64,000 bases of DNA, from NCBI RefSeq assembly GCF_030412785.1, contig NZ_CP125296.1:620001-684000 (forward strand), written 5' to 3'. The DNA is from Paraburkholderia sabiae (GTDB lineage: Bacteria > Pseudomonadota > Gammaproteobacteria > Burkholderiales > Burkholderiaceae). Positions 1 to 64,000 of the stretch are shown piece after piece. The position numbers and the translations under genes were made by a program. Every line of letters begins with the position of its first letter. Positions within the stretch are counted from its first letter, which is position 1. The notes under the pieces are model-generated. The model saw nothing but the letters and a program-made list of their open reading frames with translations, did not search any database and was not told where the DNA came from.

Positions 1-520
1 GCGGATCGACGGCTTCGACGCCGTGCACCGTGTTGAGCAAAATCGGAAACAGCGCGCCGATGAACGTGATGAACATCATGCTGAGTTCCGACGACGGGAA
101 CATGAGGATCGCGAGCGGTATCCACGCGACGGCGGGAATCGGGCGTAGTACTTCGAGCGCGGGCAGCACGGTATCTTCGACGGCGCGATAGCGGCCGATC
201 GCAAGCCCCAGCCCGACACCGACCACGGCCGCCGTGCAGAACCCCGCCAGTACGCGCCAGATGCTGGCGGCCAGATGCATCGGCAGCTTCGGCGAGTGCA
301 GCAGCGACCACAGCGCGGGCAGCGCATCGGAAGGGGCGGGCACGTTCGCGAACGTGATGATGCCCGCCGAGAGCCTGAAATGCACGGCCAGCTGCCAGAG
401 CGCGACGCACGCCGCGAGCGATGCCGCGCGCCACGCGCGACGCTTCGTCGACGGCGCGAAGAAAGGCGCGCGCCGATGCCGCGAGGTATGCCTGTCGTGA
501 AGATCGAAAGTGGCGGCCAT
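1..520 (-). CDS. ABC transporter permease, SsuC/TauC type (partial, runs off left edge)
   Basis: This is the inner-membrane permease of a sulfonate/nitrate/taurine-type importer. The visible 173 residues start at an ATG (complement of 518-520) and the C-terminus lies outside the window. An arginine-rich cytoplasmic head of about 35 residues leads into a hydrophobic helix (SLAACVALWQLAVHF), then helices around AVVGVGLGLAIG and FITFIGALFPILLNT. The segment EVLRPIPAVAWIPLAILMF is the usual signature of SsuC/TauC/NrtB permeases just before the EAA loop. It follows the binding-protein gene by 37 bases and is probably co-transcribed with it. The matching ATPase is not in the window and is probably further left. 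The ligand is unknown. Confidence 0.88.
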   Translation of the reverse strand, partial: MAATFDLHDRHTSRHRRAPFFAPSTKRRAWRAASLAACVALWQLAVHFRLSAGIITFANVPAPSDALPALWSLLHSPKLPMHLAASIWRVLAGFCTAAVVGVGLGLAIGRYRAVEDTVLPALEVLRPIPAVAWIPLAILMFPSSELSMMFITFIGALFPILLNTVHGVEAVDP

Positions 521-557
521 AAACGTGTTCCCGATGTAGCGTGAAATGACGATGCGC

Positions 558-1991
558 TCAGCGCGACGCGACGGCTTGCGCTGCGCCCGTTTTCGCGGCG
601 GCGTAATCGACGACCGCGCCGGAGACCTGTTGCGCGTAACGATCGGCGCCCGTTTTCAGCAGGAACGCGGTGATCGCGCCATGCGCATCTTTCACGTACC
701 ACGCCTGATTCGCGAAGAGCTTCAGGCCGCTCGCGTGGTCATGAACGAAGACGGCGCGTGTCTTGCCGCCGGACTGCTCGATCTTGCCGAGCGCAGCGAA
801 CGCTTCAGCCGGCGACGCATAGTTGCGCACCTTCGCTTCGCTTTCGAGCCACACTTGCGTGACATCGTTGAAATCGCGGATCGGCTTGCCCGTCAAGGCG
901 TCGTTCGCGACGAGCGGTTGCTTCGCGTAGTTCTTCAGCGCGGCGTTGTAATCGAGGCCGGATTCCTTAAAGGCTTCGCGGATATAGCGGTCGTCGATGA
1001 ACGTGTTCACATCCAGATCGACATCGGTTTTCTTCAGCAGCTTGAGCGTGTCGATTGCTGTAGCCGTTGCCTGGCGATACTCGGGCTTCCACGTCAGATC
1101 GCGCGTCTGGATGCCGAGCGGACCGTGATACAGATAATCGACGGGGGCTTCGATGCCCGTCGTCTTCTGGATCAGCAGACTGTATTTTTCAGGGTCTTGC
1201 GCGATCAGCTGATTGGCCTCGATGGCGGCGCGCAGATAGGCGACGACGACTTCGGGATACTTCTGCGCATACGCGGCGTCGACGAGCGCGCCGTGATAGG
1301 TCGGCGCGTGGCTTTGTGCGCCGTCGTAGATCTTGCGCGCGATGCCGCGATACGGGAACAGGTCCGCGAACGGTACGAAGTCGGCATGCGCGTCGATCTT
1401 GTTCGCCTTCAATGCGCTGCCTGCCACTTCCGGCGCCTGCGTGATGATGTTCACGTCGGTGTCGGGGTTCCAGCCTTGCGCCTTGATCGCGCGCAGCAGC
1501 ATGCCGTGCGACGTCGATGCAAAGGGCACGGAGATCGTTTTGCCCTTGAGATCGGCGATCGAACGCAGCGGCGAGTTCTCCGGCACGACGATGCCGTTAC
1601 CGCTGCCGTCCACGCTGCCCGACAGCACCGTGATGAAAATGCTCTTGCGTCCTGCCTTCTGGAACGCCGCGCCGTTCAGCGAGCCGGGGAAGTCGGCCAT
1701 CGTGCCGAAGTCGAGCTTGCCCGCCACCATTTCATTCGTGATGGGCGCGCCGGACGTGAAGTCCTTCCATTGCACGTCGTAAGTCACGTCCTTGTATTTG
1801 CCCGTGTGCGGCAGGTATTTATCGAGCAGATGCAGTTCGCGAATCAGCAGGCCGCCTGTCGCGCAGTTGATCGTCGTGTCCTGCGTGCCGATGGCGACGC
1901 GGATCGTTTCGGCGTGGACGTTGCTCGCGGCGAGCATGAATGCGAGCGGCGCGATGGATGCGGCGATGAAGCGAGCGTAGCGAATGGTCAT
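558..1991 (-). CDS. ABC transporter substrate-binding protein, NMT1/SsuA-like
   Basis: This periplasmic binding protein belongs to the nitrate/sulfonate/taurine/thiamine-precursor class. It has 477 residues. A Sec signal peptide covers about residues 1-27, ending in an NVHA-type cleavage site before ETIRVAIGTQD. That mature start is the typical first beta strand of the family. At 477 residues it is longer than the usual 320-350 of SsuA or TauA, with the extra sequence mostly in the C-terminal half. It sits between the ferredoxin and permease genes on the same strand, so it very likely delivers ligand to the permease at the window edge. The flavoprotein/ferredoxin pair upstream suggests the imported compound is then reduced or oxidised, but the ligand cannot be read from sequence. 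Confidence 0.88.
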   Translation of the reverse strand: MTIRYARFIAASIAPLAFMLAASNVHAETIRVAIGTQDTTINCATGGLLIRELHLLDKYLPHTGKYKDVTYDVQWKDFTSGAPITNEMVAGKLDFGTMADFPGSLNGAAFQKAGRKSIFITVLSGSVDGSGNGIVVPENSPLRSIADLKGKTISVPFASTSHGMLLRAIKAQGWNPDTDVNIITQAPEVAGSALKANKIDAHADFVPFADLFPYRGIARKIYDGAQSHAPTYHGALVDAAYAQKYPEVVVAYLRAAIEANQLIAQDPEKYSLLIQKTTGIEAPVDYLYHGPLGIQTRDLTWKPEYRQATATAIDTLKLLKKTDVDLDVNTFIDDRYIREAFKESGLDYNAALKNYAKQPLVANDALTGKPIRDFNDVTQVWLESEAKVRNYASPAEAFAALGKIEQSGGKTRAVFVHDHASGLKLFANQAWYVKDAHGAITAFLLKTGADRYAQQVSGAVVDYAAAKTGAAQAVASR

Positions 1992-2040
1992 GATGTCGGC
2001 TCTGTCGTTGATATCGTGAACGTGCGGTGTTCGGATCGCG

Positions 2041-2286
2041 TTAGCGCAGCAGATAGGGGATATCGACTTTCACTGCGCCTGTCGGGCAATCCTGTTCGCA
2101 GGGCATGCAGTACCAGCATTCGTCGAACTGCATATAGGCCTTGCCCTTGCTGACGTCGATGGCGAGCAGATCGAGTGGGCACACATCGACGCAAACGGTG
2201 CAGCCTTTGTCGGCGATACATTTGTTTTCGTCGATCGTGACGGGTGCGGAGCTTCGATGAAGAATTTCGTGTGGTGTGTAGGACAT
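2041..2286 (-). CDS. Small 2x[4Fe-4S] ferredoxin, AprB-like partner of the adjacent flavoprotein
   Basis: This 81-residue protein carries two cysteine clusters: C23-x5-C29-x2-C32-x3-C36-P and C57-x2-C60-x2-C63-x3-C67-P. Each can ligate a [4Fe-4S] cubane, and the wider spacing in the first recalls the beta subunit of adenylylsulfate reductase rather than a plain bacterial ferredoxin. The reading frame stays open upstream, but the ATG at 2284-2286 is chosen because it directly precedes the conserved MSYTPHEIL start and lies 14 bases after the flavoprotein stop. It probably passes electrons to or from that flavoprotein. It lacks the long C-terminal tail of true AprB, so a role in APS reduction is not established. 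Confidence 0.85.
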   Translation of the reverse strand: MSYTPHEILHRSSAPVTIDENKCIADKGCTVCVDVCPLDLLAIDVSKGKAYMQFDECWYCMPCEQDCPTGAVKVDIPYLLR

Positions 2287-2300
2287 CGCGGTGACTCCTG

Positions 2301-4067
2301 TCATGCCGAAACGTCGGCGAGCACGTGAGTGTTCGTCTGCGAATCGTGCTGCGCGCCGTGAATGCGCAGGTTGCTGTATGAACCGCGCTCGCGTTCGTCT
2401 AGCGGCACGATGTATGGCTCGACGGCGCGCTTCTCGCTGGTCATGCGGCCCGCCGCGTCCTTGCGCAGATGCGTATGGCAGAACCACTCCGCGTCGTTGC
2501 GCTGCGGATAATCGACGCGATGGTGATACAGACCCCAACGGCTTTCGGTGCGGAACAGCGACGCACGCGCAGCCATTTCGGCGCAATCGCGGATCGCGCG
2601 CACTTCGGCGGCGCGCATCAGTTCATGCGGATGCGTGGCCTTGATCGACGCGATGTCGTCGGCGATTTCCTCGAAACGTTGCAGGCCGATTTCCATCTTG
2701 CGCGTCACCTTCGGCGGCTGAAGATAATCGTTGACCATGCGGCGCAGCTTGTACTCGACCTGCGCAGGCGCAAGCCCATGCTCGCGTTCGAGCGGCGCGT
2801 AAATGCGCGCGCGTTCGGCGTCGATCTGCTGCTGATCGAGCGGCGCGAATTCACGGCCCGCGACGAACGCGGCCGCGTTCTGCCCGGCGAACCATCCATA
2901 CGTGAACGCGCCGAGCATGTAGTTGTGCGGCACGGCGGCCATGTCGCCGGCAGCGTAAAGTCCGCCGACTGTCGTCTCCGCGCGTTCGTTGACATACACA
3001 CCCGACGCGCTGTGGCCGCTGCAAAAGCCGATCTCGGAGATATGCATCTCGACCATCTGCTGACGATAATCGGTGCCGCGTCCCGCATGGAAACGTCCAC
3101 GGCTCGGGCGTTCGTTCGTGTGCAGGATCTGCTCGATGGTCTGGATGGTTTCTTCGGCGAGGTGATCGAGCTTCAGAAACACAGGGCCATTGCCGCTCTG
3201 CAGTTCCTGATAGAACTCCCACATCATCTGGCCGCTCCAGTAATCGCATTCGATGAAGCGTTCGCCCCTGCCGTTCGCCGTGAAGCCGCCAAGCGGGCCC
3301 GTCACATACGCGCAGGCGGGTCCGTTGTAGTCCTTGATCAACGGGTTGATCTGAAAGCATTCGAGATTCGCGAGCGCCGCGCCCGCGTGGTAGGCCATTG
3401 CGTAGCCGTCGCCGGCGTTGGTCGGGTTTTCGTAGGTGCCCATCAGATAGCCGGATGCGGGCAAGCCGAGACGACCCGCTGCGCCGCACGACAGAATCAC
3501 GGCTTTCGCGCGCACGACGTAGAAGTCCGCCGTGCGGCAATCGAAGCCCAACACGCCGTTGACGTCGCCGTGTGTGTCGGTGAGCAGGCGCGTTGCGACG
3601 ATGCGGTTCGTGATCGCGATGCGCGCGCGTTTTAGTTGTCGGTACAGCACTTTCTTGATGTCATGTCCTTCGGGCATCGGCAGCACATAAGAGCCCATGT
3701 GGTGCACTTTCTTCACCGCATAGTCACCCGTACCGTCCTTTTCGAACTTCACGCCCCAGCGGTCGAGTTCTTCGATCGTCTTGAAGCTGTGCTTCGCGTA
3801 CGCATAGACGGCGGCCTGATCGACGATGCCGTCGTTCGCGATCGTGATTTCGCGCGTGTATTGCTCGGGCGTCGCGTGGCCGGGAATGACGGCGTTGTTC
3901 AGGCCGTCCATGCCCATCGAGATCGCGCCGCTGCGTTTGACGTTGGCCTTTTCGAGCAGCAGGATCTTGAGGTCGGGATTGCTTTCCTTCGCCTTGACAG
4001 CCGCCATCGGTCCCGCCGTTCCGCCGCCGACCACGACGATGTCGTATTCGAGTACATGGGTATTCAT
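2301..4067 (-). CDS. FAD-binding oxidoreductase, fumarate reductase/AprA-like flavoprotein subunit
   Basis: This 588-residue flavoprotein belongs to the succinate dehydrogenase/fumarate reductase/AprA superfamily. The N-terminus EYDIVVVGGGTAGPM is the FAD Rossmann motif (GGGTAG at 14-19). A second FAD-binding stretch, GGLYAAGDMA, lies about two thirds along, and the C-terminal helical domain has the R/E-rich pattern of the family. Pairing with a two-cluster ferredoxin rather than the three-cluster SdhB/FrdB subunit points to the AprBA arrangement. It overlaps the regulator gene by four bases (ATGA), so the two are translationally coupled. Its substrate is unknown. Genuine AprA is larger (over 600 residues) and sits with sat and qmo genes, none of which is present. 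Confidence 0.85.
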   Translation of the reverse strand: MNTHVLEYDIVVVGGGTAGPMAAVKAKESNPDLKILLLEKANVKRSGAISMGMDGLNNAVIPGHATPEQYTREITIANDGIVDQAAVYAYAKHSFKTIEELDRWGVKFEKDGTGDYAVKKVHHMGSYVLPMPEGHDIKKVLYRQLKRARIAITNRIVATRLLTDTHGDVNGVLGFDCRTADFYVVRAKAVILSCGAAGRLGLPASGYLMGTYENPTNAGDGYAMAYHAGAALANLECFQINPLIKDYNGPACAYVTGPLGGFTANGRGERFIECDYWSGQMMWEFYQELQSGNGPVFLKLDHLAEETIQTIEQILHTNERPSRGRFHAGRGTDYRQQMVEMHISEIGFCSGHSASGVYVNERAETTVGGLYAAGDMAAVPHNYMLGAFTYGWFAGQNAAAFVAGREFAPLDQQQIDAERARIYAPLEREHGLAPAQVEYKLRRMVNDYLQPPKVTRKMEIGLQRFEEIADDIASIKATHPHELMRAAEVRAIRDCAEMAARASLFRTESRWGLYHHRVDYPQRNDAEWFCHTHLRKDAAGRMTSEKRAVEPYIVPLDERERGSYSNLRIHGAQHDSQTNTHVLADVSA

Positions 4068-4855
4068 CGCGTCTTCCTGGTTGCCTTGTTCTTCGTGCTT
4101 TTACCTGCTTTTTCCCGATCGATTCGCAAGCGGTACTGGAATGCATCGCCGCGAAAGTACAGATGCTCATAGTCGATGGGCGCGCCGTTTGCGTCGTGTG
4201 TGAGACGATCGATGCGCAACACTGCACTGCCTTCTTCCACGCGCAACGCATCGACGATTTCGTCGTCGGCGAGGATGGCGTCGATGGCGACATCCGCGTG
4301 ACCGAGCGGCACGCCGCAGTCGTTTTCGAGGATGAGGAAGATGTCGCGCGTGACGAGATCGGCATTCGCGAGACGCGTGCCGATGGCGTCGGGCAGCCAC
4401 GTCAGTTCGAGCGATACGGGCTCGCGATTGAGCAGCCGCACGCGATGAATCTCCGTGACGGGCGCGCCTTCTTCGAGCCCGAGACGCGCAGCCACGTTGC
4501 GATTGGCCTCGACGACGCGAAAGCTGCGCAACTGGTTGACGATTTCATAGCCCATCGACGACATCGCTTCCGCGAAGCCCTGCAGCGAGCTGACGTTCTG
4601 GAACGCCTTCGGCTTCGATACAAACGTGCCTTTGCCGTGCAGCTTGAACAACATGCCTTCTTTCTGCAGATCACCGAGCGCCTGTCGCACGGTGATCCGG
4701 CTCACGCCGAACATCGCGCATAGCTCGTGTTCCGATGGCATCTGCGAATGCGGCGCATAGGTGCCATCGAGGATGTGGGCGCGCAGCGCATCTTTTATCT
4801 GCGCGTAGAGCGGCACCGATGTGACGGGGGTGAGGAGGCTGGCCGGTTTCGACAT
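4064..4855 (-). CDS. GntR/HutC-family transcriptional regulator (UTRA domain)
   Basis: This 263-residue regulator has an N-terminal winged helix (SEHELCAMFGVSRITVRQAL, about residues 42-61, then the wing GKGTFV) and a C-terminal UTRA ligand-binding domain. UTRA domains of HutC proteins bind small metabolites and usually release DNA when the pathway substrate is present. The gene is first in the minus-strand operon and overlaps the flavoprotein start, so it most likely autoregulates and controls the whole transporter/oxidoreductase unit. The gap upstream (4856-5046) should hold its promoter and operator. Confidence 0.9.
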   Translation of the reverse strand: MSKPASLLTPVTSVPLYAQIKDALRAHILDGTYAPHSQMPSEHELCAMFGVSRITVRQALGDLQKEGMLFKLHGKGTFVSKPKAFQNVSSLQGFAEAMSSMGYEIVNQLRSFRVVEANRNVAARLGLEEGAPVTEIHRVRLLNREPVSLELTWLPDAIGTRLANADLVTRDIFLILENDCGVPLGHADVAIDAILADDEIVDALRVEEGSAVLRIDRLTHDANGAPIDYEHLYFRGDAFQYRLRIDREKAGKSTKNKATRKTR

Positions 4856-5046
4856 GGCTCAACTTGTTATGACAAGATGAAACCGAGTCTAGTGAACGCG
4901 GGGATGCGTTCAAACCAAGTATTTCTGCTTTCTATTCGACGAGATCGCGGGAATAGGTCGCGACGTGCGTGGATTTGCGGCAATGCGTCGTGCGGGAGCC
5001 GCGAGCGCAGTCGGTGTCGAACGACACGACGCGCTCGCGGATACGG
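4856..5046. other. Intergenic gap upstream of the HutC regulator
   Basis: This gap of 191 bases lies between the start of the minus-strand regulator and the stop of the PLP decarboxylase. It must contain the promoter for the ABC/oxidoreductase operon. A short AT-rich stretch just upstream of the start (around 4862-4876, AACTTGTTATGACAAG) contains the inverted repeat CTTGT-TATG-ACAAG, a plausible operator for the HutC protein. No gene was found in it. Confidence 0.4.
4863..4876. promoter_or_regulatory. Candidate HutC-type operator (inverted repeat)
   Basis: The sequence CTTGTTATGACAAG is a perfect 5-bp inverted repeat around a 4-bp centre, ten bases upstream of the regulator start codon. GntR/HutC proteins bind short palindromes of about this size near their own promoter, so autoregulation is the natural reading. 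This is positional inference only. Confidence 0.35.
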
Positions 5047-6390
5047 TCAGCCTTTGCGTAAAGCGCAGAGCAATTCGACGAGACGATCAACGTCTTCGTC
5101 ACGCGTTCGCCACGACGAAACGCTGATGCGGAAAGCGGGTTGCGACTTCCACACGGTCGCACCGAACCACACTTCGCCGGATGCCTGCGCTGCTTCGCGA
5201 ATGGCGACTGTCTGTTCGTCCGTGTCCGCGCGCACCAGCACCTGATTGAGCACGACGCGGTTCAGCACGTGAAAGCCGCCGGCACGCAGGCCCGCTGCGA
5301 TACGCGACGCTTGTGCGCAATGACGTTCGACCATCGCCGCGACGCCTGAGCGGCCCAGCGAGCGCAACGCGGCCCAGATCGGTATGCCACGCGCCCTGCG
5401 CGAGAACTCGAGATTGAGGTTTTTCTGCGCATCGTGCGCACCCGTCAGATACACGGCGTCGCTATTCATCGCTTGCGAGAGTGCGGCGGCATCGCGGCAG
5501 ATCACCATGGCGCCGTCATACGGCGTGTTGAGCCATTTGTGGCCATCGGTGGTCCAGCTATCCGCGCCGTCGATTCCTTCCGTCAGCGACGCCTTCGCCG
5601 AAGCGCGTGCCCAAAGACCGAAAGCACCGTCGACGTGAACCCAGGCGCCGGCAGCCTTCGCGCGCGGGATCAATTTAGCGAAAGGATCGAATTCGCCGGT
5701 GTTCACCTCGCCGGCCTGAAGGCAGAAGATCGTCATATCGTCGAGCGTCGGCAGCTTTTGCGGATCGATGCGTCCATCGGCATCGACGGGCGCGACGATC
5801 ACGCGTTTCATTCCGAAGCCCAGCACGCGAAGCGCTTTCCTGACGGTGATGTGCGCCAGTTCCGATATCACGACCTTGACCTCGGGCGCGCCGACCAGAC
5901 CGTCTGCATCGAAATCCCATCCCTTGCGAGACAGAAGCGTGCGCCGCGCAGCGGCAATGGCGACGAGCGTGCAGGCCGTCGCACTCGTGCCGAAGCCGAC
6001 GGCGCTTTCGCGCGGCAAGTGGAGCACGTCGAGTACCCAACGCGCGGCGATTCGTTCGATGGTGGCTGCGACAGGCGAGTTGTCGAAGGACGACGCGCAC
6101 TGATCCCAGGCGAGCATCAGGCGCTCGGCGGCTGCGGCGGGGGGCAGGGTGGCACCGACGACAAAGCCGAAGTAGCGCGGATCGTTCGATGCAGCCGTCG
6201 CAGGCGAGCCGGATTCGTCGAGGAGGCGAAGCATATCGAGCGAGGACGTGCTGTGTTCCGGAAGCGGCTCGTCGAACGCGTTTAGTCCGTTCAGCGCGGC
6301 AGGGTCAGGAAAGACGCGACGCTTGCCTATAGAGGTTAGATAGTTGTGAGCGCGTCGGTCCGCGTCGGCGAGAATCTCATCTTCGTCCAT
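5047..6390 (-). CDS. Pyridoxal-dependent decarboxylase (group II amino acid decarboxylase family)
   Basis: This is a 447-residue fold-type I PLP enzyme. The PLP lysine is K285 in TTDGHKW, and the aspartate that pairs with the pyridine nitrogen is D254 in HVDGA. Both motifs are those of aromatic-L-amino-acid, tyrosine and glutamate decarboxylases. It is cytoplasmic and probably dimeric. Length is normal for bacterial members (430-490). It stands alone, with no transporter or regulator adjacent on the same strand, so the substrate cannot be inferred from context. Databases often label such proteins as aspartate aminotransferase family. Decarboxylation of an aromatic amino acid is the best guess but is not shown. 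Confidence 0.85.
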   Translation of the reverse strand: MDEDEILADADRRAHNYLTSIGKRRVFPDPAALNGLNAFDEPLPEHSTSSLDMLRLLDESGSPATAASNDPRYFGFVVGATLPPAAAAERLMLAWDQCASSFDNSPVAATIERIAARWVLDVLHLPRESAVGFGTSATACTLVAIAAARRTLLSRKGWDFDADGLVGAPEVKVVISELAHITVRKALRVLGFGMKRVIVAPVDADGRIDPQKLPTLDDMTIFCLQAGEVNTGEFDPFAKLIPRAKAAGAWVHVDGAFGLWARASAKASLTEGIDGADSWTTDGHKWLNTPYDGAMVICRDAAALSQAMNSDAVYLTGAHDAQKNLNLEFSRRARGIPIWAALRSLGRSGVAAMVERHCAQASRIAAGLRAGGFHVLNRVVLNQVLVRADTDEQTVAIREAAQASGEVWFGATVWKSQPAFRISVSSWRTRDEDVDRLVELLCALRKG

Positions 6391-6756
6391 TAGGTAGGTC
6401 CTTGAGGTTGTGAAAGATAGCTCGGGAATCTACCGACGATAACAGATGGTCTTATCGGATGCCTGTGCCCTGACAAGGGTGGCGCAACAACGGGCGTATG
6501 GAGCAGATGAGGCGCTTGCGAACGCGCTGACAACGGGGGGGCAAGCAGAAAGTTGGCGCGTGAAGAATGGGGACGTGGAGAGCCCGTGGGTAAAAACACG
6601 GGCTAGCGGTGTGAGCGGCTTTCTTTTGCCTACTTTTCTTTGCCGCTGCAAAGAAAAGTAGGTGCCGCCCCGCACAGGGGCGACGCATGAAGCACAGAAA
6701 GCAAAACGCGGATGCCAGCGCAAAAAACCACACCGCGTAGACGCATAAAAAAGCCC
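6391..6756. other. Intergenic region with a hairpin repeat, no gene
   Basis: This gap of 366 bases between the PLP decarboxylase promoter side and the kdgD stop contains one copy of the REP-like hairpin repeat described separately. All frames open across it produce only low-complexity arginine-rich or repeat-derived peptides, so no gene is called. Confidence 0.6.
6614..6728 (+). repeat. REP-like hairpin repeat, solo copy
   Basis: This copy matches the two arms at 60801-60913 and 61225-61337 over most of its length. Its core at 6629-6662 is a perfect 15-bp stem (CCTACTTTTCTTTGC) with a 4-base loop, followed by a second GC-rich hairpin (GTGCCGCCCCGCACAGGGG) and a block ending in GCGGATGCCAGCG. 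It differs from the other two copies in the middle block (around 6681-6707). It is intergenic, like most REP-type elements. Confidence 0.75.
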
Positions 6757-7674
6757 TTACTGCGCCCCAAGCTTCCTGATCAAAACATCCAACTGCGCCA
6801 GCTCCTCATCATTGAGGTCGATCAAAGGCGCCCGCACAGGGCCCGCATCATGCCCAACGAGCTTGGCGCCAGCCTTAACGATACTCACAGCATACCCAGC
6901 CCGACGATTCCGAATCGCCAGATACGGCAAAAAGAACTCGTCAAGCAAACGAGAAGTCGTAGCATGATCATCCGCGGCGATAGCGCGATAAAACTCCATT
7001 GCAGTCTTAGGAATGAAGTTAAACACAGCGGACGAATAAACGGGCACGCCCAGTGCCTTATACGCTGCGGCATACACTTCAGCCGTCGGCAGACCGCCGA
7101 GATACGAGAACCGATCGCCCAAGCGACGGCGAATCGTCACCATGCTCTCGATATCGCCGACACCGTCCTTGAAGCCGATCAGATTCGGGCACTTATCCGC
7201 GAGACGTTCGAGCGAATCGGCATTGAGCTTCGAATTCGCGCGGTTATACACGATCACGCCCATGTTCTTCACGGCCTTGCACACCTGCTCGACGTGCGCG
7301 GCAATACCGTCTTGTGACGCTTCCGTCAGATAGTGCGGCATCAGCAGAACGCCATGCGCGCCATTGCGCTCGGCTTCCTGCGCGTATTCGATGGCGACGC
7401 GCGTCGGGCCGCCCGCGCCCGCGAGAATCGGCACCTTGCCTTTACAGGTTTCCGTGGCCGTGCGGATCACGTTCGTGTACTCCGACCTGGTCAGCGAGAA
7501 GAACTCGCCCGTACCGCCCGCCGCAAACAGCGCCGTCGCGCCGTACGGCGCGAGCCATTCGAGACGCGCTGCATACGTGTCGGCGCGGAAGTCGCCGTTG
7601 CTGTCGAAGTCGGTGACGGGGAACGACAGAAGGCCTTCGGATACGATCGCTTTGAGTTCTTGTGGCGTGGTCAT
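6757..7674 (-). CDS. kdgD: 5-dehydro-4-deoxyglucarate dehydratase
   Basis: KdgD converts 5-keto-4-deoxy-D-glucarate to 2-oxoglutarate semialdehyde (2,5-dioxopentanoate) with loss of water and CO2. The 305-residue protein is a DHDPS-like TIM barrel. Visible features are the GGTGE substrate loop (53-57), the general-acid tyrosine Y143 in VYNRA, and the Schiff-base lysine K169 in GFKDG. Length matches the family. It lies last in a minus-strand run gudD-kdgD, 83 bases after gudD. The semialdehyde it makes is oxidised by the dehydrogenase encoded at 12257. Confidence 0.95.
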
Positions 7675-7708
7675 GTTTCAGTTCGCAGTGGTGTGTCAGT
7701 CAATTAGA

Positions 7709-7725
7709 GCGGCCACGTGGGCCGC
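7709..7725. other. Intercistronic GC hairpin between gudD and kdgD
   Basis: GCGGCC-ACGTG-GGCCGC forms a perfect 6-bp stem in the gap between gudD and kdgD. Read on the minus strand it has no U-tract, so it is more likely an mRNA stability or processing element than a terminator. Confidence 0.35.
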
Positions 7726-7757
7726 GTTGTTTCGTGTGAGATGTAGCGCTCGATGGT

Positions 7758-9107
7758 TTAACGCACGAGGCAAGGACGCTTGTTGTCGAACTTCCAGTTC
7801 GGGATCAGATACTGCATCGCGACACCGTCGTCGCGCGCGCCAAGGCCGTGCTGCTGATAAAGCTCGTGCGCCTTTTCGAGTGCATCCATGTCGAGTTCGA
7901 TGCCGAGGCCCGGCTTGGCGGGCACCTTCACCTTGCCGCCGACGATCTCCAGCGGATCGCGCGTCAGATACTGGCCGTCCTGCCAGATCCAGTGCGTATC
8001 GATCGCAGTGATCTTGCCGGGCGCGGCGGCCGCGACGTGCGTGAACATCGCGAGCGATACGTCGAAGTGGTTGTTCGAATGCGAGCCCCACGTGAGGCCC
8101 CAGTCGTTGCACATCTGCGCGACGCGCACCGAGCCTTGCATCGTCCAGAAGTGCGGATCGGCGAGCGGGATGTCGACGGATTGCAGCTGGATTGCGTGAC
8201 CCATCTGGCGCCAGTCGGTGGCGATCATGTTGGTGGCCGTCGGCAGGCCCGTCGCGCGGCGGAACTCGGCCATCACTTCGCGGCCCGAGTAGCCGTTCTC
8301 CGCGCCGCACGGATCTTCCGCATACGCAAGCACGTCGTGCTGGTCGCGGCACAGGCGGATCGCTTCGGCAAGCGACCACGCGCCGTTCGGATCGAGCGTC
8401 ACGCGCGCTTCGGGGAAGCGTTCGGCCAGCGCCGTCACCGCTTCGATTTCGGCGTCGCCCGCGAGCACGCCGCCCTTCAGCTTGAAGTCGTTGAAGCCAT
8501 AGCGTGCTTGCGCGGCTTCGGCGAGTCGGACGACGGCTTCGGGCGTCATCGCTTCTTCGGTGCGCACGCGTTCCCAGTCGTCGCGTCCTTCTGCGCCGCT
8601 TGCGTACGGCAAATCCGTCTTCTTGCGATCGCCGATGTAGAACAGATAGCCGAGCATTTCGACTTCGTCGCGTTGCTGGCCTTCGCCGAGCAGCGCTGCG
8701 ACGGGCACGCCGAGATGCTGGCCCAGCAGGTCGAGCAATGCGGCTTCGAGCGCCGTGACAGCGTGAATCGTCGTGCGCAGATCGAAGGTCTGCAAGCCGC
8801 GGCCGCCTGCGTCGCGGTCGGCGAACTGCTTGCGCACCTGGTTGAGCACTGCCTGAAGATTGCCGATCGACTGACCGACGACGAACGGACGCGCATCGTC
8901 GATGGTCTTGCGGATGTTTTCGCCGCCCGGCACTTCGCCGACACCCGTGTGACCCGCACTGTCACGCAGAATCACGATATTGCGCGTGAAGAACGGACCA
9001 TGCGCGCCGCTGAGGTTCATCAGCATGCTGTCGCGGCCGGCGACGGGAACGACGCGCAGTTCGGTGACGGTCGGTGCGCCTTGGGTCGAAGATGCAATCG
9101 TAGACAT
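7758..9107 (-). CDS. gudD: Glucarate dehydratase
   Basis: GudD dehydrates D-glucarate to 5-keto-4-deoxy-D-glucarate. The 449-residue protein belongs to the mandelate racemase/glucarate dehydratase branch of the enolase superfamily. The catalytic KxK motif is FKLKGG (K209, K211), and the first metal ligand is D239 in LDPNGAW, followed by the usual Glu and Asn ligands and the His-Asp dyad region near [13 protein letters not shown]. Length is normal (about 446 in Escherichia coli). It begins the gudD-kdgD pair and lies 91 bases after the lactonase gene. Confidence 0.95.
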
Positions 9108-9140
9108 GAGAATCGGTCCTGGGTTGGTGCTCAGAAATTT

Positions 9141-9156
9141 GGCCTGCGTTCAGGCC
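9141..9156. other. Intercistronic GC hairpin between the lactonase gene and gudD
   Basis: GGCCTG-CGTT-CAGGCC is a perfect 6-bp stem in the gap upstream of gudD. Together with the hairpin at 7709-7725 it means both larger gaps of this operon carry a small GC hairpin, which could tune relative mRNA stability. Confidence 0.3.
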
Positions 9157-9198
9157 TGTGAATATCGATGAAAGAGGCTTTGGGGCGCTTTTGACGGA

Positions 9199-10278
9199 CT
9201 AGGTCTGCACGACGATTTCGACCCAGTTCGCGCCGAGCCCGCCCGCGCAGCGCGACACGGCGGACAACGCGCCTGAATCGGCGTCGATCGCATAGACGGC
9301 GACATGCGTGGACTTCTCGCCGCACGCGACGAGAAAGCGGCCCGACGGATCGATCCTGAAGCCGCGCGGTTGTGCTTCGGTGTCGGTGTAGCCCGCGTAG
9401 TCGAGCGAGCCTTCGGCGGTCACGCGGTAAGCGATCAGCCGGCTCGACGTGCGCTCGGCGACGTAGACGAAGCGTCCGTCGGGCGTTACCTGCACGTCGG
9501 CGCCCCACACGACCGATGCAGCCGTTGCCGGATCGATCTGTGCGGTGCGCAGGCCGCCGTCGTTCAGATGCGCGAGTGCCGGTGCGCGTGGCGATACGCT
9601 GCGTGCCGACAGCGTGCCTGTCTCGCTGTCGCGCGAAAACACGGCTACCGTCGCGCGAAATTCGCTCGATACGTACAGCGTTTTTTCATCGGGCGAGAAG
9701 CGCAGGTGGCGCGGGCCGAAGCCCGGTTCTACGTTCAGCTTCTGCACGAGTTCGAGTTTTGCATCGTGCGCATTGCGGACGATTGCAAAGCAGAACACTA
9801 CATCCGAACCAAGCGACGTCGCATACGCGAAGCGTCCATCCGACGACGCAATGACGGCATGCGCATGCACGAAGCCGTCGATCACCTGACGCGGCTCGAC
9901 TGCGCCGTTCGCAAGCGAATCCGCGCGATAGAGGCTCACGGAATTCTCGCCATACGATGCGCCGAGCAGCCAGTCATCGGACGGTGTCAACGACACATAC
10001 GCGAGGCTCGATTCGATGGACGCGGTATGAACATGCGTGAGGTCGCCCGTGCTCGAATCGACCGCATACGTGACGATGCTGCGCTGCGCGCCGCGCGTGG
10101 CCGCATGCAATACGCGGCCGTCCGACGAGAGCGCCATCGGCATCACGGTGTCGCCCGCCGGATAGCGCGCGAGGCGTTCGATGCCGCCCGTCGCGCCTTC
10201 GACGCGGAACACGGCGACATCGCCATCCACCGCGTTCGATACGATCGCGAAAAACGAAGCAGTGCCCGACTTGCTCAT
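9199..10278 (-). CDS. Beta-propeller lactonase family protein (6-phosphogluconolactonase-like)
   Basis: This 359-residue protein is a seven-bladed propeller of the YbhE/Pgl lactonase family. Repeated blade motifs such as GRFVYVAERTSS, KTLYVSSEFR and GRFAYATSLGSD recur about every 50 residues. There is no signal peptide, so it acts in the cytoplasm. In this context it probably hydrolyses an aldarolactone (glucaro- or galactarolactone), which would feed free hexarate to gudD. That is inference: family members also act on 6-phosphogluconolactone or muconolactone. It sits 31 bases from garR in the same orientation. Confidence 0.8.
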   Translation of the reverse strand: MSKSGTASFFAIVSNAVDGDVAVFRVEGATGGIERLARYPAGDTVMPMALSSDGRVLHAATRGAQRSIVTYAVDSSTGDLTHVHTASIESSLAYVSLTPSDDWLLGASYGENSVSLYRADSLANGAVEPRQVIDGFVHAHAVIASSDGRFAYATSLGSDVVFCFAIVRNAHDAKLELVQKLNVEPGFGPRHLRFSPDEKTLYVSSEFRATVAVFSRDSETGTLSARSVSPRAPALAHLNDGGLRTAQIDPATAASVVWGADVQVTPDGRFVYVAERTSSRLIAYRVTAEGSLDYAGYTDTEAQPRGFRIDPSGRFLVACGEKSTHVAVYAIDADSGALSAVSRCAGGLGANWVEIVVQT

Positions 10279-10309
10279 GATGCGTGTACGCTCGATTTAC
10301 GCGTCAGCA

Positions 10310-11200
10310 TCATTTCTGTTTCTGTCCGATTTCGTGATCGGCGAGATATTCGAGCGCGCGAACCATGCCCGAGTGATCCCATGCCTTGCCGCCATGCGCC
10401 GCGCACGCGTTGAAGAGCGCCTGACACGTGGCCGTGTTCGGCAGCGACACGCCGAGCGACTGCGCCGTCGACAGCGCGAGATTCAAATCCTTCTGATGCA
10501 GTTCGATGCGGAAGCCGGGATCGAACGTGCGCTTCGTCATGCGTTCGCCGTGCACTTCGAGAATGCGCGACGACGCGAAGCCGCCCATCAATGCCTTGCG
10601 CACTTTCTCCGCGTCGACGCCCGCTTTCGATGCGAGCAGCAGCGCTTCGCCGACTGCTTCAATCGTCGCCGCGACGATCACCTGATTCGCGACCTTGCAG
10701 ATCTGACCCGCGCCGACTTCGCCGATCAGCGACACGTTCTTGCCCATCATGTCGAACAGCGGCTTGACCTTGTCGAACGTGGCTTGCGCGCCGCCGACCA
10801 TGATCGTCAGCGAAGCGGCCTTCGCACCGACTTCGCCGCCGGAGACGGGCGCGTCGAGATAGTCGGCGCCTTTTTCGCGCACGCGGGCCGCGAAGTCGCG
10901 CGTTTCGATCGGCGAGATCGAGCTCATGTCGACGACGATCTGCCCCTGGCGCAGCTTGCTCGCGACGCCGTCTTCGCCGAACAGCACGCGTTCGACGTCA
11001 GGCGTGTCCGGCACCATGATGAAGATCACATCCGCTTTCGCGGCGACGTCGGCGGGACTCGTGGCTGCCGTCACGCCCGCTTGCGTCAGATCGTCCGGCA
11101 CGCCGCTGCGCGTGAAGGCGGCGAGCTCGACGCCGTTCTTGCGAAGATTGGCGGCCATGGGCTTGCCCATGATGCCGAGTCCAATGAAGCCTGCTTTCAT
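10310..11200 (-). CDS. garR: 2-hydroxy-3-oxopropionate (tartronate semialdehyde) reductase
   Basis: GarR reduces tartronate semialdehyde to D-glycerate with NAD(P)H. The 296-residue protein is a beta-hydroxyacid dehydrogenase with the N-terminal dinucleotide fold GLGIMG (7-12), the substrate-binding signature DAPVSGGEVGA and the catalytic lysine segment KVANQ. It directly follows the aldolase gene, whose product it consumes. Length matches the family (about 295). Confidence 0.92.
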   Translation of the reverse strand: MKAGFIGLGIMGKPMAANLRKNGVELAAFTRSGVPDDLTQAGVTAATSPADVAAKADVIFIMVPDTPDVERVLFGEDGVASKLRQGQIVVDMSSISPIETRDFAARVREKGADYLDAPVSGGEVGAKAASLTIMVGGAQATFDKVKPLFDMMGKNVSLIGEVGAGQICKVANQVIVAATIEAVGEALLLASKAGVDAEKVRKALMGGFASSRILEVHGERMTKRTFDPGFRIELHQKDLNLALSTAQSLGVSLPNTATCQALFNACAAHGGKAWDHSGMVRALEYLADHEIGQKQK

Positions 11201-11242
11201 TCGCTACTCCCGATAATGTGATGTGAGCGCCAGTCCGTCGCT

Positions 11243-12028
11243 TCAGGCTGGCATGAAGTGCTGGCGCACGCCGAGCGCCGCGCTGCGCAGCAGTCCCATG
11301 TCGGCGCAGACGGAAACCATCGTCGCGCCCATGTCGAGATAACGGTCGGCGTCCTGCTGCACGTGCGCGAGGATGCCGCACGGCTTGCCCGCCGCCTTGG
11401 CCCGCTCGAAGACATGCGCGATGGTTGCCTGCACGTCCGCATGATTCGCGTTGCCCAGATGACCATACGCTGCGGCGAGATCGGAAGGGCCGACGAACAC
11501 GCCGTCGACGCCTTCGACGGCCAGAATCTCGTCGATCGCGCTGACGGCTGCGCGGCTTTCGATCTGCACGACGACGCAGATGTTGTCGTTGACCACCTGC
11601 AGATAGTCTGTCACCGAGCCAAAGCGATTGCCGCGATGTCCCACCGACACGCCGCGAATGCCCTGCGGCGGGTAGCGGGTGGCTGCTACCGCACGGCGCG
11701 CATCGTCGGCGCTGTCGACGAACGGGATCAACAGATTGAAGAAGCCCGCGTCGAGCATGCGCTTGATGATCACGCTGTCGTTGGCCGGCGGCCGCACGAT
11801 AGGCGCGGAGCGGCTGTCTTTCAGCGCCATCAGTTGCGGAATCAGCGTCAGTTCGTCGTTGGGCGCGTGCTCGGCGTCGAGCAGGATCCAGTCGAACCCG
11901 ATGCCGCCGAACAGCTCGGTCACGATCGGGCTGGCAAGCGACGACCAGCAGCCGATCAGCCGCTCGCGATTTCTGAGGGCGGCGCGAAAGCCATTGGGCA
12001 ACGGTTGATACGGTGACGACAAAGCCAT
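11243..12028 (-). CDS. garL: 2-dehydro-3-deoxyglucarate aldolase (HpcH/GarL class II aldolase)
   Basis: This 261-residue Mg-dependent aldolase of the HpcH/HpaI family cleaves keto-deoxyglucarate to pyruvate and tartronate semialdehyde. Typical motifs are [12 protein letters not shown] near the N-terminus, [17 protein letters not shown], the metal-binding region QIESRAAV and the C-terminal [16 protein letters not shown]. An ATG 36 bases further upstream is open, but 12026-12028 is chosen because AGGAG sits seven bases before it. It is first in the run garL-garR-lactonase-gudD-kdgD. The alternative is an HpcH (4-hydroxy-2-oxoheptanedioate) aldolase, which the neighbours make unlikely. Confidence 0.88.
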
Positions 12029-12256
12029 TTCTGTCTCCTGAGGACGGCTCGACCCGCCCGGCAACGTGCGTCTTGAGAAATATGGTACGTCATAGGATGT
12101 CTGAACACAAGATATGTCGTCGGATGTCCATGAGAAAGGCTGGTAAACCCTGAATCCTTATGCAATAAGGCTTGCCGACGCGGCTGCACATTGCATCGTC
12201 GTTCCTTTGTGTTGTACGATGACCGATGTTAACCAGCCATATGGAGAAGAGACATC
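12029..12256. promoter_or_regulatory. Divergent promoter region of the hexarate locus
   Basis: This 228-base gap separates garL (minus) from the semialdehyde dehydrogenase (plus), so it must carry both promoters. Two related 15-bp sites occur here: CGTCATAGGATGTCT at 12088-12102 and TGTCGTCGGATGTCC at 12115-12129, 27 bp apart. They resemble the minus-strand reading (CGTTGTAGGACAACG) of the palindrome in front of the FadR-type regulator gene at 14695-14709, which suggests one regulator acts at both places. Confidence 0.45.
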
Positions 12257-13840
12257 GTGCAATTGACGGGTGACATGCTGATCGGGCGGCAAGCGGTTCG
12301 TGGGACGGACAGGGCGCTGCGCGCATTCAATCCATCGACGGGCAAGGAGATCGAGACGCCCGTCTTCGGCAGCGGTACGACGGATGACGTGTCGCGCGCC
12401 TGCGAACTGGCCGCGCAGGCCTTCGACACTTACCGGCAGCTGCCGCTTGCGGTGCGCGCCGAATTTCTCGACCGGATCGCGGACGGCATCACGGCGCTCG
12501 GCGATGCGCTGATCGAGCGCGCGCACGAAGAATCGGGCTTGCCGAAAGCGCGGCTCGAAGGCGAGCGCGGACGGACCACGGGCCAGTTGAAACTGTTCGC
12601 GAACGAAGTGCGCGCGGGCCAATGGCTCACGGCGACGCTCGATTCGCCTTTGCCCGAACGCAAGCCGCTGCCGCGCTCGGATCTGCGGATGCAGAAGATC
12701 GCGGTTGGACCTGTCGCCGTGTTCGGCGCGAGCAATTTTCCGCTGGCGTTCTCGGTGGCGGGCGGCGATACGGCGGCTGCATTCGCGGCGGGCTGTCCCG
12801 TCGTCGTCAAGGCGCATCGCGCGCATCTCGGCACGTCGGAGATGGTCGGGCGCGTGATTCAACGCGTGGCCGCCGAGATGAATCTGCCCGAAGGCGTGTT
12901 CTCGATGATCGTCGGCGCGGGCGGCACGGTCGGTGAAGCGCTCGTCGCGCATCCCGCGATCAAGGCGGTCGGCTTTACGGGCTCGCGTGCGGGCGGAACG
13001 TCGCTGATGAAGGTCGCGGCGAACCGTCCCGAGCCGATTCCCGTCTACGCGGAAATGAGCAGCATCAATCCTGTGTTCGTGTTGCCGGTGGCGCTCGCCG
13101 CGCGTGCTGAATCGATTGCGCGTGGTTTCGTCGATTCGCTCGCGCTCGGCGCGGGTCAGTTCTGCACGAACCCGGGTCTCGTGATTGGCATCGACGGTCC
13201 GGAGTTGCAAGCCTTCGCGCAAGCCGCCGCGCAGGCGCTCAATCAGAAACCCGCGCAGACGATGCTCACGTCGGGCATTCACGTCGCGTATCAGGAAGGC
13301 GAGGCGCGTCTTGCGGCCATCGAAGGCGTCGAGCCGGTCGCGCACGGCCTCGAAGCGACGGGGCCGACGCAGGCTTGCGCGGCGCTGTTCGTCACCGATG
13401 CAGCCGTGTTCCTCGCAAAGCCCGAACTGGAAGACGAGGTGTTCGGTCCGGCATCGACCATCGTGCGATGCAAGAACGAGCAGGAGCTGCTCGCGGTAGC
13501 AGAACATTTCGCGGGTCAACTGACGGCCACGATCGCGATGGATCGCGACGACGTTCAGCTTGCGAAGAAACTCGTGCCGATTCTGGAGCGCAAGGCGGGG
13601 CGTCTGCTCGTCAATGGCTTCCCGACGGGCGTCGAGGTTTGTCACGCGATGGTGCACGGCGGACCGTTCCCGGCAACGGCGGATAGCCGCGTCACGTCGG
13701 TTGGTTCGACTTCCATCGACCGTTTCCTGCGCCCTGTGTGCTATCAGGACTTCCCGGCCGAACTGCTGCCTGAAGCATTGGCGGACGACAACCCGCTCGG
13801 ACTGTGGCGTCGGCGCGATGGACAGATCGTCAACGCGTGA
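12257..13840 (+). CDS. 2,5-dioxovalerate (2-oxoglutarate semialdehyde) dehydrogenase
   Basis: This 527-residue NADP-type aldehyde dehydrogenase oxidises 2-oxoglutarate semialdehyde, the KdgD product, to 2-oxoglutarate for the TCA cycle. The catalytic cysteine lies in [11 protein letters not shown], the general-base glutamate in YAEMSSINP, and the cofactor-binding segment reads GFTGSRAGG. The start is a GTG preceded by GGAG at 12243-12246. Length (525-530) and motifs match the KGSADH type III group found with hexarate genes in Burkholderiales. It is transcribed away from garL and ends at a strong hairpin terminator. Confidence 0.9.
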
Positions 13841-13845
13841 TCGAT

Positions 13846-13877
13846 AAAAAAGCGGCCTTGAAAAAGGCCGCTTTTTT
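13846..13877. terminator. Bidirectional rho-independent terminator
   Basis: AAAAAAGCGGCCTT-GAAA-AAGGCCGCTTTTTT is a perfect 14-bp stem with a 4-base loop and a T-run on both strands. It lies between the convergent stops of the dehydrogenase (13840) and the FadR-type regulator (13894), so it can serve both. Confidence 0.93.
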
Positions 13878-13893
13878 GTTAATTCGAAATGGT

Positions 13894-14655
13894 TTAGAGC
13901 GTGCGCATCGCCGCTGCTTCTTCCGCCTGCGTGCTCGCGCGACGCAGACGTTCGCGGCTGCTCGACAGATGCATGCGCATCGCGGCGCGCGCGCCGTCGG
14001 GGTCTTTACGTGCGATCGCGTCGAGAATGTTCTCGTGCTCCAGATTCACACGCGCCATGTACCCGCCGAGATCGCTTTGCGCGAGTCCAGGCGAATCCAC
14101 GCGATGCCGCGGAATCAGCGCCGTGCCCAGCTGCGTGAGAATGTCGACGAAATAGCGGTTGCCCGTCGCGCTCGCAATCGAAATGTGGAAGCGCAAGTCG
14201 GCGGCCGTGCTGTCGCCACCTGTGCGGCTCGTAGCTTCGACGGCGTCGAGCGCCACGCGGATCTTCGCGATGTCGCGTTCGCTGGCCCGCTGCGCCGCGA
14301 GTCCTGCGCATTCCGTTTCGAGGCTGATGCGCAATTCCATCACGGAGAGCACGTCGGTCAACGTGGTGGCGGGAACCATGTCGAGGCCGAGCGGCTCGCG
14401 GCGCGGTTCCAGTACGAAACTGCCGATGCCGTGACGCGTTTCGATCACGCCGTTCGCCTGCAGCCGCGAAATGGCTTCGCGCACGACGGTGCGGCTGACG
14501 CCGAGCAACGACATCAAGGTGGTTTCGGTCGGCAACTGGTCGCCCGGCTTCAGCGCGTGCGAGCCGACCTGCTCGTTGACGTAGGCGACGACCTGGTCAG
14601 CAAGGCTCCCGCGTACTCGCCTTGGGGTCGAACCTGGTGCTGCAGACGCGGCCAT
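13894..14655 (-). CDS. FadR-subfamily GntR regulator (FCD domain), probable hexarate regulator
   Basis: This 253-residue regulator has a winged helix (LPTETTLMSLLGVSRTVVRE, about 41-60) and a C-terminal FCD domain with the metal-ligand pattern expected for FadR-type sensors (DLRFHISIASATG, then a second histidine in HRVDSPG and a third in LEHENILDAI). FCD regulators of sugar-acid loci usually bind the acid substrate and derepress. It faces the hexarate genes and shares a terminator with the dehydrogenase. A palindrome just upstream (14695-14709) and related sites in the garL gap support control of both. Confidence 0.88.
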   Translation of the reverse strand: MAASAAPGSTPRRVRGSLADQVVAYVNEQVGSHALKPGDQLPTETTLMSLLGVSRTVVREAISRLQANGVIETRHGIGSFVLEPRREPLGLDMVPATTLTDVLSVMELRISLETECAGLAAQRASERDIAKIRVALDAVEATSRTGGDSTAADLRFHISIASATGNRYFVDILTQLGTALIPRHRVDSPGLAQSDLGGYMARVNLEHENILDAIARKDPDGARAAMRMHLSSSRERLRRASTQAEEAAAMRTL

Positions 14656-14694
14656 GAATCGCTCCTCGGGAATTCAGATATATCTTGCATTATA

Positions 14695-14709
14695 CGTTGT
14701 CCTACAACG
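14695..14709. promoter_or_regulatory. Candidate operator of the FadR-type regulator
   Basis: CGTTGT-CCT-ACAACG is a perfect 6-bp inverted repeat around a 3-bp centre, 40 bases upstream of the regulator start codon. Its size is typical of FadR/FCD operators, and similar half-sites recur at 12088-12129. Confidence 0.5.
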
Positions 14710-14967
14710 GTTGACGGCATTTGCGGACTATGAGCGGCCGCTGTCCTGGTGCTTGCGCGTTGGCGTTCGCGCGGAGTTCGGGGCTCGTCGGAAGACTTCT
14801 TGTCGGACATCGCATCGCATTGCAGGGAAGCGCCAGAACCCGTGACCAATACTTTCGGCAACTAACGCTTCATTTCGCGCGCAATCGAAACGAAACAATC
14901 GCGACCTTCCATCCGTCAGGTAGCGCAAGAAAGAAAGTTTGAGAAACGTTCAATCGGATGTCTCGCG

Positions 14968-14996
14968 TTGACTTCAAAAATCGCGTCACCTAGATT
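14968..14996 (+). promoter_or_regulatory. Sigma70-type promoter of the candidate small RNA
   Basis: TTGACT and TAGATT are separated by exactly 17 bases, a near-consensus -35/-10 pair. Transcription would begin near 15003. The nearest coding start (the porin, 15210) lies beyond a terminator. Confidence 0.6.
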
Positions 14997-15002
14997 GGCG
15001 CC

Positions 15003-15090
15003 TGTCTGGAAATCGCTTCATATTCTCGCTTTCCACGCAGATGAATAATGATTCCGGACTTCGGCTATGTGTTTTCACATAGCCTTTTTT
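15003..15090 (+). ncRNA. Candidate small RNA or attenuated leader upstream of the porin
   Basis: A sigma70-like promoter would start a transcript near 15003. It would end after about 88 bases at GGCTATGTG-TTTT-CACATAGCC followed by six T. The RNA would have a weak 5' hairpin (TGGAAA pairing with TTTCCA), a single-stranded middle and the terminator stem with U-tail, the layout of Hfq-dependent small RNAs. There is no open frame with a ribosome-binding site inside. Alternatives are a leader-attenuation device for the porin gene 120 bases downstream, or a chance arrangement. Confidence 0.5.
15063..15090 (+). terminator. Rho-independent terminator upstream of the porin
   Basis: A perfect 9-bp stem (GGCTATGTG/CACATAGCC) with a TTTT loop and six T residues. 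No coding sequence precedes it on the plus strand, which is the main reason for proposing a small RNA here. Confidence 0.8.
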
Positions 15091-15209
15091 GCTTTTATAA
15101 ATTCAGTAAAGCTAACTAGTTGCATATAACCAACAAGTAATTTATCCGCTTTTCGGCGCTTGTATTCTCCGGGTCGCAATACACCTTAAACGAGTAGATA
15201 GGGGAACAG

Positions 15210-16361
15210 ATGAAAAGAACTGCAATTGCAGCTGTCGCATTGGCACTGGGCTCGGTGACGGTTGCGGCCCACGCACAAAACAGCGTCACGCTCTACGGCC
15301 TCATCGATTCGGGCATCGGCTACGTGCACAACGCGGACTCGAACAGCAACCTGACGGGCATGATCAACGGCAACCTCAGCGGCGACCGCTGGGGCCTGAA
15401 AGGCAGCGAAGATCTCGGCGGCGGTCTGAAGACGATCTTCGCTCTCGAAAGCGGCTTCGACGTCGGCACGGGCAAGATGGGCCAGGGCACGCGTCTGTTC
15501 GGCCGCCAGGCGTATGTCGGCTTCCAGGGCGACAAGTGGGGTACCGTCACGCTGGGCCGTCAATACGATCCGATCACCGACACGGTGCAGGGTGTCACCG
15601 CCGACAACTTCTTCGGTTCGACCTTTGCAACGCCGGGCGACGTCGACAACAACGACAACAGCGCGCGCATTTCGAACGCCGTCAAGTACGTGTCGCCGAC
15701 CTACGCGGGCTTCCAGTTCGAAGGCCTGTACGCATTCAGCGGCGTGGCCGGCCAGGCAGGCCAGGGCTACACGTATAGCGGCGCGGCGACGTACACGGCA
15801 GGTGCATTGTCGCTGGCGGCAGGCTACCTGCGCGCGACGAACAACTCGGCAACGGCCGCACGCACGAGCTGGGCAAGCAGCACGACGGATTCGATCTTCG
15901 ACAGCCATATCAACGACGGCTATGTCACGGCGAAGTCGGTGAGCATTGCGCAGATCGGCGGCCAGTACGTGCTCGGCTCGTTCACGATGGGCGCGTCGTA
16001 CAGCAACACGCAGCTGAAGGCGGACGCAAGCTCGACCTTCTCGTCGACCGAGAAGTACAACAGCGGCAAGGCATTCGTTGCGTACCAGGCAACGCCTGCA
16101 TTGATCGCGGGCGTGGGTTACGCCTATACGGCAGCATCGGGCGATACGTCGGCGCACTACCATCAGGTCAGCATCGGCGCGGACTACAACCTGTCGAAGC
16201 GCACCGACTTCTACGCGGTCGCCGCGTACCAGCACGCGAACGGCACGCAGCGTTTGTCCGATGGCACGACGCAGGCAGCACAGGCATCGATCGGCTCGTA
16301 CGGCTATAACGGCACGAGCACGCAAGAGATCGCGATTGTCGGCATTCGCCACAAGTTCTGA
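15210..16361 (+). CDS. Outer-membrane porin, OmpC/Gram-negative porin family
   Basis: This 383-residue trimeric general porin has a Sec signal peptide (about 1-22, ending AAHAQ) and a mature start NSVTLYGLIDSGIGYV, which is typical of Burkholderiales porins. It contains the constriction-loop motif FGRQAYVGFQG and ends in the aromatic residue F (GIRHKF) needed for BAM-dependent insertion. The sequence is rich in Gly/Ser/Asn/Tyr as expected for a 16-strand barrel. It is monocistronic, flanked by terminators. It probably provides passive entry of small polar solutes. No substrate specificity can be read. Confidence 0.95.
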   Translation: MKRTAIAAVALALGSVTVAAHAQNSVTLYGLIDSGIGYVHNADSNSNLTGMINGNLSGDRWGLKGSEDLGGGLKTIFALESGFDVGTGKMGQGTRLFGRQAYVGFQGDKWGTVTLGRQYDPITDTVQGVTADNFFGSTFATPGDVDNNDNSARISNAVKYVSPTYAGFQFEGLYAFSGVAGQAGQGYTYSGAATYTAGALSLAAGYLRATNNSATAARTSWASSTTDSIFDSHINDGYVTAKSVSIAQIGGQYVLGSFTMGASYSNTQLKADASSTFSSTEKYNSGKAFVAYQATPALIAGVGYAYTAASGDTSAHYHQVSIGADYNLSKRTDFYAVAAYQHANGTQRLSDGTTQAAQASIGSYGYNGTSTQEIAIVGIRHKF

Positions 16362-16381
16362 TCGATTGCATTCGCTGTATG

Positions 16382-16416
16382 AAACCGCATGCGTAATTCG
16401 CGCATGCGGTTTTTTT
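16382..16416 (+). terminator. Rho-independent terminator after the porin
   Basis: AAACCGCATGCG and CGCATGCGGTTT form a 12-bp stem around a short loop and run into a T-tract, 20 bases after the porin stop. Confidence 0.9.
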
Positions 16417-16600
16417 ATGTCTTCAGGAAAGAATCCGCAAGAAAGTTGAAGTAAGCGTAAATGGCATTGATGAAAGGATTTGCACTCTTCATTTTGCTCG
16501 CATAAGACCGTTAGAAAAGAGGCAGCGTCGCGAATAAACGCTTTATGCGCCGGCGATGCAAAAGATCCTTAAGAGCAGCTATTGAAGAACGAGGAAGCGA

Positions 16601-17419
16601 ATGCTGAATATCAACACCAACATCATGTCGCTGACGGCGCAGAACAACCTGTCGGGCTCGCAAAGCGCGCTCTCGCAGGCAATCAGCCGTCTGTCGTCGG
16701 GCAAGCGCGTGAACACGGCCGCGGATGACGCAGCAGGTCTCGCCATTTCGACGACGCAGACGGCTTCGATCAATGCGCTCACGCAAGGCGCGTCGAACGC
16801 GAACAACGGCATTTCCATGGTGCAGACGACGAACGGCGCGCTGAAATCGGTCGTCGACAACCTGCAGCGTATTCGCCAGCTGGCAGTCGAAGCAGGCGAC
16901 GGTTCGCTCGACTCCGCGGCGCTCGCGAACCTTCAGTCGGAAGTCGCGACGCGTCTCACGGAAATCACGCGTGTCGCGCAACAGACGACCTTCAACGGCC
17001 AGTCCGTGCTGAACGGCATCGGCTCGGTCAACTTCCAGATCGGTGCGTTCGACGCCCAGCAGATCACCGCCGACTTCGGCTCGCAGAAGTGGGACGCGAG
17101 TTCGCTCGGTATCAGCGGTCTGAGCGTGTCGACGGCATCGGGCGCGCAGGCGGCGATGAGCACGATCGACAGCGTGCTGACGAGCGTCAACACCTTCCAG
17201 GCAACACTCGGCGCAACACAGAACACCTTCCAGGCCGCCATCTCGACGACCAACACACAGGCAACGAACATGAGTTCCGCGCGCTCGCAGATTACCGACG
17301 CCGACTTCGCGACGGAAACGGCGAATCTCTCGAAAGCGCAGGTGCTGCAGCAAGCGGGTATCTCGGTGCTGGCGCAAGCCAACTCGATGCCGCAAAGCGT
17401 GTTGAAGCTGCTCGAATAA
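16601..17419 (+). CDS. fliC: Flagellin, short form
   Basis: This 272-residue flagellin has the conserved D0/D1 helices: N-terminal LNINTNIMSLTAQNNLSGSQ and SRLSSGKRVNTAADDAAGLA, and the C-terminal ITDADFATETANLSKAQVLQ ending SVLKLLE. It lacks a D2/D3 surface insert, the middle being only about 60 residues, so it would build thin filaments like other minimal flagellins. No other flagellar gene is nearby, and it sits between a porin and a diguanylate cyclase. The main flagellar locus of the organism must be elsewhere, so this is probably a second or specialised flagellin copy. Confidence 0.93.
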   Translation: MLNINTNIMSLTAQNNLSGSQSALSQAISRLSSGKRVNTAADDAAGLAISTTQTASINALTQGASNANNGISMVQTTNGALKSVVDNLQRIRQLAVEAGDGSLDSAALANLQSEVATRLTEITRVAQQTTFNGQSVLNGIGSVNFQIGAFDAQQITADFGSQKWDASSLGISGLSVSTASGAQAAMSTIDSVLTSVNTFQATLGATQNTFQAAISTTNTQATNMSSARSQITDADFATETANLSKAQVLQQAGISVLAQANSMPQSVLKLLE

Positions 17420-17603
17420 ACGCGATGCTTAATTAGAAAAAACACGAAGCGTTGCGTGAAAGTTTGCTGCGGGACCCGATGCGAATGCCGCGCGCACTGC
17501 GGTATATTGCGTGGCTCATCTGCACGCGCGCATGAAGCGGATGATCGAAAAGCCGTCGACGAGACGGCGCCGTTTCATGTCGCGAGCCCGCTCCTCGAAC
17601 CGT

Positions 17604-18767
17604 ATGCCAGCCTTCGATCTTCGCACTGTCATTCTGATGTCGTCAGTCATGCCCGGGCTGATGGCGCTCGTGATGTTTTCGCTGGCGCGCGGCTTTCCCG
17701 CGAACATTCGCGGCGTCGGGCACTGGGCGTCGGGTGCGCTGGTCGTGTCGATCTCGGCGATGCTGCTTGCATTGCGCGGCGGCATCGCCGACTGGCTTTC
17801 GATCGTCGTCGCCAACGTCGGCATGATTCTCGGCACGGGATTGTGGCTGATCGGCAGTCAGATGTTTTTCGGGCAGCGTCCTGCGCGGCGCTTTATCGCG
17901 TTGCTTCTCGTCGTCGGCGTGATCGCGATGAGCTGGATGACGTGGGTGCATCCGTCGATCACGGGGCGCACGCTCTGCATGTGCGCGATCCTGACGGCGA
18001 CGTACGGACTGAACAGCCTGACGATGCTGCGCTTCGGCAAGGGCAGCCACAGTGCGACGTTCGTCGGCTCGATGCAGCTGTTACAGACGCTCGCGACGGC
18101 GCTGCGCGGCATCACGATGTTCGTGCCGGCGTGGGCGAGCACGGGGCTGTTCGCTCCCGACCTCATTCAGCGAATCTATCTGACGACGGGCGCATTGATG
18201 TCGCTGACGGTCTGTGTCGGCTTGCTGTTCGTCGCGATGGACCGGCTGCGCAATCAGCTCGAACAGCAGTCGTTCATGGATTCGTTGACGGGTCTGCTGA
18301 ATCGCCGCGCATTTCTCGGCGTGCATCAGCAGGAACGCGAAAAGACGATGCGGACGGGCGGCTTGCTGACGCTTCTGCTGATCGACCTCGATCACTTCAA
18401 GCAGGTCAACGACACGTATGGCCACGCGACGGGCGATCGCGTGCTGATCGACTTCGCCACCCGTGTCGCGGAAATGCTGCCCGCGCCGCATCATGTCGCG
18501 CGCTGGGGCGGCGAAGAGTTCGCCGTGCTGCTGCCGCGTGCGACGCCCGACGAGGCGAAGGAGCATGCGGAGCGGATACGACAGCGCGTCGCGCAGAAGG
18601 AAGATGCGGCGCTGCCGGCGTACACGTGCAGCATCGGCGTGTCGTGCATGGCGGCCAGCGAGGCGACCATCGAGCAACTCGCGCGCGATGCCGACGAAGC
18701 GCTGTATCGCGCGAAACGCAGTGGCCGGAACTGCGTTCAGGTCAGCGATCATGTGATTCTGCTTTAG
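17604..18767 (+). CDS. Membrane-anchored diguanylate cyclase (GGDEF domain)
   Basis: This protein of about 387 residues has six or seven predicted membrane helices in its N-terminal 200 residues and a C-terminal GGDEF domain that makes cyclic di-GMP from GTP. The active site reads GGEEF, preceded by LLIDLDHFKQVNDTYGHATGD, so the enzyme should be active. The inhibitory RxxD site normally upstream of GGEEF is missing (PAPHH occupies that place), suggesting no product inhibition. In-frame GTG/ATG codons occur upstream from 17511, but the ATG at 17604 begins the hydrophobic MPAFDLRTVILMSS segment, so it is preferred. It lies 184 bases after the flagellin, a motility/biofilm-themed neighbour. Confidence 0.85.
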   Translation: MPAFDLRTVILMSSVMPGLMALVMFSLARGFPANIRGVGHWASGALVVSISAMLLALRGGIADWLSIVVANVGMILGTGLWLIGSQMFFGQRPARRFIALLLVVGVIAMSWMTWVHPSITGRTLCMCAILTATYGLNSLTMLRFGKGSHSATFVGSMQLLQTLATALRGITMFVPAWASTGLFAPDLIQRIYLTTGALMSLTVCVGLLFVAMDRLRNQLEQQSFMDSLTGLLNRRAFLGVHQQEREKTMRTGGLLTLLLIDLDHFKQVNDTYGHATGDRVLIDFATRVAEMLPAPHHVARWGGEEFAVLLPRATPDEAKEHAERIRQRVAQKEDAALPAYTCSIGVSCMAASEATIEQLARDADEALYRAKRSGRNCVQVSDHVILL

Positions 18768-18826
18768 GCTGCCTGGCTGTCGTCTTCGATGGCGCCGCCT
18801 ATCCTCTCGGCAAGATGACCGATAAT

Positions 18827-18838
18827 ATGGCATTCCAG
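18827..18838. promoter_or_regulatory. Candidate operator of the first GntR/FCD regulator (own promoter)
   Basis: ATGGCATTCCAG matches 11 or fewer of the 12 positions of the two palindromic sites in front of the DUF1185 operon (19729 and 19771). It lies about 70 bases upstream of the regulator start and abuts a GATAAT-like -10 element, fitting autoregulation. Confidence 0.5.
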
Positions 18839-18908
18839 TCCGCGCGCACGCGATGCAAACGCGAGCGCAAGCGGGCGCGGGCCACCGTCCATATCAATCT
18901 TGCTGCCT

Positions 18909-19595
18909 ATGTCAGACCTCAGAATCGACCGCAACGCGAAGACGCTACGCGAACTCACGCTCGACAAACTGCGCGGCGCGATCGTCCAGGGCTATTTCCG
19001 TCCCGGCGCGCGGCTCGTCGAACGCACGCTGTGCGATGAACTCGGTGTGAGCCGCACGGTAGTGCGCGAAGTGCTGCGGCATCTGGAAACGGAAGGGCTC
19101 GTCGAAATCGTCGCGCGGCAAGGGCCGATCGTCGCGCGGCTCGATCCGGCGCAAGTCGGCGAAATCTACGAACTGCGCGGGCTGCTCGAAGCGAACGCGG
19201 CGCGCGCCTGCGCCGAACAATCGACGCCCGAACTCGTGCAGCAGTTGCGCGACATCCGCAAGACCATCGAAGACGCGTTCGAGCAAAACGACCTGCCGCG
19301 CGTGCTCGAATACACGGAGCGCTTCTACGAGACGATGTTCGAGGGCGCGCAAAAGCATGTCTCGCTGGCTGTCGTGAAGACGCTGAATGCGCGGATCAAC
19401 CGGCTGCGCGCGCTGACCATCGCCGTGCCTGGCCGCGGCGGCGAGTCGAATCGCGAAATGAACAAGCTCCTCGATGCAATCGGGCGGCGCGATGGCGACG
19501 CGGCCTCGGCGGCGTCGATCGCGCATATCAAGCGCACGGCCGAACTCGCGCTCAACGCGCTCGCCCAGCAGGACGACCCGGGCGCTCAAGCTTAA
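18909..19595 (+). CDS. GntR-family regulator with FCD domain (regulator 1 of the LLM cluster)
   Basis: This 228-residue regulator has an N-terminal winged helix (GARLVERTLCDELGVSRTVV, then REVLRHLETEGLV) and a C-terminal FCD ligand-binding domain with the family's helix bundle. It is strikingly similar in its DNA-binding half to the protein encoded at 29134, with SRTVVREVLRHLETEGLV identical in both. It ends at a strong terminator and precedes the DUF1185 operon, whose leader carries two copies of the site also found in front of this gene. An in-frame TTG nine bases upstream is possible, but the ATG is preferred. Confidence 0.88.
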   Translation: MSDLRIDRNAKTLRELTLDKLRGAIVQGYFRPGARLVERTLCDELGVSRTVVREVLRHLETEGLVEIVARQGPIVARLDPAQVGEIYELRGLLEANAARACAEQSTPELVQQLRDIRKTIEDAFEQNDLPRVLEYTERFYETMFEGAQKHVSLAVVKTLNARINRLRALTIAVPGRGGESNREMNKLLDAIGRRDGDAASAASIAHIKRTAELALNALAQQDDPGAQA

Positions 19596-19613
19596 TCCCA
19601 CAAGCTTCCACCG

Positions 19614-19647
19614 AAGGCCGCCGGCAACCCCGGCGGCCTTTCTTTTT
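19614..19647 (+). terminator. Rho-independent terminator after GntR regulator 1
   Basis: AAGGCCGCCGG-CAACC-CCGGCGGCCTT is a perfect 11-bp stem followed by TCTTTTT, 18 bases after the regulator stop. It separates the regulator transcript from the downstream operon. Confidence 0.93.
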
Positions 19648-19728
19648 GCGCCTTCCGAACAGGTTGCTGCGTCGCACAAGCCACGTATTCCCAGCCGAAA
19701 CCGTGCCTGAAAGCGCGCGCTTCGTATC

Positions 19729-19740
19729 ATGGTATTCCAT
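19729..19740. promoter_or_regulatory. Operator site 1 of the LLM catabolic operon
   Basis: ATGGTATTCCAT has 4-bp inverted ends (ATGG/CCAT). It is repeated 42 bp downstream (19771-19782), about four helical turns, so regulators could bind both on one DNA face. Confidence 0.55.
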
Positions 19741-19770
19741 AAGACTTTGACTCTTGGTGTGGGCCATAAG

Positions 19771-19782
19771 ATGGCATACCAT
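19771..19782. promoter_or_regulatory. Operator site 2 of the LLM catabolic operon
   Basis: ATGGCATACCAT has the same inverted ATGG/CCAT ends as site 1 and lies 49 bases upstream of the DUF1185 start, downstream of a TTGACT (19747-19752). Binding here would block polymerase. Confidence 0.55.
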
Positions 19783-19831
19783 AATCTCAACGAACGACAT
19801 TCACGGCCTCGGCCCCGTCAGGAGAAACGAT

Positions 19832-20419
19832 ATGAAGCTGGAAGTTCGCAAGCTGGTCACGTACGTCGAAGAGACCTTTATCGAAGGCGGCAAGGCCGCC
19901 GCACGGCCGCTCAAGCTGTTCGGCGCGGCAGCCGTGCTGCGCAATCCGTGGGCGGGACGCGGCTTCGTCGAAGACCTGAAGCCGGAGATTCACGGCCTCG
20001 CGCCGCAACTCGGCGAAATGCTCACGGCGGAAATGCTGCGCGTCGCAGGGTCCGGCGATGCGATCGAAGGCTATGGCAAGGCGGCCGTCGTCGGCACGTC
20101 GGGCGAGATCGAACACGCGTCCGCGCTGATCCACACGCTGCGTTTCGGCAATCACTATCGCAAGGCCGTCGGCGCGAAGAGCTATCTGAGCTTCACGAAT
20201 CTGCGCGGCGGCCCGAACTGCCCGATCTCGATTCCGCTGATGCACAAGCACGACGAAGGCATGCGCTCACACTATCTGACCGTGCAGTTTTCGATCGTCG
20301 ATGCACCCGCGCCCGATGAACTCGTGATTGCGCTCGGCGCATCGATCGGCGGCCGTCCGCATCACCGGATTGGCGACCGCTATCAGGATCTGAAGGAGCT
20401 CGAATCCAATGAAGCGTGA
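19832..20419 (+). CDS. DUF1185 (amino acid synthesis, AA_synth) family protein
   Basis: This 195-residue protein belongs to the DUF1185/AA_synth family, which has known structures but no established reaction. The start is set by AGGAG at 19820-19824 before ATG-AAG-CTG. Visible features are the N-terminal RKLVTYVEETFIEGG, the glycine-rich middle RNPWAGRGFVEDL, and the conserved basic/amide stretch LRGGPNCPISIPLMHKHDEG. It has no signal peptide or membrane segment. It is the first gene of the operon and overlaps the hydrolase by 11 bases. In other genomes this family is found with flavin monooxygenases and amidase-like enzymes, so a hydrolytic or isomerising step on a nitrogenous substrate is possible but unproven. 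Confidence 0.85.
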   Translation: MKLEVRKLVTYVEETFIEGGKAAARPLKLFGAAAVLRNPWAGRGFVEDLKPEIHGLAPQLGEMLTAEMLRVAGSGDAIEGYGKAAVVGTSGEIEHASALIHTLRFGNHYRKAVGAKSYLSFTNLRGGPNCPISIPLMHKHDEGMRSHYLTVQFSIVDAPAPDELVIALGASIGGRPHHRIGDRYQDLKELESNEA

Positions 20420-21305
20420 GCTTGTCTCCGGGCGCGCCGTGTCGCGTGGCGAGGCCGCGGGCACGAGCTACAGCGTCTACGCGCCGCAGTCCGACGATGC
20501 GCGCGAAACGGTCGTGCTGATTCACGGCGTCGGCATGAACCAGAGCGTGTGGGCGCCGCAGATCGATGCGCTGACGGCTGCGTATCAGGTGATCGTGTAC
20601 GACATGCTCGGTCACGGCGAGAGCGCGCTGCCGACGCCCGCGCCGACGCTCGACGAATACGCGTCGCAACTCGAAGCGCTGCTCGACGCGATGAAGATCG
20701 AGCGGGCGCATGTGGTCGGGCATTCGATGGGTGCGCTCGTCGCACTCGAATTCGCGCTCACGCATCCGCAACGCACGCTGAGCGTCGCCGCGCTGAACGC
20801 CGTGTATGACCGCACGCCTGCGCAGCGCGAAGCCGTGATGTCGCGTGCGGCAACTCTCAGCGACGCGCCTGCTGCGGCCGGCGTCGACGCCACGCTGTCG
20901 CGCTGGTTCGGCGATCCCGTTCCCGGTCATCTGACGCAGGCGGCGCAGGCCGTGCGCGATCTGCTGCTGTCGGTCGATCCCATCGGTTATGCGCGCACGT
21001 ACCGGCTGTTCGCGAGTTCGGACGATGCGCATGTCGGCCGCCTCGCGCATCTCGCGGTGCCCGCGCTCTTTCTCACGGGCGAATGCGATCCGAACTCGAG
21101 CCCGTCGATGTCGCTCGCGATGGCAGACGTCGCGCCGTACGGCCGCGCCGAGGTCATCTCGAACGAGCGCCACATGATGAACGTCACCGATCCGGCGCGC
21201 GTCAACGAGCGGCTGCTCGCGTTCCTCGCGGAAGCCTCGGCAGCGAACGCGGCACACGCATTCGATACGACGAATGGATCGATCTCTGGAGAACGCCATG
21301 ACTGA
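20409..21305 (+). CDS. Alpha/beta-fold hydrolase (RutD/carboxylesterase-like)
   Basis: This 298-residue alpha/beta hydrolase has its nucleophile in GHSMGA, the oxyanion segment LIHGVGMNQSVW, a late acid in LTGECDPNSSP and the catalytic histidine in NERHMMNV. It is cytoplasmic. It resembles RutD and enol-lactone hydrolases, which act after an oxygenase or ring opening. It overlaps both neighbours (11 bases with DUF1185, 8 with the flavin reductase), so the three are translationally coupled. The substrate is unknown. Confidence 0.88.
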   Translation: MKRELVSGRAVSRGEAAGTSYSVYAPQSDDARETVVLIHGVGMNQSVWAPQIDALTAAYQVIVYDMLGHGESALPTPAPTLDEYASQLEALLDAMKIERAHVVGHSMGALVALEFALTHPQRTLSVAALNAVYDRTPAQREAVMSRAATLSDAPAAAGVDATLSRWFGDPVPGHLTQAAQAVRDLLLSVDPIGYARTYRLFASSDDAHVGRLAHLAVPALFLTGECDPNSSPSMSLAMADVAPYGRAEVISNERHMMNVTDPARVNERLLAFLAEASAANAAHAFDTTNGSISGERHD

Positions 21306-22257
21306 GTCCAACGCCACGGAACAGGCTTTCGACATCGCCAACTTTCGGCGCGCGCTCGGCGCGTTCGTGACGGGCGTAACGGTCGTCACGACGATGCAGC
21401 CGGACGGCTCGCCGCGCGGCTTCACGGCGAATTCGTTCACGTCGGTGTCGCTCGATCCGCCGTTGATTCTCGTGTGCATCGCGAAGACGGCGTCGAGCTA
21501 TCAGGTGTTCTCGGAGACGCGCCACTTCGCCGTGAGCGTGCTCGCTGAGGATCAGAAGAGTGTGTCGGGCGTATTCGCGTCGAAGGCTGTCGACAAGTTC
21601 GAGCAGGTCGCATGGCAAAAGCGCTCGACGGGCGCGCCTGTGATCGACAACGCCGCTGCGAGTTTCGACTGCACGACGCATGAAGTCGTCGATGCCGGCG
21701 ATCACATCATTCTGATCGGACGTGTCGTCGATTTTGTTCATACGAGTTCATCGCCGCTCGGTTATTGCCGGGGCGCGTATGTGAACTTCAGTCTGTCGCA
21801 GGAAGCGCTGGCAGCAGCGGGCCCGAGCGCGCATGTGGGCGCGATTCTCGAACATCGCGACGGCATCGTGTTGCTCGACACGCCCAATGGTTTGCAATTG
21901 CCGACGGGCAACAAGCTCGAACCGGCAAGCGACGCGAAAAGCCTGCAAGGCGTGCTCGCCAAACTCGGCCTCGAAGTGCATCTCGACTTCCTGTTCGCCG
22001 TATTCGAATCGGGCACAGGACAAACGCCGAGTGTACAAATCTATTATCGCGGCCGTGTGATTCAAAGCGGCGCTGCGTGGATCGACAGCTCGATCCGCAT
22101 CGTGCCTCTGGCGCAGATTCCGTGGAGCGAATTGCGCGACGACGCCGTGCGCTCGATGCTCGAACGCTATGTGCGCGAACGCAGCGAAGACGCGTTCGGC
22201 ATCTATGTCGGCGACACGGAAGCGGGCACCGTGCAGACGCTCGCGCTCGCTCACTGA
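21298..22257 (+). CDS. Flavin reductase fused to a C-terminal degenerate Nudix-like domain
   Basis: This 319-residue protein supplies reduced flavin to the monooxygenase encoded next. Residues about 8-165 are a RutF/HpaC-type flavin reductase (FRRALGAFVTGVTVVTTM, GFTANSFTSVSLDPPLILVC, GRVVDFVH). Stand-alone members end near residue 170, but this one continues with about 150 residues. These read like a Nudix fold (GIVLLDTPNGLQLPTGNKLE, then a helix and GLEVHLDFLFAVFES). The catalytic Nudix box (GxxxxxExxxxxxxREUxEExGU) is not preserved, so it may bind rather than cleave a nucleotide or product. The ATG at 21298 has GGAGA upstream. Confidence 0.82.
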   Translation: MTESNATEQAFDIANFRRALGAFVTGVTVVTTMQPDGSPRGFTANSFTSVSLDPPLILVCIAKTASSYQVFSETRHFAVSVLAEDQKSVSGVFASKAVDKFEQVAWQKRSTGAPVIDNAAASFDCTTHEVVDAGDHIILIGRVVDFVHTSSSPLGYCRGAYVNFSLSQEALAAAGPSAHVGAILEHRDGIVLLDTPNGLQLPTGNKLEPASDAKSLQGVLAKLGLEVHLDFLFAVFESGTGQTPSVQIYYRGRVIQSGAAWIDSSIRIVPLAQIPWSELRDDAVRSMLERYVRERSEDAFGIYVGDTEAGTVQTLALAH

Positions 22258-22273
22258 AGGGAGAACACACATC

Positions 22274-23317
22274 ATGAAGTTTTCACTGTTCCTGCACATG
22301 GAGCGATACGACGACACGACGTCGCATCGCGAACTGTTCGACCAGATGACCGAACTCGTGCAGATGGCCGAACGCGGCGGCTTCGAGACGGCCTGGATCG
22401 GCGAGCATCACGCGATGGAATTCACGATCGCGCCGAATCCGTTCGTCAATCTCGCGTACCTCGCTGCGAAAACGGAGCGCATTCGTCTGGGTACAGGCAC
22501 GGTGATCGCGCCGTTCTGGCATCCGATCGCACTCGCTGGGCAAGCGGGCATGGTCGATGTCGCGAGCAACGGGCGGCTCGATCTGGGCATCGCGCGCGGA
22601 GCCTACAACTTCGAATACGAACGCCTGTTGCCGGGACTCGACGCGATGACGGCAGGCGCGCGCATGCGCGAACTGGTGCCTGCATTGCGCAAGCTCTTCA
22701 AGGGCGACTATGCGCATGAGGGCGAGTTCTGGTCGTGGCCAAAGACGACGCCCGTGCCGCGTCCCATTCAACAACCGCATCCGCCGATGTGGCTCGCTGC
22801 GCGCGATCCGAATTCGCATGCGTTTGCGGTCGCGAACGGCTGCAACGTGCAGGTGACGTCGCTTGCTTCCGGCGATGCGGAAGTCGTCAGTCTGATGGAG
22901 CGCTTCAACGCCGCGTGCGCCGCGAATCCCGACGTGCCGCGTCCGCAAGTGATGATGCTGATGCACACGTTCGTCGGTGCGAATGCGGCGGAAGTGGATG
23001 AAGGCGTCGAAGATCTCGCGCGTTTCTATCGCTACTTCAGCAAGTGGTTCAAGAACGAGCGACCCATCGAACAGGGCTTTATCGAGCCGCTGACGGACGC
23101 CGATGTCGAGATGTTCCCGCAGTATTCGTCGGAAGCGATTCGACGCAACCTCGTGATCGGCGAGCCGAAACAGGTGATTGCGCGTCTGAAGGGTTATGAA
23201 GAACTCGGCTATGACCAGTACAGCTTCTGGCTCGACAGTCATATGAGTTTCGAGCGCAAGCGCAAGTCGCTGGAGCTGTTCATCTCCGACGTAATGCCTG
23301 CTTTCGCAGCGCGCTAA
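22274..23317 (+). CDS. LLM-class flavin-dependent monooxygenase (bacterial luciferase family)
   Basis: This 347-residue TIM-barrel monooxygenase uses FMNH2 or FADH2 from the flavin reductase. Family hallmarks are the N-terminal KFSLFLHMERYDD strand, ETAWIGEHHAMEF, RIRLGTGTVIAPFWHP, GRLDLGIARGAY and the late NLVIGEPKQVIARL. RutA, nitrilotriacetate and pyridine ring-opening enzymes are relatives, so oxidative cleavage of a C-N bond or heterocycle is a reasonable class of reaction. It lies 16 bases after the reductase. This is the likely first committed step of the operon's pathway. Confidence 0.9.
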   Translation: MKFSLFLHMERYDDTTSHRELFDQMTELVQMAERGGFETAWIGEHHAMEFTIAPNPFVNLAYLAAKTERIRLGTGTVIAPFWHPIALAGQAGMVDVASNGRLDLGIARGAYNFEYERLLPGLDAMTAGARMRELVPALRKLFKGDYAHEGEFWSWPKTTPVPRPIQQPHPPMWLAARDPNSHAFAVANGCNVQVTSLASGDAEVVSLMERFNAACAANPDVPRPQVMMLMHTFVGANAAEVDEGVEDLARFYRYFSKWFKNERPIEQGFIEPLTDADVEMFPQYSSEAIRRNLVIGEPKQVIARLKGYEELGYDQYSFWLDSHMSFERKRKSLELFISDVMPAFAAR

Positions 23318-23353
23318 ATCCAGCGTTGCCGAACCCTCAACGGAGTGGCGAAC

Positions 23354-24826
23354 ATGGTTCAGCGGTTCCAGCAATACATCGACGGTGCGTTCGAAGATGC
23401 GCGCGAGCACTTCGACAGCACCGATCCCTCGACGGGCGACGTGTGGGCGCAGATGCCCGCCGCAAGCGCGGACGATGTCGACCGTGCGGTGCGCGCCGCG
23501 CATCGCGCGCTGAACGATCCGGCGTGGGCGAACCTCACGGCGAGTGCACGCGGCAAGCTGCTGTACAAGCTCGCCGATCTCGTCGCGCAACACGCGCCGC
23601 GTCTCGCAGAGCTCGAAACGCAGGACACGGGCAAGATCATTCGCGAGACGCGCAGCCAGATCGGCTACGTCGCCGAGTACTACCGCTATTACGCGGGCGT
23701 CGCCGACAAGATTCAGGGCGCGTGGCTGCCCGTCGATAAACCCGATATGGAAGTGACGCTGCGGCGCGAACCCGTCGGCGTCGTCGCGGGCATCGTGCCG
23801 TGGAATTCGCAGCTGTTTCTGTCCGCAGTGAAGGTCGGTCCCGCACTCGCGGCAGGCTGCACGATCGTCCTGAAGGCCTCCGAAGACGGCCCCGCGCCCT
23901 TACTCGAATTCGCGCGGCTCGTGCATGAAGCGGGCTTTCCGAAGGGCGTCGTCAACATCGTGACGGGCTTCGGCAACGACTGCGGACGCACGCTGACGAG
24001 TCATCCTCTCGTGTCGAAGATTGCCTTTACGGGTGGGCCCGAAACGGCGCGGCACGTCGTGCGCAATTCGGCTGAGAACCTCGCGGCGATGTCACTGGAA
24101 CTGGGCGGCAAATCGCCTGTGCTCGTATTCGACGACGCCGACCTCGACAGCGCATCCAATGCCGTGATTGCAGGCATTTTCGCGGCGACGGGGCAAAGCT
24201 GTGTCGCAGGTTCACGTCTTGTCGTGCAGCGCGGCATTCGTGAAGCGCTGATCGAACGGATCGTGTCGAAGGCGCAAGACATTCGCATCGGCAATCCGCA
24301 GGACATGGCGACCGAAATGGGCCCGCTCGCGACGCGCCGTCAACTCGAACACATCCAGCAGGTGCTGCGCGCGAGTGTCGAAGCGGGCGGGCGCATTGTA
24401 ACGGGCGGCAAGCAGCCGGACAACATGACGAAAGGCAACTACTTTCTGCCGACCATCGTCGATTGTCCGGATGCAAAAGTGCCGAGCGTGATGGAGGAAC
24501 TGTTCGGACCCGTGCTGAGCGTCGTCACATTCGATACGGAAGCCGATGCCATCGCGCTTGCCAACGACACGCGTTACGGCCTCGCATCGGGCGTATTCAC
24601 GCGCGATCTGACGCGCGCGCATCGGCTCACGCGTGCGTTGCGCGCGGGCATCGTGTGGGTCAACACGTATCGCGCGGTGTCGCCCATCGTGCCGTTCGGC
24701 GGCTATGGGTTGAGCGGACTTGGACGCGAAGGCGGACTCGATGCCGTGCTCGATTACACGCGCACGAAATCCGTGTGGATCCGCACATCGGACGAGCCGA
24801 TTGCCGATCCGTTCGTGATGCGCTGA
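23354..24826 (+). CDS. NAD(P)-dependent aldehyde dehydrogenase
   Basis: This 490-residue aldehyde dehydrogenase of the betaine/semialdehyde group has the general-base region LELGGKSPVLVFDDAD, catalytic cysteine in GQSCVAGSR, cofactor motif FTGGPETA and the C-terminal FGGYGLSGLGREGGLD. It probably oxidises an aldehyde released by the monooxygenase/hydrolase steps. The ATG at 23354 with GGAG eight bases upstream is preferred over a GTG at 23345. Spacing of 36 bases to the monooxygenase indicates the same operon. Confidence 0.9.
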   Translation: MVQRFQQYIDGAFEDAREHFDSTDPSTGDVWAQMPAASADDVDRAVRAAHRALNDPAWANLTASARGKLLYKLADLVAQHAPRLAELETQDTGKIIRETRSQIGYVAEYYRYYAGVADKIQGAWLPVDKPDMEVTLRREPVGVVAGIVPWNSQLFLSAVKVGPALAAGCTIVLKASEDGPAPLLEFARLVHEAGFPKGVVNIVTGFGNDCGRTLTSHPLVSKIAFTGGPETARHVVRNSAENLAAMSLELGGKSPVLVFDDADLDSASNAVIAGIFAATGQSCVAGSRLVVQRGIREALIERIVSKAQDIRIGNPQDMATEMGPLATRRQLEHIQQVLRASVEAGGRIVTGGKQPDNMTKGNYFLPTIVDCPDAKVPSVMEELFGPVLSVVTFDTEADAIALANDTRYGLASGVFTRDLTRAHRLTRALRAGIVWVNTYRAVSPIVPFGGYGLSGLGREGGLDAVLDYTRTKSVWIRTSDEPIADPFVMR

Positions 24827-24853
24827 TCTGCCAACCTCGCACCGGGAGTTCGC

Positions 24854-25168
24854 ATGTTCTACGAAATCCGCACGTACCGCATCAAGACGGGTGCCGTGCC
24901 TGCCTATCTGAAGCTCGTCGAGGAAGAAGGCATTGCGTTGCAGAAGCGGTATCTGGGGCAACTGATCGGCTACTTCTTTTCGGAAGTTGGTCCGTTGAAT
25001 CAGATCGTGCATATCTGGGCCTATCCGAGCCTCGACGAGCGCGAAAGCAGACGCGCGGCGCTCGCCGAAGACCCGGCATGGCAGGCTTTTGCGCCGAAGA
25101 TTCAGGCGCTGATGGAAGAGATGGAAAACAAGATCATGAAGCCAGCGCGATTTTCGCCGCTTGCCTGA
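24854..25168 (+). CDS. NIPSNAP-family protein
   Basis: This 104-residue protein has the NIPSNAP signature start FYEIRTYRIKTGAVPAYL and the middle LIGYFFSEVGPLNQIVHIWAYPS. The domain forms a ferredoxin-like dimeric alpha-beta barrel, often found next to monooxygenases and in degradation gene sets, but its reaction is generally undefined. It lies 27 bases after the aldehyde dehydrogenase and 83 bases before the ABC genes. Confidence 0.88.
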   Translation: MFYEIRTYRIKTGAVPAYLKLVEEEGIALQKRYLGQLIGYFFSEVGPLNQIVHIWAYPSLDERESRRAALAEDPAWQAFAPKIQALMEEMENKIMKPARFSPLA

Positions 25169-25251
25169 GAGAGTGCTTTCGACGGGCCGCCCGTATCACA
25201 TCACGTCACACCGAATCGCATCGACACAAGACATATCCCTTGGAGACAGAC

Positions 25252-26271
25252 ATGAGCAGCAGAAGCACCACGTATTTCGCGCCGCTGATCGCGCTTTGCG
25301 CGGCGACGCCGGCACTCGCCGCGGACCCGATCGTCTTCACGAGCTGGGGCGGCACCACGCAATCGTCGCAGCAGAAGAACTGGGCGCAGCCGTTCACGCA
25401 GGCGACGGGCATCAACGTGCTGATGGACGGCCCGACCGACTACGGCAAGCTGAAAGCGATGGTCGATAGCGGCAATGTGAACTGGGATGTCGTCGATGTC
25501 GAAGGCGACTTCGCTTACGCCGCGCAAAAAGCCGGGCTGATCGAGCCGATCGATTATTCCGTCGTGAAGAAGGATGAACTCGATCCGCGCTTCTCGACAC
25601 CGGATGCAGTAGGCAGCTTCTATTATTCGTTCGTGCTCGGCTACAACAAGTCGAAGTACACGGGTGCGCAGCCGCAAAACTGGGCCGATCTGTTCGACAC
25701 GAAGAAATTCCCCGGCAAGCGCACGTTCTACAAGTGGTCCGCGCCCGGCGTGCTCGAAATCGCGCTGCTCGCCGACGGCGTGCCCGCCGACAAGCTCTAT
25801 CCGCTCGACCTCGACCGCGCGTTCAAGAAGCTCGACACGATCAAGGGCGACATTGTCTGGTGGAGCGGCGGCGCGCAATCGCAACAACTGCTGGCTTCGG
25901 GTGAAGCGCCTATCGGCATGTTCTGGAATGGCCGTCTGCATGCACTCGAACAGACGGGCGTGCCTGTAGGCATTTCATGGAACCAGAACCTGACGGCCGC
26001 CGACATGCTGGTGATTCCGAAGGGCGCGAAGCATAAGGCCGAAGCGATGAAGTACCTCGCGGCTGCAACGAGCGCACAGGCGCAGGCGAAGTTCGCCACC
26101 GACACAGGCTATGCGCCTGTCAACGTGAAGTCGGCCTCGCTGATGTCGCCGGCGATCGCGAAGACGCTGCCCGATCAGTACAAGACCTCGCAGATCAATC
26201 TCGACATGAAGTACTGGGCCGAGAACCGCGACGCGATCGCCAAGCGCTGGTACGCGTGGCAGTCCAAGTAA
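25252..26271 (+). CDS. ABC transporter substrate-binding protein, PotD-like
   Basis: This 339-residue periplasmic binding protein has a signal peptide of about 23 residues (ending ALAA before DPIVFTSWGG). The mature start IVFTSWGGTTQSSQ and the later WWSGGAQSQQLLASGE place it with the polyamine/opine/putrescine class of extracellular solute-binding proteins. It leads the importer genes that follow, whose ligand should be the substrate of the upstream enzymes. The start has GGAG at 25242-25245. Confidence 0.88.
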   Translation: MSSRSTTYFAPLIALCAATPALAADPIVFTSWGGTTQSSQQKNWAQPFTQATGINVLMDGPTDYGKLKAMVDSGNVNWDVVDVEGDFAYAAQKAGLIEPIDYSVVKKDELDPRFSTPDAVGSFYYSFVLGYNKSKYTGAQPQNWADLFDTKKFPGKRTFYKWSAPGVLEIALLADGVPADKLYPLDLDRAFKKLDTIKGDIVWWSGGAQSQQLLASGEAPIGMFWNGRLHALEQTGVPVGISWNQNLTAADMLVIPKGAKHKAEAMKYLAAATSAQAQAKFATDTGYAPVNVKSASLMSPAIAKTLPDQYKTSQINLDMKYWAENRDAIAKRWYAWQSK

Positions 26272-26329
26272 GTGTGCTGCACATCAAAGCCGCACATGAG
26301 CATTGCACAGTCATCGGAGTGGAGACACC

Positions 26330-27214
26330 ATGCCTAATGTCCTGAGTACCGTCGCGCATCCACCCGCGACGGACGCGCGCCGGCGGCGCGACTGGCGCAG
26401 CATTCGCCTGCTCGTGCCTGCCATGCTGCTGCTCGTGATCTTCTTCCTGCTGCCCGTGCTGTCGCTGCTGTTACGTAGCGTGCTCGAGCCGTCGCCGGGG
26501 TTGCACAACTACGCGCAGCTGGTCGGCTCGACCACTTATCTGCGCGTGTTCGGCAACACGTTTCTGGTGGCGACGGTCGTGACGCTGGCGACGCTCGCCA
26601 TCGGCTTCCCGACTGCGTGGCTGCTCGCCATCGCACCGCGCAAGCTGAGTTCGCTGCTGTTCGCGATCCTGCTGCTGTCGATGTGGACCAATCTGCTGGC
26701 ACGCACTTTCGCGTGGATGGTGCTGCTGCAACAGACGGGCCCGATCAACCGCATGCTGATGGCGCTCGGCATCATCAGCGAGCCGTTGACGCTCGTGAAC
26801 AACCTGATCGGCGTGACGATCGGCATGACGTACATCATGCTGCCGTTTCTCGTGATGCCGTTGCATGCGACGTTGCGCAGCATCGATCCGTCGACGCTGC
26901 GGGCCGCCGCGATCTGCGGAGCGAGCCGCTGGCAGGCGTTCTGGCGAATCCTGGTGCCGCTCGCGATGCCGGGCATTGCATCGGGTGCGTTGATGGTGTT
27001 CGTGATGGCGCTCGGTTATTTCGTCACGCCTGCACTGCTTGGCGGCGCGTCGTACATGATGCTCGCGGAACTGATCGCGCAACTCGTGCAGCAGTTGCTG
27101 AACTGGGGTCTCGCTGGTGCTGCCGCGTTCGTGCTGCTTGCGGTGACGCTCGCGCTGTATGCGTTGCAATTGCGCTTCACGGATAGCGCAAATGCAACTG
27201 CCGGAGGACGCTGA
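26330..27214 (+). CDS. ABC transporter permease, PotB-like
   Basis: This 294-residue inner-membrane permease has six predicted helices and the EAA-type loop LRAAAICGASRWQAFWRILVPL, which contacts the ATPase. It is the first of two permeases of the polyamine-type importer. The ATG at 26330 is set by GGAG nearby. It ends one base before the second permease start. Confidence 0.9.
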   Translation: MPNVLSTVAHPPATDARRRRDWRSIRLLVPAMLLLVIFFLLPVLSLLLRSVLEPSPGLHNYAQLVGSTTYLRVFGNTFLVATVVTLATLAIGFPTAWLLAIAPRKLSSLLFAILLLSMWTNLLARTFAWMVLLQQTGPINRMLMALGIISEPLTLVNNLIGVTIGMTYIMLPFLVMPLHATLRSIDPSTLRAAAICGASRWQAFWRILVPLAMPGIASGALMVFVMALGYFVTPALLGGASYMMLAELIAQLVQQLLNWGLAGAAAFVLLAVTLALYALQLRFTDSANATAGGR

Positions 27215-27215
27215 C

Positions 27216-28010
27216 ATGTTGCTCGATTTCGACCGTTTAGGCGCATTGCGCTGGGCCTTGCTAGCGATCGGCGCTGCCGTCGCGCTCTTCCTTCTGCTGC
27301 CGATCGTGTTCATCGTCGCGCTGTCATTCGGGGATTCGCAGTGGCTGATCTTCCCGCCGCCGGGCTGGACGCTGGAGTGGTATCGCCAGCTGTTCACCGA
27401 CGCCGGCTGGATCGACTCGCTGCTGACGAGCGTCAAGCTCGCGGTGATCGTGATGGTGCTGTCCGTTTTCATCGGCTTTCTCGCGTCGCTTGCACTCGTG
27501 CGCGGCAAGTTTCGCGGACGCAACGCCGTCAAGGCGTTCTTTCTCACGCCGATGGTGTTGCCTGTCGTCGTGCTGGCCGTCGCGCTGTATGCGTTCTTTC
27601 TGCGCATCGGCATGAACGGCACGATGACGGGCTTCGTGATCGGGCATCTGATCATCGCGTTGCCGTTCTCGGTCATTTCGATCAGCAATTCGCTCGCGAG
27701 CTTCGACACCGCACTCGAAGATGCCGCGCTGATCTGCGGCGCGTCGCCGCTCGAAGTGAAGCTGCGTGTGACCTTACCCGCGATCCGGCTGGGCCTGTTC
27801 GCTGCCGCTATCTTCGCGTTCCTTGCATCGTGGGACGAAGTGGTCGTGTCGATCTTCATGGCGAGCCCCACGTTGCAGACGCTGCCCGTGCGTATCTGGG
27901 CAACGCTGCGGCAAGACCTGACACCTGTCGTCGCGGCAGCGTCCTCGCTGCTTGTCGGCTTGACGACTGTATTGATGCTGGCGGGCGCTGTGTTGCGCCG
28001 CGCGCGCTAA
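27216..28010 (+). CDS. ABC transporter permease, PotC-like
   Basis: This 264-residue second permease has six predicted helices and the EAA loop EDAALICGASPLEVKLRVTL. The ATG at 27216 follows GGAGG at 27203-27207 and only one base separates it from the previous stop, so the pair is coupled. It forms the heterodimeric channel with the preceding protein. Confidence 0.9.
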   Translation: MLLDFDRLGALRWALLAIGAAVALFLLLPIVFIVALSFGDSQWLIFPPPGWTLEWYRQLFTDAGWIDSLLTSVKLAVIVMVLSVFIGFLASLALVRGKFRGRNAVKAFFLTPMVLPVVVLAVALYAFFLRIGMNGTMTGFVIGHLIIALPFSVISISNSLASFDTALEDAALICGASPLEVKLRVTLPAIRLGLFAAAIFAFLASWDEVVVSIFMASPTLQTLPVRIWATLRQDLTPVVAAASSLLVGLTTVLMLAGAVLRRAR

Positions 28011-28036
28011 TCGATGTAATGATTGAGGTGAACGAC

Positions 28037-29134
28037 ATGACTGCATTCCTGCAAATACAGCGCCTGCGCAAGACTTACGACGACGTCGTCGCGATCGACA
28101 ACGTGTCGCTCGATGTGCGCAAAGGCGAGTTCATGACGTTTCTCGGGCCGTCGGGTTCGGGCAAGAGCACGACGCTTTATATCGTCGCGGGCTTTCAGGA
28201 GCCGAGCGAAGGGCGCGTGCTGATCGACGGCAAGCCGCTACTCTCCGTTGCGCCGAACAAGCGCAACATCGGCATGGTGTTTCAGCGCTACACGCTGTTT
28301 CCGCATCTGACCGTCGGCGAGAATGTCGCGTTCCCGTTGCGCGTGCGCCGCCGTCCCGATGCTGAAGTGAAGGCGAAAGTCGAGCAGATGCTCAAGCTCG
28401 TGCATCTGTCCGAGTGCCGCGACCGGATGCCCGCGCAACTGTCGGGCGGACAACAGCAGCGCGTGGCAATTGCGCGCGCGCTGGCCTACGATCCGCCTGT
28501 GCTGCTGATGGACGAGCCGCTGTCGGCGCTCGACAAGAAGCTGCGCGAAGAAATTCAGCTTGAATTACGGCGTATTCACCAGGAGACAGGCGTCACGATT
28601 CTTTATGTGACGCACGATCAGGAAGAAGCGCTGCGTCTGTCGGATCGCATTTCCGTGTTCAACAAAGGGCGCATCGAGCAGGTCGGTACGGGCGAAGAGT
28701 TGTATGCGAATCCGTCGTCGCGCTTCGTCGCGAGCTTTATCGGCAATTCGAATTTCCTGCCGGTGCGCGTGACGGCGCATAGCGATGGCCGTATGAACGG
28801 CGTGTTCCCGAATGGTCACGAAGTGGCGTCGGGCAGCTTCAATCCGGCGCTCACGGCGGGCGAGGACGGCACGCTGATGATCCGCCCCGAGCAGATGCGC
28901 ATTCACTCGTTGCAGGATACGTCGAAGGCAAATGGCGCGAGCGGATTGCCCGTGACCGTGCGCGACATCACGTATCTCGGCGATGCGATGCACTACGCAG
29001 TCGCGACGCCGTGGCAGCAGGAGATTTCGATTCGCATGCCGGCGGGGCAGCGGCATGACAGCGGATTGTCGATCGGCACGCAGGCGCTCGTCGATTGGGA
29101 TGCGCGCGACGTGCGCCTCTTCGCTCAAGCTTGA
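28037..29134 (+). CDS. ABC transporter ATP-binding protein, PotA-like
   Basis: This 365-residue ATPase has Walker A (GPSGSGKST), Q-loop FQRYTLFPHLT, signature LSGGQQQR, Walker B LLMDEPLSALD and the switch histidine in YVTHDQEEALRLSD. A C-terminal TOBE domain (about 285-365) is present, as in PotA/MalK-type subunits. An ATG at 28019 is open, but the one at 28037 follows GAGGTG at good spacing. It completes the importer and overlaps the second GntR gene by one base. Confidence 0.92.
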   Translation: MTAFLQIQRLRKTYDDVVAIDNVSLDVRKGEFMTFLGPSGSGKSTTLYIVAGFQEPSEGRVLIDGKPLLSVAPNKRNIGMVFQRYTLFPHLTVGENVAFPLRVRRRPDAEVKAKVEQMLKLVHLSECRDRMPAQLSGGQQQRVAIARALAYDPPVLLMDEPLSALDKKLREEIQLELRRIHQETGVTILYVTHDQEEALRLSDRISVFNKGRIEQVGTGEELYANPSSRFVASFIGNSNFLPVRVTAHSDGRMNGVFPNGHEVASGSFNPALTAGEDGTLMIRPEQMRIHSLQDTSKANGASGLPVTVRDITYLGDAMHYAVATPWQQEISIRMPAGQRHDSGLSIGTQALVDWDARDVRLFAQA

Positions 29135-29838
29135 TGACTGTTATGAGTCACGCGCTGCCTTCACTGAAAGTCGAACGTCGCACGACGACGTTGCGCGAAC
29201 TCGCGCTGGAGAAGATGCGCACGGCCATACTCGAAGCGCATTTTCATCCTGGGGAGCGGCTCGTCGAGCGCTCGCTGTGCGAGGAGCTGGGTGTAAGCCG
29301 AACCGTGGTGCGCGAGGTGTTGCGGCATCTGGAAACGGAAGGTCTCGTCGATTCGATCCCGAACCAGGGGCCGATTGTCGCGATGCTCGATTCGGATACG
29401 GCCGCGGAGATCTACGAAATTCGCGGGTTGCTTGAGGGCGATGCGGCAGCGGCCTGCGCGTTGCATGCCGATGAAGCCGTGTTCGCGCATCTCGGCGAAT
29501 GCATCGCGCGCATTCAGCAGGCGTTCGACATGCATGCGCATCAGACCGTGCGCGAATTGACGACCGTCTTCTATGAAGCGATGTTTCATGGAGGCGGCAA
29601 GAAGGTGTCGTGGGAGATCGTGCAGACGCTGAATGCGCGCATCAATCGTCTGCGCGCGATGACGATTGCTTCCGATGATCGTGGGCGGCAGGCCGTGCAG
29701 GAGATGAACCGCATACTCGATGCGCTGCGTGCCCGCGATGCGCAGCGCGCACGTGAGGCGGCGAGAGCGCATGTGGAGCGTGTCGCGGATATTGCGGCTG
29801 AACTGCTGCAGCAGACGGTTGGGGAGGCGTCGGCTTGA
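29134..29838 (+). CDS. GntR-family regulator with FCD domain (regulator 2 of the LLM cluster)
   Basis: This 234-residue regulator is a close paralogue of the one at 18909. The wing-helix block GERLVERSLCEELGVSRTVV differs from it by only a few residues, and LNARINRLRAMTIA recurs in the FCD domain. Its start overlaps the ATPase stop (TGATG), so it is translated as the last gene of the operon. Two paralogues bracketing one operon suggest either hetero-oligomers or two inducers read at one operator. The C-terminal sensor halves diverge more than the DNA-binding halves. Confidence 0.88.
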   Translation: MTVMSHALPSLKVERRTTTLRELALEKMRTAILEAHFHPGERLVERSLCEELGVSRTVVREVLRHLETEGLVDSIPNQGPIVAMLDSDTAAEIYEIRGLLEGDAAAACALHADEAVFAHLGECIARIQQAFDMHAHQTVRELTTVFYEAMFHGGGKKVSWEIVQTLNARINRLRAMTIASDDRGRQAVQEMNRILDALRARDAQRAREAARAHVERVADIAAELLQQTVGEASA

Positions 29839-29963
29839 AAGTGTGAATTAACGTGGCAAATAGCGCCATGCGAATCCACTAAACGGAGCCCATCCCGACA
29901 AACTGACAACCCGACTTCACGAATAATGACCCACACCGTCACCATTCACAAAGAGAGAAGTCG

Positions 29964-30443
29964 ATGTCGAGCAACACAGAAATCCGTCCGCCGCTGCCGC
30001 CGTTCACACGCGAAACCGCGATCCAGAAAGTGCGGCAAGCCGAAGACGGCTGGAATTCACGCGACCCGTCCAAAGTCGCACTGGTGTATTCACAGGACAC
30101 CTGGTGGCGTAACCGTGCCGAGTTCGTCCACAACCGCGACGAAGTGCGCGCGTTCCTCGCGCGCAAATGGGGCAACGAACTCGAGTACCGTCTGATCAAG
30201 GAACTGTGGGCCTTCACGGACAACCGCATCGCAGTGCGCTTCGCCTATGAATGGCGCGACGACGCGGGCAACTGGTTCCGCTCGTACGGCAACGAGAACT
30301 GGGAGTTCGGGCCTGACGGCCTGATGCATCATCGCCATGCAAGCATCAACGATCTGCCGATCAAGGAAAGCGAGCGCAAGTTTTTCTGGCCGCTCGGCCG
30401 CCGACCCGACGATCATCCTGGCCTGAGCGAACTCGACCTCTAG
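29964..30443 (+). CDS. DUF1348 / SnoaL-like (NTF2 superfamily) protein
   Basis: This 159-residue protein is a single NTF2-like domain of the DUF1348 family, with the conserved N-terminal [20 protein letters not shown] and the aromatic-rich core [20 protein letters not shown]. The fold forms a cone-shaped pocket used by some isomerases and hydrolases, but this family has no defined reaction. It has its own leader with GAGAGAAG before the start, and is not obviously in an operon. Confidence 0.85.
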
Positions 30444-30588
30444 GCGCATCGCGAACCCGAATCACCGCCGACACAGCAACGTGTCGGCCATCCAGCGAAC
30501 CCTTGTGCAGTTCGCCGACTCATTGTGCATAGCTGTGGCAGAATCTCGCGCGCATCTAATGAACAATTGAACAATCGCTGGAGACGTC

Positions 30589-31911
30589 GTGATTCAAGGT
30601 ATTGCCCGCTTCTTTACGCAGGTGGTTCACCGCTATCTGCCCGATCCCCTCATTTTCGCGCTGCTTCTGACGGCGATAACGTTTGCACTGTCGTTGGGCC
30701 TCACGCCCAGGACGCCCGACGAACTCGTGTTCATGTGGGGCAGCGGCTTCTGGAATCTGCTCGCTTTCACGATGCAGATGGCGCTTATCCTCGTGACGGG
30801 CCATGCATTGGCGACGTCGGGGCCCGTCAAGAATGCGTTGTCCGCATTGGGCGGCCTGGCGAAAACACCCGTGCAAGGCACGATGCTCGTCGCGCTGGTG
30901 AGCGGCATCGCGTGTGCGATCAACTGGGGCTTCGGTCTCGTGCTGGGCGCGATGTTCGCGCGCGAAGTGGCGAGGCGCGTGCGCGGCGTCGACTACCGCT
31001 TGCTGGTCGCGGCTGCGTACATGGGCTTTCTCACGTGGCATGGCGGCTTGTCGGGTTCGGTACCGCTCGTCGCGGCGACCAAGGGCAATCCGATGGAGAA
31101 GGTGATCGGCCTGATCCCCGTCTCGCAGACGCTCTTCACCGGCTACAACCTCTTCATCACGGCTGCGCTGATCGTGATGCTGCCGCTGCTGGTGCGCGCG
31201 ATGATGCCGCGCGCCGACGAAGTCGTATCCGTCGATCCCGCGCTCTTCACGGATGAACCAGTAGTCGAACGCAAGATCACGGCTGATTCGACGTGGGCCG
31301 AGCGCATTGAAGAGAGCCGCATTCTTTCTATTCTGGTTGCGTTGCTGATCGCTGTCTATCTCGTGATTCGTTTTACGAAGAAAGGCTTCAGCCTCGACAT
31401 CGATACCGTCAACATCGTGTTTCTCGCAGCAGGCATTCTGCTGCACAAGACGCCGATGGCGTATGCACGCGCGATCGGCACTGCGGCACGCGGTACAGCG
31501 GGCATCATGATCCAGTTCCCGTTCTATGCGGGCATTCAGGCGACGATGGATCACTCGGGTCTTGCGGGCGTCATCACGAACTGGTTCATCGAAATCGCAA
31601 ACGTCCACACGTTCCCGCTGCTGACGTTCCTGAGTTCCGCCGTGATCAACTTTGCGGTGCCGAGCGGCGGCGGCCACTGGGTCGTGCAGGGGCCGTTCGT
31701 AATGCCCGCCGCCAAAGCGATCGGCGCCGATCTCGGCAAGTCCGCGATGGCGATTGCGTACGGCGAAGCATGGACCAATATGGCGCAGCCGTTCTGGGCA
31801 CTGCCTGCACTGGCAATTGCGGGCCTTGGCGTGCGCGACATCATGGGCTATTGCGTGACGGCGTTGCTGTTCTCGGGTGTGATCTTTGTCGCCGGGTTGT
31901 ATCTCTTCTGA
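30589..31911 (+). CDS. atoE: Short-chain fatty acid transporter, AtoE family
   Basis: This 440-residue inner-membrane protein has about 11-12 predicted helices and the family motifs HRYLPDPLIFALLLTAITF at the N-terminus, INWGFGLVLGAMFAREVARR in the middle and INFAVPSGGGHWVVQGPF near the C-terminus. AtoE-type carriers import acetoacetate and butyrate. No ato genes for CoA activation are adjacent, so the exact substrate is uncertain. The start is a GTG with CTGGAGAC upstream. Confidence 0.88.
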   Translation: MIQGIARFFTQVVHRYLPDPLIFALLLTAITFALSLGLTPRTPDELVFMWGSGFWNLLAFTMQMALILVTGHALATSGPVKNALSALGGLAKTPVQGTMLVALVSGIACAINWGFGLVLGAMFAREVARRVRGVDYRLLVAAAYMGFLTWHGGLSGSVPLVAATKGNPMEKVIGLIPVSQTLFTGYNLFITAALIVMLPLLVRAMMPRADEVVSVDPALFTDEPVVERKITADSTWAERIEESRILSILVALLIAVYLVIRFTKKGFSLDIDTVNIVFLAAGILLHKTPMAYARAIGTAARGTAGIMIQFPFYAGIQATMDHSGLAGVITNWFIEIANVHTFPLLTFLSSAVINFAVPSGGGHWVVQGPFVMPAAKAIGADLGKSAMAIAYGEAWTNMAQPFWALPALAIAGLGVRDIMGYCVTALLFSGVIFVAGLYLF

Positions 31912-31973
31912 TTCGCGGCGCAAACTGATTTTGCACCGGTAGACTGTACGTACCTTCAACGGCGTACATCACC

Positions 31974-33008
31974 ATGCAGACCATCTATAGCAGCGATCAT
32001 CGCTTGCATCACGGCGTCGAACTCAAGGACGGCGCCGTTTCCGATTCCTTCGAAAAGCCAGCCCGCGCAGAGACCGTGTTGAAACAGGTCAAAGCCGCGG
32101 GCCTCGGCGATGTGCTTGCCCCGCATGCCTATGACAAGGCATGTTACGTGGGCGCGCATAGCGAACGCTACGTCGAGTTTCTCGCATCCGCATGGGACGA
32201 ATGGTCCGCGACAGGCCGCACCTGCCAGGCGCTGCCGCTCGTGTGGCCCGTGCGCGGCTTGCCGTCGACGGCGATGCCGCAATTCATCGACGGCAAGCTG
32301 GGTTTCTTTTCGATGGACGCCGGTTCGCCCATCAATGCCGGGACGTGGAGCGCGGTCAGTGCGAGTGCGAATTCGGCGCTTACGGGTATCGATCTGCTCT
32401 CGCGTGGAGAGAAGGCGGTCTTTGCATTGTGCCGTCCGCCCGGACATCATGCGGGCCGCGAGTACATGGGCGGCTATTGCTATCTGAACAACGCGGCGAT
32501 CGCTGCGCAGCGTTGCATCGAACAGGGAGCGAAACGTGTCGCCGTGCTCGATGTCGATTTCCATCACGGCAACGGCACGCAGGACATTTTCTACGACCGC
32601 AATGACGTGCTGTTCGCGTCGATACACGGCGACCCTTCCGTATCGTTTCCGTACTTCTCGGGCTTTGCCGACGAGCGCGGGATCGGCGAAGGCGAGGGCT
32701 TCAATCTGAACATGCCCCTGCCGAAGGGCACGGACATGAACCAGTACGAACCCGTGCTGCGGCAAGCGTGCTCGGCAATCGCAAATCATGCGCCGGGTGC
32801 GCTCGTGGTGTCGCTTGGCGTCGATACTTTCGAGGGCGATCCCATCAGTCATTTCCGCTTGCGCACGCCCGACTATCTGCGCGTCGGCGAAATACTCGCA
32901 AGCCTGAACGTGCCGACGCTCTTCGTGATGGAAGGCGGTTATATGGTCGACGAGATCGGTGTCAACGCAGTCAATGTACTGCTGGGGTTCGAAGGCCGAG
33001 TCTCCTGA
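31974..33008 (+). CDS. Histone deacetylase family protein (acetylpolyamine amidohydrolase-like)
   Basis: This 344-residue zinc amidohydrolase of the bacterial class II HDAC family probably removes acetyl groups from acetylated polyamines or similar amides. The active-site His pair lies in RPPGHHAG, the Zn ligands in LDVDFHHGNGT (D and H), and the third Zn aspartate in SLGVDTFEGDP. The lid region HGDPSVSFPYFSG resembles acetylpolyamine amidohydrolases. It follows the AtoE-type gene by 62 bases. The polyamine-like ABC system 3 kb upstream gives a loose thematic link only. Confidence 0.9.
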   Translation: MQTIYSSDHRLHHGVELKDGAVSDSFEKPARAETVLKQVKAAGLGDVLAPHAYDKACYVGAHSERYVEFLASAWDEWSATGRTCQALPLVWPVRGLPSTAMPQFIDGKLGFFSMDAGSPINAGTWSAVSASANSALTGIDLLSRGEKAVFALCRPPGHHAGREYMGGYCYLNNAAIAAQRCIEQGAKRVAVLDVDFHHGNGTQDIFYDRNDVLFASIHGDPSVSFPYFSGFADERGIGEGEGFNLNMPLPKGTDMNQYEPVLRQACSAIANHAPGALVVSLGVDTFEGDPISHFRLRTPDYLRVGEILASLNVPTLFVMEGGYMVDEIGVNAVNVLLGFEGRVS

Positions 33009-33145
33009 AACTGGCAGCTTCGTCATACTAATGCCAGCGTTGCGCCACCGACGAAGCGTAGAGTGAAAGTGACGTTGCAGGTGTCGCGAGCCGCCTGCAA
33101 GGTTCTTTTTCGCTGCACAGTCTCTCGCGATCAAGGAGCCTCGAA

Positions 33146-33430
33146 ATGAAGCAACTTCTTCTCAGTCTCGTGGTAACGGCAGGCGTCGCAGCCATGTCGA
33201 GCGCCTATGCGCAGGACACGCCGACGGACAGCCAGCCAATGGATCAGACCCAGGCGCAATCGGCGAATCCGGCAACGGATACGGGGCAGGGCGGCGTCAA
33301 TTGGGGTAGCGCGGCCCAGGGCGCGCGCATGGCGCCCGAGTCGCGCCAGGATGTACGCCAGCAGTTGATCCAGTCCGAGCGCGACGGACAACTCGAGCAA
33401 CTCAATCGCACCACGTACAAGGGCAATTGA
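33146..33430 (+). CDS. Small secreted protein of unknown function
   Basis: This 94-residue protein has a clear Sec signal peptide (MKQLLLSLVVTAGVAAMSSAYAQ, about 22 residues). The mature part is rich in Gln, Ser, Thr and Asp and ends in a short charged helix (RQDVRQQLIQSERDGQLEQL) and KGN. The helix resembles the DUF4148 pattern common in Burkholderiaceae periplasmic proteins. The ATG follows GGAG at 33136-33139. Function unknown. Confidence 0.8.
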   Translation: MKQLLLSLVVTAGVAAMSSAYAQDTPTDSQPMDQTQAQSANPATDTGQGGVNWGSAAQGARMAPESRQDVRQQLIQSERDGQLEQLNRTTYKGN

Positions 33431-33442
33431 TCCATTAAGCAT

Positions 33443-34051
33443 TCAAGGTTTCGGAATGCGGATGCGGCTGATCATCAGCGATCCGGAGATTCCATACACC
33501 AGTGTCAATGGATGCAGTACATAACCTGCGATACGCCATTCGCCGAACCATAATTGCGGACCGAGAGCCCCTTGCCACGCGGCGATGACGAGCAGCAGGA
33601 CAATGGCAAACGATGTCGGGATAGGCGTACCTTCGAAGTGTGTCACTTTCCCCGAGCCGCCCGACATCTCCTCCGTCGTCACGTTATAGCGTGCAAGACG
33701 CGACACTCCGCACGCGACGAAATACGCGAGCAGCACGCGGTCATATAGCCCGCGCATTCCACATCCATAGCCGATGATCGCCGGCGCGACGCCGAACGAG
33801 ATCACATCGGCGAGCGAATCCAGTTCCTTGCCCAGCAGCGACGCTTTCTGACGCCAGCGCGCGATGCGCCCATCCAGTACATCGAACACGAGCGCGGCGA
33901 ATACGAGCGCACTGGCGAAGTACACGTGCATCACTTCTGCGCTGCCGATGTAAGTCATCATCGAAAACAGCGCGCCAGTGCCGCATACCGCATTGCCTAG
34001 CGTGAACCAGTCGGCGAGATGAAACTCGCGGATCATCGAGAAGCGCTTCAT
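33443..34051 (-). CDS. pssA: CDP-diacylglycerol--serine O-phosphatidyltransferase
   Basis: PssA makes phosphatidylserine from CDP-diacylglycerol and serine. This 202-residue membrane protein has the CDP-alcohol phosphotransferase motif DGRIAR-x8-G-x3-D-x3-D (DGRIARWRQKASLLGKELDS), followed by hydrophobic helices. The N-terminal block REFHLADWFTLGNAVCG is typical of the bacterial archaeal-like Pss group. Upstream in-frame sequence has no good ribosome site, so the ATG at 34049-34051 is chosen. It lies divergent from the RND operon and is probably a second pss copy, since essential pssA is usually with ilv genes in this group. Confidence 0.85.
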   Translation of the reverse strand: MKRFSMIREFHLADWFTLGNAVCGTGALFSMMTYIGSAEVMHVYFASALVFAALVFDVLDGRIARWRQKASLLGKELDSLADVISFGVAPAIIGYGCGMRGLYDRVLLAYFVACGVSRLARYNVTTEEMSGGSGKVTHFEGTPIPTSFAIVLLLVIAAWQGALGPQLWFGEWRIAGYVLHPLTLVYGISGSLMISRIRIPKP

Positions 34052-34137
34052 GTTGGCCTTTTTATCAGCAGTGACGACACGACTATAAACCTTACAGTGG
34101 ATTACCACGCCTGCAATACGCGTGCCTCGGCAGAATG

Positions 34138-34165
34138 GCGAATATGGCAAAACTGCCATTTTCGC
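34138..34165. promoter_or_regulatory. Imperfect inverted repeat in the pssA/RND divergent gap
   Basis: GCGAATATGGCA-AAAC-TGCCATTTTCGC is a 12-bp inverted repeat with one mismatch pair. It lies in the 237-base gap between two divergent starts (34051 and 34289). The most natural role is an operator for the RND operon or pssA, though a transcript hairpin is possible. Confidence 0.45.
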
Positions 34166-34288
34166 GTCATCGGTTCGTTGGTGCTATCGAATTAGCATTA
34201 ACACCAGGTCATCGCGGACGCGCAGCAAGAGACTGACGCCGCCGCTTCACGTCACGCTTGCGCGCTTCTTTCGGATACCAACACCTGT

Positions 34289-37200
34289 ATGTGGATTGTC
34301 AATCTCGCATTGAAGCGGCCGTACACGTTCATCGTGATGGCCATCCTGATCGTGCTGGCGACGCCGTTCGTGCTGTTCACCACGCCCGTCGACGTGCTGC
34401 CGGAAATCAACATTCCCGTCGTCAGCATCATCTGGAACTACACGGGCCTGTCGGCCCAGGACATGGCGAACCGCATCACGTCCGTCAACGAGCGCAGCCT
34501 GACGACGACCGTCAACGACATCGAGCACATCGAATCGCAATCGCTCGCGGGCATCGCGATCATCAAGCTCTTTCTGCAACCGAATGCGAACATCCAGACG
34601 GCCATTGCGCAGACCGTCGCTGTCGAGCAGGCGCAACTGAAGCAGATGCCGCCCGGCGCGACGCCGCCGCTCGTCATCAGCTATTCGGCGTCGAGTATTC
34701 CCGTCATTCAACTCGGCCTGTCGAGCCCGCGGCTATCCGAGCAGGATCTCAACGATACGGCGCTCAACTTTCTGCGCCCGCAACTCGTGACGATTCCGGG
34801 CGCTGCGGTACCGTATCCGTATGGCGGCAAGAGCCGCCTGATTTCCGTCGATCTCGACACGCGCGCGCTGCTCGCAAAGGGACTCACGCCGCTCGATGTC
34901 GTCAATGCCGTGAACGCGCAAAACCTGATCCTGCCGACAGGCACCGCGAAGATCGGCCCAAAGGAATACACGGTCAACATGAACGGCTCGCCGACGACGG
35001 TCGCGGGCCTGAACGACATTCCTGTGCGCACGGTGAATGGCGCGACGACCTATCTGCGCGAAGTGGCGCACGTGCGCGACGGCTTCTCGCCGCAGACGAA
35101 CATCGTGCGCGAAAACGGCCGGCGCGGCGTGCTTATTTCGATTCTGAAGACGGGCAGTGCGTCGACGCTCTCGATCGTCAATACGCTGCACGATCTGTTG
35201 CCGAACGCGCAAGCCGCGTTGCCGTCCGACCTGAAGGTCACGCCGCTGTTCGATCAATCGGTGTTCGTGAAGGCCGCGATTCGTGGCGTGGTGCGCGAGG
35301 CCGTGATCGCCGCCGCGCTGACGGCGGCGATGATCTTGCTGTTTCTCGGCAACTGGCGCAGCACCTGCATCATCGCAATCTCGATTCCGCTTTCCATCCT
35401 GACTTCGCTGATCGCGCTGCATGCGCTCGGACAGACGATCAACATCATGACGCTGGGCGGCCTTGCGCTCGCGGTCGGTATTCTCGTCGACGATGCGACC
35501 GTGACCATCGAGAACATCGAACGGCATCTGCATTTAGGCACGAATCTGCACGATGCGATTCTCGATGGCGCGGGCGAGATTGCGATTCCCGCGCTCGTGT
35601 CGACGCTGTGTATCTGTATCGTGTTCGTGCCGATGTTCTTTCTGACAGGCGTCGCACGCTATCTGTTCGTGCCGCTTGCGGAAGCGGTGGTGTTCGCGAT
35701 GCTCGCATCGTATGTGCTGTCGAGAACGCTCGTGCCGACGCTCGCGATGCTGCTGATGGGCCACGCGCACAAGCACGATCCGAAGGCGCAGCCGAATCTG
35801 TTTGTGCGTCTGCATCGACGTTTCGATCGCAGTTTCGAGACGATGCGCGCCGCGTACATCATGGTGCTCAGCAGTCTTCTCGTGCGACGCCGGTTATTCG
35901 GCACGATGTTCCTCGGCTTTTGCGTGGTCTCGCTGGCGCTCACATTCGTCCTCGGCGAAGACTTCTTTCCGCGCGTGAACGCGGGGCAGATACGTCTGCA
36001 TATGCGCGCGCCAACGGGCACGCGTATCGAAGAAACGGCACGGCTCGCCGATCAGGTCGAAAGAGTGGTGCGCGAAGTGATTCCGCCCAACGAGTTGAGC
36101 ACCGTGCTCGACAATCTCGGCTTGCCGTATAGCGGCATCAATCTGTCGTACAGCAACGCGGGTACGATCGGCACGCTCGACGGTGAGATACAGCTTGCGC
36201 TGAATGAGGACCACAAGCCGAGCCTCGGCTATATCGACCGCTTGCGCACGCTGTTGCCGCAGCGCTTTCCCGGCACGGAGTTCTTCTTTCAACCCGCCGA
36301 TATCGTCACGCAGATTCTCAACTTCGGTTTGCCCGCTGCCGTCGATGTGCAGATCGTCGGTTCGAATCAGGAAGGCAATCTGGAGATCGCGAGAAAGCTG
36401 CTCAAGCAGATCCGCACGATTCCCGGCGCCGTCGATTCGCATATCCAGCAGAAGCTCGACGAGCCTGTGATCAATCTGCAGATGGACCGCACGCGTTTGC
36501 AGCAATTGAACCTGAACGCGAATAACGTCGCGCAGAACGTGCTGATTTCGTTGTCGGGAAGCACGCAGACATCGCCGGGCTTCTGGTTCAATCCGCGCAA
36601 TGGCGTCGAGTACAACCTTGCGGTGCAGACGCCGCAGTATCAGATTTCTTCCGTGGATCAGCTGTTGCGCACGCCGGTGTCCGCATCGTCGACGGGGCCG
36701 ACGCAGCTGCTCGGCAATCTCGTGCAGGTTTCGCCGCAGAACCAGTTCGCGATGGTCACGCACTACAACATTCGCCCTGTGATCGATGTGTTCGTGAGCG
36801 TCGAAGGCCGCGATCTCGGCAGCGTCGACCGGCAGATCGAGAAGCTCGTCGATCAGGCACGCGCGAGTTTGCCGCGCGGCAGCCAGATCGCGATACGCGG
36901 CCAGGTCCAGACGATGCGCACGTCGTACTTCGGACTCGGCATCGGCGTCGCGATGGCGATCGTGCTCGTGTATCTGCTGATCGTCGTGAACTTCCAGTCG
37001 TGGATCGATCCGCTCATTATCGTGAGCGCGTTGCCCGCTGCGCTGGCGGGCATCGTGTGGATGCTGTTTTTGACGGGCACGCATCTGAGCGTGCCTGCAC
37101 TGACGGGCGCGATCATGACGATGGGCGTCGCGACCGCAAACAGCATTCTGATGGTCTCGTTCGCACGCCAGCGTCTGACGGCAGGTGCGCCGCCGCTCAC

Positions 37201-37531
37201 GGCCGCGCTCGAAGCAGGCGCAAGCCGTATCCGGCCTGTGCTGATGACGGCGTTCGCGATGATCATCGGCATGATCCCGATGGCGCTCGGCCTCGGCGAA
37301 GGCGCGGAACAGAACGCGCCGCTCGGCCGCGCGGTGATCGGCGGCCTGCTGTTCGCGACGGTGTCGACGCTTTTCTTCGTGCCGCTCGTGTTCGCGGGCA
37401 TTCATAGCCGGCTCGCGCATCGCAAGTCCGCACGCGAGCGCGACGAATCGCAGAGCGGCACGCATCACTCACAGAACGGCCGTGACGACGCACACGGACA
37501 CAGCCCGAACACGGACGATCGAGATGACTGA
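34289..37531 (+). CDS. RND efflux transporter permease subunit
   Basis: This 1080-residue inner-membrane pump of the HAE/AcrB-type RND family has the start IVNLALKRPYTFIVMAILIV, two large periplasmic loops and twelve helices. The proton-relay aspartate pair is seen in GGLALAVGILVDDATVTIEN. The C-terminal half repeats the fold (GAIMTMGVATANSILMVSFA, RPVLMTAFAMIIGMIPMALG). It leads a three-gene operon with adaptor and outer-membrane channel and probably exports hydrophobic toxins or metals. The co-located two-component system of the metal-responsive type favours metal or membrane-stress regulation, but substrates are unknown. Confidence 0.93.
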   Translation: MWIVNLALKRPYTFIVMAILIVLATPFVLFTTPVDVLPEINIPVVSIIWNYTGLSAQDMANRITSVNERSLTTTVNDIEHIESQSLAGIAIIKLFLQPNANIQTAIAQTVAVEQAQLKQMPPGATPPLVISYSASSIPVIQLGLSSPRLSEQDLNDTALNFLRPQLVTIPGAAVPYPYGGKSRLISVDLDTRALLAKGLTPLDVVNAVNAQNLILPTGTAKIGPKEYTVNMNGSPTTVAGLNDIPVRTVNGATTYLREVAHVRDGFSPQTNIVRENGRRGVLISILKTGSASTLSIVNTLHDLLPNAQAALPSDLKVTPLFDQSVFVKAAIRGVVREAVIAAALTAAMILLFLGNWRSTCIIAISIPLSILTSLIALHALGQTINIMTLGGLALAVGILVDDATVTIENIERHLHLGTNLHDAILDGAGEIAIPALVSTLCICIVFVPMFFLTGVARYLFVPLAEAVVFAMLASYVLSRTLVPTLAMLLMGHAHKHDPKAQPNLFVRLHRRFDRSFETMRAAYIMVLSSLLVRRRLFGTMFLGFCVVSLALTFVLGEDFFPRVNAGQIRLHMRAPTGTRIEETARLADQVERVVREVIPPNELSTVLDNLGLPYSGINLSYSNAGTIGTLDGEIQLALNEDHKPSLGYIDRLRTLLPQRFPGTEFFFQPADIVTQILNFGLPAAVDVQIVGSNQEGNLEIARKLLKQIRTIPGAVDSHIQQKLDEPVINLQMDRTRLQQLNLNANNVAQNVLISLSGSTQTSPGFWFNPRNGVEYNLAVQTPQYQISSVDQLLRTPVSASSTGPTQLLGNLVQVSPQNQFAMVTHYNIRPVIDVFVSVEGRDLGSVDRQIEKLVDQARASLPRGSQIAIRGQVQTMRTSYFGLGIGVAMAIVLVYLLIVVNFQSWIDPLIIVSALPAALAGIVWMLFLTGTHLSVPALTGAIMTMGVATANSILMVSFARQRLTAGAPPLTAALEAGASRIRPVLMTAFAMIIGMIPMALGLGEGAEQNAPLGRAVIGGLLFATVSTLFFVPLVFAGIHSRLAHRKSARERDESQSGTHHSQNGRDDAHGHSPNTDDRDD

Positions 37532-38762
37532 AAAGACTCACTCTTCGCTAGCGATTCCCGCGCGGGAAACTCAGGACGGGCACGCGCTGCCGCCGCGTCA
37601 TCGCGAGTGGCGGCGCGCGAAGATCGCGATCGTAATCGTGTTGCTGCTGCTCGCGATAGGCGCGTTGCGCACGGTGATCGCGAACATCGTGCAAGGCCGC
37701 TCGGTCGCACAGATGACGCAGCAAAACGCGAAGCAATACGTCGATGTCGTGACGCCTACGCAAGCCGATGGCACCAGCGGCGTGACGGTCCTGCCGGGTA
37801 CGTTGCGCGGCTATGTCGAGTCGCCGATCTATGCACGCGCGACAGGTTATCTGCTGCACTGGTATGCGGACATCGGCGCGCGTGTGAAAGAAGGGCAATT
37901 GCTTGCCGAACTCGATACGCCTGAAATCGATCAGGAACTCGCGCAAGCGGTTGCGCAGCGCGATCAGATCCAGTCGAGCCTCGGTCTCGCGAAAAGCTCG
38001 TTCGAACGCTGGCAGCAACTACGTCAACGCGACGCCGTCTCGCAGCAGGAACTCGACGAACGGCAGAGCACGTATTCGCAGGACGTCGCGAATCTCGCCG
38101 CCGCCGAGGCTAATGTAAAACGGCTACGTCAACTGGAAAGCTTCAAGCGCATCGTCGCGCCGTTCGCGGGCGTGGTCACGCAGCGCAACGTCGATGTCGG
38201 CGATCTGATCGATGCGGGCAGCGGCACGAGCCGCGCGCTGTTCGCGCTCGCACAGTCGGACCCGTTGCGCGTCTATGTGCAATTGCCGCAGGCGTATGCG
38301 CAGAACATCAAGGTCGGCGAAGACGTGGTCGTCACGCAGGCCGAGTTGCCGGGGCAGCAGTTCAACGGACGCATCACGAACATTTCCGGCGCGATCGACG
38401 TGCCCACGCGATCGCTGCAAGTCGAAGTGACGCTGCGCAATCCGGACGGCAAGCTGCGGCCGGGCGCGTATGTGCAGGTCGCGTTGCCGTCGGGTGCGCG
38501 CGCGCAACTGTCGGTGCCCGGCAATGCGCTGCTTTTTCGCGCGGAAGGGCCGCGGCTCGCTGTCGTCGATAACGACGGCGTCGTTCATCTGCGCAAGGTC
38601 GCGATTGCACAGGATCTCGGACAGACGCTCGAAATCGAAAGTGGCATCGAGCCGAACGATCGCGTGATCATCAACCCGAGCGATTCGATCGAAGACGGCG
38701 ATCATGTCGAAGTGACGCATCCGCAAGGTCAATCGCAGCCGAAGGGCAAGGCGTCGTCGTGA
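37524..38762 (+). CDS. RND efflux periplasmic adaptor (membrane fusion protein)
   Basis: This 412-residue adaptor has one N-terminal membrane helix (KIAIVIVLLLLAIGALRTVI), a lipoyl-like half motif (GYLLHWYADIGARVKEGQLL) and a helical hairpin around residues 130-200. The second lipoyl half is RIVAPFAGVVTQRNVDVGDL, then beta-barrel and proximal domains. Its ATG at 37524 overlaps the pump stop by eight bases, so both are translated together. It bridges the RND pump to the outer-membrane channel. Confidence 0.9.
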   Translation: MTEKTHSSLAIPARETQDGHALPPRHREWRRAKIAIVIVLLLLAIGALRTVIANIVQGRSVAQMTQQNAKQYVDVVTPTQADGTSGVTVLPGTLRGYVESPIYARATGYLLHWYADIGARVKEGQLLAELDTPEIDQELAQAVAQRDQIQSSLGLAKSSFERWQQLRQRDAVSQQELDERQSTYSQDVANLAAAEANVKRLRQLESFKRIVAPFAGVVTQRNVDVGDLIDAGSGTSRALFALAQSDPLRVYVQLPQAYAQNIKVGEDVVVTQAELPGQQFNGRITNISGAIDVPTRSLQVEVTLRNPDGKLRPGAYVQVALPSGARAQLSVPGNALLFRAEGPRLAVVDNDGVVHLRKVAIAQDLGQTLEIESGIEPNDRVIINPSDSIEDGDHVEVTHPQGQSQPKGKASS

Positions 38763-40270
38763 ATACGCTCGTGAATTTGCCTGTGTATGCCGCGCGAATC
38801 GGCACGTTCGCTCTGGCTGCGGCACTGTGCGCGTGCACGGTCGGCCCCGACTACAAGCGGCCGCTGGCGGATGCACCGCCCACATGGCACACCGATTCGT
38901 ACTGGCGTCTCGCACAGCCGTCGCATGCGCCGCTTGCGCCCGAGTGGTGGAAGACATTCGGCGACGGCACGCTCGAACAACTGGAAACGCAGGCGCTCGC
39001 GCAAAACCAGACGCTTGTCGCTGCGAGCGCGCACTACGCGCAGGCGCGCGCCACGCTCGCCAACACGCGCGCGCAGCTGATTCCCGAAGTCGATCTGTCT
39101 GCATCGGCGGCGCGCGAGCGCGTGTCGAAGAACCGGCCCGTGACGAACTACGCGGTTCCGAACCAGTCGACGGTGCAAAACAATCTGCAGCTTGGTCCGA
39201 CGATCAACTACGACGTCGATCTGTTCGGCCGCATCCGGCGCGATGTGGAAGGCGCGCAGGCGTCGGCGGAACAGTCGCGCGACGATCTCGCGAATGCGCG
39301 CCTCGTGCTGACCACCGATCTCGCCACCGACTATTTCTCGTTGCGCGAACTCGACGCCGAAATCGACGTGCTGAACCGCTCGGTGCAACTGCAACAGAAA
39401 GCGCTCGACTATGTAACGACGGAACACGATCTCGGCTCCGTATCGGGGCTCGACGTGTTGCAGCAAAAGTCGCTGCTTGATCAGACGCGCGTGCAGGCAC
39501 AGCTTCTCGTCACGCAGCGCGAACAGTTCGAGCATGCGATCGCGGCGCTCGTCGCGGTGCCTGCACCGCAGTTTTCGATCGAACCGAAAGTGGCTGAATA
39601 CCCCGTGCCTTCCATTCCGCTCGGTTTGCCGAGCGATCTGTTGCAACGCAGGCCGGACATTGCATCGGCGGAACGCGCGATGGCGTCGGCGAATGCGCAG
39701 ATCGGTGTCGCCAAGGCCGCGTTCTTTCCGAGCCTGACGTTGACGCCGGGCATCGGCTGGCAAAGCACGGAATTCGCGAACCTGTTGAGTGCGCCGAGCC
39801 TGATGTGGTCGCTCGGTGCCGCGCTCAGTCAGGTCGTGTTCGACGGCGGGCGCCGCGCCGCGAATGTCGACTTCGCCAACGAGGGCTATCAGGCCGCGCA
39901 GGCCAATTATCGGCAGGCAGTGTTGACGGCGTTCCAGCAGGTGCAGGACGGGATTACGGGACTCTCAGTGCTCGACCGCGCCGCGTCGCAGTCGCACGAT
40001 GCCGTCGCCGATGCGCAGCGGCTGCTGTCGCTTGCCAATGACCGCTATTCGGGCGGACTCGTCGCGTACCTCGACGTGATCACCGCGCAGCAATCGCTGC
40101 TGACGAGCGAGCGTCAGGATGTGCAGATTCACGGTCAGCAGATGACGACATCCGTTGCGCTCGTGAAGGCGCTCGGCGGCGGCTGGGACGCGCAGGAGGT
40201 GGATACGCAACATGACGCTGCTGCAAAAGATGCATCGAATGACACATCGGTCCCACACGCGCCGAACTGA
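38759..40270 (+). CDS. NodT-family outer-membrane efflux lipoprotein
   Basis: This 503-residue TolC-like channel has a signal sequence with a lipobox (LCACTVGPDYKRP, lipidated cysteine near residue 27) and two OEP repeats rich in Ala, Gln and Leu (LDVLQQKSLLDQTRVQAQLL, QRRPDIASAERAMASANAQI). The start is a GTG whose G overlaps the adaptor stop. It completes the tripartite pump and ends with about 30 polar residues. Confidence 0.9.
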   Translation: MNTLVNLPVYAARIGTFALAAALCACTVGPDYKRPLADAPPTWHTDSYWRLAQPSHAPLAPEWWKTFGDGTLEQLETQALAQNQTLVAASAHYAQARATLANTRAQLIPEVDLSASAARERVSKNRPVTNYAVPNQSTVQNNLQLGPTINYDVDLFGRIRRDVEGAQASAEQSRDDLANARLVLTTDLATDYFSLRELDAEIDVLNRSVQLQQKALDYVTTEHDLGSVSGLDVLQQKSLLDQTRVQAQLLVTQREQFEHAIAALVAVPAPQFSIEPKVAEYPVPSIPLGLPSDLLQRRPDIASAERAMASANAQIGVAKAAFFPSLTLTPGIGWQSTEFANLLSAPSLMWSLGAALSQVVFDGGRRAANVDFANEGYQAAQANYRQAVLTAFQQVQDGITGLSVLDRAASQSHDAVADAQRLLSLANDRYSGGLVAYLDVITAQQSLLTSERQDVQIHGQQMTTSVALVKALGGGWDAQEVDTQHDAAAKDASNDTSVPHAPN

Positions 40271-40292
40271 AAACAGACTGTAAAGGGCGGGC

Positions 40293-40321
40293 TGAGCACG
40301 TTTGAAAAGCCTACTTATAAT
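40293..40321 (+). promoter_or_regulatory. Probable promoter of the two-component operon
   Basis: A perfect TATAAT (40316-40321) lies 26 bases before the response-regulator start, with a weak -35 (TGAGCA) 17 bases upstream. The gap between channel and regulator genes is only 77 bases, so read-through from the efflux operon is also possible. Confidence 0.5.
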
Positions 40322-40347
40322 GAGGAAGACAATAGAAAGGAGCGCCC

Positions 40348-41034
40348 ATGAAGCTGCTCATCGTGGAGGATGAATTCAAGGTCGTCGATTATCTGCGCCG
40401 TGGTCTGACGGAACAGGGCTGGGTGGTCGACGTCGCGCTCGACGGCGAAGAGGGCCTGCATCTCGCATCCGAGTTCGACTACGACATCATCGTGCTCGAT
40501 GTGATGCTGCCCAAGCGCGACGGGCTCAGTGTGCTCAAGTCGCTGCGCATGCGTAAATCGACGCCCGTCATCATGCTGACCGCGCGCGATCACGTGAACG
40601 ACCGCGTGCGCGGCCTGCGCGAAGGCGCCGACGATTACCTCACCAAGCCGTTCTCGTTCCTCGAACTGGTGGAGCGTTTGCACGCTTTGGCGAGGCGTAC
40701 GCGTGTGCAGGAATCGACGCTCATTTGCGTCGGCGATCTGTATGTCGATCTGATCGGGCGACGCGCGACGCGCAGCGGCGTGCGGCTCGACCTGACCGCG
40801 AAAGAGTTCCAGTTGCTGAGCGTGCTCGCACGGCGGCAGGGCGATATCCTGTCGAAAGCGATGATCACGGAACTGGTGTGGGATGTGAACTTCGACAGCC
40901 ATACGAACGTCGTCGAAACGGCGATCAAGCGGCTGCGCGCGAAGCTCGACGGGCCGTTTCCCACCAAGCTGCTGCACACGATGCGCGGCATGGGCTACGT
41001 GCTCGAAGTCAGAGAGGAAGCGGAGGCATCATGA
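40348..41034 (+). CDS. OmpR-family response regulator, heavy-metal (CopR/CusR) type
   Basis: This 228-residue regulator has a receiver domain (phospho-acceptor Asp in IIVLDVMLPKRDG, switch lysine in DYLTKPFSF) and a C-terminal winged helix (LTAKEFQLLSVLARRQGDIL, TNVVETAIKRLRAKLDG). It follows the RND genes in the same orientation and most likely controls them in response to the sensor kinase encoded next. AAAGGAG precedes the start. Confidence 0.9.
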   Translation: MKLLIVEDEFKVVDYLRRGLTEQGWVVDVALDGEEGLHLASEFDYDIIVLDVMLPKRDGLSVLKSLRMRKSTPVIMLTARDHVNDRVRGLREGADDYLTKPFSFLELVERLHALARRTRVQESTLICVGDLYVDLIGRRATRSGVRLDLTAKEFQLLSVLARRQGDILSKAMITELVWDVNFDSHTNVVETAIKRLRAKLDGPFPTKLLHTMRGMGYVLEVREEAEAS

Positions 41035-42491
41035 TTCGCTCGACCCGTTCGATTGCGCGGCGGCTCGCGTTGCTGTTCGCGCTCGTTGCGCTGTCTGTGT
41101 TTACGCTGGTGGATACGGGGCTGTTCCTCGTGATGCGCTCGCAACTCGAACAGCGCCTGCGCGATTCGCTCGACAGCCGCACGGAAGTGGCGCGCATCAT
41201 CGTGCATCACGCGATCAATCGCGACAAGTGGCGCATCGCGCAAGAAAAACTCGGCGACATGACGCCACGCGACGGCACGAGTCTCTATTCGATTTCGAGC
41301 GCGACGCCGCTCTTCAACTACGGTCATACGGTGACGGGTACGATCGTGCAGCAATGGAGCGGCGACTATGCGCGCGTCGCAGACAACGGCACCGGCCACG
41401 ATCTGTTGACGCGCACGCTCATCATTCCGCCGAACGGCGAGCGTCCGCAGGTGCAATTGCAGGTCGCCACGAGTTACGCACCGACCGAGCAGGCGTTGCG
41501 CGAATTCGGCCTTGCGTTGGCTGCATTGTCGGCGCTCGGCGCGTTCGGCGCGTCGTTGCTCAGTTACTGGGTCACGCGCATCGGGCTTGCGCCGTTGCGC
41601 AGGTTGACGGTCGATGCATCCGAGGTGAGCGCCGACAACCGCTCGCAGCGCTTGCGCACGACAGAACTGCCGTTCGAACTGAACGACCTCGCGCATTCGT
41701 TCAATGGCGCGCTCGAACGGCTCGATCAGGCCTACGTGCGCCTCGAATCGTTCAATGCCGATGTCGCGCACGAATTGCGCACGCCTGTGACGATTCTGAT
41801 AGGACAGACGCAGGTGGCCTTGACGCGCAATCGCTCGGTCGACGATCTGCGCCGTACGCTGCAATCGAATCTCGAAGAGTTCGAGCGCATGCGCGGCATC
41901 ATCAACGACATGCTGTTTCTTGCGCGCGCGGACCAGGGCGAACGCGCGACGGAACTGGTCGAAGTGTCGCTTGCAACGGAAGTGGCGCGCACCGTCGAGT
42001 TCCTCGAAATGCCGATGGAAGAGGCGCACGTGCAGGCCGAATTGCACGGCGATGCGGCGGCGCGCGTCAACCGCTCGCTGTTCGGCCGCGCCTGCGCGAA
42101 CCTGCTGATCAACGCGATTCATCATTGCACGCCGGGCGCGACGATCCAGGTGACGATTTCGCGCGAGGCGGGGCGTGTGTGGGTCGCCGTCGCGAATCCG
42201 GGTGCGCCGATCGTGGGCGAGGTGCTCGATCATGTGTTCGACCGCTTCTATCGGGCGGAACTGTCGCGCACGAATAGCCGCGAGAATCACGGGCTCGGGC
42301 TCGCGATCGTCAAGGCAGTCGCCGACATGCACGGCGGCGTGGTGTTCGCGCGCAGCCTCGATGGTGTGAACACATTCGGGTTTTCGATAAGAAGCGACAC
42401 GGTGCGCCCGCCGAAAGCCGAACCGTCTTCGGCGAAAGAGCCACAACTGGCGTCGCGGCCCATCGCTTCGTCGCCGCTGAAATTGCCGTGA
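41031..42491 (+). CDS. Heavy-metal-type sensor histidine kinase
   Basis: This 486-residue inner-membrane kinase has two helices flanking a periplasmic sensor of about 130 residues. A HAMP linker (LAPLRRLTVDASEVSADNRS), dimerisation/H-box (FNADVAHELRTPVTILIGQT) and ATPase motifs (N-box NLLINAIHHCTPGA, G-box GLGLAIVKAVADMHGG) follow. Its ATG overlaps the regulator stop (ATGA), so the pair is coupled. The sensor has no obvious metal ligand cluster, so the signal is not identified. Confidence 0.9.
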   Translation: MIRSTRSIARRLALLFALVALSVFTLVDTGLFLVMRSQLEQRLRDSLDSRTEVARIIVHHAINRDKWRIAQEKLGDMTPRDGTSLYSISSATPLFNYGHTVTGTIVQQWSGDYARVADNGTGHDLLTRTLIIPPNGERPQVQLQVATSYAPTEQALREFGLALAALSALGAFGASLLSYWVTRIGLAPLRRLTVDASEVSADNRSQRLRTTELPFELNDLAHSFNGALERLDQAYVRLESFNADVAHELRTPVTILIGQTQVALTRNRSVDDLRRTLQSNLEEFERMRGIINDMLFLARADQGERATELVEVSLATEVARTVEFLEMPMEEAHVQAELHGDAAARVNRSLFGRACANLLINAIHHCTPGATIQVTISREAGRVWVAVANPGAPIVGEVLDHVFDRFYRAELSRTNSRENHGLGLAIVKAVADMHGGVVFARSLDGVNTFGFSIRSDTVRPPKAEPSSAKEPQLASRPIASSPLKLP

Positions 42492-42640
42492 GCTTTCAAT
42501 GCGTGCGCGTTGGGTGGCGGCGCGCCGTCGAAACAGGTAAATAGATCCAATCCTTGCCCTCTGTTCAGCAGAATGACGGTCAATTTGACTGGGTACGCTG
42601 GTGTTGTCGCGACAGGCGCGGACCAGGCAAGGAGACTCAG

Positions 42641-42826
42641 GTGGATCTGATCGAAATGGCGAAGAAATCCGGCATGCAGGTGCTGCTCGATGCGCAGATC
42701 GGCAGTCAGATGTATCACAGCGTTTGCGGGCCACTTTCTGCGCTACAGCGTTTCGCCGATGAAGTCGGCAAGGCGCTCGCCGCCGAAGCCGCTGCGCAGG
42801 CCGCTCAATTGGCCGCAGAAACGTAA
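42641..42826 (+). CDS. Small conserved-style protein of unknown function
   Basis: This 61-residue protein starts at a GTG with GGAG ten bases upstream and reads DLIEMAKKSGMQVLLDAQIG near its start, then a helical Ala/Gln-rich tail (KALAAEAAAQAAQLAAET). A cysteine lies in YHSVCGPL. It precedes the DUF2380-like gene by 124 bases. It may be a short helical accessory protein, and no family is recognised. Confidence 0.55.
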   Translation: MDLIEMAKKSGMQVLLDAQIGSQMYHSVCGPLSALQRFADEVGKALAAEAAAQAAQLAAET

Positions 42827-42950
42827 GCGAATCACGCGCGCTGCATACGTCGCAGCGTTCGGGCCCGTTATCTGCTTGACGATTGCCGCGAGGGCGAGCG
42901 CATCGATGTGCCTGCCGTCCGCGCACATCGATCATGGAGGGCCTGTTGCG

Positions 42951-43520
42951 TTGAGCGTCTCGCGATTCCGTTCTGTCGGTTTCAAAGCGCAGCGCCCGCG
43001 CGCCGTGTTCCGTCTGCTCGCTGTCGGCGCCGCACTGTGTACCGTTTCGGTGACAGTCGCGGCCGCGCCGCCCGCCATCGCGCTTCTCGACTGCGTTGTG
43101 CTCGACGACAACGCAGCCTATAACGATCCTTCCGTTACGCAGACGCAGCAGACACGCGCGACGATGGTGAGCGCGCAACTGCGCACGCTCGTCGATCAGC
43201 GCGGTCTTTACAAGGTCGCGGACAATCGTCCCGCGACAACGCTCATCGACAGGCTCAAGGCCACGCAGGACCTGAGCAGCTGCAACGGCTGCGAGCGGGA
43301 GATCGCGCGGCAACTCGGCACACAGCGCGTCGGCGTGTGCTGGGTGCAGAAAATCAGCAACCTCATTCTGAACATCAATTTGCGCATTGAAGACACGGCG
43401 AGCGGGCAGGTCGTGTTCCAGCGTTCCGTCGATATTCGCGGCAACACCGATCAGTCGTGGCGGCGCGGCGTCGATGCGCTCGTCGGTCTCCTCGCGTCCG
43501 AACCGGACACCGCGCATTGA
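42951..43520 (+). CDS. DUF2380/DUF3280-like periplasmic protein of PQQ-linked clusters
   Basis: This protein of about 189 residues starts at a TTG with GGAGG upstream; longer frames begin earlier but read through low-complexity sequence. A signal-like hydrophobic segment (VFRLLAVGAALCTVSVTVAA) is followed by a mature domain with the family pattern AIALLDCVVLDDNAAYNDPS and SVDIRGNTDQSWRRGVDALV. Two cysteines in SSCNGCEREIA may form a disulfide. Related proteins occur beside PQQ-dependent dehydrogenase genes, which fits the next gene. Function unknown. Confidence 0.7.
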   Translation: MSVSRFRSVGFKAQRPRAVFRLLAVGAALCTVSVTVAAAPPAIALLDCVVLDDNAAYNDPSVTQTQQTRATMVSAQLRTLVDQRGLYKVADNRPATTLIDRLKATQDLSSCNGCEREIARQLGTQRVGVCWVQKISNLILNINLRIEDTASGQVVFQRSVDIRGNTDQSWRRGVDALVGLLASEPDTAH

Positions 43521-43687
43521 ACGGCGCGCGTCCATCGATTTCGGGAAAAACTCCCGGGCTTCCACACTGTCATCCCGGCGCGCGATGCGCTAACTTGAGC
43601 TTGGGTGAATTTGCCCTTGCGGCACAACGAATATGGCGCGCGCGATTCGACGCGGGCCCGTCGAACAACACTCCGCAGGAGACATCG

Positions 43688-44869
43688 ATGCAACGCACTA
43701 TCGGATATAAACGCGGACATACACGCGGCCATACACGCAGATCTGGCCGCGTGGCGGCATCGGTCGCGCTTGCCGTTCTAATGGGCACGGCTGCCGGCGA
43801 GGCATCCGCGGCTGCCGTCGCGTACGTGACGAGCGAGACGAACGGCGTCGGCGTGATCGACCTCGACCAGATGACGCTCACCAAAACGATCGGCCTCGGC
43901 AAGGACGGCCCGCGCGGCCTGAGCCTGACGGCGGACGGCCGCAGGCTGCTGGTCGCGAACAAGTCGGGCGATCTGTCGGCGATCGATACATCGACGGATA
44001 AAGTCGTGGCGCGCGTGAAGATCGGCAAAAACCCGGAGTTCGTGCGCGTGCATCGCGGCTTTGCGTATGTGACGTACGAGCCGGGCGAGAGCGGTCCGCC
44101 GCCGCAGGCCATGGCCGCGAATCAGGACGCAGGCAAGCCTGACGCCAAACCCGAGGGTAAGCCCGAAACGGAAGCGGCGGGCGGCAAAGGCGGCAAGGGC
44201 GGTCACGACGACGATGACGACGCGAACAGCCCGCCAGCGGAAGTCGCGATCGTCGATCTGAAGACGATGAAGGTGGTGCGCTCGGTGAAGAGCGGACATG
44301 AGACGGAAGGCGTCGAGTTCTCGCCGGACGGTCACGAACTGCTTGTGACGAACGAGGGCGACGATACGGTGTCCGTGTATCGCACGGGCACGGGCAAGCT
44401 GGTGCGCACCTTGAAGCTCGACAAGGGATCGCGGCCGCGCGGCATCAAGGCGTCGCCGGACGGCAAGCAGTATGTGGTGACGCTGGAGAACACCAACAAG
44501 TTCGTCGTGCTCGATGCAGGGACGCTCAAGACGGTGAAGACGGTGGACACGAAGATGGGCCCGTACGGCGTCGCGTTCGATCCGTCGGGCAAGCATCTGC
44601 TCGTCGCTGCGGCGCGCGACAAGACCTTGCAGGTGTTCGATGCGAAGACGTACGAGCATGTCACCGATGCGCCCGTCGGCCAGCGCTGCTGGCATTTCAG
44701 CTTCACGCCGGATGGATCGAAGGTGCTGATGGCGTGCGGTCGCTCGAATGCCGTTTTCGTGCTGGACGCGAAGAACAACTATCAGACGGTCAGTCAGATT
44801 GGGGATTTGCCGCTGGCGTGGGGGATTGTGACATCGCCGCCGAGTCAGGGGTCGATTGAGTCGCGGTAG
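43688..44869 (+). CDS. PQQ-dependent catabolism-associated beta-propeller protein (YncE-like)
   Basis: This 393-residue exported propeller has an N-terminal signal (VAASVALAVLMGTAAGEASA). Repeated blades such as PRGLSLTADGRRLLVANKSG, GVEFSPDGHELLVTNEGDDT and GVAFDPSGKHLLVAAARDKT follow. The family is conserved next to PQQ-dependent alcohol dehydrogenases and ABC systems. A low-complexity Lys/Gly/Asp insert (about residues 147-178, GGKGGKGGHDDDDDANS) interrupts the propeller, suggesting an exposed charged loop. AGGAG lies close to the start. Confidence 0.85.
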   Translation: MQRTIGYKRGHTRGHTRRSGRVAASVALAVLMGTAAGEASAAAVAYVTSETNGVGVIDLDQMTLTKTIGLGKDGPRGLSLTADGRRLLVANKSGDLSAIDTSTDKVVARVKIGKNPEFVRVHRGFAYVTYEPGESGPPPQAMAANQDAGKPDAKPEGKPETEAAGGKGGKGGHDDDDDANSPPAEVAIVDLKTMKVVRSVKSGHETEGVEFSPDGHELLVTNEGDDTVSVYRTGTGKLVRTLKLDKGSRPRGIKASPDGKQYVVTLENTNKFVVLDAGTLKTVKTVDTKMGPYGVAFDPSGKHLLVAAARDKTLQVFDAKTYEHVTDAPVGQRCWHFSFTPDGSKVLMACGRSNAVFVLDAKNNYQTVSQIGDLPLAWGIVTSPPSQGSIESR

Positions 44870-44950
44870 GGGCTTTGCTTTGCTTCGTCTGCGACGGCCG
44901 CTTCGCCCGTTGGATGAGTAGAATAAGTCACCGCTTCCATCGATACGCTC

Positions 44951-46069
44951 ATGCCCGAAGCTCTCTCTTCTGCCGGACCGACGCATCGCGAGCCGGCGCA
45001 GCGGCAAGCAGCAGGCAGTCGCGCGAATGCGGCGGAATCGCAGCGCGCGGCGCAGCGTGTGTCGATGGCGACGCCTGCCAAAGAATCACGCTCTGTCGCG
45101 TGGCGTGACTTCCTGTGCGTCGTGGTGTTGACGTTGATCGTCGGCGCGCTGTGTTCGATATTCGACGTCAGCGAACTCGCGTACCGCTGGAGCCGCCGCG
45201 CGGAGCGTTATCAGCTCGACGAGTTGCCTGTCACGCTGTTCGTCCTCGCGGCGGGCCTCGCGTGGTTTGCGTGGCGACGCTATCGGGAATCGCACAAGGA
45301 GTTGCTGCGCCGCCGCGCAGCGGAAGAAGAAGCCGCACGGCTTCTTGCCGAGAACAGGCGGCTCGCGAGTCAGGGCATCGAAGCGCAGGAAGCCGAGCGC
45401 CGTCATCTCGCGCGTGAATTGCACGACGAACTCGGGCAATACCTGAATGCGATTGCGCTCGACGCCGCGCGTATTCGCGACCTCTCGGCCGTATCGACGG
45501 ATCAGGACGAAATTCATCGCGCGTCGCTGGCCGTGATGCAAAGCGCGGGCTTCGTGTACCGGCAGATCGGCGGAATGATCCGCAAGCTGCGGCCCATCGG
45601 CCTCGACGAACTGGGTCTGCCTAGCGCAATCGAACATTGCGTGGAAGGCTGGCGCGAGCGGCTGCCTGAGGCATCGTTCAAGCTCACCATGGACGGCGAT
45701 TTCGATGGTTTCTCCGACGCCCTCAACATCACGCTCTATCGTCTCGTGCAGGAAGCGCTGACGAACATATCGAAGTTCGCGCGCGAGGCGAGTGTCGAAA
45801 TCTATCTGGTGAGAGCGCCCGCCGATAGCGAACGCGGCGGTGAAATCGTCGTGACCGTAGCCGACGACGGCCCAGGTGTCGATCTGTCGAAGCCGCGTCT
45901 GGGATTGGGACTGGTAGGCATGCGCGAGCGCATAGAAGCGCTGGGCGGCGAGTTTCATGTGGCCAGCGAGCCCGCGCGCGGCTTTCTGATTTGCGCGCGC
46001 GTGCCTGCTCAGCTCGGACTGCCCGAACCGAGCGCTTCCATCGGTGCCGGCGAACCGAAAAGCTCGTGA
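44951..46069 (+). CDS. NarL-type sensor histidine kinase (HisKA_3)
   Basis: This 372-residue kinase has two membrane segments (DFLCVVVLTLIVGALCSIFD, LPVTLFVLAAGLAWFAW) and a coiled linker rich in Arg/Glu/Ala. The H-box of the HisKA_3 group follows (ERRHLARELHDELGQYLNAI, histidine in LHDELGQ), then the HATPase domain with GLGLVGMRERIEALGGE. The short loop between the helices gives almost no periplasmic sensor, so it may sense membrane or cytoplasmic cues. The partner is the LuxR-type regulator on the opposite strand, whose coding sequence overlaps this one by 61 bases at the 3' ends. Confidence 0.87.
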   Translation: MPEALSSAGPTHREPAQRQAAGSRANAAESQRAAQRVSMATPAKESRSVAWRDFLCVVVLTLIVGALCSIFDVSELAYRWSRRAERYQLDELPVTLFVLAAGLAWFAWRRYRESHKELLRRRAAEEEAARLLAENRRLASQGIEAQEAERRHLARELHDELGQYLNAIALDAARIRDLSAVSTDQDEIHRASLAVMQSAGFVYRQIGGMIRKLRPIGLDELGLPSAIEHCVEGWRERLPEASFKLTMDGDFDGFSDALNITLYRLVQEALTNISKFAREASVEIYLVRAPADSERGGEIVVTVADDGPGVDLSKPRLGLGLVGMRERIEALGGEFHVASEPARGFLICARVPAQLGLPEPSASIGAGEPKSS

Positions 46070-46725
46070 GGCGCGGCCAGTTCCGAGAACTGCAGACCGA
46101 GCCGCTGCGCAATCTGCACGAGCTGTACGCCATTGTTCGCGCCGAACTTCTGCCGGATCGCCGACTGATGATTCGCAATCGTCTTCTGGCTCAAGCCGAG
46201 CCGTTCGGCGATCACAGGCAGCGTAAAGCCCTGCACCAGCAAACGCAGCACTTCGAATTCACGCGCGGACAACTGACGTCCGGGCGGCCCTTCACTGAAC
46301 ATCGTACGTAGCGCAAGCGCGTGCGACACATCCGCGCTCAGATAGCGCACGCGCCGCGCGACGGCGCGCACCGCTTCGACGAGCACATCGGGGGCGCTCG
46401 CTTTCGTCACATAGCCGCACGCACCGGCATCGAACGCGCGGCGCACGAAGAGCGTCTCTTCATGCACGCTGAAAATCAGCACGCGCGCTTCGGGCTCTCG
46501 CGCGAGCATGCGCCGCATCGCTTCGATTCCGCTCGCGCCAGGCAGCGCGAGATCCATTACGACGACATCCGGCTGCAACGCACAGAAGCGCTGATAGGCC
46601 AGTGTCGCGTCGGCGGCTTCGCCCGCCACGCGCACGTCGGGGCTCAGTTCGAGCAGCCTTCGGTAGCCTTCGCGCACGACGGCATGATCGTCGACGAGAA
46701 GCACGGAGATTTCGGGCGTCGTCAT
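46009..46725 (-). CDS. NarL/LuxR-family response regulator of the PQQ/C1 locus
   Basis: This 238-residue regulator has an N-terminal receiver (SVLLVDDHAVVREGYRRLLE, phospho-acceptor in VVVMDLALPG, lysine in GYVTKASAPD) and a C-terminal LuxR helix-turn-helix (LSAREFEVLRLLVQGFTLPV, GLSQKTIANHQSAIRQKF). The ATG at 46723-46725 overlaps the pqqE stop, so it is the last gene of the pqq operon. Its cognate kinase is most likely the plus-strand product ending at 46069. It probably controls PQQ or alcohol-oxidation genes. Confidence 0.88.
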   Translation of the reverse strand: MTTPEISVLLVDDHAVVREGYRRLLELSPDVRVAGEAADATLAYQRFCALQPDVVVMDLALPGASGIEAMRRMLAREPEARVLIFSVHEETLFVRRAFDAGACGYVTKASAPDVLVEAVRAVARRVRYLSADVSHALALRTMFSEGPPGRQLSAREFEVLRLLVQGFTLPVIAERLGLSQKTIANHQSAIRQKFGANNGVQLVQIAQRLGLQFSELAAPHELFGSPAPMEALGSGSPS

Positions 46726-47939
46726 GATCGCGTTCCCTCGTTGTGGGGCGTCGCTGTGGGTTCTTGCGCGCTCGCCGTGAGGCGTCGCGAGTTTGCGTCG
46801 TTGCGGAACGTGACGGGCTGTTCGTTGGGCGCGAGCGTCGCCGGACGGTTCGCCGCCTCGCGCACGACGCGCACGACCTGCTCGTGATGCGCAGACTTGT
46901 CGCAGACGGGGTCGGCATTGGCAGCGTCCTGTGTCAGCAGATACGCCTGACAGCGGCAGCCGCCGAGGTCTTTGGTCTTTTCGTCGCAACTGCGGCACGG
47001 CTCCTTCATCCACTCGAAGCCGCGAAAGCGGTTGAACGCGTCGCTGTCGAACCAGATGTGTTCGAGCGACGTGTCCTTCACGTTCGGAAACGTGAGACCC
47101 GGCAGCGAGCGTGCCGAATGGCAGGGCAGCGCGGCACCATCGGGCGCCACGCCGAGAAACACCGAACCCCAACCGTTCATGCAGCGCTTGGGCCGCGTTT
47201 CGAAGTAGTCGGGCACGACGAAGAAGATCTTGCAGCGATTGCCGATTTCCTTGCGATAACGCTCAACGACGGCTTCCGCATCGCGCAGCTGTTCGGCTGT
47301 CGGCATCAGTTGCGCGCGGTTCGCGTGCGCCCAGCCGTAGTACTGCGTGTTCGCGAGTTCCAGAAATTCGGCGCCCATCGCGAGCGCCATGTCGATGATC
47401 TTGTCGACGTGCGGCAGGTTGTAGCGATGCAGCACGCAGTTGAGCACCATCGGAAAGCCATGCGCCTTGATCGAACGCGCAACGCGGTTCTTCAGATCGA
47501 ACGTGCGCGTGCTGCTGAGAAAGTCGTTGAGTTCCTGTGTCGAGTCCTGAAACGACAGTTGAATATGATCGAGCCCGTTGGCCTTGAGCACATCGAGCCG
47601 CGCATCCGTCAAACCGACGCCCGACGTAATGAGGTTCGTATAGAAGCCGAGCCGGTGCGCTTCGGCGACGAGTTCTTCGAGGTCGTCGCGCATCAGCGGC
47701 TCGCCGCCGGAAAAGCCGAGTTGCGCCGCGCCGAGTTTGCGCGCCTGCTGCAACACGTCGATCCATTGCGCGGTGCTCAGTTCATCGCGATGATCGGTGT
47801 AGTTGACCGGGTTGTAGCAGAACGCGCAATGCAGCGGACAACGATACGTGAGTTCGGCAAGCAGCCACAACGGCGGTCCCACGCTGCTGCGCGATGCCTG
47901 CTGCGCCTGCTCCTGCGACGGTATCGAAAGATCGGTCAT
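46722..47939 (-). CDS. pqqE: PqqA peptide cyclase (radical SAM)
   Basis: PqqE is the radical SAM enzyme that cross-links Glu and Tyr side chains of the PqqA peptide, the first step of PQQ synthesis. The 405-residue protein has the SAM cluster motif C34-x3-C38-x2-C41 (TYRCPLHCAFC) and GGEPLM. A SPASM region in the C-terminal half has cysteines at GAALPCHSAR, MKEPCRSCDEK and GGCRCQAY. The last 45 or so residues form a polar extension beyond the usual end. The ATG is chosen over one seven codons earlier that overlaps pqqD. It needs PqqD as peptide chaperone, encoded just upstream. Confidence 0.93.
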   Translation of the reverse strand: MTDLSIPSQEQAQQASRSSVGPPLWLLAELTYRCPLHCAFCYNPVNYTDHRDELSTAQWIDVLQQARKLGAAQLGFSGGEPLMRDDLEELVAEAHRLGFYTNLITSGVGLTDARLDVLKANGLDHIQLSFQDSTQELNDFLSSTRTFDLKNRVARSIKAHGFPMVLNCVLHRYNLPHVDKIIDMALAMGAEFLELANTQYYGWAHANRAQLMPTAEQLRDAEAVVERYRKEIGNRCKIFFVVPDYFETRPKRCMNGWGSVFLGVAPDGAALPCHSARSLPGLTFPNVKDTSLEHIWFDSDAFNRFRGFEWMKEPCRSCDEKTKDLGGCRCQAYLLTQDAANADPVCDKSAHHEQVVRVVREAANRPATLAPNEQPVTFRNDANSRRLTASAQEPTATPHNEGTRS

Positions 47940-47943
47940 GCTG

Positions 47944-48234
47944 TCACTCCAGCCAGCCACGCGAGCGAGCGTGGTCGACGAATGCTTCGACTTCTGGCGC
48001 CAGCCCTTTTGCGTTGAAGGTCTGCTCGAGTTCGGCGACGAGCGCGGCCATATCGCGTGTGCCGTCGCAACGCAACAGGATCTGCGCGGCGCTCTGATTC
48101 AGCTTCACCATGCCTTCGGGATACAGCAGCACGTGCGCATCCTGAGCCGGTTCCCATTGCAGGCGGAACAGGTTGCTCAATTTGGGCCCGCGTTTTTCAG
48201 GGGTTTGCGCGTTGTCGTGGGTCGGCGTATTCAT
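47944..48234 (-). CDS. pqqD: PqqA-binding peptide chaperone
   Basis: PqqD binds the PqqA precursor and presents it to PqqE. This 96-residue protein has the winged-helix RRE-type core ([40 protein letters not shown]). It is slightly longer than the usual 90 residues because of a Thr/Asn/Lys-rich N-terminal stretch. It overlaps pqqC by four bases and precedes pqqE by four. Confidence 0.92.
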
Positions 48235-48938
48235 GCTGGGAAGGCCTTCTCGATGGCGTCGAGCATCGTCCAGAGAATGTCGAGCTTGAATTGCAGAATG
48301 TCGAGCGCGCGTTCCTGCTGTTCGCGCGTGCAGAAGTGATCGAGCGTCACAGCGAGCCCATGTTCGACATCGCGTTGCGCGAGCGAAATGCGCGAGCGGA
48401 AGTACGCGAGTCCTTCAGGCTTGATCCACGGATAATGCTCGGGCCAGGTCGACAACCGGTCTTTATGGATCTGCGGCGCGAAGATTTCCGTCAGCGATGA
48501 GCACACGGCTTCCTGCCACGGCGCACGCCGCGCGAAATTCACATACGCATCGACGGCGAAGCGCACACCCGGCACGATATGCTCTAGCGACCACAATTCA
48601 TCGCGCGACAAACCGACGGCATCGCCGAGCCGCGCCCACGTTTCGATGCCGCCTTCGTCTTCGCCGTAACCGTCGTGATCGAGAATGCGCAACACCCAGC
48701 GGCGACGCGTTTCGCGGTCGGGACAGTTCGATAAAACGGCGGCATCCTTCAGCGGAATATTGATCTGATAGTAGAAGCGGTTCGCGACCCAGCCGCGAAT
48801 CTGCTCGCGCGAACATCCGCCGCTGTTCATCTTCACGTTGAACGGATGGTGGATGTGATACGCCTGCCCCTTCGCGCGCAATTGCGCTTCGAATTCATCG
48901 TGGGTCCATGCAGGTGCGATGTCGCCTTTGACACTCAT
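48231..48938 (-). CDS. pqqC: Pyrroloquinoline-quinone synthase
   Basis: PqqC carries out the final ring closure and eight-electron oxidation to PQQ using O2. This 235-residue heme-oxygenase-like protein needs no metal or cofactor. Signature regions are [40 protein letters not shown] and [18 protein letters not shown]. Length matches the family. It sits between pqqB and pqqD in the usual order. Confidence 0.95.
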
Positions 48939-48968
48939 CGATCGATTCTCCGCTCGTTCACGATTGAC

Positions 48969-49889
48969 TCACAGCTCGAACAACATGCCGTCGTGCGCGA
49001 CTTCGATCCCATGTTGCGCGAGTGTGCGGCGCTCGGGACCGTCGTCGATCAAAATCGGATTCGTGTTGTTGATATGTATTAGCACCTTTCGCGCATTCGG
49101 CCTATCGAGCGAATCCAGCACATCGATCATGCCGCCCGGACCCGTTTGCGCGAGATGGCCCATGTCGGCAGCCGTTTTCTTCGACAAACCGAGTTCGATC
49201 ATTTCGTTGCTGGTCCATGTCGTGCCGTCGACCAGCAGCAGATCGGCGCTGCGCATCGCGTCGCGGATATGCGGTTCCAGCACGCCGAGGCCAGGCGCGT
49301 AGAACACGCGCTTGCCCGAACCAGGCGCGGTGATCAGCAGACCGATGTTGTCGCCGCGCTGCGGCGCCGCGCGATGCGGCGAGTAGGGCGGCGCCTTGCT
49401 CGACAGCGGCAGCGCATCGATACGCACGCCCGGCAATGCGGCGATTTCGAACGGACCGGCATCGAGATCGATAGTGTGACGTTCGACGCCGCAGTAGTGC
49501 GACAGGATCGACACAATCGGAAAACCCGTCGACAGGTCCTGCCAGACGGCATCTGTTGCATGCAGCGGCAGATGCCCGCTGTTTTCGCGCAGCATCAGCA
49601 GACCGGTCACGTGATCGATCTGCGCATCCATCAGCAGCACGGCGGCGATACCTGTGTCGCGCGCGTGACGCGCGGGCTGCATCTCAGGGTTCGCGGCGAT
49701 CTGCGCGAGGATATCGGGCGATGCATTCACGAGCAGCCACGCAATGCCGTCGACGCTCAAGGCAATCGAAGACTGCGTGCGACGCTGCGCGTTAATCGTG
49801 CCTTTGCGCACGCCGTCGCAATTGCGGCAGTTGCAGTTCCACTGCGGAAACCCGCCTCCCGCCGATGAACCGAGCACCTTGACCTTCAT
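48969..49889 (-). CDS. pqqB: PqqB, metallo-hydrolase-fold PQQ biosynthesis protein
   Basis: This 306-residue metallo-beta-lactamase-fold protein acts on the processed peptide in PQQ synthesis, proposed to hydroxylate the tyrosine-derived part. The zinc-site region shows the family's version of the motif (MDAQIDHVTGLLML) and the N-terminal GSSAGGGFPQWNCNCRNCDG holds conserved cysteines. It opens the pqqBCDE run. No pqqA is found in the 70-base gap upstream, the peptide gene being 11.5 kb away at 61438. Confidence 0.94.
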   Translation of the reverse strand: MKVKVLGSSAGGGFPQWNCNCRNCDGVRKGTINAQRRTQSSIALSVDGIAWLLVNASPDILAQIAANPEMQPARHARDTGIAAVLLMDAQIDHVTGLLMLRENSGHLPLHATDAVWQDLSTGFPIVSILSHYCGVERHTIDLDAGPFEIAALPGVRIDALPLSSKAPPYSPHRAAPQRGDNIGLLITAPGSGKRVFYAPGLGVLEPHIRDAMRSADLLLVDGTTWTSNEMIELGLSKKTAADMGHLAQTGPGGMIDVLDSLDRPNARKVLIHINNTNPILIDDGPERRTLAQHGIEVAHDGMLFEL

Positions 49890-49959
49890 CGTCCGCCTGC
49901 TCCCGAAAGAACCTGCAAAAGTGCCTTGAAAACAGGCCTCGATTGATGAGTGCCGCGCA

Positions 49960-50526
49960 TCACGGCAGTATTCTGCGCAGCAGTCCGTCGCGGTCCATCA
50001 ACTGATGCTTGAGCGCGCCCGCGACATGCAACGCAATCAACGCAATGAAAACCCATGCGACGATCTCATGAATCCCGAACCAGAAATGACGCAGTTCCTT
50101 GTCGTCCCAACCCCACTTCGGCAGCAGCATGCCCCAGAAACGCGTGCCGTACGTATTGAACGACGAACCGAGATAACCCGTCACCGGCATCGCGATCATT
50201 GCAGCGTATAAAAGAACCTGCGTAGCGCTCGCGGCGGCGCGTTGCCACGCTCGCATCGGCGGCAACGGCGGCCTGCCGGATACCATGAGAACTCCGATGC
50301 GGATCAGCACCAGCAGGAAAACCGTCAAGCCAAGCGACTTGTGAAAGTTGATCAGCGCGGCCTTGAACGGCAGACCGCGCGGCAGTCCGACCATATACAG
50401 GCCGATGCCCAGCATCGCGATGATGCAAACGGCGATCAGCCAGTGCAAAACGATCAGCGCCATCGGGAAGCGTTCTTGTGCCGCTTTCCCACTCTGCGCG
50501 ATATCGGTCGAGCGTGTCGCGTTCAT
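49960..50526 (-). CDS. Cytochrome b561
   Basis: This 188-residue inner-membrane diheme b561 has four helices (VLHWLIAVCIIAMLGIGLYM, GLTVFLLVLIRIGVLMVSG, LLYAAMIAMPVTGYLGSSFN, HEIVAWVFIALIALHVAGAL) and the paired axial histidines of the family (HWL, HKSLG, HEI, HVAG). It moves electrons between quinols and an acceptor. Between fhcC and pqqB, in the same orientation, it may link a PQQ dehydrogenase to the quinone pool, or oxidise superoxide/quinol. The start follows GAGGG. Confidence 0.88.
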   Translation of the reverse strand: MNATRSTDIAQSGKAAQERFPMALIVLHWLIAVCIIAMLGIGLYMVGLPRGLPFKAALINFHKSLGLTVFLLVLIRIGVLMVSGRPPLPPMRAWQRAAASATQVLLYAAMIAMPVTGYLGSSFNTYGTRFWGMLLPKWGWDDKELRHFWFGIHEIVAWVFIALIALHVAGALKHQLMDRDGLLRRILP

Positions 50527-50557
50527 GTCGTTCCCTCGGTCATTCGCGGCGACTGCT

Positions 50558-51421
50558 TCATTCGACGAGCAACAGTTCGCCACGTCCATCGACGGCAAGA
50601 TCGCCCGCGTAGCGCTGCGGCACCTTGTGCGCGTCGAGCGCGGCGAAGGGCGCGAGGCGCGGCGCGATCGATGCGGACACAGAAGAAACTGCACTGCATT
50701 CCGCCGCGAGCGCCCGCGCGAACAGCGACCAGAACACATCGAAACCGCGGCCGCCCGTCGTGAACGTGGGCGGAATGCGTTCGGGCTGTTGCAGCAGCAA
50801 CAGCGTGCCGCGCCGCATGCCGTAACCATAGTGTGCGCCAAGGCGCCCCGCAATGCCGATCGTCCCGGCCACGAGCCGTGATGCCGCGTAATCGCCCGTA
50901 TCGCCGCCGATCAGCACGGTGCCGCGCCGCATCCGGTCGCCGAGACGCGCGCCCGCGTTGCCCGCGACGACCAGCGTGCCGCCCGTCATGCCTTCCATGC
51001 CGCCCGGCAGCGCGCCCGCGACGAAGTCGCCGCTATTGCCCTCGACGACGAGCGTGCCGCCGCGCATCTCGCAAGCGGTAAACGCGCCTGTGTCGCCTGT
51101 TATTTCCAGCGTGCCGCCTGCCATGCGCCAGCCCGCGTGATCGCCCGCCGAGCCTTCGATGCGCAGACTGCCCGCGTCCAGTTGTGCGCCAAGCCGGTCC
51201 AGCCAGCGCGCGTCGCCTTCGATCACGAGACGCGCATCGTTGTCGTTCGTATCGACGGAGATATCGAACAGATCGCCTGCCGCGCACGCGTCGTTGCCGG
51301 CGGGCAGCATCACACGCGCAATCTCTGCGTCGGACAGCGCGTGCAACGCCGACGGCAACAGCGCCGACCCGTCGACACGAAAGCCCGGCGCGTGCTTCAC
51401 GCGCAATGTGATCGTGCTCAT
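50558..51421 (-). CDS. fhcC: Formyltransferase/hydrolase complex subunit C (FhcC)
   Basis: FhcC is the right-handed beta-helix subunit of the formyltransferase/hydrolase complex, homologous to subunit C of archaeal formylmethanofuran dehydrogenase. The 287-residue protein carries serial repeats such as GGTLEITGDTGAFTACEMRG, GGTLVVEGNSGDFVAGALPG and RGTVLIGGDTGDYAASRLVA. It scaffolds FhcA and FhcD. The ATG overlaps the fhcD stop by four bases, and a longer frame upstream lies inside fhcD and is not used. Confidence 0.93.
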   Translation of the reverse strand: MSTITLRVKHAPGFRVDGSALLPSALHALSDAEIARVMLPAGNDACAAGDLFDISVDTNDNDARLVIEGDARWLDRLGAQLDAGSLRIEGSAGDHAGWRMAGGTLEITGDTGAFTACEMRGGTLVVEGNSGDFVAGALPGGMEGMTGGTLVVAGNAGARLGDRMRRGTVLIGGDTGDYAASRLVAGTIGIAGRLGAHYGYGMRRGTLLLLQQPERIPPTFTTGGRGFDVFWSLFARALAAECSAVSSVSASIAPRLAPFAALDAHKVPQRYAGDLAVDGRGELLLVE

Positions 51422-52362
51422 GGCGCGCCCGTTTTGCGCTGCACAAGCGATGCAGCGAGTTCGTGCAGCTTGAAGTGGTAGGGCCCGAGCTTGCCGCCAT
51501 AGTTCCCGGCGGAAATGCGCACCACACCACTGCCGGGCGTGGATGCCGCCTCGATGCCCGCCGTCATCGCCGCGCCGACGTCGGCATCCGTCAGACCGTC
51601 GATCACGATCTCCAGCACGCAGCCCGTCTGCGCGTCGAGTTCGCTGCGTTGCGACAAACCCGTGAGCGTCGGGCAGAACGCGTCGTTGGTCGACGCGACG
51701 GCACCTTTGTATTTGGAGCCGATCTTCGATCCCGAACGTACGACGCCGCCCGGAAACGGCGTGATCACGTTCGCGAGCCGGTGCATCGCGGCGACAGCGG
51801 CTTCGGCGCCCGCGAGCGCGCTGTCGAGATCGCGCGCGAGCAGCAGCAGGTTGCCGCCGCCAACAGCCTTCACCGTCTGCACCGATTCTTCGCACACGAA
51901 TTCGCCGTCCATCACGGGCACGCGCCAATAACGCACGCCGCCCAGCATCTTCGAAATTTGCCAGCCGTCGCCGAAAAAACGCAGTGAGCCGCCGAGCGGC
52001 ACGACATCCGACAGCGGCGCGCGCGATGTCGCGGCGTCGATGCCGTTATACACGGCCGTCGTCGGGCACGTCAGCACGCATTGACCGACGCGCCGAGCAA
52101 TCTGCTTGACCAGTTCTTTCGACGACACCGCGAACATCAGCACCGAAATGCCGGGTCGGCCATCGGGCGTCGCGTCGGCGGAAATTTCGTGTTCGATGCC
52201 CGCTTCGCAGCCGCAATCGATCACCGACGTCGCGAATCCCGTCAGCGAATCCGCCGCCGCGCGCGCCCAGCGCGGCGTGTGGGCGGTGATGACGAGGCGC
52301 GTCGCCTTCATCGGGAAGGCTTCCGCGAAGGTGTCGTCGATCAGGGTGTCGTTGATCTGCAT
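51418..52362 (-). CDS. fhcD: Formylmethanofuran--tetrahydromethanopterin formyltransferase (FhcD)
   Basis: FhcD transfers the formyl group from 5-formyl-H4MPT to the methanofuran-type cofactor in the formaldehyde oxidation direction. The 314-residue protein is a homologue of archaeal Ftr, with DDTFAEAFPMKATRLVITAH near the start and CPTTAVYNGIDA, FFGDGWQISKMLGGVRYWRVP and FCPTLTGLSQR inside. Length matches the usual 300-310. Both ends overlap or nearly touch the flanking fhc genes. Confidence 0.94.
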   Translation of the reverse strand: MQINDTLIDDTFAEAFPMKATRLVITAHTPRWARAAADSLTGFATSVIDCGCEAGIEHEISADATPDGRPGISVLMFAVSSKELVKQIARRVGQCVLTCPTTAVYNGIDAATSRAPLSDVVPLGGSLRFFGDGWQISKMLGGVRYWRVPVMDGEFVCEESVQTVKAVGGGNLLLLARDLDSALAGAEAAVAAMHRLANVITPFPGGVVRSGSKIGSKYKGAVASTNDAFCPTLTGLSQRSELDAQTGCVLEIVIDGLTDADVGAAMTAGIEAASTPGSGVVRISAGNYGGKLGPYHFKLHELAASLVQRKTGAP

Positions 52363-52375
52363 CGCGCGTCCGCCT

Positions 52376-54076
52376 TCAAGTGCGCGCGAGGCACGCGACG
52401 GGCAGCAGCCGTCCGCCACGGCAGCATGCGCAGATTTCGTCGTCGCTGATTGCGGCGTGCGCGAAGTTGGTGGCCAGATTTTTTTCGCTGTACTGGCGCA
52501 GTGTCTGTTCGATGCTCCTGTCGTAGTCGGGCGAAACGAAGTGGATGCCGCCCGTCGGCGTCGATACGAGATTGCCGTCGCGCGCGACCAGCTGACCATC
52601 CTTGAACACATACGCGGGCGAGGTGAACATCTGCTCGCGGTCGGCGTCGTCGCGATACACGGCGATGTCGGCGGCTGCGCCCGCTGCGAGATGGCCGCGA
52701 TCCTTCAGGCCGAGCAGCTTCGCCGGACCCGCGCGCGTGATGATCGCGATGTCGTACAGCGAGAACTCGCGCGTGAGTTCGGGCAGTGCGCTCGCCACCT
52801 TGGCTTCCGGATGCAGGCGCTCAAGCTGTTCGTCGCGAAAGGGCTTGTCCATCAGCAGGCGAATCAGATGCGGATAGCTCGTGAACGGGCCGCCGTTCGG
52901 ATGATCGGTGGTCATCGACACACGCCATGGGTCGTTCACCAGCAGAAAGATTTCGAGCCCGATGATCCATTGCAGCGCATTCACATAGCTTTGCTCGCGA
53001 TAGCGGAACGGCACGATGCCGCAGCCCGCATCGCATTCGATATCGCCCACGATCCATTTATGCGGCCGCGCGAGCGGTGCATTCTTGAACTGCATCATCG
53101 TGTCGCCGGAAGCCGTGACGGTCTGGCCGAAGATGATCTGTCCCACGTCGATCGATACATTGGGGCGCGCATTCACGGCATCGGCGACCGCGCGCGCGCC
53201 CGACGAAAACTTGCGCGGGCCCTCCGTGCCGTAGCTGTGAAACTGGATGTGCGTGAGGTGAATGGGCAGACCATCGGCGGCATCCATCGTCGCGATCGTC
53301 GATTCGATGTTGCCCGGCACGCCAAGGTTGCTCGCGTGCACGTGCAACGGATGCGGTACGCGCAGTTCCGTCAACGCGCGCGTCAGCGTGCGCAGCACGT
53401 CGCGCGGCGTGATGCCGTAGTGCGCGTGCGCTTCGTCGACATCGAGCGAACGCTGGTTGAACTTGAACGCCGAGATGCCGCCCGGGTTCACCACCTTCAC
53501 GCCGAGCGCGCGGCTCGCGTGCATCGTCCAGCCGACGTAATCGCGCACGCGTTCGAAGTCGTCTTTCGCGGCGAGCATCTGCAAGAGCATTTCGTCGTTG
53601 CCGAGCATCACGTAGGCGCCGTGATCGATGATCGGCGTGTCGCCCATTTCCAGGTGCGCATGACGTGCGTTCGACGCGATCATCGCGGGCTCGAATGCCG
53701 CCGTGTACCCCATTTCCGCGTAACGGTAGCCGGTGGCGAGCGTGCCGGGCGTGCAGACGCCGCACGACGGCATGCGCAGATAGCGGCCCCGTTCGTCCTG
53801 CACGGCTTCGTACGATGCGTCGCGCGGTCTGTCGTCGCGATGATCTTCGGGCAACAGCAGGCGCGACAAATTCGTCTTGCCGCCGCCGATGTGCGAGTGC
53901 AGATCGATGCCGCCCGCCATCACGATCATCCCTTGCGCGTCGTAGTCGTGATCGACGGCGCCGTCGGCGGGTGCGTCGACGATGCGGCCATCGCGGATAT
54001 ACAGGTCGCGCTGCACGCCGTCGACGCCGTTTGCCGGATCGTAGACGCGGCCGCCGCGAAGTCGCGCGATGCTCAT
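52376..54076 (-). CDS. fhcA: Formyltransferase/hydrolase complex subunit A (formyl hydrolase)
   Basis: FhcA is the amidohydrolase subunit that releases formate from the formylated cofactor. The 566-residue protein has the zinc-binding start GGIDLHSHIGGGKTNL (H60 and H62), a second metal region HVHASNLGVPGNIESTI plus IHLTHIQFHSYG, and a late Asp in MTTDHPNGGPF. It ends in a cysteine-containing tail (DDEICACC). The frame is open far upstream, but the ATG at 54074-54076 overlaps the fhcB stop by four bases and begins the conserved RLRGGRVYDPANGVDG. Confidence 0.94.
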   Translation of the reverse strand: MSIARLRGGRVYDPANGVDGVQRDLYIRDGRIVDAPADGAVDHDYDAQGMIVMAGGIDLHSHIGGGKTNLSRLLLPEDHRDDRPRDASYEAVQDERGRYLRMPSCGVCTPGTLATGYRYAEMGYTAAFEPAMIASNARHAHLEMGDTPIIDHGAYVMLGNDEMLLQMLAAKDDFERVRDYVGWTMHASRALGVKVVNPGGISAFKFNQRSLDVDEAHAHYGITPRDVLRTLTRALTELRVPHPLHVHASNLGVPGNIESTIATMDAADGLPIHLTHIQFHSYGTEGPRKFSSGARAVADAVNARPNVSIDVGQIIFGQTVTASGDTMMQFKNAPLARPHKWIVGDIECDAGCGIVPFRYREQSYVNALQWIIGLEIFLLVNDPWRVSMTTDHPNGGPFTSYPHLIRLLMDKPFRDEQLERLHPEAKVASALPELTREFSLYDIAIITRAGPAKLLGLKDRGHLAAGAAADIAVYRDDADREQMFTSPAYVFKDGQLVARDGNLVSTPTGGIHFVSPDYDRSIEQTLRQYSEKNLATNFAHAAISDDEICACCRGGRLLPVACLART

Positions 54077-55482
54077 GCCGGTCTCCGTGTCAGCACGGCG
54101 CGCGCGGCGCGGCCTGCGGCAAGATGATCGGCGAGTTGCGCGGCGATCGACGCCACGCTCGGCAACGCAATATGCCGCGCCGCGCGCAGCGGCACGACCA
54201 CGGACGTATCGACGCGAAACAGATGTCCGTCGCTGTCGATGCCGGGCGTCGCGACGGGAATGAACACCGTCTTCGCAGTGCGCGGTTGCGCGTTCGCGGG
54301 CTCGAAGGTCGATGCGAGTGCCGGTGTTCCGAGCACGATGACGGGCGTACCGGCGTCGTGCGAAGAGGGCAATGGATGCGGGTCGAAGCTCGCGATCCAC
54401 AGCAGCGCATCGGCTTCGCCCGCAACAAGCAGGCGCTCCGTGCGATAGCGGTATGGATCGTGATCGAGCGGCGGCGTGCCGGGCGGCCGGTCGGGCGTCG
54501 ACACGCGCGTGCGCAGCGGAAAGCCCGACAGCCACGTGACCGCCTGATTCACGCTCAGTGCGCCGTCGGCGCCGCCGAGCGTCAGCACGCCCGCGCGGCT
54601 CACACGGTTGATCGCCTTGACGATGCGGTGCAGTGCTTCGATCAGCAGGGCGGCGTGCGATTGAGGCAGCGCGGCGGGCTCGATCACGAAAGCCGTGTAG
54701 CGGGCCTCGACGATCCGTTCCATCAGCGACGCGAGCGCCGTCGCGATCCCCGAGCCGTTTTCGAGCGACGCCGGCTTGCGGCCTTCCGCGATCGCCGACC
54801 AGAACGCGAGCACGTCGTGCGGCGAAGCATCGGCGAGTATCGACTCGTGACGCTCGCTCGCGGCAGGATCGCTGGCGCAACAGACGAAGCGGATCTCGCG
54901 TTGCGCCGACATGTCGCTCGCGATGCGCTCGTAGAAGCGCGGATGCTGCGCTGAAGGCTCGCAGCCGAACACGACGAGCAGATCGGCGCGCGAACGCACT
55001 TCGGAGAGCGTCGTGAAGAACGCGCCGCGATCCTGCAGCGCGAGCGTCGCGGCGCTCAGCGCGTCGCCGTGGAATGAATCGAGCGTTGCGCCGCAACCGG
55101 CGGCAAGTTCGTAGAGCGCGCGTGCGCCCGCGATGTCTGTGCCGCAGCCGCCGAACAGAGGTCGCCGTGCCTGCATGAGCACAGTCGAGGCTTCTTCGAG
55201 TGCGTCTTCGAGCGAGACGGACACGCCGTCTACGGAAGGCGCGCAGACGTTGTCGCTTGCGTCGTAGCGCGTGAGCGCGGCGGCGAGTCGCGCGCATCGG
55301 GTGGCGGGTGCGGAGAGCGACTGATCGCCGGCAAGGCGGGCCTCGATGTCGTCGCACAACAGCGGGCAGAACGGGCACGTCCAGTCGCGAGTCGCCGCAA
55401 CGGATGGCAACGGCCCACGGGCGGCCGGAGTCGCGTTGGCATTCGCGTTGGCATTCGTTTTGGGGGGCGTGGGTTCATGCAT
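54073..55482 (-). CDS. fhcB: Formyltransferase/hydrolase complex subunit B (FhcB)
   Basis: FhcB is the 469-residue homologue of the molybdopterin subunit of formylmethanofuran dehydrogenase. In bacteria it is structural, not redox active, in the fhc complex. The N-terminus holds a low-complexity Asn/Ala tract followed by WTCPFCPLLCDDIEARL. The LFGGCGTDIAGARALYELAA block and SRADLLVVFGCEPSAQHPRF are family features. It starts the fhcBADC run, 292 bases after the HisA-like gene stop. Confidence 0.92.
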   Translation of the reverse strand: MHEPTPPKTNANANANATPAARGPLPSVAATRDWTCPFCPLLCDDIEARLAGDQSLSAPATRCARLAAALTRYDASDNVCAPSVDGVSVSLEDALEEASTVLMQARRPLFGGCGTDIAGARALYELAAGCGATLDSFHGDALSAATLALQDRGAFFTTLSEVRSRADLLVVFGCEPSAQHPRFYERIASDMSAQREIRFVCCASDPAASERHESILADASPHDVLAFWSAIAEGRKPASLENGSGIATALASLMERIVEARYTAFVIEPAALPQSHAALLIEALHRIVKAINRVSRAGVLTLGGADGALSVNQAVTWLSGFPLRTRVSTPDRPPGTPPLDHDPYRYRTERLLVAGEADALLWIASFDPHPLPSSHDAGTPVIVLGTPALASTFEPANAQPRTAKTVFIPVATPGIDSDGHLFRVDTSVVVPLRAARHIALPSVASIAAQLADHLAAGRAARAVLTRRPA

Positions 55483-55774
55483 GAGAACCCGTTCAGCAAG
55501 GTCCGTGCCGATGTTGCGCGGCTCTCGCAGAAGCCTTGCGGCGTGACGGCCTCACGCATTTCAATGCGAAGACTCGTAGCGATCCGGCGTTGTGCCGAAA
55601 GCGGACACATGCAAGCGTCAGGTCATCGCACGCCGAGCGACGGGCAGCGCGCAGCACAGTATGTGCTCCGCGCTGCAACAGTGTGTCACTTGAGGACAGT
55701 GCGCTGCCCAATGCGCATGCGAGCCGCGCCGTTGCTGCAACGCGGATCGCGTGGCATGGATATTGTTTCGCGGA
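55483..55774. other. Gap between the HisA-like gene and fhcB
   Basis: This 292-base gap must carry the promoter of fhcBADC unless transcription reads in from the HisA-like gene. No gene was supported in it, and no clear terminator or hairpin was found. Confidence 0.5.
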
Positions 55775-56554
55775 TCACGCTGCAGCGTCGGAGCGCGTCG
55801 CTTGCGGTGCCTGCGTTGTGCCGAGTTTGCCGTCGTGAATCGCCGACGCGACGAGCCACGCATGTGCGCCGCTGCGTGCCGCCGCATCGAGATCGTCGCG
55901 ATGCCGGATGCCGCCCGCGCCGATCGTCATGCGTTGAGCCGCTTGCGCGTGGATGTGGTTGAAGGTGTCGAGATCGGGCCCGGCATCGGCGCCGACCTGA
56001 TCGAGCGTCATCACGATCACGCGCGACGGCCACGATGCGGGCGAGCGCAGCGCAGGCACGAGTTCGGGCGCGGCGATCAGCTGGCCGTGTCGATGATCGA
56101 GCGACAGGATAGGCGCGTAGCCGGCCGCTTCGGCTTCGCGCAAGGCGTCGGGCGAACGCAGCGACTCGGAGCCGAATATGGGCACGATGCGCACGTTGTG
56201 GGCGTGTTCGTGTTGCGCGGCAGTAGTGCGTTCGAGATGCGCGCGCATCGACGGGAAATCGGCGAAGCCTGCGTCGAGCCAGATTTCGAACGGCTGCGAG
56301 CGATCCGGCGATGCGCCGAGGGTCGCGGCGAGTGCAGCAAGTGTCGACGGATCGGCGCCGCGCGACATGATCGCGCCGAGGTCGGCGACGTACAGCGCGT
56401 CGGCGGACGTGGCGGCGACGAGTGCATGGGCGACGTCGAGCGGTTCGCTCGTCGCGCACAACGAAGACTGGATGGGGCGATAGTTCGCGCGGTCGCCGCG
56501 TATCGCGCGGACCGCGTGGCCGTCGAGCAGATCGAGAACCGGGATCACCTGCAT
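55775..56554 (-). CDS. HisA/HisF-related TIM-barrel protein of the H4MPT locus
   Basis: This 259-residue TIM barrel resembles HisA: N-terminal VIPVLDLLDGHAVRAIRGDR, ADALYVADLGAIMSRGADPS, AGYAPILSLDHRHGQLIAAP and the phosphate-binding AGGIRHRDDLDAAARSGAHA. True HisA lies in the his operon, so this is the methanogen/methylotroph paralogue seen near H4MPT-linked genes. Its substrate is unproven, with a step in methanofuran or H4MPT synthesis likely. The start codon is 16 bases from the divergent mfnD-like start, so both promoters must overlap the opposite gene. Confidence 0.82.
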   Translation of the reverse strand: MQVIPVLDLLDGHAVRAIRGDRANYRPIQSSLCATSEPLDVAHALVAATSADALYVADLGAIMSRGADPSTLAALAATLGASPDRSQPFEIWLDAGFADFPSMRAHLERTTAAQHEHAHNVRIVPIFGSESLRSPDALREAEAAGYAPILSLDHRHGQLIAAPELVPALRSPASWPSRVIVMTLDQVGADAGPDLDTFNHIHAQAAQRMTIGAGGIRHRDDLDAAARSGAHAWLVASAIHDGKLGTTQAPQATRSDAAA

Positions 56555-56570
56555 GCGGAGACGTTCCTTG

Positions 56571-57596
56571 ATGAAGCTCTGGGTTTATGAGTATCTCACT
56601 GGCGGCGGCATCGACGCGCAACTGGCGGGCAGCAGCAGTCTCGCCGATCTGAGCGCGCTCGTGGTCGAAGGGCGCGTGATGCGCGATGCGATTGTCGGCG
56701 ATCTGCGGCAACTCGATGGCGTGCAGGTGAGTTTCGCGAGTTCGCGCTTCGAGCAGGTCGCGCCCGACGTGCCGCATGTTCGCGCGAAGCCGGGCGAAAC
56801 GATGCTGGAGTTCGTGTCGCGGGCCGCGCGTGAGCACGACTACGCGTGGATCGTCGCGCCCGAGTGCGACGGACTGATGCTCGATCTCGCCGATGCCGTG
56901 GGCCCGGCGCGCTGGATCGGCTGCACGAAGGAGGCCATCGCGCTCGCGTCGAGCAAGCGCGCGACGGCGGCGCGGCTTGCGGCGCGCGGCATCGCCGTGA
57001 CGCCCGCACTCGAGCCCGCACAAATCAACCCCGCGGTGCAGCGGCGCTGGGTCGTCAAACCGGACGACGGCGCGGGCGGTCTCGACACGCTTGTATTCGA
57101 CGACGCCAACGCCGCGCGCGCCGAATACGCTGCGCGTTGCGCGGAGGCGCGCGAGACCGTGCTGCAGACGTGGGTGGACGGCGAGCCGCTGAGCCTGTCG
57201 CTGATCTGCGATAGCGAAGACGCGACGCTCGTCAGCATCAACCGGCAGAGAATCGAAGTGGACGCGCCCTCAGAGGGGCACGCAGGGCAGGTTCTCAGTT
57301 TCGACGGCGTGGATATCGACCGCATCGCTCGCGACAGCGCGCAAGGCCGCACGCTCGATGCGCTTGCGCGGCAGGTCGCGGCGTCGTTGCCGGGCTTGCG
57401 CGGCTTTGTCGGCATCGACGTTGTGTGGAACGCGGAACGCGGCCCGGTCGTGATCGAGGTGAATCCGCGCGCGACCGTCGCCTATGCGGGTTTGTCCGGG
57501 CGCCTCGGCCGCAATCTGGCTGTCGATGTGCTCGCGGCGCATGGTTTGCAGGTTGCGCCGCGCGCGAGGCTGGCCGCCTGCGGAACGGCATCATGA
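56571..57596 (+). CDS. ATP-grasp protein, MfnD-like (tyramine--L-glutamate ligase family)
   Basis: This 341-residue ATP-grasp enzyme matches the tyramine-glutamate ligase type that adds glutamate in methanofuran synthesis. Landmarks are the start KLWVYEYLTGGGIDAQL, RRWVVKPDDGAGGLDTLVFD (ATP-binding loop) and FVGIDVVWNAERGPVVIEVN (metal-binding E-x-N). In methylotrophic bacteria the ligand may be a tyrosine-derived or related amine. It overlaps the next gene by four bases (ATGA), so it is coupled to the MfnF-like protein. GGAG lies upstream at short spacing. Confidence 0.82.
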   Translation: MKLWVYEYLTGGGIDAQLAGSSSLADLSALVVEGRVMRDAIVGDLRQLDGVQVSFASSRFEQVAPDVPHVRAKPGETMLEFVSRAAREHDYAWIVAPECDGLMLDLADAVGPARWIGCTKEAIALASSKRATAARLAARGIAVTPALEPAQINPAVQRRWVVKPDDGAGGLDTLVFDDANAARAEYAARCAEARETVLQTWVDGEPLSLSLICDSEDATLVSINRQRIEVDAPSEGHAGQVLSFDGVDIDRIARDSAQGRTLDALARQVAASLPGLRGFVGIDVVWNAERGPVVIEVNPRATVAYAGLSGRLGRNLAVDVLAAHGLQVAPRARLAACGTAS

Positions 57597-58672
57597 GCGC
57601 GCCCGTGGTGTTCGGCTGGGACGTCGGCGGCGCGCATGTGAAGGTGTCGCGGGTCGACGCGGCAGGCGTCGTCTGCGATATCGCGCAATGCGCGTGTCCG
57701 CTGTGGCAGGGGCTCGACCATCTGCACCGCGCAATCGACGCCGCGTTTGCGCGCTGGCCCGATGCCCGCGCCGCGCACGCGCGCCACGCCGTCACGATGA
57801 CGGGCGAAATGGTCGATCTGTTCGCGGATCGCGAGCACGGCGTGCGCGCGCTCGTCGCTGCGCTCAGCGAACGGCTCGGCGCGCATACCGCGTTTTTCGC
57901 GGGCGCGTCGGGCTGGCTCGATGCCGCGCAGAGCGTCGATCAATGGCGCGCGGTGGCGTCGGCGAACTGGCTCGCGACGGCGCAGCATGTCGCGGCTTGC
58001 CTACCTGAGTGCGTGCTGATCGATATCGGCAGCACCACCACGGATATCGTGCCCATCGTCGACGCACGCGTCGCGGCGCGCGGCGTCAACGATGCGACGC
58101 GGCTCGTGACGGGCGAACTCGCGTATCACGGCGTCGTGCGTACGCCGTTGTGCGGCATCGCGCATCGGATCGCGTTTCGCGGCGAGACGGCGGGCGTGAT
58201 GAACGAATGGTTCGCGACGAGCGCCGATATCTATCGCGTGACGGGCGAGCTGTGGCCGCCGCACGACCAGCATCCGAGCGCCGACAACGGGCCGAAGACG
58301 GTCGCGGCGAGCTGCGCGCGGCTCGCGAGAACGATCGGCCGCGATGCCGCCGACGCGACGGAAGACGAATGGCGCGCGTTCGCGCACGAATGGCGCGACG
58401 CGCAGTTGCGCGCGATCGATGCGAGCGTCGAGCAGGTGCGGGCGGCGCATCCGTCGCTGGCGGGTGCGCCCGTCGTCGGCGCGGGCTGCGGACGGTTTCT
58501 GGCGGCGGCGCTGGCAAGCACGCATGCATGCGATTACGTCGATTTCAGCACGCTCGTGCAGACGGCGACGGACGCGCCGCCCGATGCCGCCGAGTGGATC
58601 GCGACGTGTGCGCCGAGCGTGGCCGTCGCATGGCTGATGGCGGGGAGGAGGCGAGAGCAGCGCGCCGCGTGA
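57593..58672 (+). CDS. mfnF: H4MPT-linked C1 transfer pathway protein, MfnF-like (hydantoinase/oxoprolinase family)
   Basis: This 359-residue protein is of the actin-like ATPase/hydantoinase group known as the H4MPT-linked C1 transfer pathway protein. In archaea MfnF joins the furan and tyramine-glutamate halves of methanofuran. The nucleotide-binding motifs are GWDVGGAHVKVSRVDAAG, LIDIGSTTTDIVPIVD and GAGCGRFLAAAL. It overlaps the ATP-grasp gene, and the next gene encodes the kinase that activates the furan part, so the three act in one pathway. Confidence 0.85.
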   Translation: MSAPVVFGWDVGGAHVKVSRVDAAGVVCDIAQCACPLWQGLDHLHRAIDAAFARWPDARAAHARHAVTMTGEMVDLFADREHGVRALVAALSERLGAHTAFFAGASGWLDAAQSVDQWRAVASANWLATAQHVAACLPECVLIDIGSTTTDIVPIVDARVAARGVNDATRLVTGELAYHGVVRTPLCGIAHRIAFRGETAGVMNEWFATSADIYRVTGELWPPHDQHPSADNGPKTVAASCARLARTIGRDAADATEDEWRAFAHEWRDAQLRAIDASVEQVRAAHPSLAGAPVVGAGCGRFLAAALASTHACDYVDFSTLVQTATDAPPDAAEWIATCAPSVAVAWLMAGRRREQRAA

Positions 58673-58769
58673 AAGGGCGCGTGCGCAATGCAGCACCATC
58701 GATAAGCGCTGATGCCGCAACAGCAGAAGCGGCACGGTCGCGCAGTCGAACGAAAGCGAGGTAACGGAT

Positions 58770-59360
58770 ATGTGGGTGGTGAAGATCGGCGGCAGCCTGA
58801 GTCACGACCCGTCGCTGCGGGACTGGCTCACGCAGTTGTGGGAAGTCGGCGGCGGGCGCGTGGTGATCGTGCCGGGCGGCGGCGATTTTGCGGACAGTGT
58901 GCGTGCGTATCAGCGGGAATGGCAGTTCGACGATCTCGCGGCCCACAACATGTGTCTGCTCGCGATGACGCAATACGCGCTGATGATGCAGGCGGTGCTG
59001 CCCGACCTCGTGCTCGCGACGAACGAAGACCTGATAAGGCGCGCGCTGCGCAAAGGCAAGGTCGCCGTGTGGATGCCCGTGTGCCTGATGCGCGTCACGC
59101 CCGACGCGATGACCAACTGGGACACGACTTCGGACAGTCTCGCCGCGTGGCTGTCGACGTCGCTGAACGCCGAGCGTCTGATGGTCGTGAAGTCGTGTCC
59201 CGTCGGAGAAAACGTGCCGCTCGTCACGCTCGCGTCGAACGGCGTGGTGGACGCGAGCTTTGTCCACTACGTGAAAGAGGCGAATTACGAAGTCGAGCTG
59301 TTCAGCAAGACGGATGTCGCGCTGGTGCGCGAGCGGCTGCTGAACGCATCGGCCGTGTGA
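58770..59360 (+). CDS. mfnE: [5-(aminomethyl)furan-3-yl]methyl phosphate kinase, MfnE-like
   Basis: This 196-residue amino-acid-kinase-family protein phosphorylates aminomethylfuran phosphate to the diphosphate in methanofuran synthesis. It has the start WVVKIGGSLSHDPSLRDWL and the glycine-rich VVIVPGGGDFADSVRAY, plus AHNMCLLAMTQYALMMQAV. It is 97 bases after mfnF, on the plus strand, and converges on the mfnB gene with a 39-base gap. Confidence 0.85.
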   Translation: MWVVKIGGSLSHDPSLRDWLTQLWEVGGGRVVIVPGGGDFADSVRAYQREWQFDDLAAHNMCLLAMTQYALMMQAVLPDLVLATNEDLIRRALRKGKVAVWMPVCLMRVTPDAMTNWDTTSDSLAAWLSTSLNAERLMVVKSCPVGENVPLVTLASNGVVDASFVHYVKEANYEVELFSKTDVALVRERLLNASAV

Positions 59361-59399
59361 TGGCGCTTTTTGCGTGACGTATCGGGCGTTTCGGGTGTG

Positions 59400-60098
59400 T
59401 CAGGCCGCGGCGCCCGGCGCGGCGTGATGCAGCGCGTCCGCCCACTGAGTGACGCGGCGCGGATCGAGCCGCGACGTGCGGCCGTTTTCGCAAAGCGCGG
59501 TGCGAAAGCCCGCGACATCGGGCGCGAGCGCACGGATGCCGTCGAGTTGCGCCCAGCCGAGCGAGCCCGCGATACACGCCATTGCGCCCGACGCGCGGAT
59601 CGTCGCGATGTAGTGCGCGAGCGTTTCCTTATCGATGCAATCGAACAGCGTGCGTCCCGTCTTGCCTGCCGTATCGAACACGATGCCGACGAAGCGTAGC
59701 GACACGGCATGATCGATGAGCGACGCATCGACGCCATCGTCGCACAGCAGAACGGGCAGCACGGTGGCCTGCAACGCGGCGATGCGCGTGAGGCACGCCT
59801 GCGCATGCGGACCCGGCACAACGCCGACTTTCACAAAATCCACGCCTGTTTCGCCGACTTCCGTTGCGCGCGCCGCGATGGCGTCGATGGCATCGGACGG
59901 CAGATCGCCGATCGTCGCGCTGACGGGTTTCACGGGATAACGCGAGCGCAGCGTGCGCGCGATGCGCCAGATGTTGTCGATCGACACGCCGCCCAGCGCG
60001 CCTTCGCGCGGCTCTTTCAGATCGATCAGATCGGCGCCGGCGCCGGCTGCGTCGAGTGCTTCTTCGGCAGTGCGGACGCTTGCGAGCAATGCGGTCAT
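59400..60098 (-). CDS. mfnB: (5-formylfuran-3-yl)methyl phosphate synthase, MfnB (DUF556)
   Basis: MfnB condenses two molecules of glyceraldehyde 3-phosphate to the furan precursor of methanofuran. This 232-residue TIM barrel has the expected Schiff-base lysines in LIDLKEPREGALGG (K28) and VDFVKVGVVPG (K90), and a late GSLGWAQLDGIRAL phosphate-binding turn. It is transcribed after the DUF447 gene on the minus strand, 24 bases away. Together with mfnE, the MfnF-like and the MfnD-like proteins it provides the cofactor needed by Fhc. Confidence 0.88.
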   Translation of the reverse strand: MTALLASVRTAEEALDAAGAGADLIDLKEPREGALGGVSIDNIWRIARTLRSRYPVKPVSATIGDLPSDAIDAIAARATEVGETGVDFVKVGVVPGPHAQACLTRIAALQATVLPVLLCDDGVDASLIDHAVSLRFVGIVFDTAGKTGRTLFDCIDKETLAHYIATIRASGAMACIAGSLGWAQLDGIRALAPDVAGFRTALCENGRTSRLDPRRVTQWADALHHAAPGAAA

Positions 60099-60122
60099 CG
60101 GATTCTCCGTGGAGGCTGCGGC

Positions 60123-60734
60123 TCAGGACGTATGCGTCGGGTCCATGCCCGGCGCGGGCGCCTTGTCGACGGCTTCGCCTGTCGCGCGGAAATGTTCGAC
60201 GGCTTGCGTGATCCAGTCCCAGGCGACGCGTTCGTAGGGTCCGGCCGTTTTGTCGATGGCGATCTGCAGGTAGGCCATTTCGTGATCGATCTTGTCGGCG
60301 GGCAACATGAAGAGCCGGCTCACGAGGATCGCGCCTTCGACTACAGCCGCCTGCGCGCGGTTGAAGCCGCCGAACGGCGCGTGTGTTTCCGTGTGGACGC
60401 AGCGCATGTGGAGGAGTGGACGCTGTGGATCGTCGGTGATGTGGTCGAGTTGCAGTTCTGTATGGGACAGTGGATGTTCTAGCCGCACGCTATTGACGTT
60501 GCTTGCCGCGCAGGTCGGCCAGTCGCGTTGGGCGCCCGTTACGCAGCCGGCGAATATGCGGACGTCTGTTGTGAAGTTGATGACGGCTGCGCGCGTCGAG
60601 AGGATGTTGTCCAGGGTTCTCGAGGGCCTGAATGGCGCTAACAGCGCCAGGCCATGTTCGAAGCGCACGCCCATCGGGGCGATGTGGGGGATGCCCTCGC
60701 GGGTGCAGGAGGTGATGATTGTTTCGTGAATCAT
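60123..60734 (-). CDS. DUF447 family protein of the H4MPT locus
   Basis: This 203-residue DUF447 protein has a flavin-reductase-like split-barrel start (IHETIITSCTREGIPHIAPM) and the conserved VINFTTDVRIFAGCVTGAQR. The family is found in methanogens and in bacteria with H4MPT-linked C1 genes, but its reaction is not established. It begins a two-gene minus-strand unit with mfnB. It may act in synthesis or protection of the pterin or furan cofactors. Confidence 0.85.
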   Translation of the reverse strand: MIHETIITSCTREGIPHIAPMGVRFEHGLALLAPFRPSRTLDNILSTRAAVINFTTDVRIFAGCVTGAQRDWPTCAASNVNSVRLEHPLSHTELQLDHITDDPQRPLLHMRCVHTETHAPFGGFNRAQAAVVEGAILVSRLFMLPADKIDHEMAYLQIAIDKTAGPYERVAWDWITQAVEHFRATGEAVDKAPAPGMDPTHTS

Positions 60735-60800
60735 CGTTCGATTGTTTTGTTACACGGGGTTTGGTTATGGTACTGCGTTTTTTTTTGCTGGCATCCGCGG

Positions 60801-61006
60801 TTTTTCGCTGGCATCCGCGATTTCGTATCCGTACTTCACGCGTTGCCCCTGTGCGGGGCGGCACCTACTTTTCTTTGCAGCGGCAAAGAAAAGTAGGCAA
60901 AAGAAAGCCGCTTCAAACCTCCGGTGCCCGCCAGGATAACGCTACGGCACACGATCTTTGAGCTGTCGCGCAGCGACGCAAGCACTCCGTAGAAAGCCCG
61001 CAGTCA
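60801..61006 (-). repeat. Left arm of the large inverted repeat (REP-like copy 2)
   Basis: The outer 113 bases (60801-60913) are an exact reverse complement of 61225-61337, and the inner part to about 61006 is a diverged match to 61131-61224. The hairpin core at 60864-60897 is CCTACTTTTCTTTGC-AGCG and its mate. A further partial block (GCTGGCATCCGCGG) lies just outside the arm. Confidence 0.85.
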
Positions 61007-61130
61007 GGCGCGCGCGGCGCGAAAGATGACATCCACACGGGCACATGCGGCGGCTTGTTTTGGTGCGCTTGCCGTCGGTTTGCGGAGGTATGTGTTCCAG
61101 ACTGTGTGGGATTTTCGCGGCGTGCGCGGT

Positions 61131-61337
61131 TGACTGCGGGCTTTCTACAGAGTGCGGACGTTGCTGCGCGATAGCTCAACTGCGGCACGCTACAGCGCTA
61201 TCCTGGCAGGCACCGGAGGTACAAAAGCGGCTTTCTTTTGCCTACTTTTCTTTGCCGCTGCAAAGAAAAGTAGGTGCCGCCCCGCACAGGGGCAACGCGT
61301 GAAGTACGGATACGAAATCGCGGATGCCAGCGAAAAA
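61131..61337 (+). repeat. Right arm of the large inverted repeat (REP-like copy 3)
   Basis: The outer 113 bases (61225-61337) mirror 60801-60913 exactly. The inner part (61131-61224, TGACTGCGGG onward) pairs imperfectly with the left arm. The hairpin core is at 61241-61274. The 124-base spacer 61007-61130 is unique. The same repeat, in the same orientation as this arm, occurs at 6614-6728. Confidence 0.85.
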
Positions 61338-61437
61338 ATTGCGGCACTGCAAAAAAGCAAAAAAACCAAAAAACCAGAAATGCCGCTCCGCGGAAAGCAA
61401 CAACAACGACCCGCCGCGGAGCGGCGAACAGCGATCA

Positions 61438-61512
61438 TCACCTCGTGGCGATATACATCGTGATTTCAAACCCGAAACGCATATCCGTATAACCAGGTGT
61501 AGTCCACTGCAT
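61438..61512 (-). CDS. pqqA: PQQ precursor peptide PqqA (orphan)
   Basis: This 24-residue peptide begins [10 protein letters not shown] and ends EITMYIATR, with the E16-x3-Y20 pair that PqqE cross-links to build PQQ. The start is the complement of 61510-61512, preceded by the strong ribosome site AAGGAGGA. It is far too short for routine gene callers. It is unlinked from pqqBCDE (46722-49889), lying 11.5 kb away, between the inverted repeat and divergent cbbL. No second pqqA is seen in the window. Confidence 0.96.
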
Positions 61513-61631
61513 ATCCGTCCTCCTTCGAGAGTGAAAAAAAAGCGGTCCCTTTGCGGCGAGCAAACAAAAGCACACCGCTCTCGGCCCATGTTGCTGATGC
61601 AACTGTCGTACCAGTCGCCAGCGGCACGGGA

Positions 61632-61654
61632 GGGACACGTCCCGCTTATGTCCC
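61632..61654. promoter_or_regulatory. Candidate operator cluster (GGGAC/GTCCC) upstream of pqqA
   Basis: GGGAC-AC-GTCCC is a perfect inverted repeat (61632-61643), and a further GTCCC follows at 61650-61654. It lies 120 bases upstream of the pqqA start. A regulator such as the NarL-type protein of this locus could bind here; this is inference. Confidence 0.4.
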
Positions 61655-61751
61655 GTTCCTGCTTACGCGCCTTACTGTGGCGGAACCGCAGCAAAGTGTT
61701 CCACGAGCCGATCACTCATTGTGGACGCATTTCGCACGATGTGCACGCGTC

Positions 61752-61769
61752 TTAACGGATCGCTTAAGC
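61752..61769. promoter_or_regulatory. Candidate CbbR-type (LysR) operator upstream of cbbL
   Basis: CTTAA-CGGATCGC-TTAAG is a 5-bp inverted repeat that contains the T-N11-A pattern of LysR-type regulators. It is centred about 150 bases before the cbbL start. CbbR usually controls cbb operons from such sites; no cbbR gene is seen in the window. Confidence 0.5.
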
Positions 61770-61820
61770 CTGCTGAAAAAAATCGTGAATTCACTTCATC
61801 CAATGTGCCGCCTACATTGA

Positions 61821-63398
<1,578 letters not shown>

Positions 63399-63436
63399 AA
63401 AAACGCCTCTCAAACCCGAAGTTTCTGGAGCCAGCC

Positions 63437-63838
63437 ATGCGTATCACGCAAGGGACGTTTTCCTTTTTGCCCGACCTGACCGACGACGAAATCCGCCTGC
63501 AGATCCAGTACGCGCTCGACCAGGGCTGGGCATGTTCCGTCGAATTCACGGACGACCCGCATCCGCGCAACACGTACTGGGAAATGTGGGGTCTGCCGAT
63601 GTTCGATCTGCGCGACGCAGCGGGCGTGATGATGGAAGTGACGCGTTGTCGCGATGCGTATCCGCAGCACTACGTGAAGGTGAACGCGTTCGATTCGGTG
63701 CGTGGTTTCGAAACGATGCGGCTGTCGTTCATCGTGAACCGGCCCGATGTGGAACCGACGCTCGTGCTGGGCCGTCAGGATGATCGCTCGCGCGTGCAGC
63801 GCTATTCGCTGACGACGGTGCATGCCGCGCCGCGCTAG
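63437..63838 (+). CDS. cbbS: RuBisCO small subunit
   Basis: The 133-residue small subunit begins [18 protein letters not shown] and contains [15 protein letters not shown]. The extended C-terminus ([20 protein letters not shown]) is characteristic of red-type small subunits and forms the beta-barrel in the central pore. It follows cbbL by 38 bases with a GGAG before the ATG. Confidence 0.95.
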
Positions 63839-63871
63839 CCGCGTATCGAACGATAACAGGGAGACGATGCG

Positions 63872-64000
63872 ATGAACGCCGTGATCACGGAGCCACCGAC
63901 GCAGACGCATGCGCCGCAGCAGGTCGATCTGCTCGCGCTCTTTCGCGAGTCGGGCATTGCAGGCGTGCTCGACGAACTCGATCATGATCTTGTCGGCCTT
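63872..64000 (+). CDS. cbbX: Red-type RuBisCO activase CbbX (partial, runs off right edge)
   Basis: Only the first 43 residues are visible. They read QQVDLLALFRESGIAGVLDE and then LDHDLVGL, which is the conserved N-terminal region of the AAA+ activase CbbX just before the ATPase core. It removes inhibitory sugar phosphates from red-type RuBisCO. GGGAGA precedes the ATG and the gap to cbbS is 33 bases. Confidence 0.88.
   Translation, partial: MNAVITEPPTQTHAPQQVDLLALFRESGIAGVLDELDHDLVGL

Follow-up and report, generated by a model that had tools for sequence, protein, structure and literature searches.

In the window, the 64,000-nucleotide stretch of Paraburkholderia sabiae DNA analysed here, an operon that had been described as uncharacterised is most likely of the tgn type, acting on trigonelline (N-methylnicotinate) or an N-methyl-pyridinium carboxylate closely similar to it. 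It has the genes of the trigonelline pathway, its LLM enzyme has relatives that carry the name of trigonelline monooxygenase, and its core equals that of A. baylyi. An earlier note had expected an imported cyclic nitrogen compound, opened by an LLM enzyme with reduced flavin, with an aldehyde dehydrogenase and a hydrolase for the later steps; this most likely holds. We take the LLM enzyme to be TgnA, the flavin reductase TgnB, the aldehyde dehydrogenase TgnC and the alpha/beta hydrolase TgnD, with the DUF1185 protein in addition. The reaction steps of the pathway were reportedly worked out in A. baylyi ADP1 (Perchat et al. 2018, PNAS). Growth on trigonelline, or its turnover, by means of the window operon is predicted from the sequence as the most likely outcome.

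The open frames, their starts and the Pfam matches agree with the cluster as described and confirm it (Table 1). The packing of nine genes from DUF1185 to the ABC ATPase, closed by a GntR gene, is borne out by frames, Pfam matches and spacing, except that a tenth structural gene, encoding a NIPSNAP-family protein, had been overlooked between the aldehyde dehydrogenase and the binding protein. The DUF1185 and hydrolase genes overlap by 11 bases and the hydrolase and reductase genes by 8 bases; the remaining gaps are of 1–83 bases. A NIPSNAP gene lies near the LLM gene in 17 of 30 Rhizobiaceae-family clusters, in 14 of 15 Agrobacterium-type clusters and in 1 of 80 named loci. GntR regulator 1 falls within the region that the earlier note had delimited, but is separated by 236 bases from the DUF1185 gene. 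A conserved palindrome is present in two copies in this interval.

Table 1. Genes and operator-like sites of the tgn-type cluster (positions in the window)
Feature	Position	Strand	Match or remark
GntR/FCD (FadR-type) regulator 1	18909..19595	+	PF00392 + PF07729
Operator-like palindrome ATGGTATTCCAT, copy 1	19729..19740	+	
Operator-like palindrome ATGGCATACCAT, copy 2	19771..19782	+	
DUF1185/AA_synth protein, first catabolic-core gene	19832..20419	+	PF06684, E 2e-70
Alpha/beta hydrolase, TgnD-like	20409..21305	+	PF00561; 38% vs A. baylyi, gene position equal
Flavin reductase, TgnB-like	21298..22257	+	PF01613; 3rh7 match
LLM flavin-dependent monooxygenase, TgnA-like	22274..23317	+	PF00296, E 1e-60
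Aldehyde dehydrogenase, TgnC-like	23345..24826	+	PF00171
NIPSNAP-family small protein	24854..25168	+	PF07978, E 3e-37
Periplasmic binding protein, Atu4243/Pf622 (GABA-binding) family	25252..26271	+	4eq7, E 1e-145; 69% identity
ABC permease 1	26330..27214	+	PF00528; alternative TTG start 26303 possible
ABC permease 2	27216..28010	+	PF00528
ABC ATPase with TOBE_2 domain	28037..29134	+	PF00005 + PF08402
GntR/FCD regulator 2, last gene of operon	29143..29838	+	PF00392 + PF07729

The window LLM is 60% identical to the A. baylyi protein, and a branch with an SH-aLRT of 100 sets both, along with the S. meliloti and Agrobacterium-type LLMs, apart as a single clade. The LLMs of three Acinetobacter clusters (P0121–P0123), 91–92% identical to the A. 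baylyi protein, bear the RefSeq name 'flavin-dependent trigonelline monooxygenase oxygenase component', and JGI gives the name 'flavin-dependent trigonelline monooxygenase' to six relatives that are 65–71% identical to the window LLM. For the deeper lineage to which the window LLM belongs, trigonelline is the most likely substrate. The aldehyde dehydrogenase and the DUF1185 protein are 67 and 64% identical to those of A. baylyi, the former being 69% identical to its S. meliloti counterpart. Evidence against the assignment comes from the hydrolase and the reductase, which are just 38–40% identical to their A. baylyi and S. meliloti counterparts (38% each with A. baylyi). The reductase gene adjoins that of the oxygenase, and such a partner is present in 79 of the 80 named loci; an aldehyde dehydrogenase and a hydrolase are present in all 80. 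The reductase has an extra C-terminal domain that is also found in 3rh7, which matches residues 11–324 of the 327-residue reading from 21274 (E 3e-61). A succinate-semialdehyde dehydrogenase (TgnE) is absent from the window cluster, and the host encodes a 35%-identical aldehyde dehydrogenase next to its second importer. TgnE was not taken as defining because many relatives have no second aldehyde dehydrogenase in the stretch read.

The genome-neighbourhood comparison of DUF1185 with LLM genes, which the earlier note had proposed, bears out the association. The core order DUF1185, hydrolase, reductase, LLM, aldehyde dehydrogenase recurs in Acinetobacter, including the trigonelline-degrading A. 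baylyi, and in Xanthomonas, Burkholderiales, Rhizobiales and Rhodobacterales, and is therefore not due to chance. The A. baylyi tgn locus (from DSM 14961) shares with the window a GntR gene and this core in equal order. It also contains an NCS1-type permease, a 388-residue porin-looking protein without Pfam match and a second aldehyde dehydrogenase, whereas in the window the cluster encodes an Atu4243-type ABC importer, a NIPSNAP protein and two GntR regulators. On pSymA of S. meliloti 1021, GntR, the five core genes, NIPSNAP, the binding protein, two permeases and the ATPase follow in the same order as in the window, the proteins being 40–72% identical, and an extra aldehyde dehydrogenase gene ends the cluster. 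The genes of this cluster are presumably the trc genes. At a distance of 3 kb is nifB, and nifA, a FixC-like gene and nifHDK come next; this position fits Goldmann et al. 1991, whose title speaks of 'genes essential for trigonelline'. The S. meliloti wild type is reported to grow on trigonelline, and a strain without pSymA is not (PMC4207669).

It is conceivable, if improbable, that the ring opened in the window lineage is that of a different N-methyl- or N-substituted pyridinium carboxylate, such as a trigonelline isomer, and that trigonelline is left to a second core of the host. This second core is closer to that of A. baylyi, and its LLM gene is about 12 kb from a second binding-protein gene. 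Two cores occur together in 3 of 144 genus genomes, including the host, and are back to back in three Caballeronia loci (L037, L039 and L041), which could mean two substrates. The window LLM also branches deeply, outside the smallest group holding both lineages of known phenotype (A. baylyi and S. meliloti), with window-type lineages branching below. A division into two sister LLM clades (FastTree) was dropped, as the window type becomes a set of deeper branches when more distant LLMs are added. Strict orthology of the window LLM to A. baylyi TgnA is uncertain because of the closer A. baylyi-like copy in the host. The two LLM sets compared are consistently told apart by eight positions, three of which (37, 38 and 42) adjoin the GEHH motif. 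However, the alignment has 99 invariant positions and just these eight discriminating ones, and the GEHH, PFWHP and RGAYxxEY motifs are kept. Against a different substrate also stand the equal importer type at both host loci, with binding proteins 91–95% identical and the same paired palindrome, and the methylamine-type genes that neighbour a window-type cluster as well as that of A. baylyi. Homarine was considered as a substrate and set aside: one paper argues that TgnA/TgnB are unlikely to act on it, and none of the 20 titles listed out of 1,637 papers indicated a homarine pathway. In the Rut pathway, a reduced-flavin LLM enzyme opens the ring, served by a separate reductase and an alpha/beta hydrolase, and RutD-, RutF- and LLM-like enzymes are likewise together in the window. 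A pyrimidine or other Rut-like N-heterocycle pathway is nevertheless almost inconceivable, as RutD and RutF reach 111 of 238.5 and 104 of 254.8 bits, both under half of the curated cut-off, and no RutA model is among the 25 best of 32 families for the LLM, the weakest of these having 32 bits, so that RutA would reach about 32 bits at most. No Pfam family typical of RutB, RutC or RutG was detected among the cluster proteins, in line with the earlier note, which had recognised none of the three.

The importer had been proposed to be of polyamine type, which the scores of PotD (59 of 582 bits) and PotF (27 of 636 bits) contradict. The nearest solved relatives of the binding protein are the GABA-binding Atu4243 (4eq7), a 'selective GABA-binding protein' of Agrobacterium with 69% identity, and Pf622, on which GABA sensors are built. 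Arg203 and Asp226 of 4eq7, which presumably play a role in this binding-protein family, correspond in the alignment to R228 and D251 of the window protein. A true GABA importer, in an operon that serves both GABA and trigonelline on their way to succinate semialdehyde, concerns the importer only and is compatible with the trigonelline reading; it is a tentative possibility, which we hold to be rather unlikely. For it speak the conservation of Arg203 and Asp226 in all 99 locus matches with 60% identity or more (some loci overlap), an annotated succinate-semialdehyde dehydrogenase in an R. etli cluster, and the measured ligand of Atu4243, which is GABA and for which the protein is described as highly specific. 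That this ligand is GABA and not trigonelline also counts against the trigonelline reading. Against a GABA importer, none of the five clusters with (incomplete) annotation has an annotated GABA aminotransferase, and a TgnA-type gene is present in all 56 genus genomes that have a close binding protein. An operon for GABA only was rejected, since the annotated clusters read contain no aminotransferase.

The trigonelline reading is extended by the surroundings of such importers. Across four genome surveys, a close relative of the binding protein was never found in a genome without a TgnA-family gene, and the two genes mostly adjoin. The gene for a binding protein 100% identical to Atu4243 itself sits in a tgn-type cluster (L179), eleven genes after a GntR gene that is, by counting, Atu4232. 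As in the window, the core is followed there by NIPSNAP, binding protein, permeases and ATPase, with GntR and two palindromes upstream; unlike in the window, an amino-acid-type ABC importer and an Fe-type alcohol dehydrogenase are inserted between GntR and DUF1185. According to a 2014 review, the Atu4232 repressor silences atu4243 and the mechanism of relief is left open. It is predicted that trigonelline, or an early product, is both the inducer and a physiological ligand of the Atu4243-type system. Among the 40 papers listed of 91, none names both Atu42xx and trigonelline; the link may be in print elsewhere.

The DUF1185 protein scores 236 bits with PF06684 (DUF1185/AA_synth), against a gathering cut-off of 27, and has the conserved residues; solved relatives are 2qtp and 3byq. 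Some more distant members adjoin 6-hydroxynicotinate reductase, which would fit an enzyme of pyridine-ring catabolism. In the window operon its putative target is an intermediate of enamide type, on which it would act as an enzyme or as a helper.

The palindrome in the form ATGGYATRCCAT occurs at just three places in the 9.9 Mb genome, the third exact copy (C4:98349) being near genes without visible relation; at the second core of the host it is imperfect. It was found in 8 of 9 window-type loci, upstream of DUF1185 in 55 of 123 A. baylyi-like loci and in 0 of 6 loci of a more distant LLM type, and is thus not universal. In A. baylyi it is missing upstream of DUF1185 and present before the second aldehyde dehydrogenase. 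Its patchy presence among A. baylyi-like loci and its imperfect form at the second core count against the trigonelline assignment. GntR/FCD regulator 1, relatives of which flank many tgn-type clusters, is the predicted repressor of the operon.

In the proposed pathway, the ABC importer, from binding protein to ATPase, would carry the zwitterion into the cell. The flavin reductase would supply reduced FMN to the LLM enzyme, the predicted ring-opening enzyme, which would break the C5–C6 bond of the pyridinium ring. The product would be a semialdehyde, which may take a cyclic hydroxy-lactone form, and the aldehyde dehydrogenase would oxidise one or the other to an N-methylformamido-methylene succinate. 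The hydrolase is predicted to cleave this intermediate to methylamine, formate, CO2 and succinate semialdehyde. Succinate semialdehyde would enter the TCA cycle through a dehydrogenase coded elsewhere, a candidate for which adjoins the second importer of the host, and methylamine could be assimilated by host genes of N-methylglutamate type. Directly upstream of a window-type cluster in Aquabacterium, genes for a type III glutamate-ammonia ligase, a class II amidotransferase, GlxC and an FMN-type glutamate synthase are present, which we read as an N-methylglutamate pathway that supports methylamine release. Two of these four were sought in the host and both were found (73 and 82% identity); the A. 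baylyi cluster is preceded by sarcosine-oxidase-like genes. The GntR/FCD proteins are predicted to act at the palindromes and to keep the operon repressed as long as neither the substrate nor an early product is present.

These elements can be joined in one proposal, for and against which we find the balance even: Atu4243 and Pf622 (the iGABASnFR scaffold) would be receptors of pyridinium-betaine (trigonelline-type) operons, trigonelline would lift repression by Atu4232, the window and the second copy would form one such regulon, and DUF1185 would be a pyridine-ring-catabolism enzyme acting on N-acyl-enamine carboxylates. An operon regarded as uncharacterised becomes a testable trigonelline pathway, and a shift of DUF1185 from amino-acid synthesis to N-heteroaromatic catabolism is suggested. 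The plant compound trigonelline is present in legume nodules, and in Paraburkholderia, rhizobia and Agrobacterium the regulon may be a marker of association with plants. The family membership of the importer suggests what bacterial GABA-binding proteins may be for. If true, the proposal would answer the 2014 question of what relieves the full repression of atu4243, and would provide a natural ligand class for the GABA-sensor protein family, with a bearing on sensor cross-reactivity.

The window cluster is a further case of a known pathway type, most likely that of trigonelline (tgn) breakdown. Its genes follow the order GntR, a 236-base gap, DUF1185, alpha/beta hydrolase, flavin reductase, LLM monooxygenase, aldehyde dehydrogenase (ALDH), NIPSNAP, binding protein, two permeases, ATPase and GntR. 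The gene list of the earlier note stands, except that it overlooked the NIPSNAP gene. In the Acinetobacter baylyi locus (strain DSM 14961, L020; not ADP1 itself), the core is identical to that of the window in content and order. In this pathway, a two-component flavin oxygenase reportedly breaks the C5-C6 bond of trigonelline. An aldehyde dehydrogenase is then said to oxidise the ring-cleavage product, and a hydrolase to give methylamine, formate, CO2 and succinate semialdehyde; the last enzyme is reportedly a succinate-semialdehyde dehydrogenase, 'assisted by a conserved hypothetical protein'.

Coordinates of the cluster, its surroundings and related features
Feature	Location	Strand	Remark
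Porin, short flagellin, GGDEF protein	window 15210-18767		immediately upstream of the cluster
Whole cluster	window 18909-29838	+	every gene on this strand
Palindrome ATGGYATRCCAT	window 19771		exact copy
DUF1348 protein	window 29964-30443		weakly SnoaL-like; immediately downstream of the operon
Short-chain fatty acid transporter	window 30589-31911
Histone-deacetylase-domain protein	window 31974-33008		follows the transporter
Palindrome, third exact copy	host contig C4:98349-98360		near a gene resembling an AI-2E-family transporter (judged by eye)
Tandem DUF1185 pair	locus L160 6426-7585
Tandem DUF1185 pair	locus L164 6983-8148

The identification turns on the LLM. Among the 120 matches listed of 3512 LLM relatives, six (P0025, P0041, P0068, P0073, P0089 and P0116) are called 'flavin-dependent trigonelline monooxygenase, oxygenase component' by JGI, the remaining ones having generic names or none. 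With the A. baylyi LLM as query, three Acinetobacter clusters were found to bear RefSeq names of this kind. The JGI and RefSeq names come from annotation rather than experiment; their experimental foundation is the work of Perchat et al. 2018 with A. baylyi ADP1. Ring opening by TgnA/TgnB is also stated in another paper. The host genome comprises 9.9 Mb in four contigs, and the best matches in a plasmid collection were large Paraburkholderia replicons, with protein identities of 98% for DUF1185 and 93-95% for the LLM.

The generality of the gene set was surveyed with an Acinetobacter LLM as query (best 80 of 547 confirmed candidates), a set biased to A. baylyi-like loci because the query was itself such an LLM. 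Within 6 kb of the LLM in these best 80 of 547 loci, the hydrolase and ALDH are always present (80/80 each), and DUF1185 and the flavin reductase nearly so (79/80 each); at the sole locus without DUF1185 (L086), the contig ends. In 32 of the 80 loci, a binding protein sharing at least 60% identity with that of the window lies within the same distance; a NIPSNAP gene does so in one. In a quick tree including more distant LLMs, drawn with a midpoint root, a branch with SH-aLRT 100 unites the window, A. baylyi, S. meliloti and Agrobacterium-type LLMs, and window-type LLMs branch below the group containing A. baylyi and S. meliloti. When 86 A. baylyi-like LLMs were aligned with 125 window-like ones, 99 positions proved invariant (>97% in both sets) and eight separated the sets. 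The two sets therefore share catalytic motifs, yet the window lineage does not fall between lineages whose substrate is known.

Mosaic loci were observed in Burkholderia/Paraburkholderia (L007, L025-L028, L032, L043, L044, L046-L048, L050, L051, L055 and L060), where a window-type importer adjoins an A. baylyi-like core. Some also have a window-type reductase or hydrolase; window-type LLM was absent from the stretches read. A related set, with an LLM 42-46% identical together with DUF1185, hydrolase, reductase and ALDH, occurs in L128, L129, L162, L163, L167 and L168, and perhaps serves a third substrate. In the four cases on plasmids, amino-acid or glycine-betaine ABC genes are close by, in three of them along with a carboxymuconolactone-decarboxylase-like gene.

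Importer and monooxygenase are inherited together. Across 144 genomes of the genus, a TgnA-type LLM (at least 61% identity) is found in 57 (31 window-type, 29 A. baylyi-like, 3 with both) and a close binding protein in 56 (79% or more among the matches). Both occur in 56 genomes, the LLM only in one (G452), the binding protein only in none, and neither in 87 (Fisher p 1e-39, shared ancestry not corrected for). The close binding protein starts at most 3.1 kb from 30 of the 31 window-type LLM genes and lies within 15 kb of 20 of the 30 A. baylyi-like genes; of the remaining ten, one has it at a distance of 24 kb, and the other nine are on contigs that lack it. Conversely, 50 of 63 binding-protein places are within 15 kb of a TgnA-type LLM, and one of 12 diverged binding proteins in the genus sample (in G470) has a more distant LLM 1.2 kb away. 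In a phylum sample of 398 genomes including the host, a binding protein of 60% identity or more was found in nine, each of which likewise encodes a TgnA-family LLM (53% or more); in the eight besides the host, the two genes are at most 9 kb apart. For binding proteins of 37-43% identity, the link was not seen in this sample. The converse fails: a TgnA-family LLM occurs in 20 genomes, 11 of which lack a binding protein of 60% identity or more; other importers therefore serve those 11 genomes.

The host carries a second, A. baylyi-like core on contig 1, with identities to the window of 66% for DUF1185, 63% for the LLM and 66% for ALDH. A second importer is located about 12 kb from the LLM of this core (identities of 91-95% for the binding protein, 95 and 88% for the permeases, 83% for the ATPase). 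The same locus holds counterparts of both GntR types (78 and 68%) and an ALDH of 35% identity, as well as a fragment from the 3' end of a window-type flavin reductase gene. The whole host genome has three exact copies of the palindrome: in the window, upstream of the second importer and at one unrelated place; the reversed control gave 0. At both importer loci, paired palindromes are 41-42 bases apart, the second copy of the pair being a looser form, and a single one-mismatch copy precedes the DUF1185 gene of the second core. The presence of one importer type and one palindrome at both host loci argues for a single substrate.

The form ATGG-N-AT-N-CCAT was found at most 300 bases upstream of DUF1185 in 8/9 window-type and 55/123 A. 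baylyi-like loci, in 3/5 loci with an LLM of 50-57% and in 0/6 with a more distant LLM, against a background of 11/2408 random 300-base stretches from the same loci. This count omits the window, L001, L002, L091 and L100 (which overlap the window or the second core) and L088 (too short), with five identical upstream stretches entered once. In A. baylyi, the palindrome is absent from the 300 bases upstream of DUF1185 and present upstream of the second ALDH.

Fifteen diverse DUF1185 members share the invariant residues R6, E13, K83, E92, E94, H95, R110, R145, E163, R175 and R179 (window numbering). Of these, E92, E94, H95, R175 and R179 appear to correspond to the charged cluster in a published description of DUF1185. 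Members 54-60% identical go with a more distant LLM set. Neighbourhoods of members 35-39% identical were read in five annotated records; three further records bore no annotation. In two, L160 and L164, tandem DUF1185 pairs adjoin 6-hydroxynicotinate reductase, a molybdenum-hydroxylase-type gene and a UPF0280 protein, apparently in a different, reductive nicotinate-type pathway. In one, DUF1185 adjoins an amidohydrolase, with succinate-semialdehyde dehydrogenase and xanthine-dehydrogenase-type genes nearby; no such neighbours surround it in the other two. The trigonelline and nicotinate routes have one intermediate type in common, an N-acyl enamine of a carboxylic acid. For this reason it is speculated that DUF1185 may act on such an intermediate, as isomerase, lactone opener or hydrolase.

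Regarding methylamine, four genes read as the N-methylglutamate pathway are immediately upstream of the window-type cluster in Aquabacterium. Two of these four were searched for in the host, and both were found, about 0.28 Mb from the window cluster. Sarcosine-oxidase-like genes and a FolD-like gene (judged by eye) are upstream of the cluster in A. baylyi.

The window binding protein is 69% identical to Atu4243 (PDB 4eq7/4euo), the selective GABA-binding protein of Agrobacterium, and is also close to Pf622, the scaffold of the iGABASnFR sensors. Entry 4euo is identified as Atu4243 in the literature. In the Rhizobiaceae-type family around G555, 30 of 247 genomes have a relative of Atu4243 (E 1e-90, 67-95% identity), in all 30 cases within a cluster that also contains DUF1185, hydrolase, reductase, LLM and ALDH. 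In the genus of G1069, taken as Agrobacterium because genome G1129 encodes a protein 100% identical to Atu4243 (over residues 2-313), 16 of 39 genomes have a relative, all 16 in such clusters, G1069 included. Upstream of the G1129 binding protein, reading back, are NIPSNAP, ALDH, LLM, reductase, hydrolase, DUF1185, an Fe-type alcohol dehydrogenase, ATPase, permease, a family-3 binding protein and a GntR/FCD gene, an order drawn from + strand frames of 90 or more residues; with this cut-off, very small genes could be missed. Counted back from Atu4243 assuming consecutive numbering, the GntR/FCD gene would be Atu4232, the repressor that silences atu4243. Two palindromes are present in this cluster, one before the first importer gene and one before DUF1185.

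The link of Pf622 to TgnA-type clusters is weaker. Over 270 residues compared, Pf622 matches proteins of genomes G802 and G778 at 96% identity, and in both genomes the gene lies 6.5-7.4 kb from that of a TgnA-family LLM (53%). A flavin reductase is present in the stretches of G802 (L123; beside the LLM) and of a related genome (L122, 86%); the link is judged weaker because DUF1185, hydrolase and ALDH were not seen in these two stretches. In a third genome (L124, 84%), all three are present together with the flavin reductase.

Arg203 and Asp226 of Atu4243, reportedly its GABA contacts (Planamente et al. 2012), are retained in 99/99 of the locus matches with 60% identity or more, a set in which some loci overlap. 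That Atu4243 binds GABA is not in doubt; the physiological meaning of this binding is. The surprise is the identity of the importer family, which puts the question of atu4243 derepression within reach of test.
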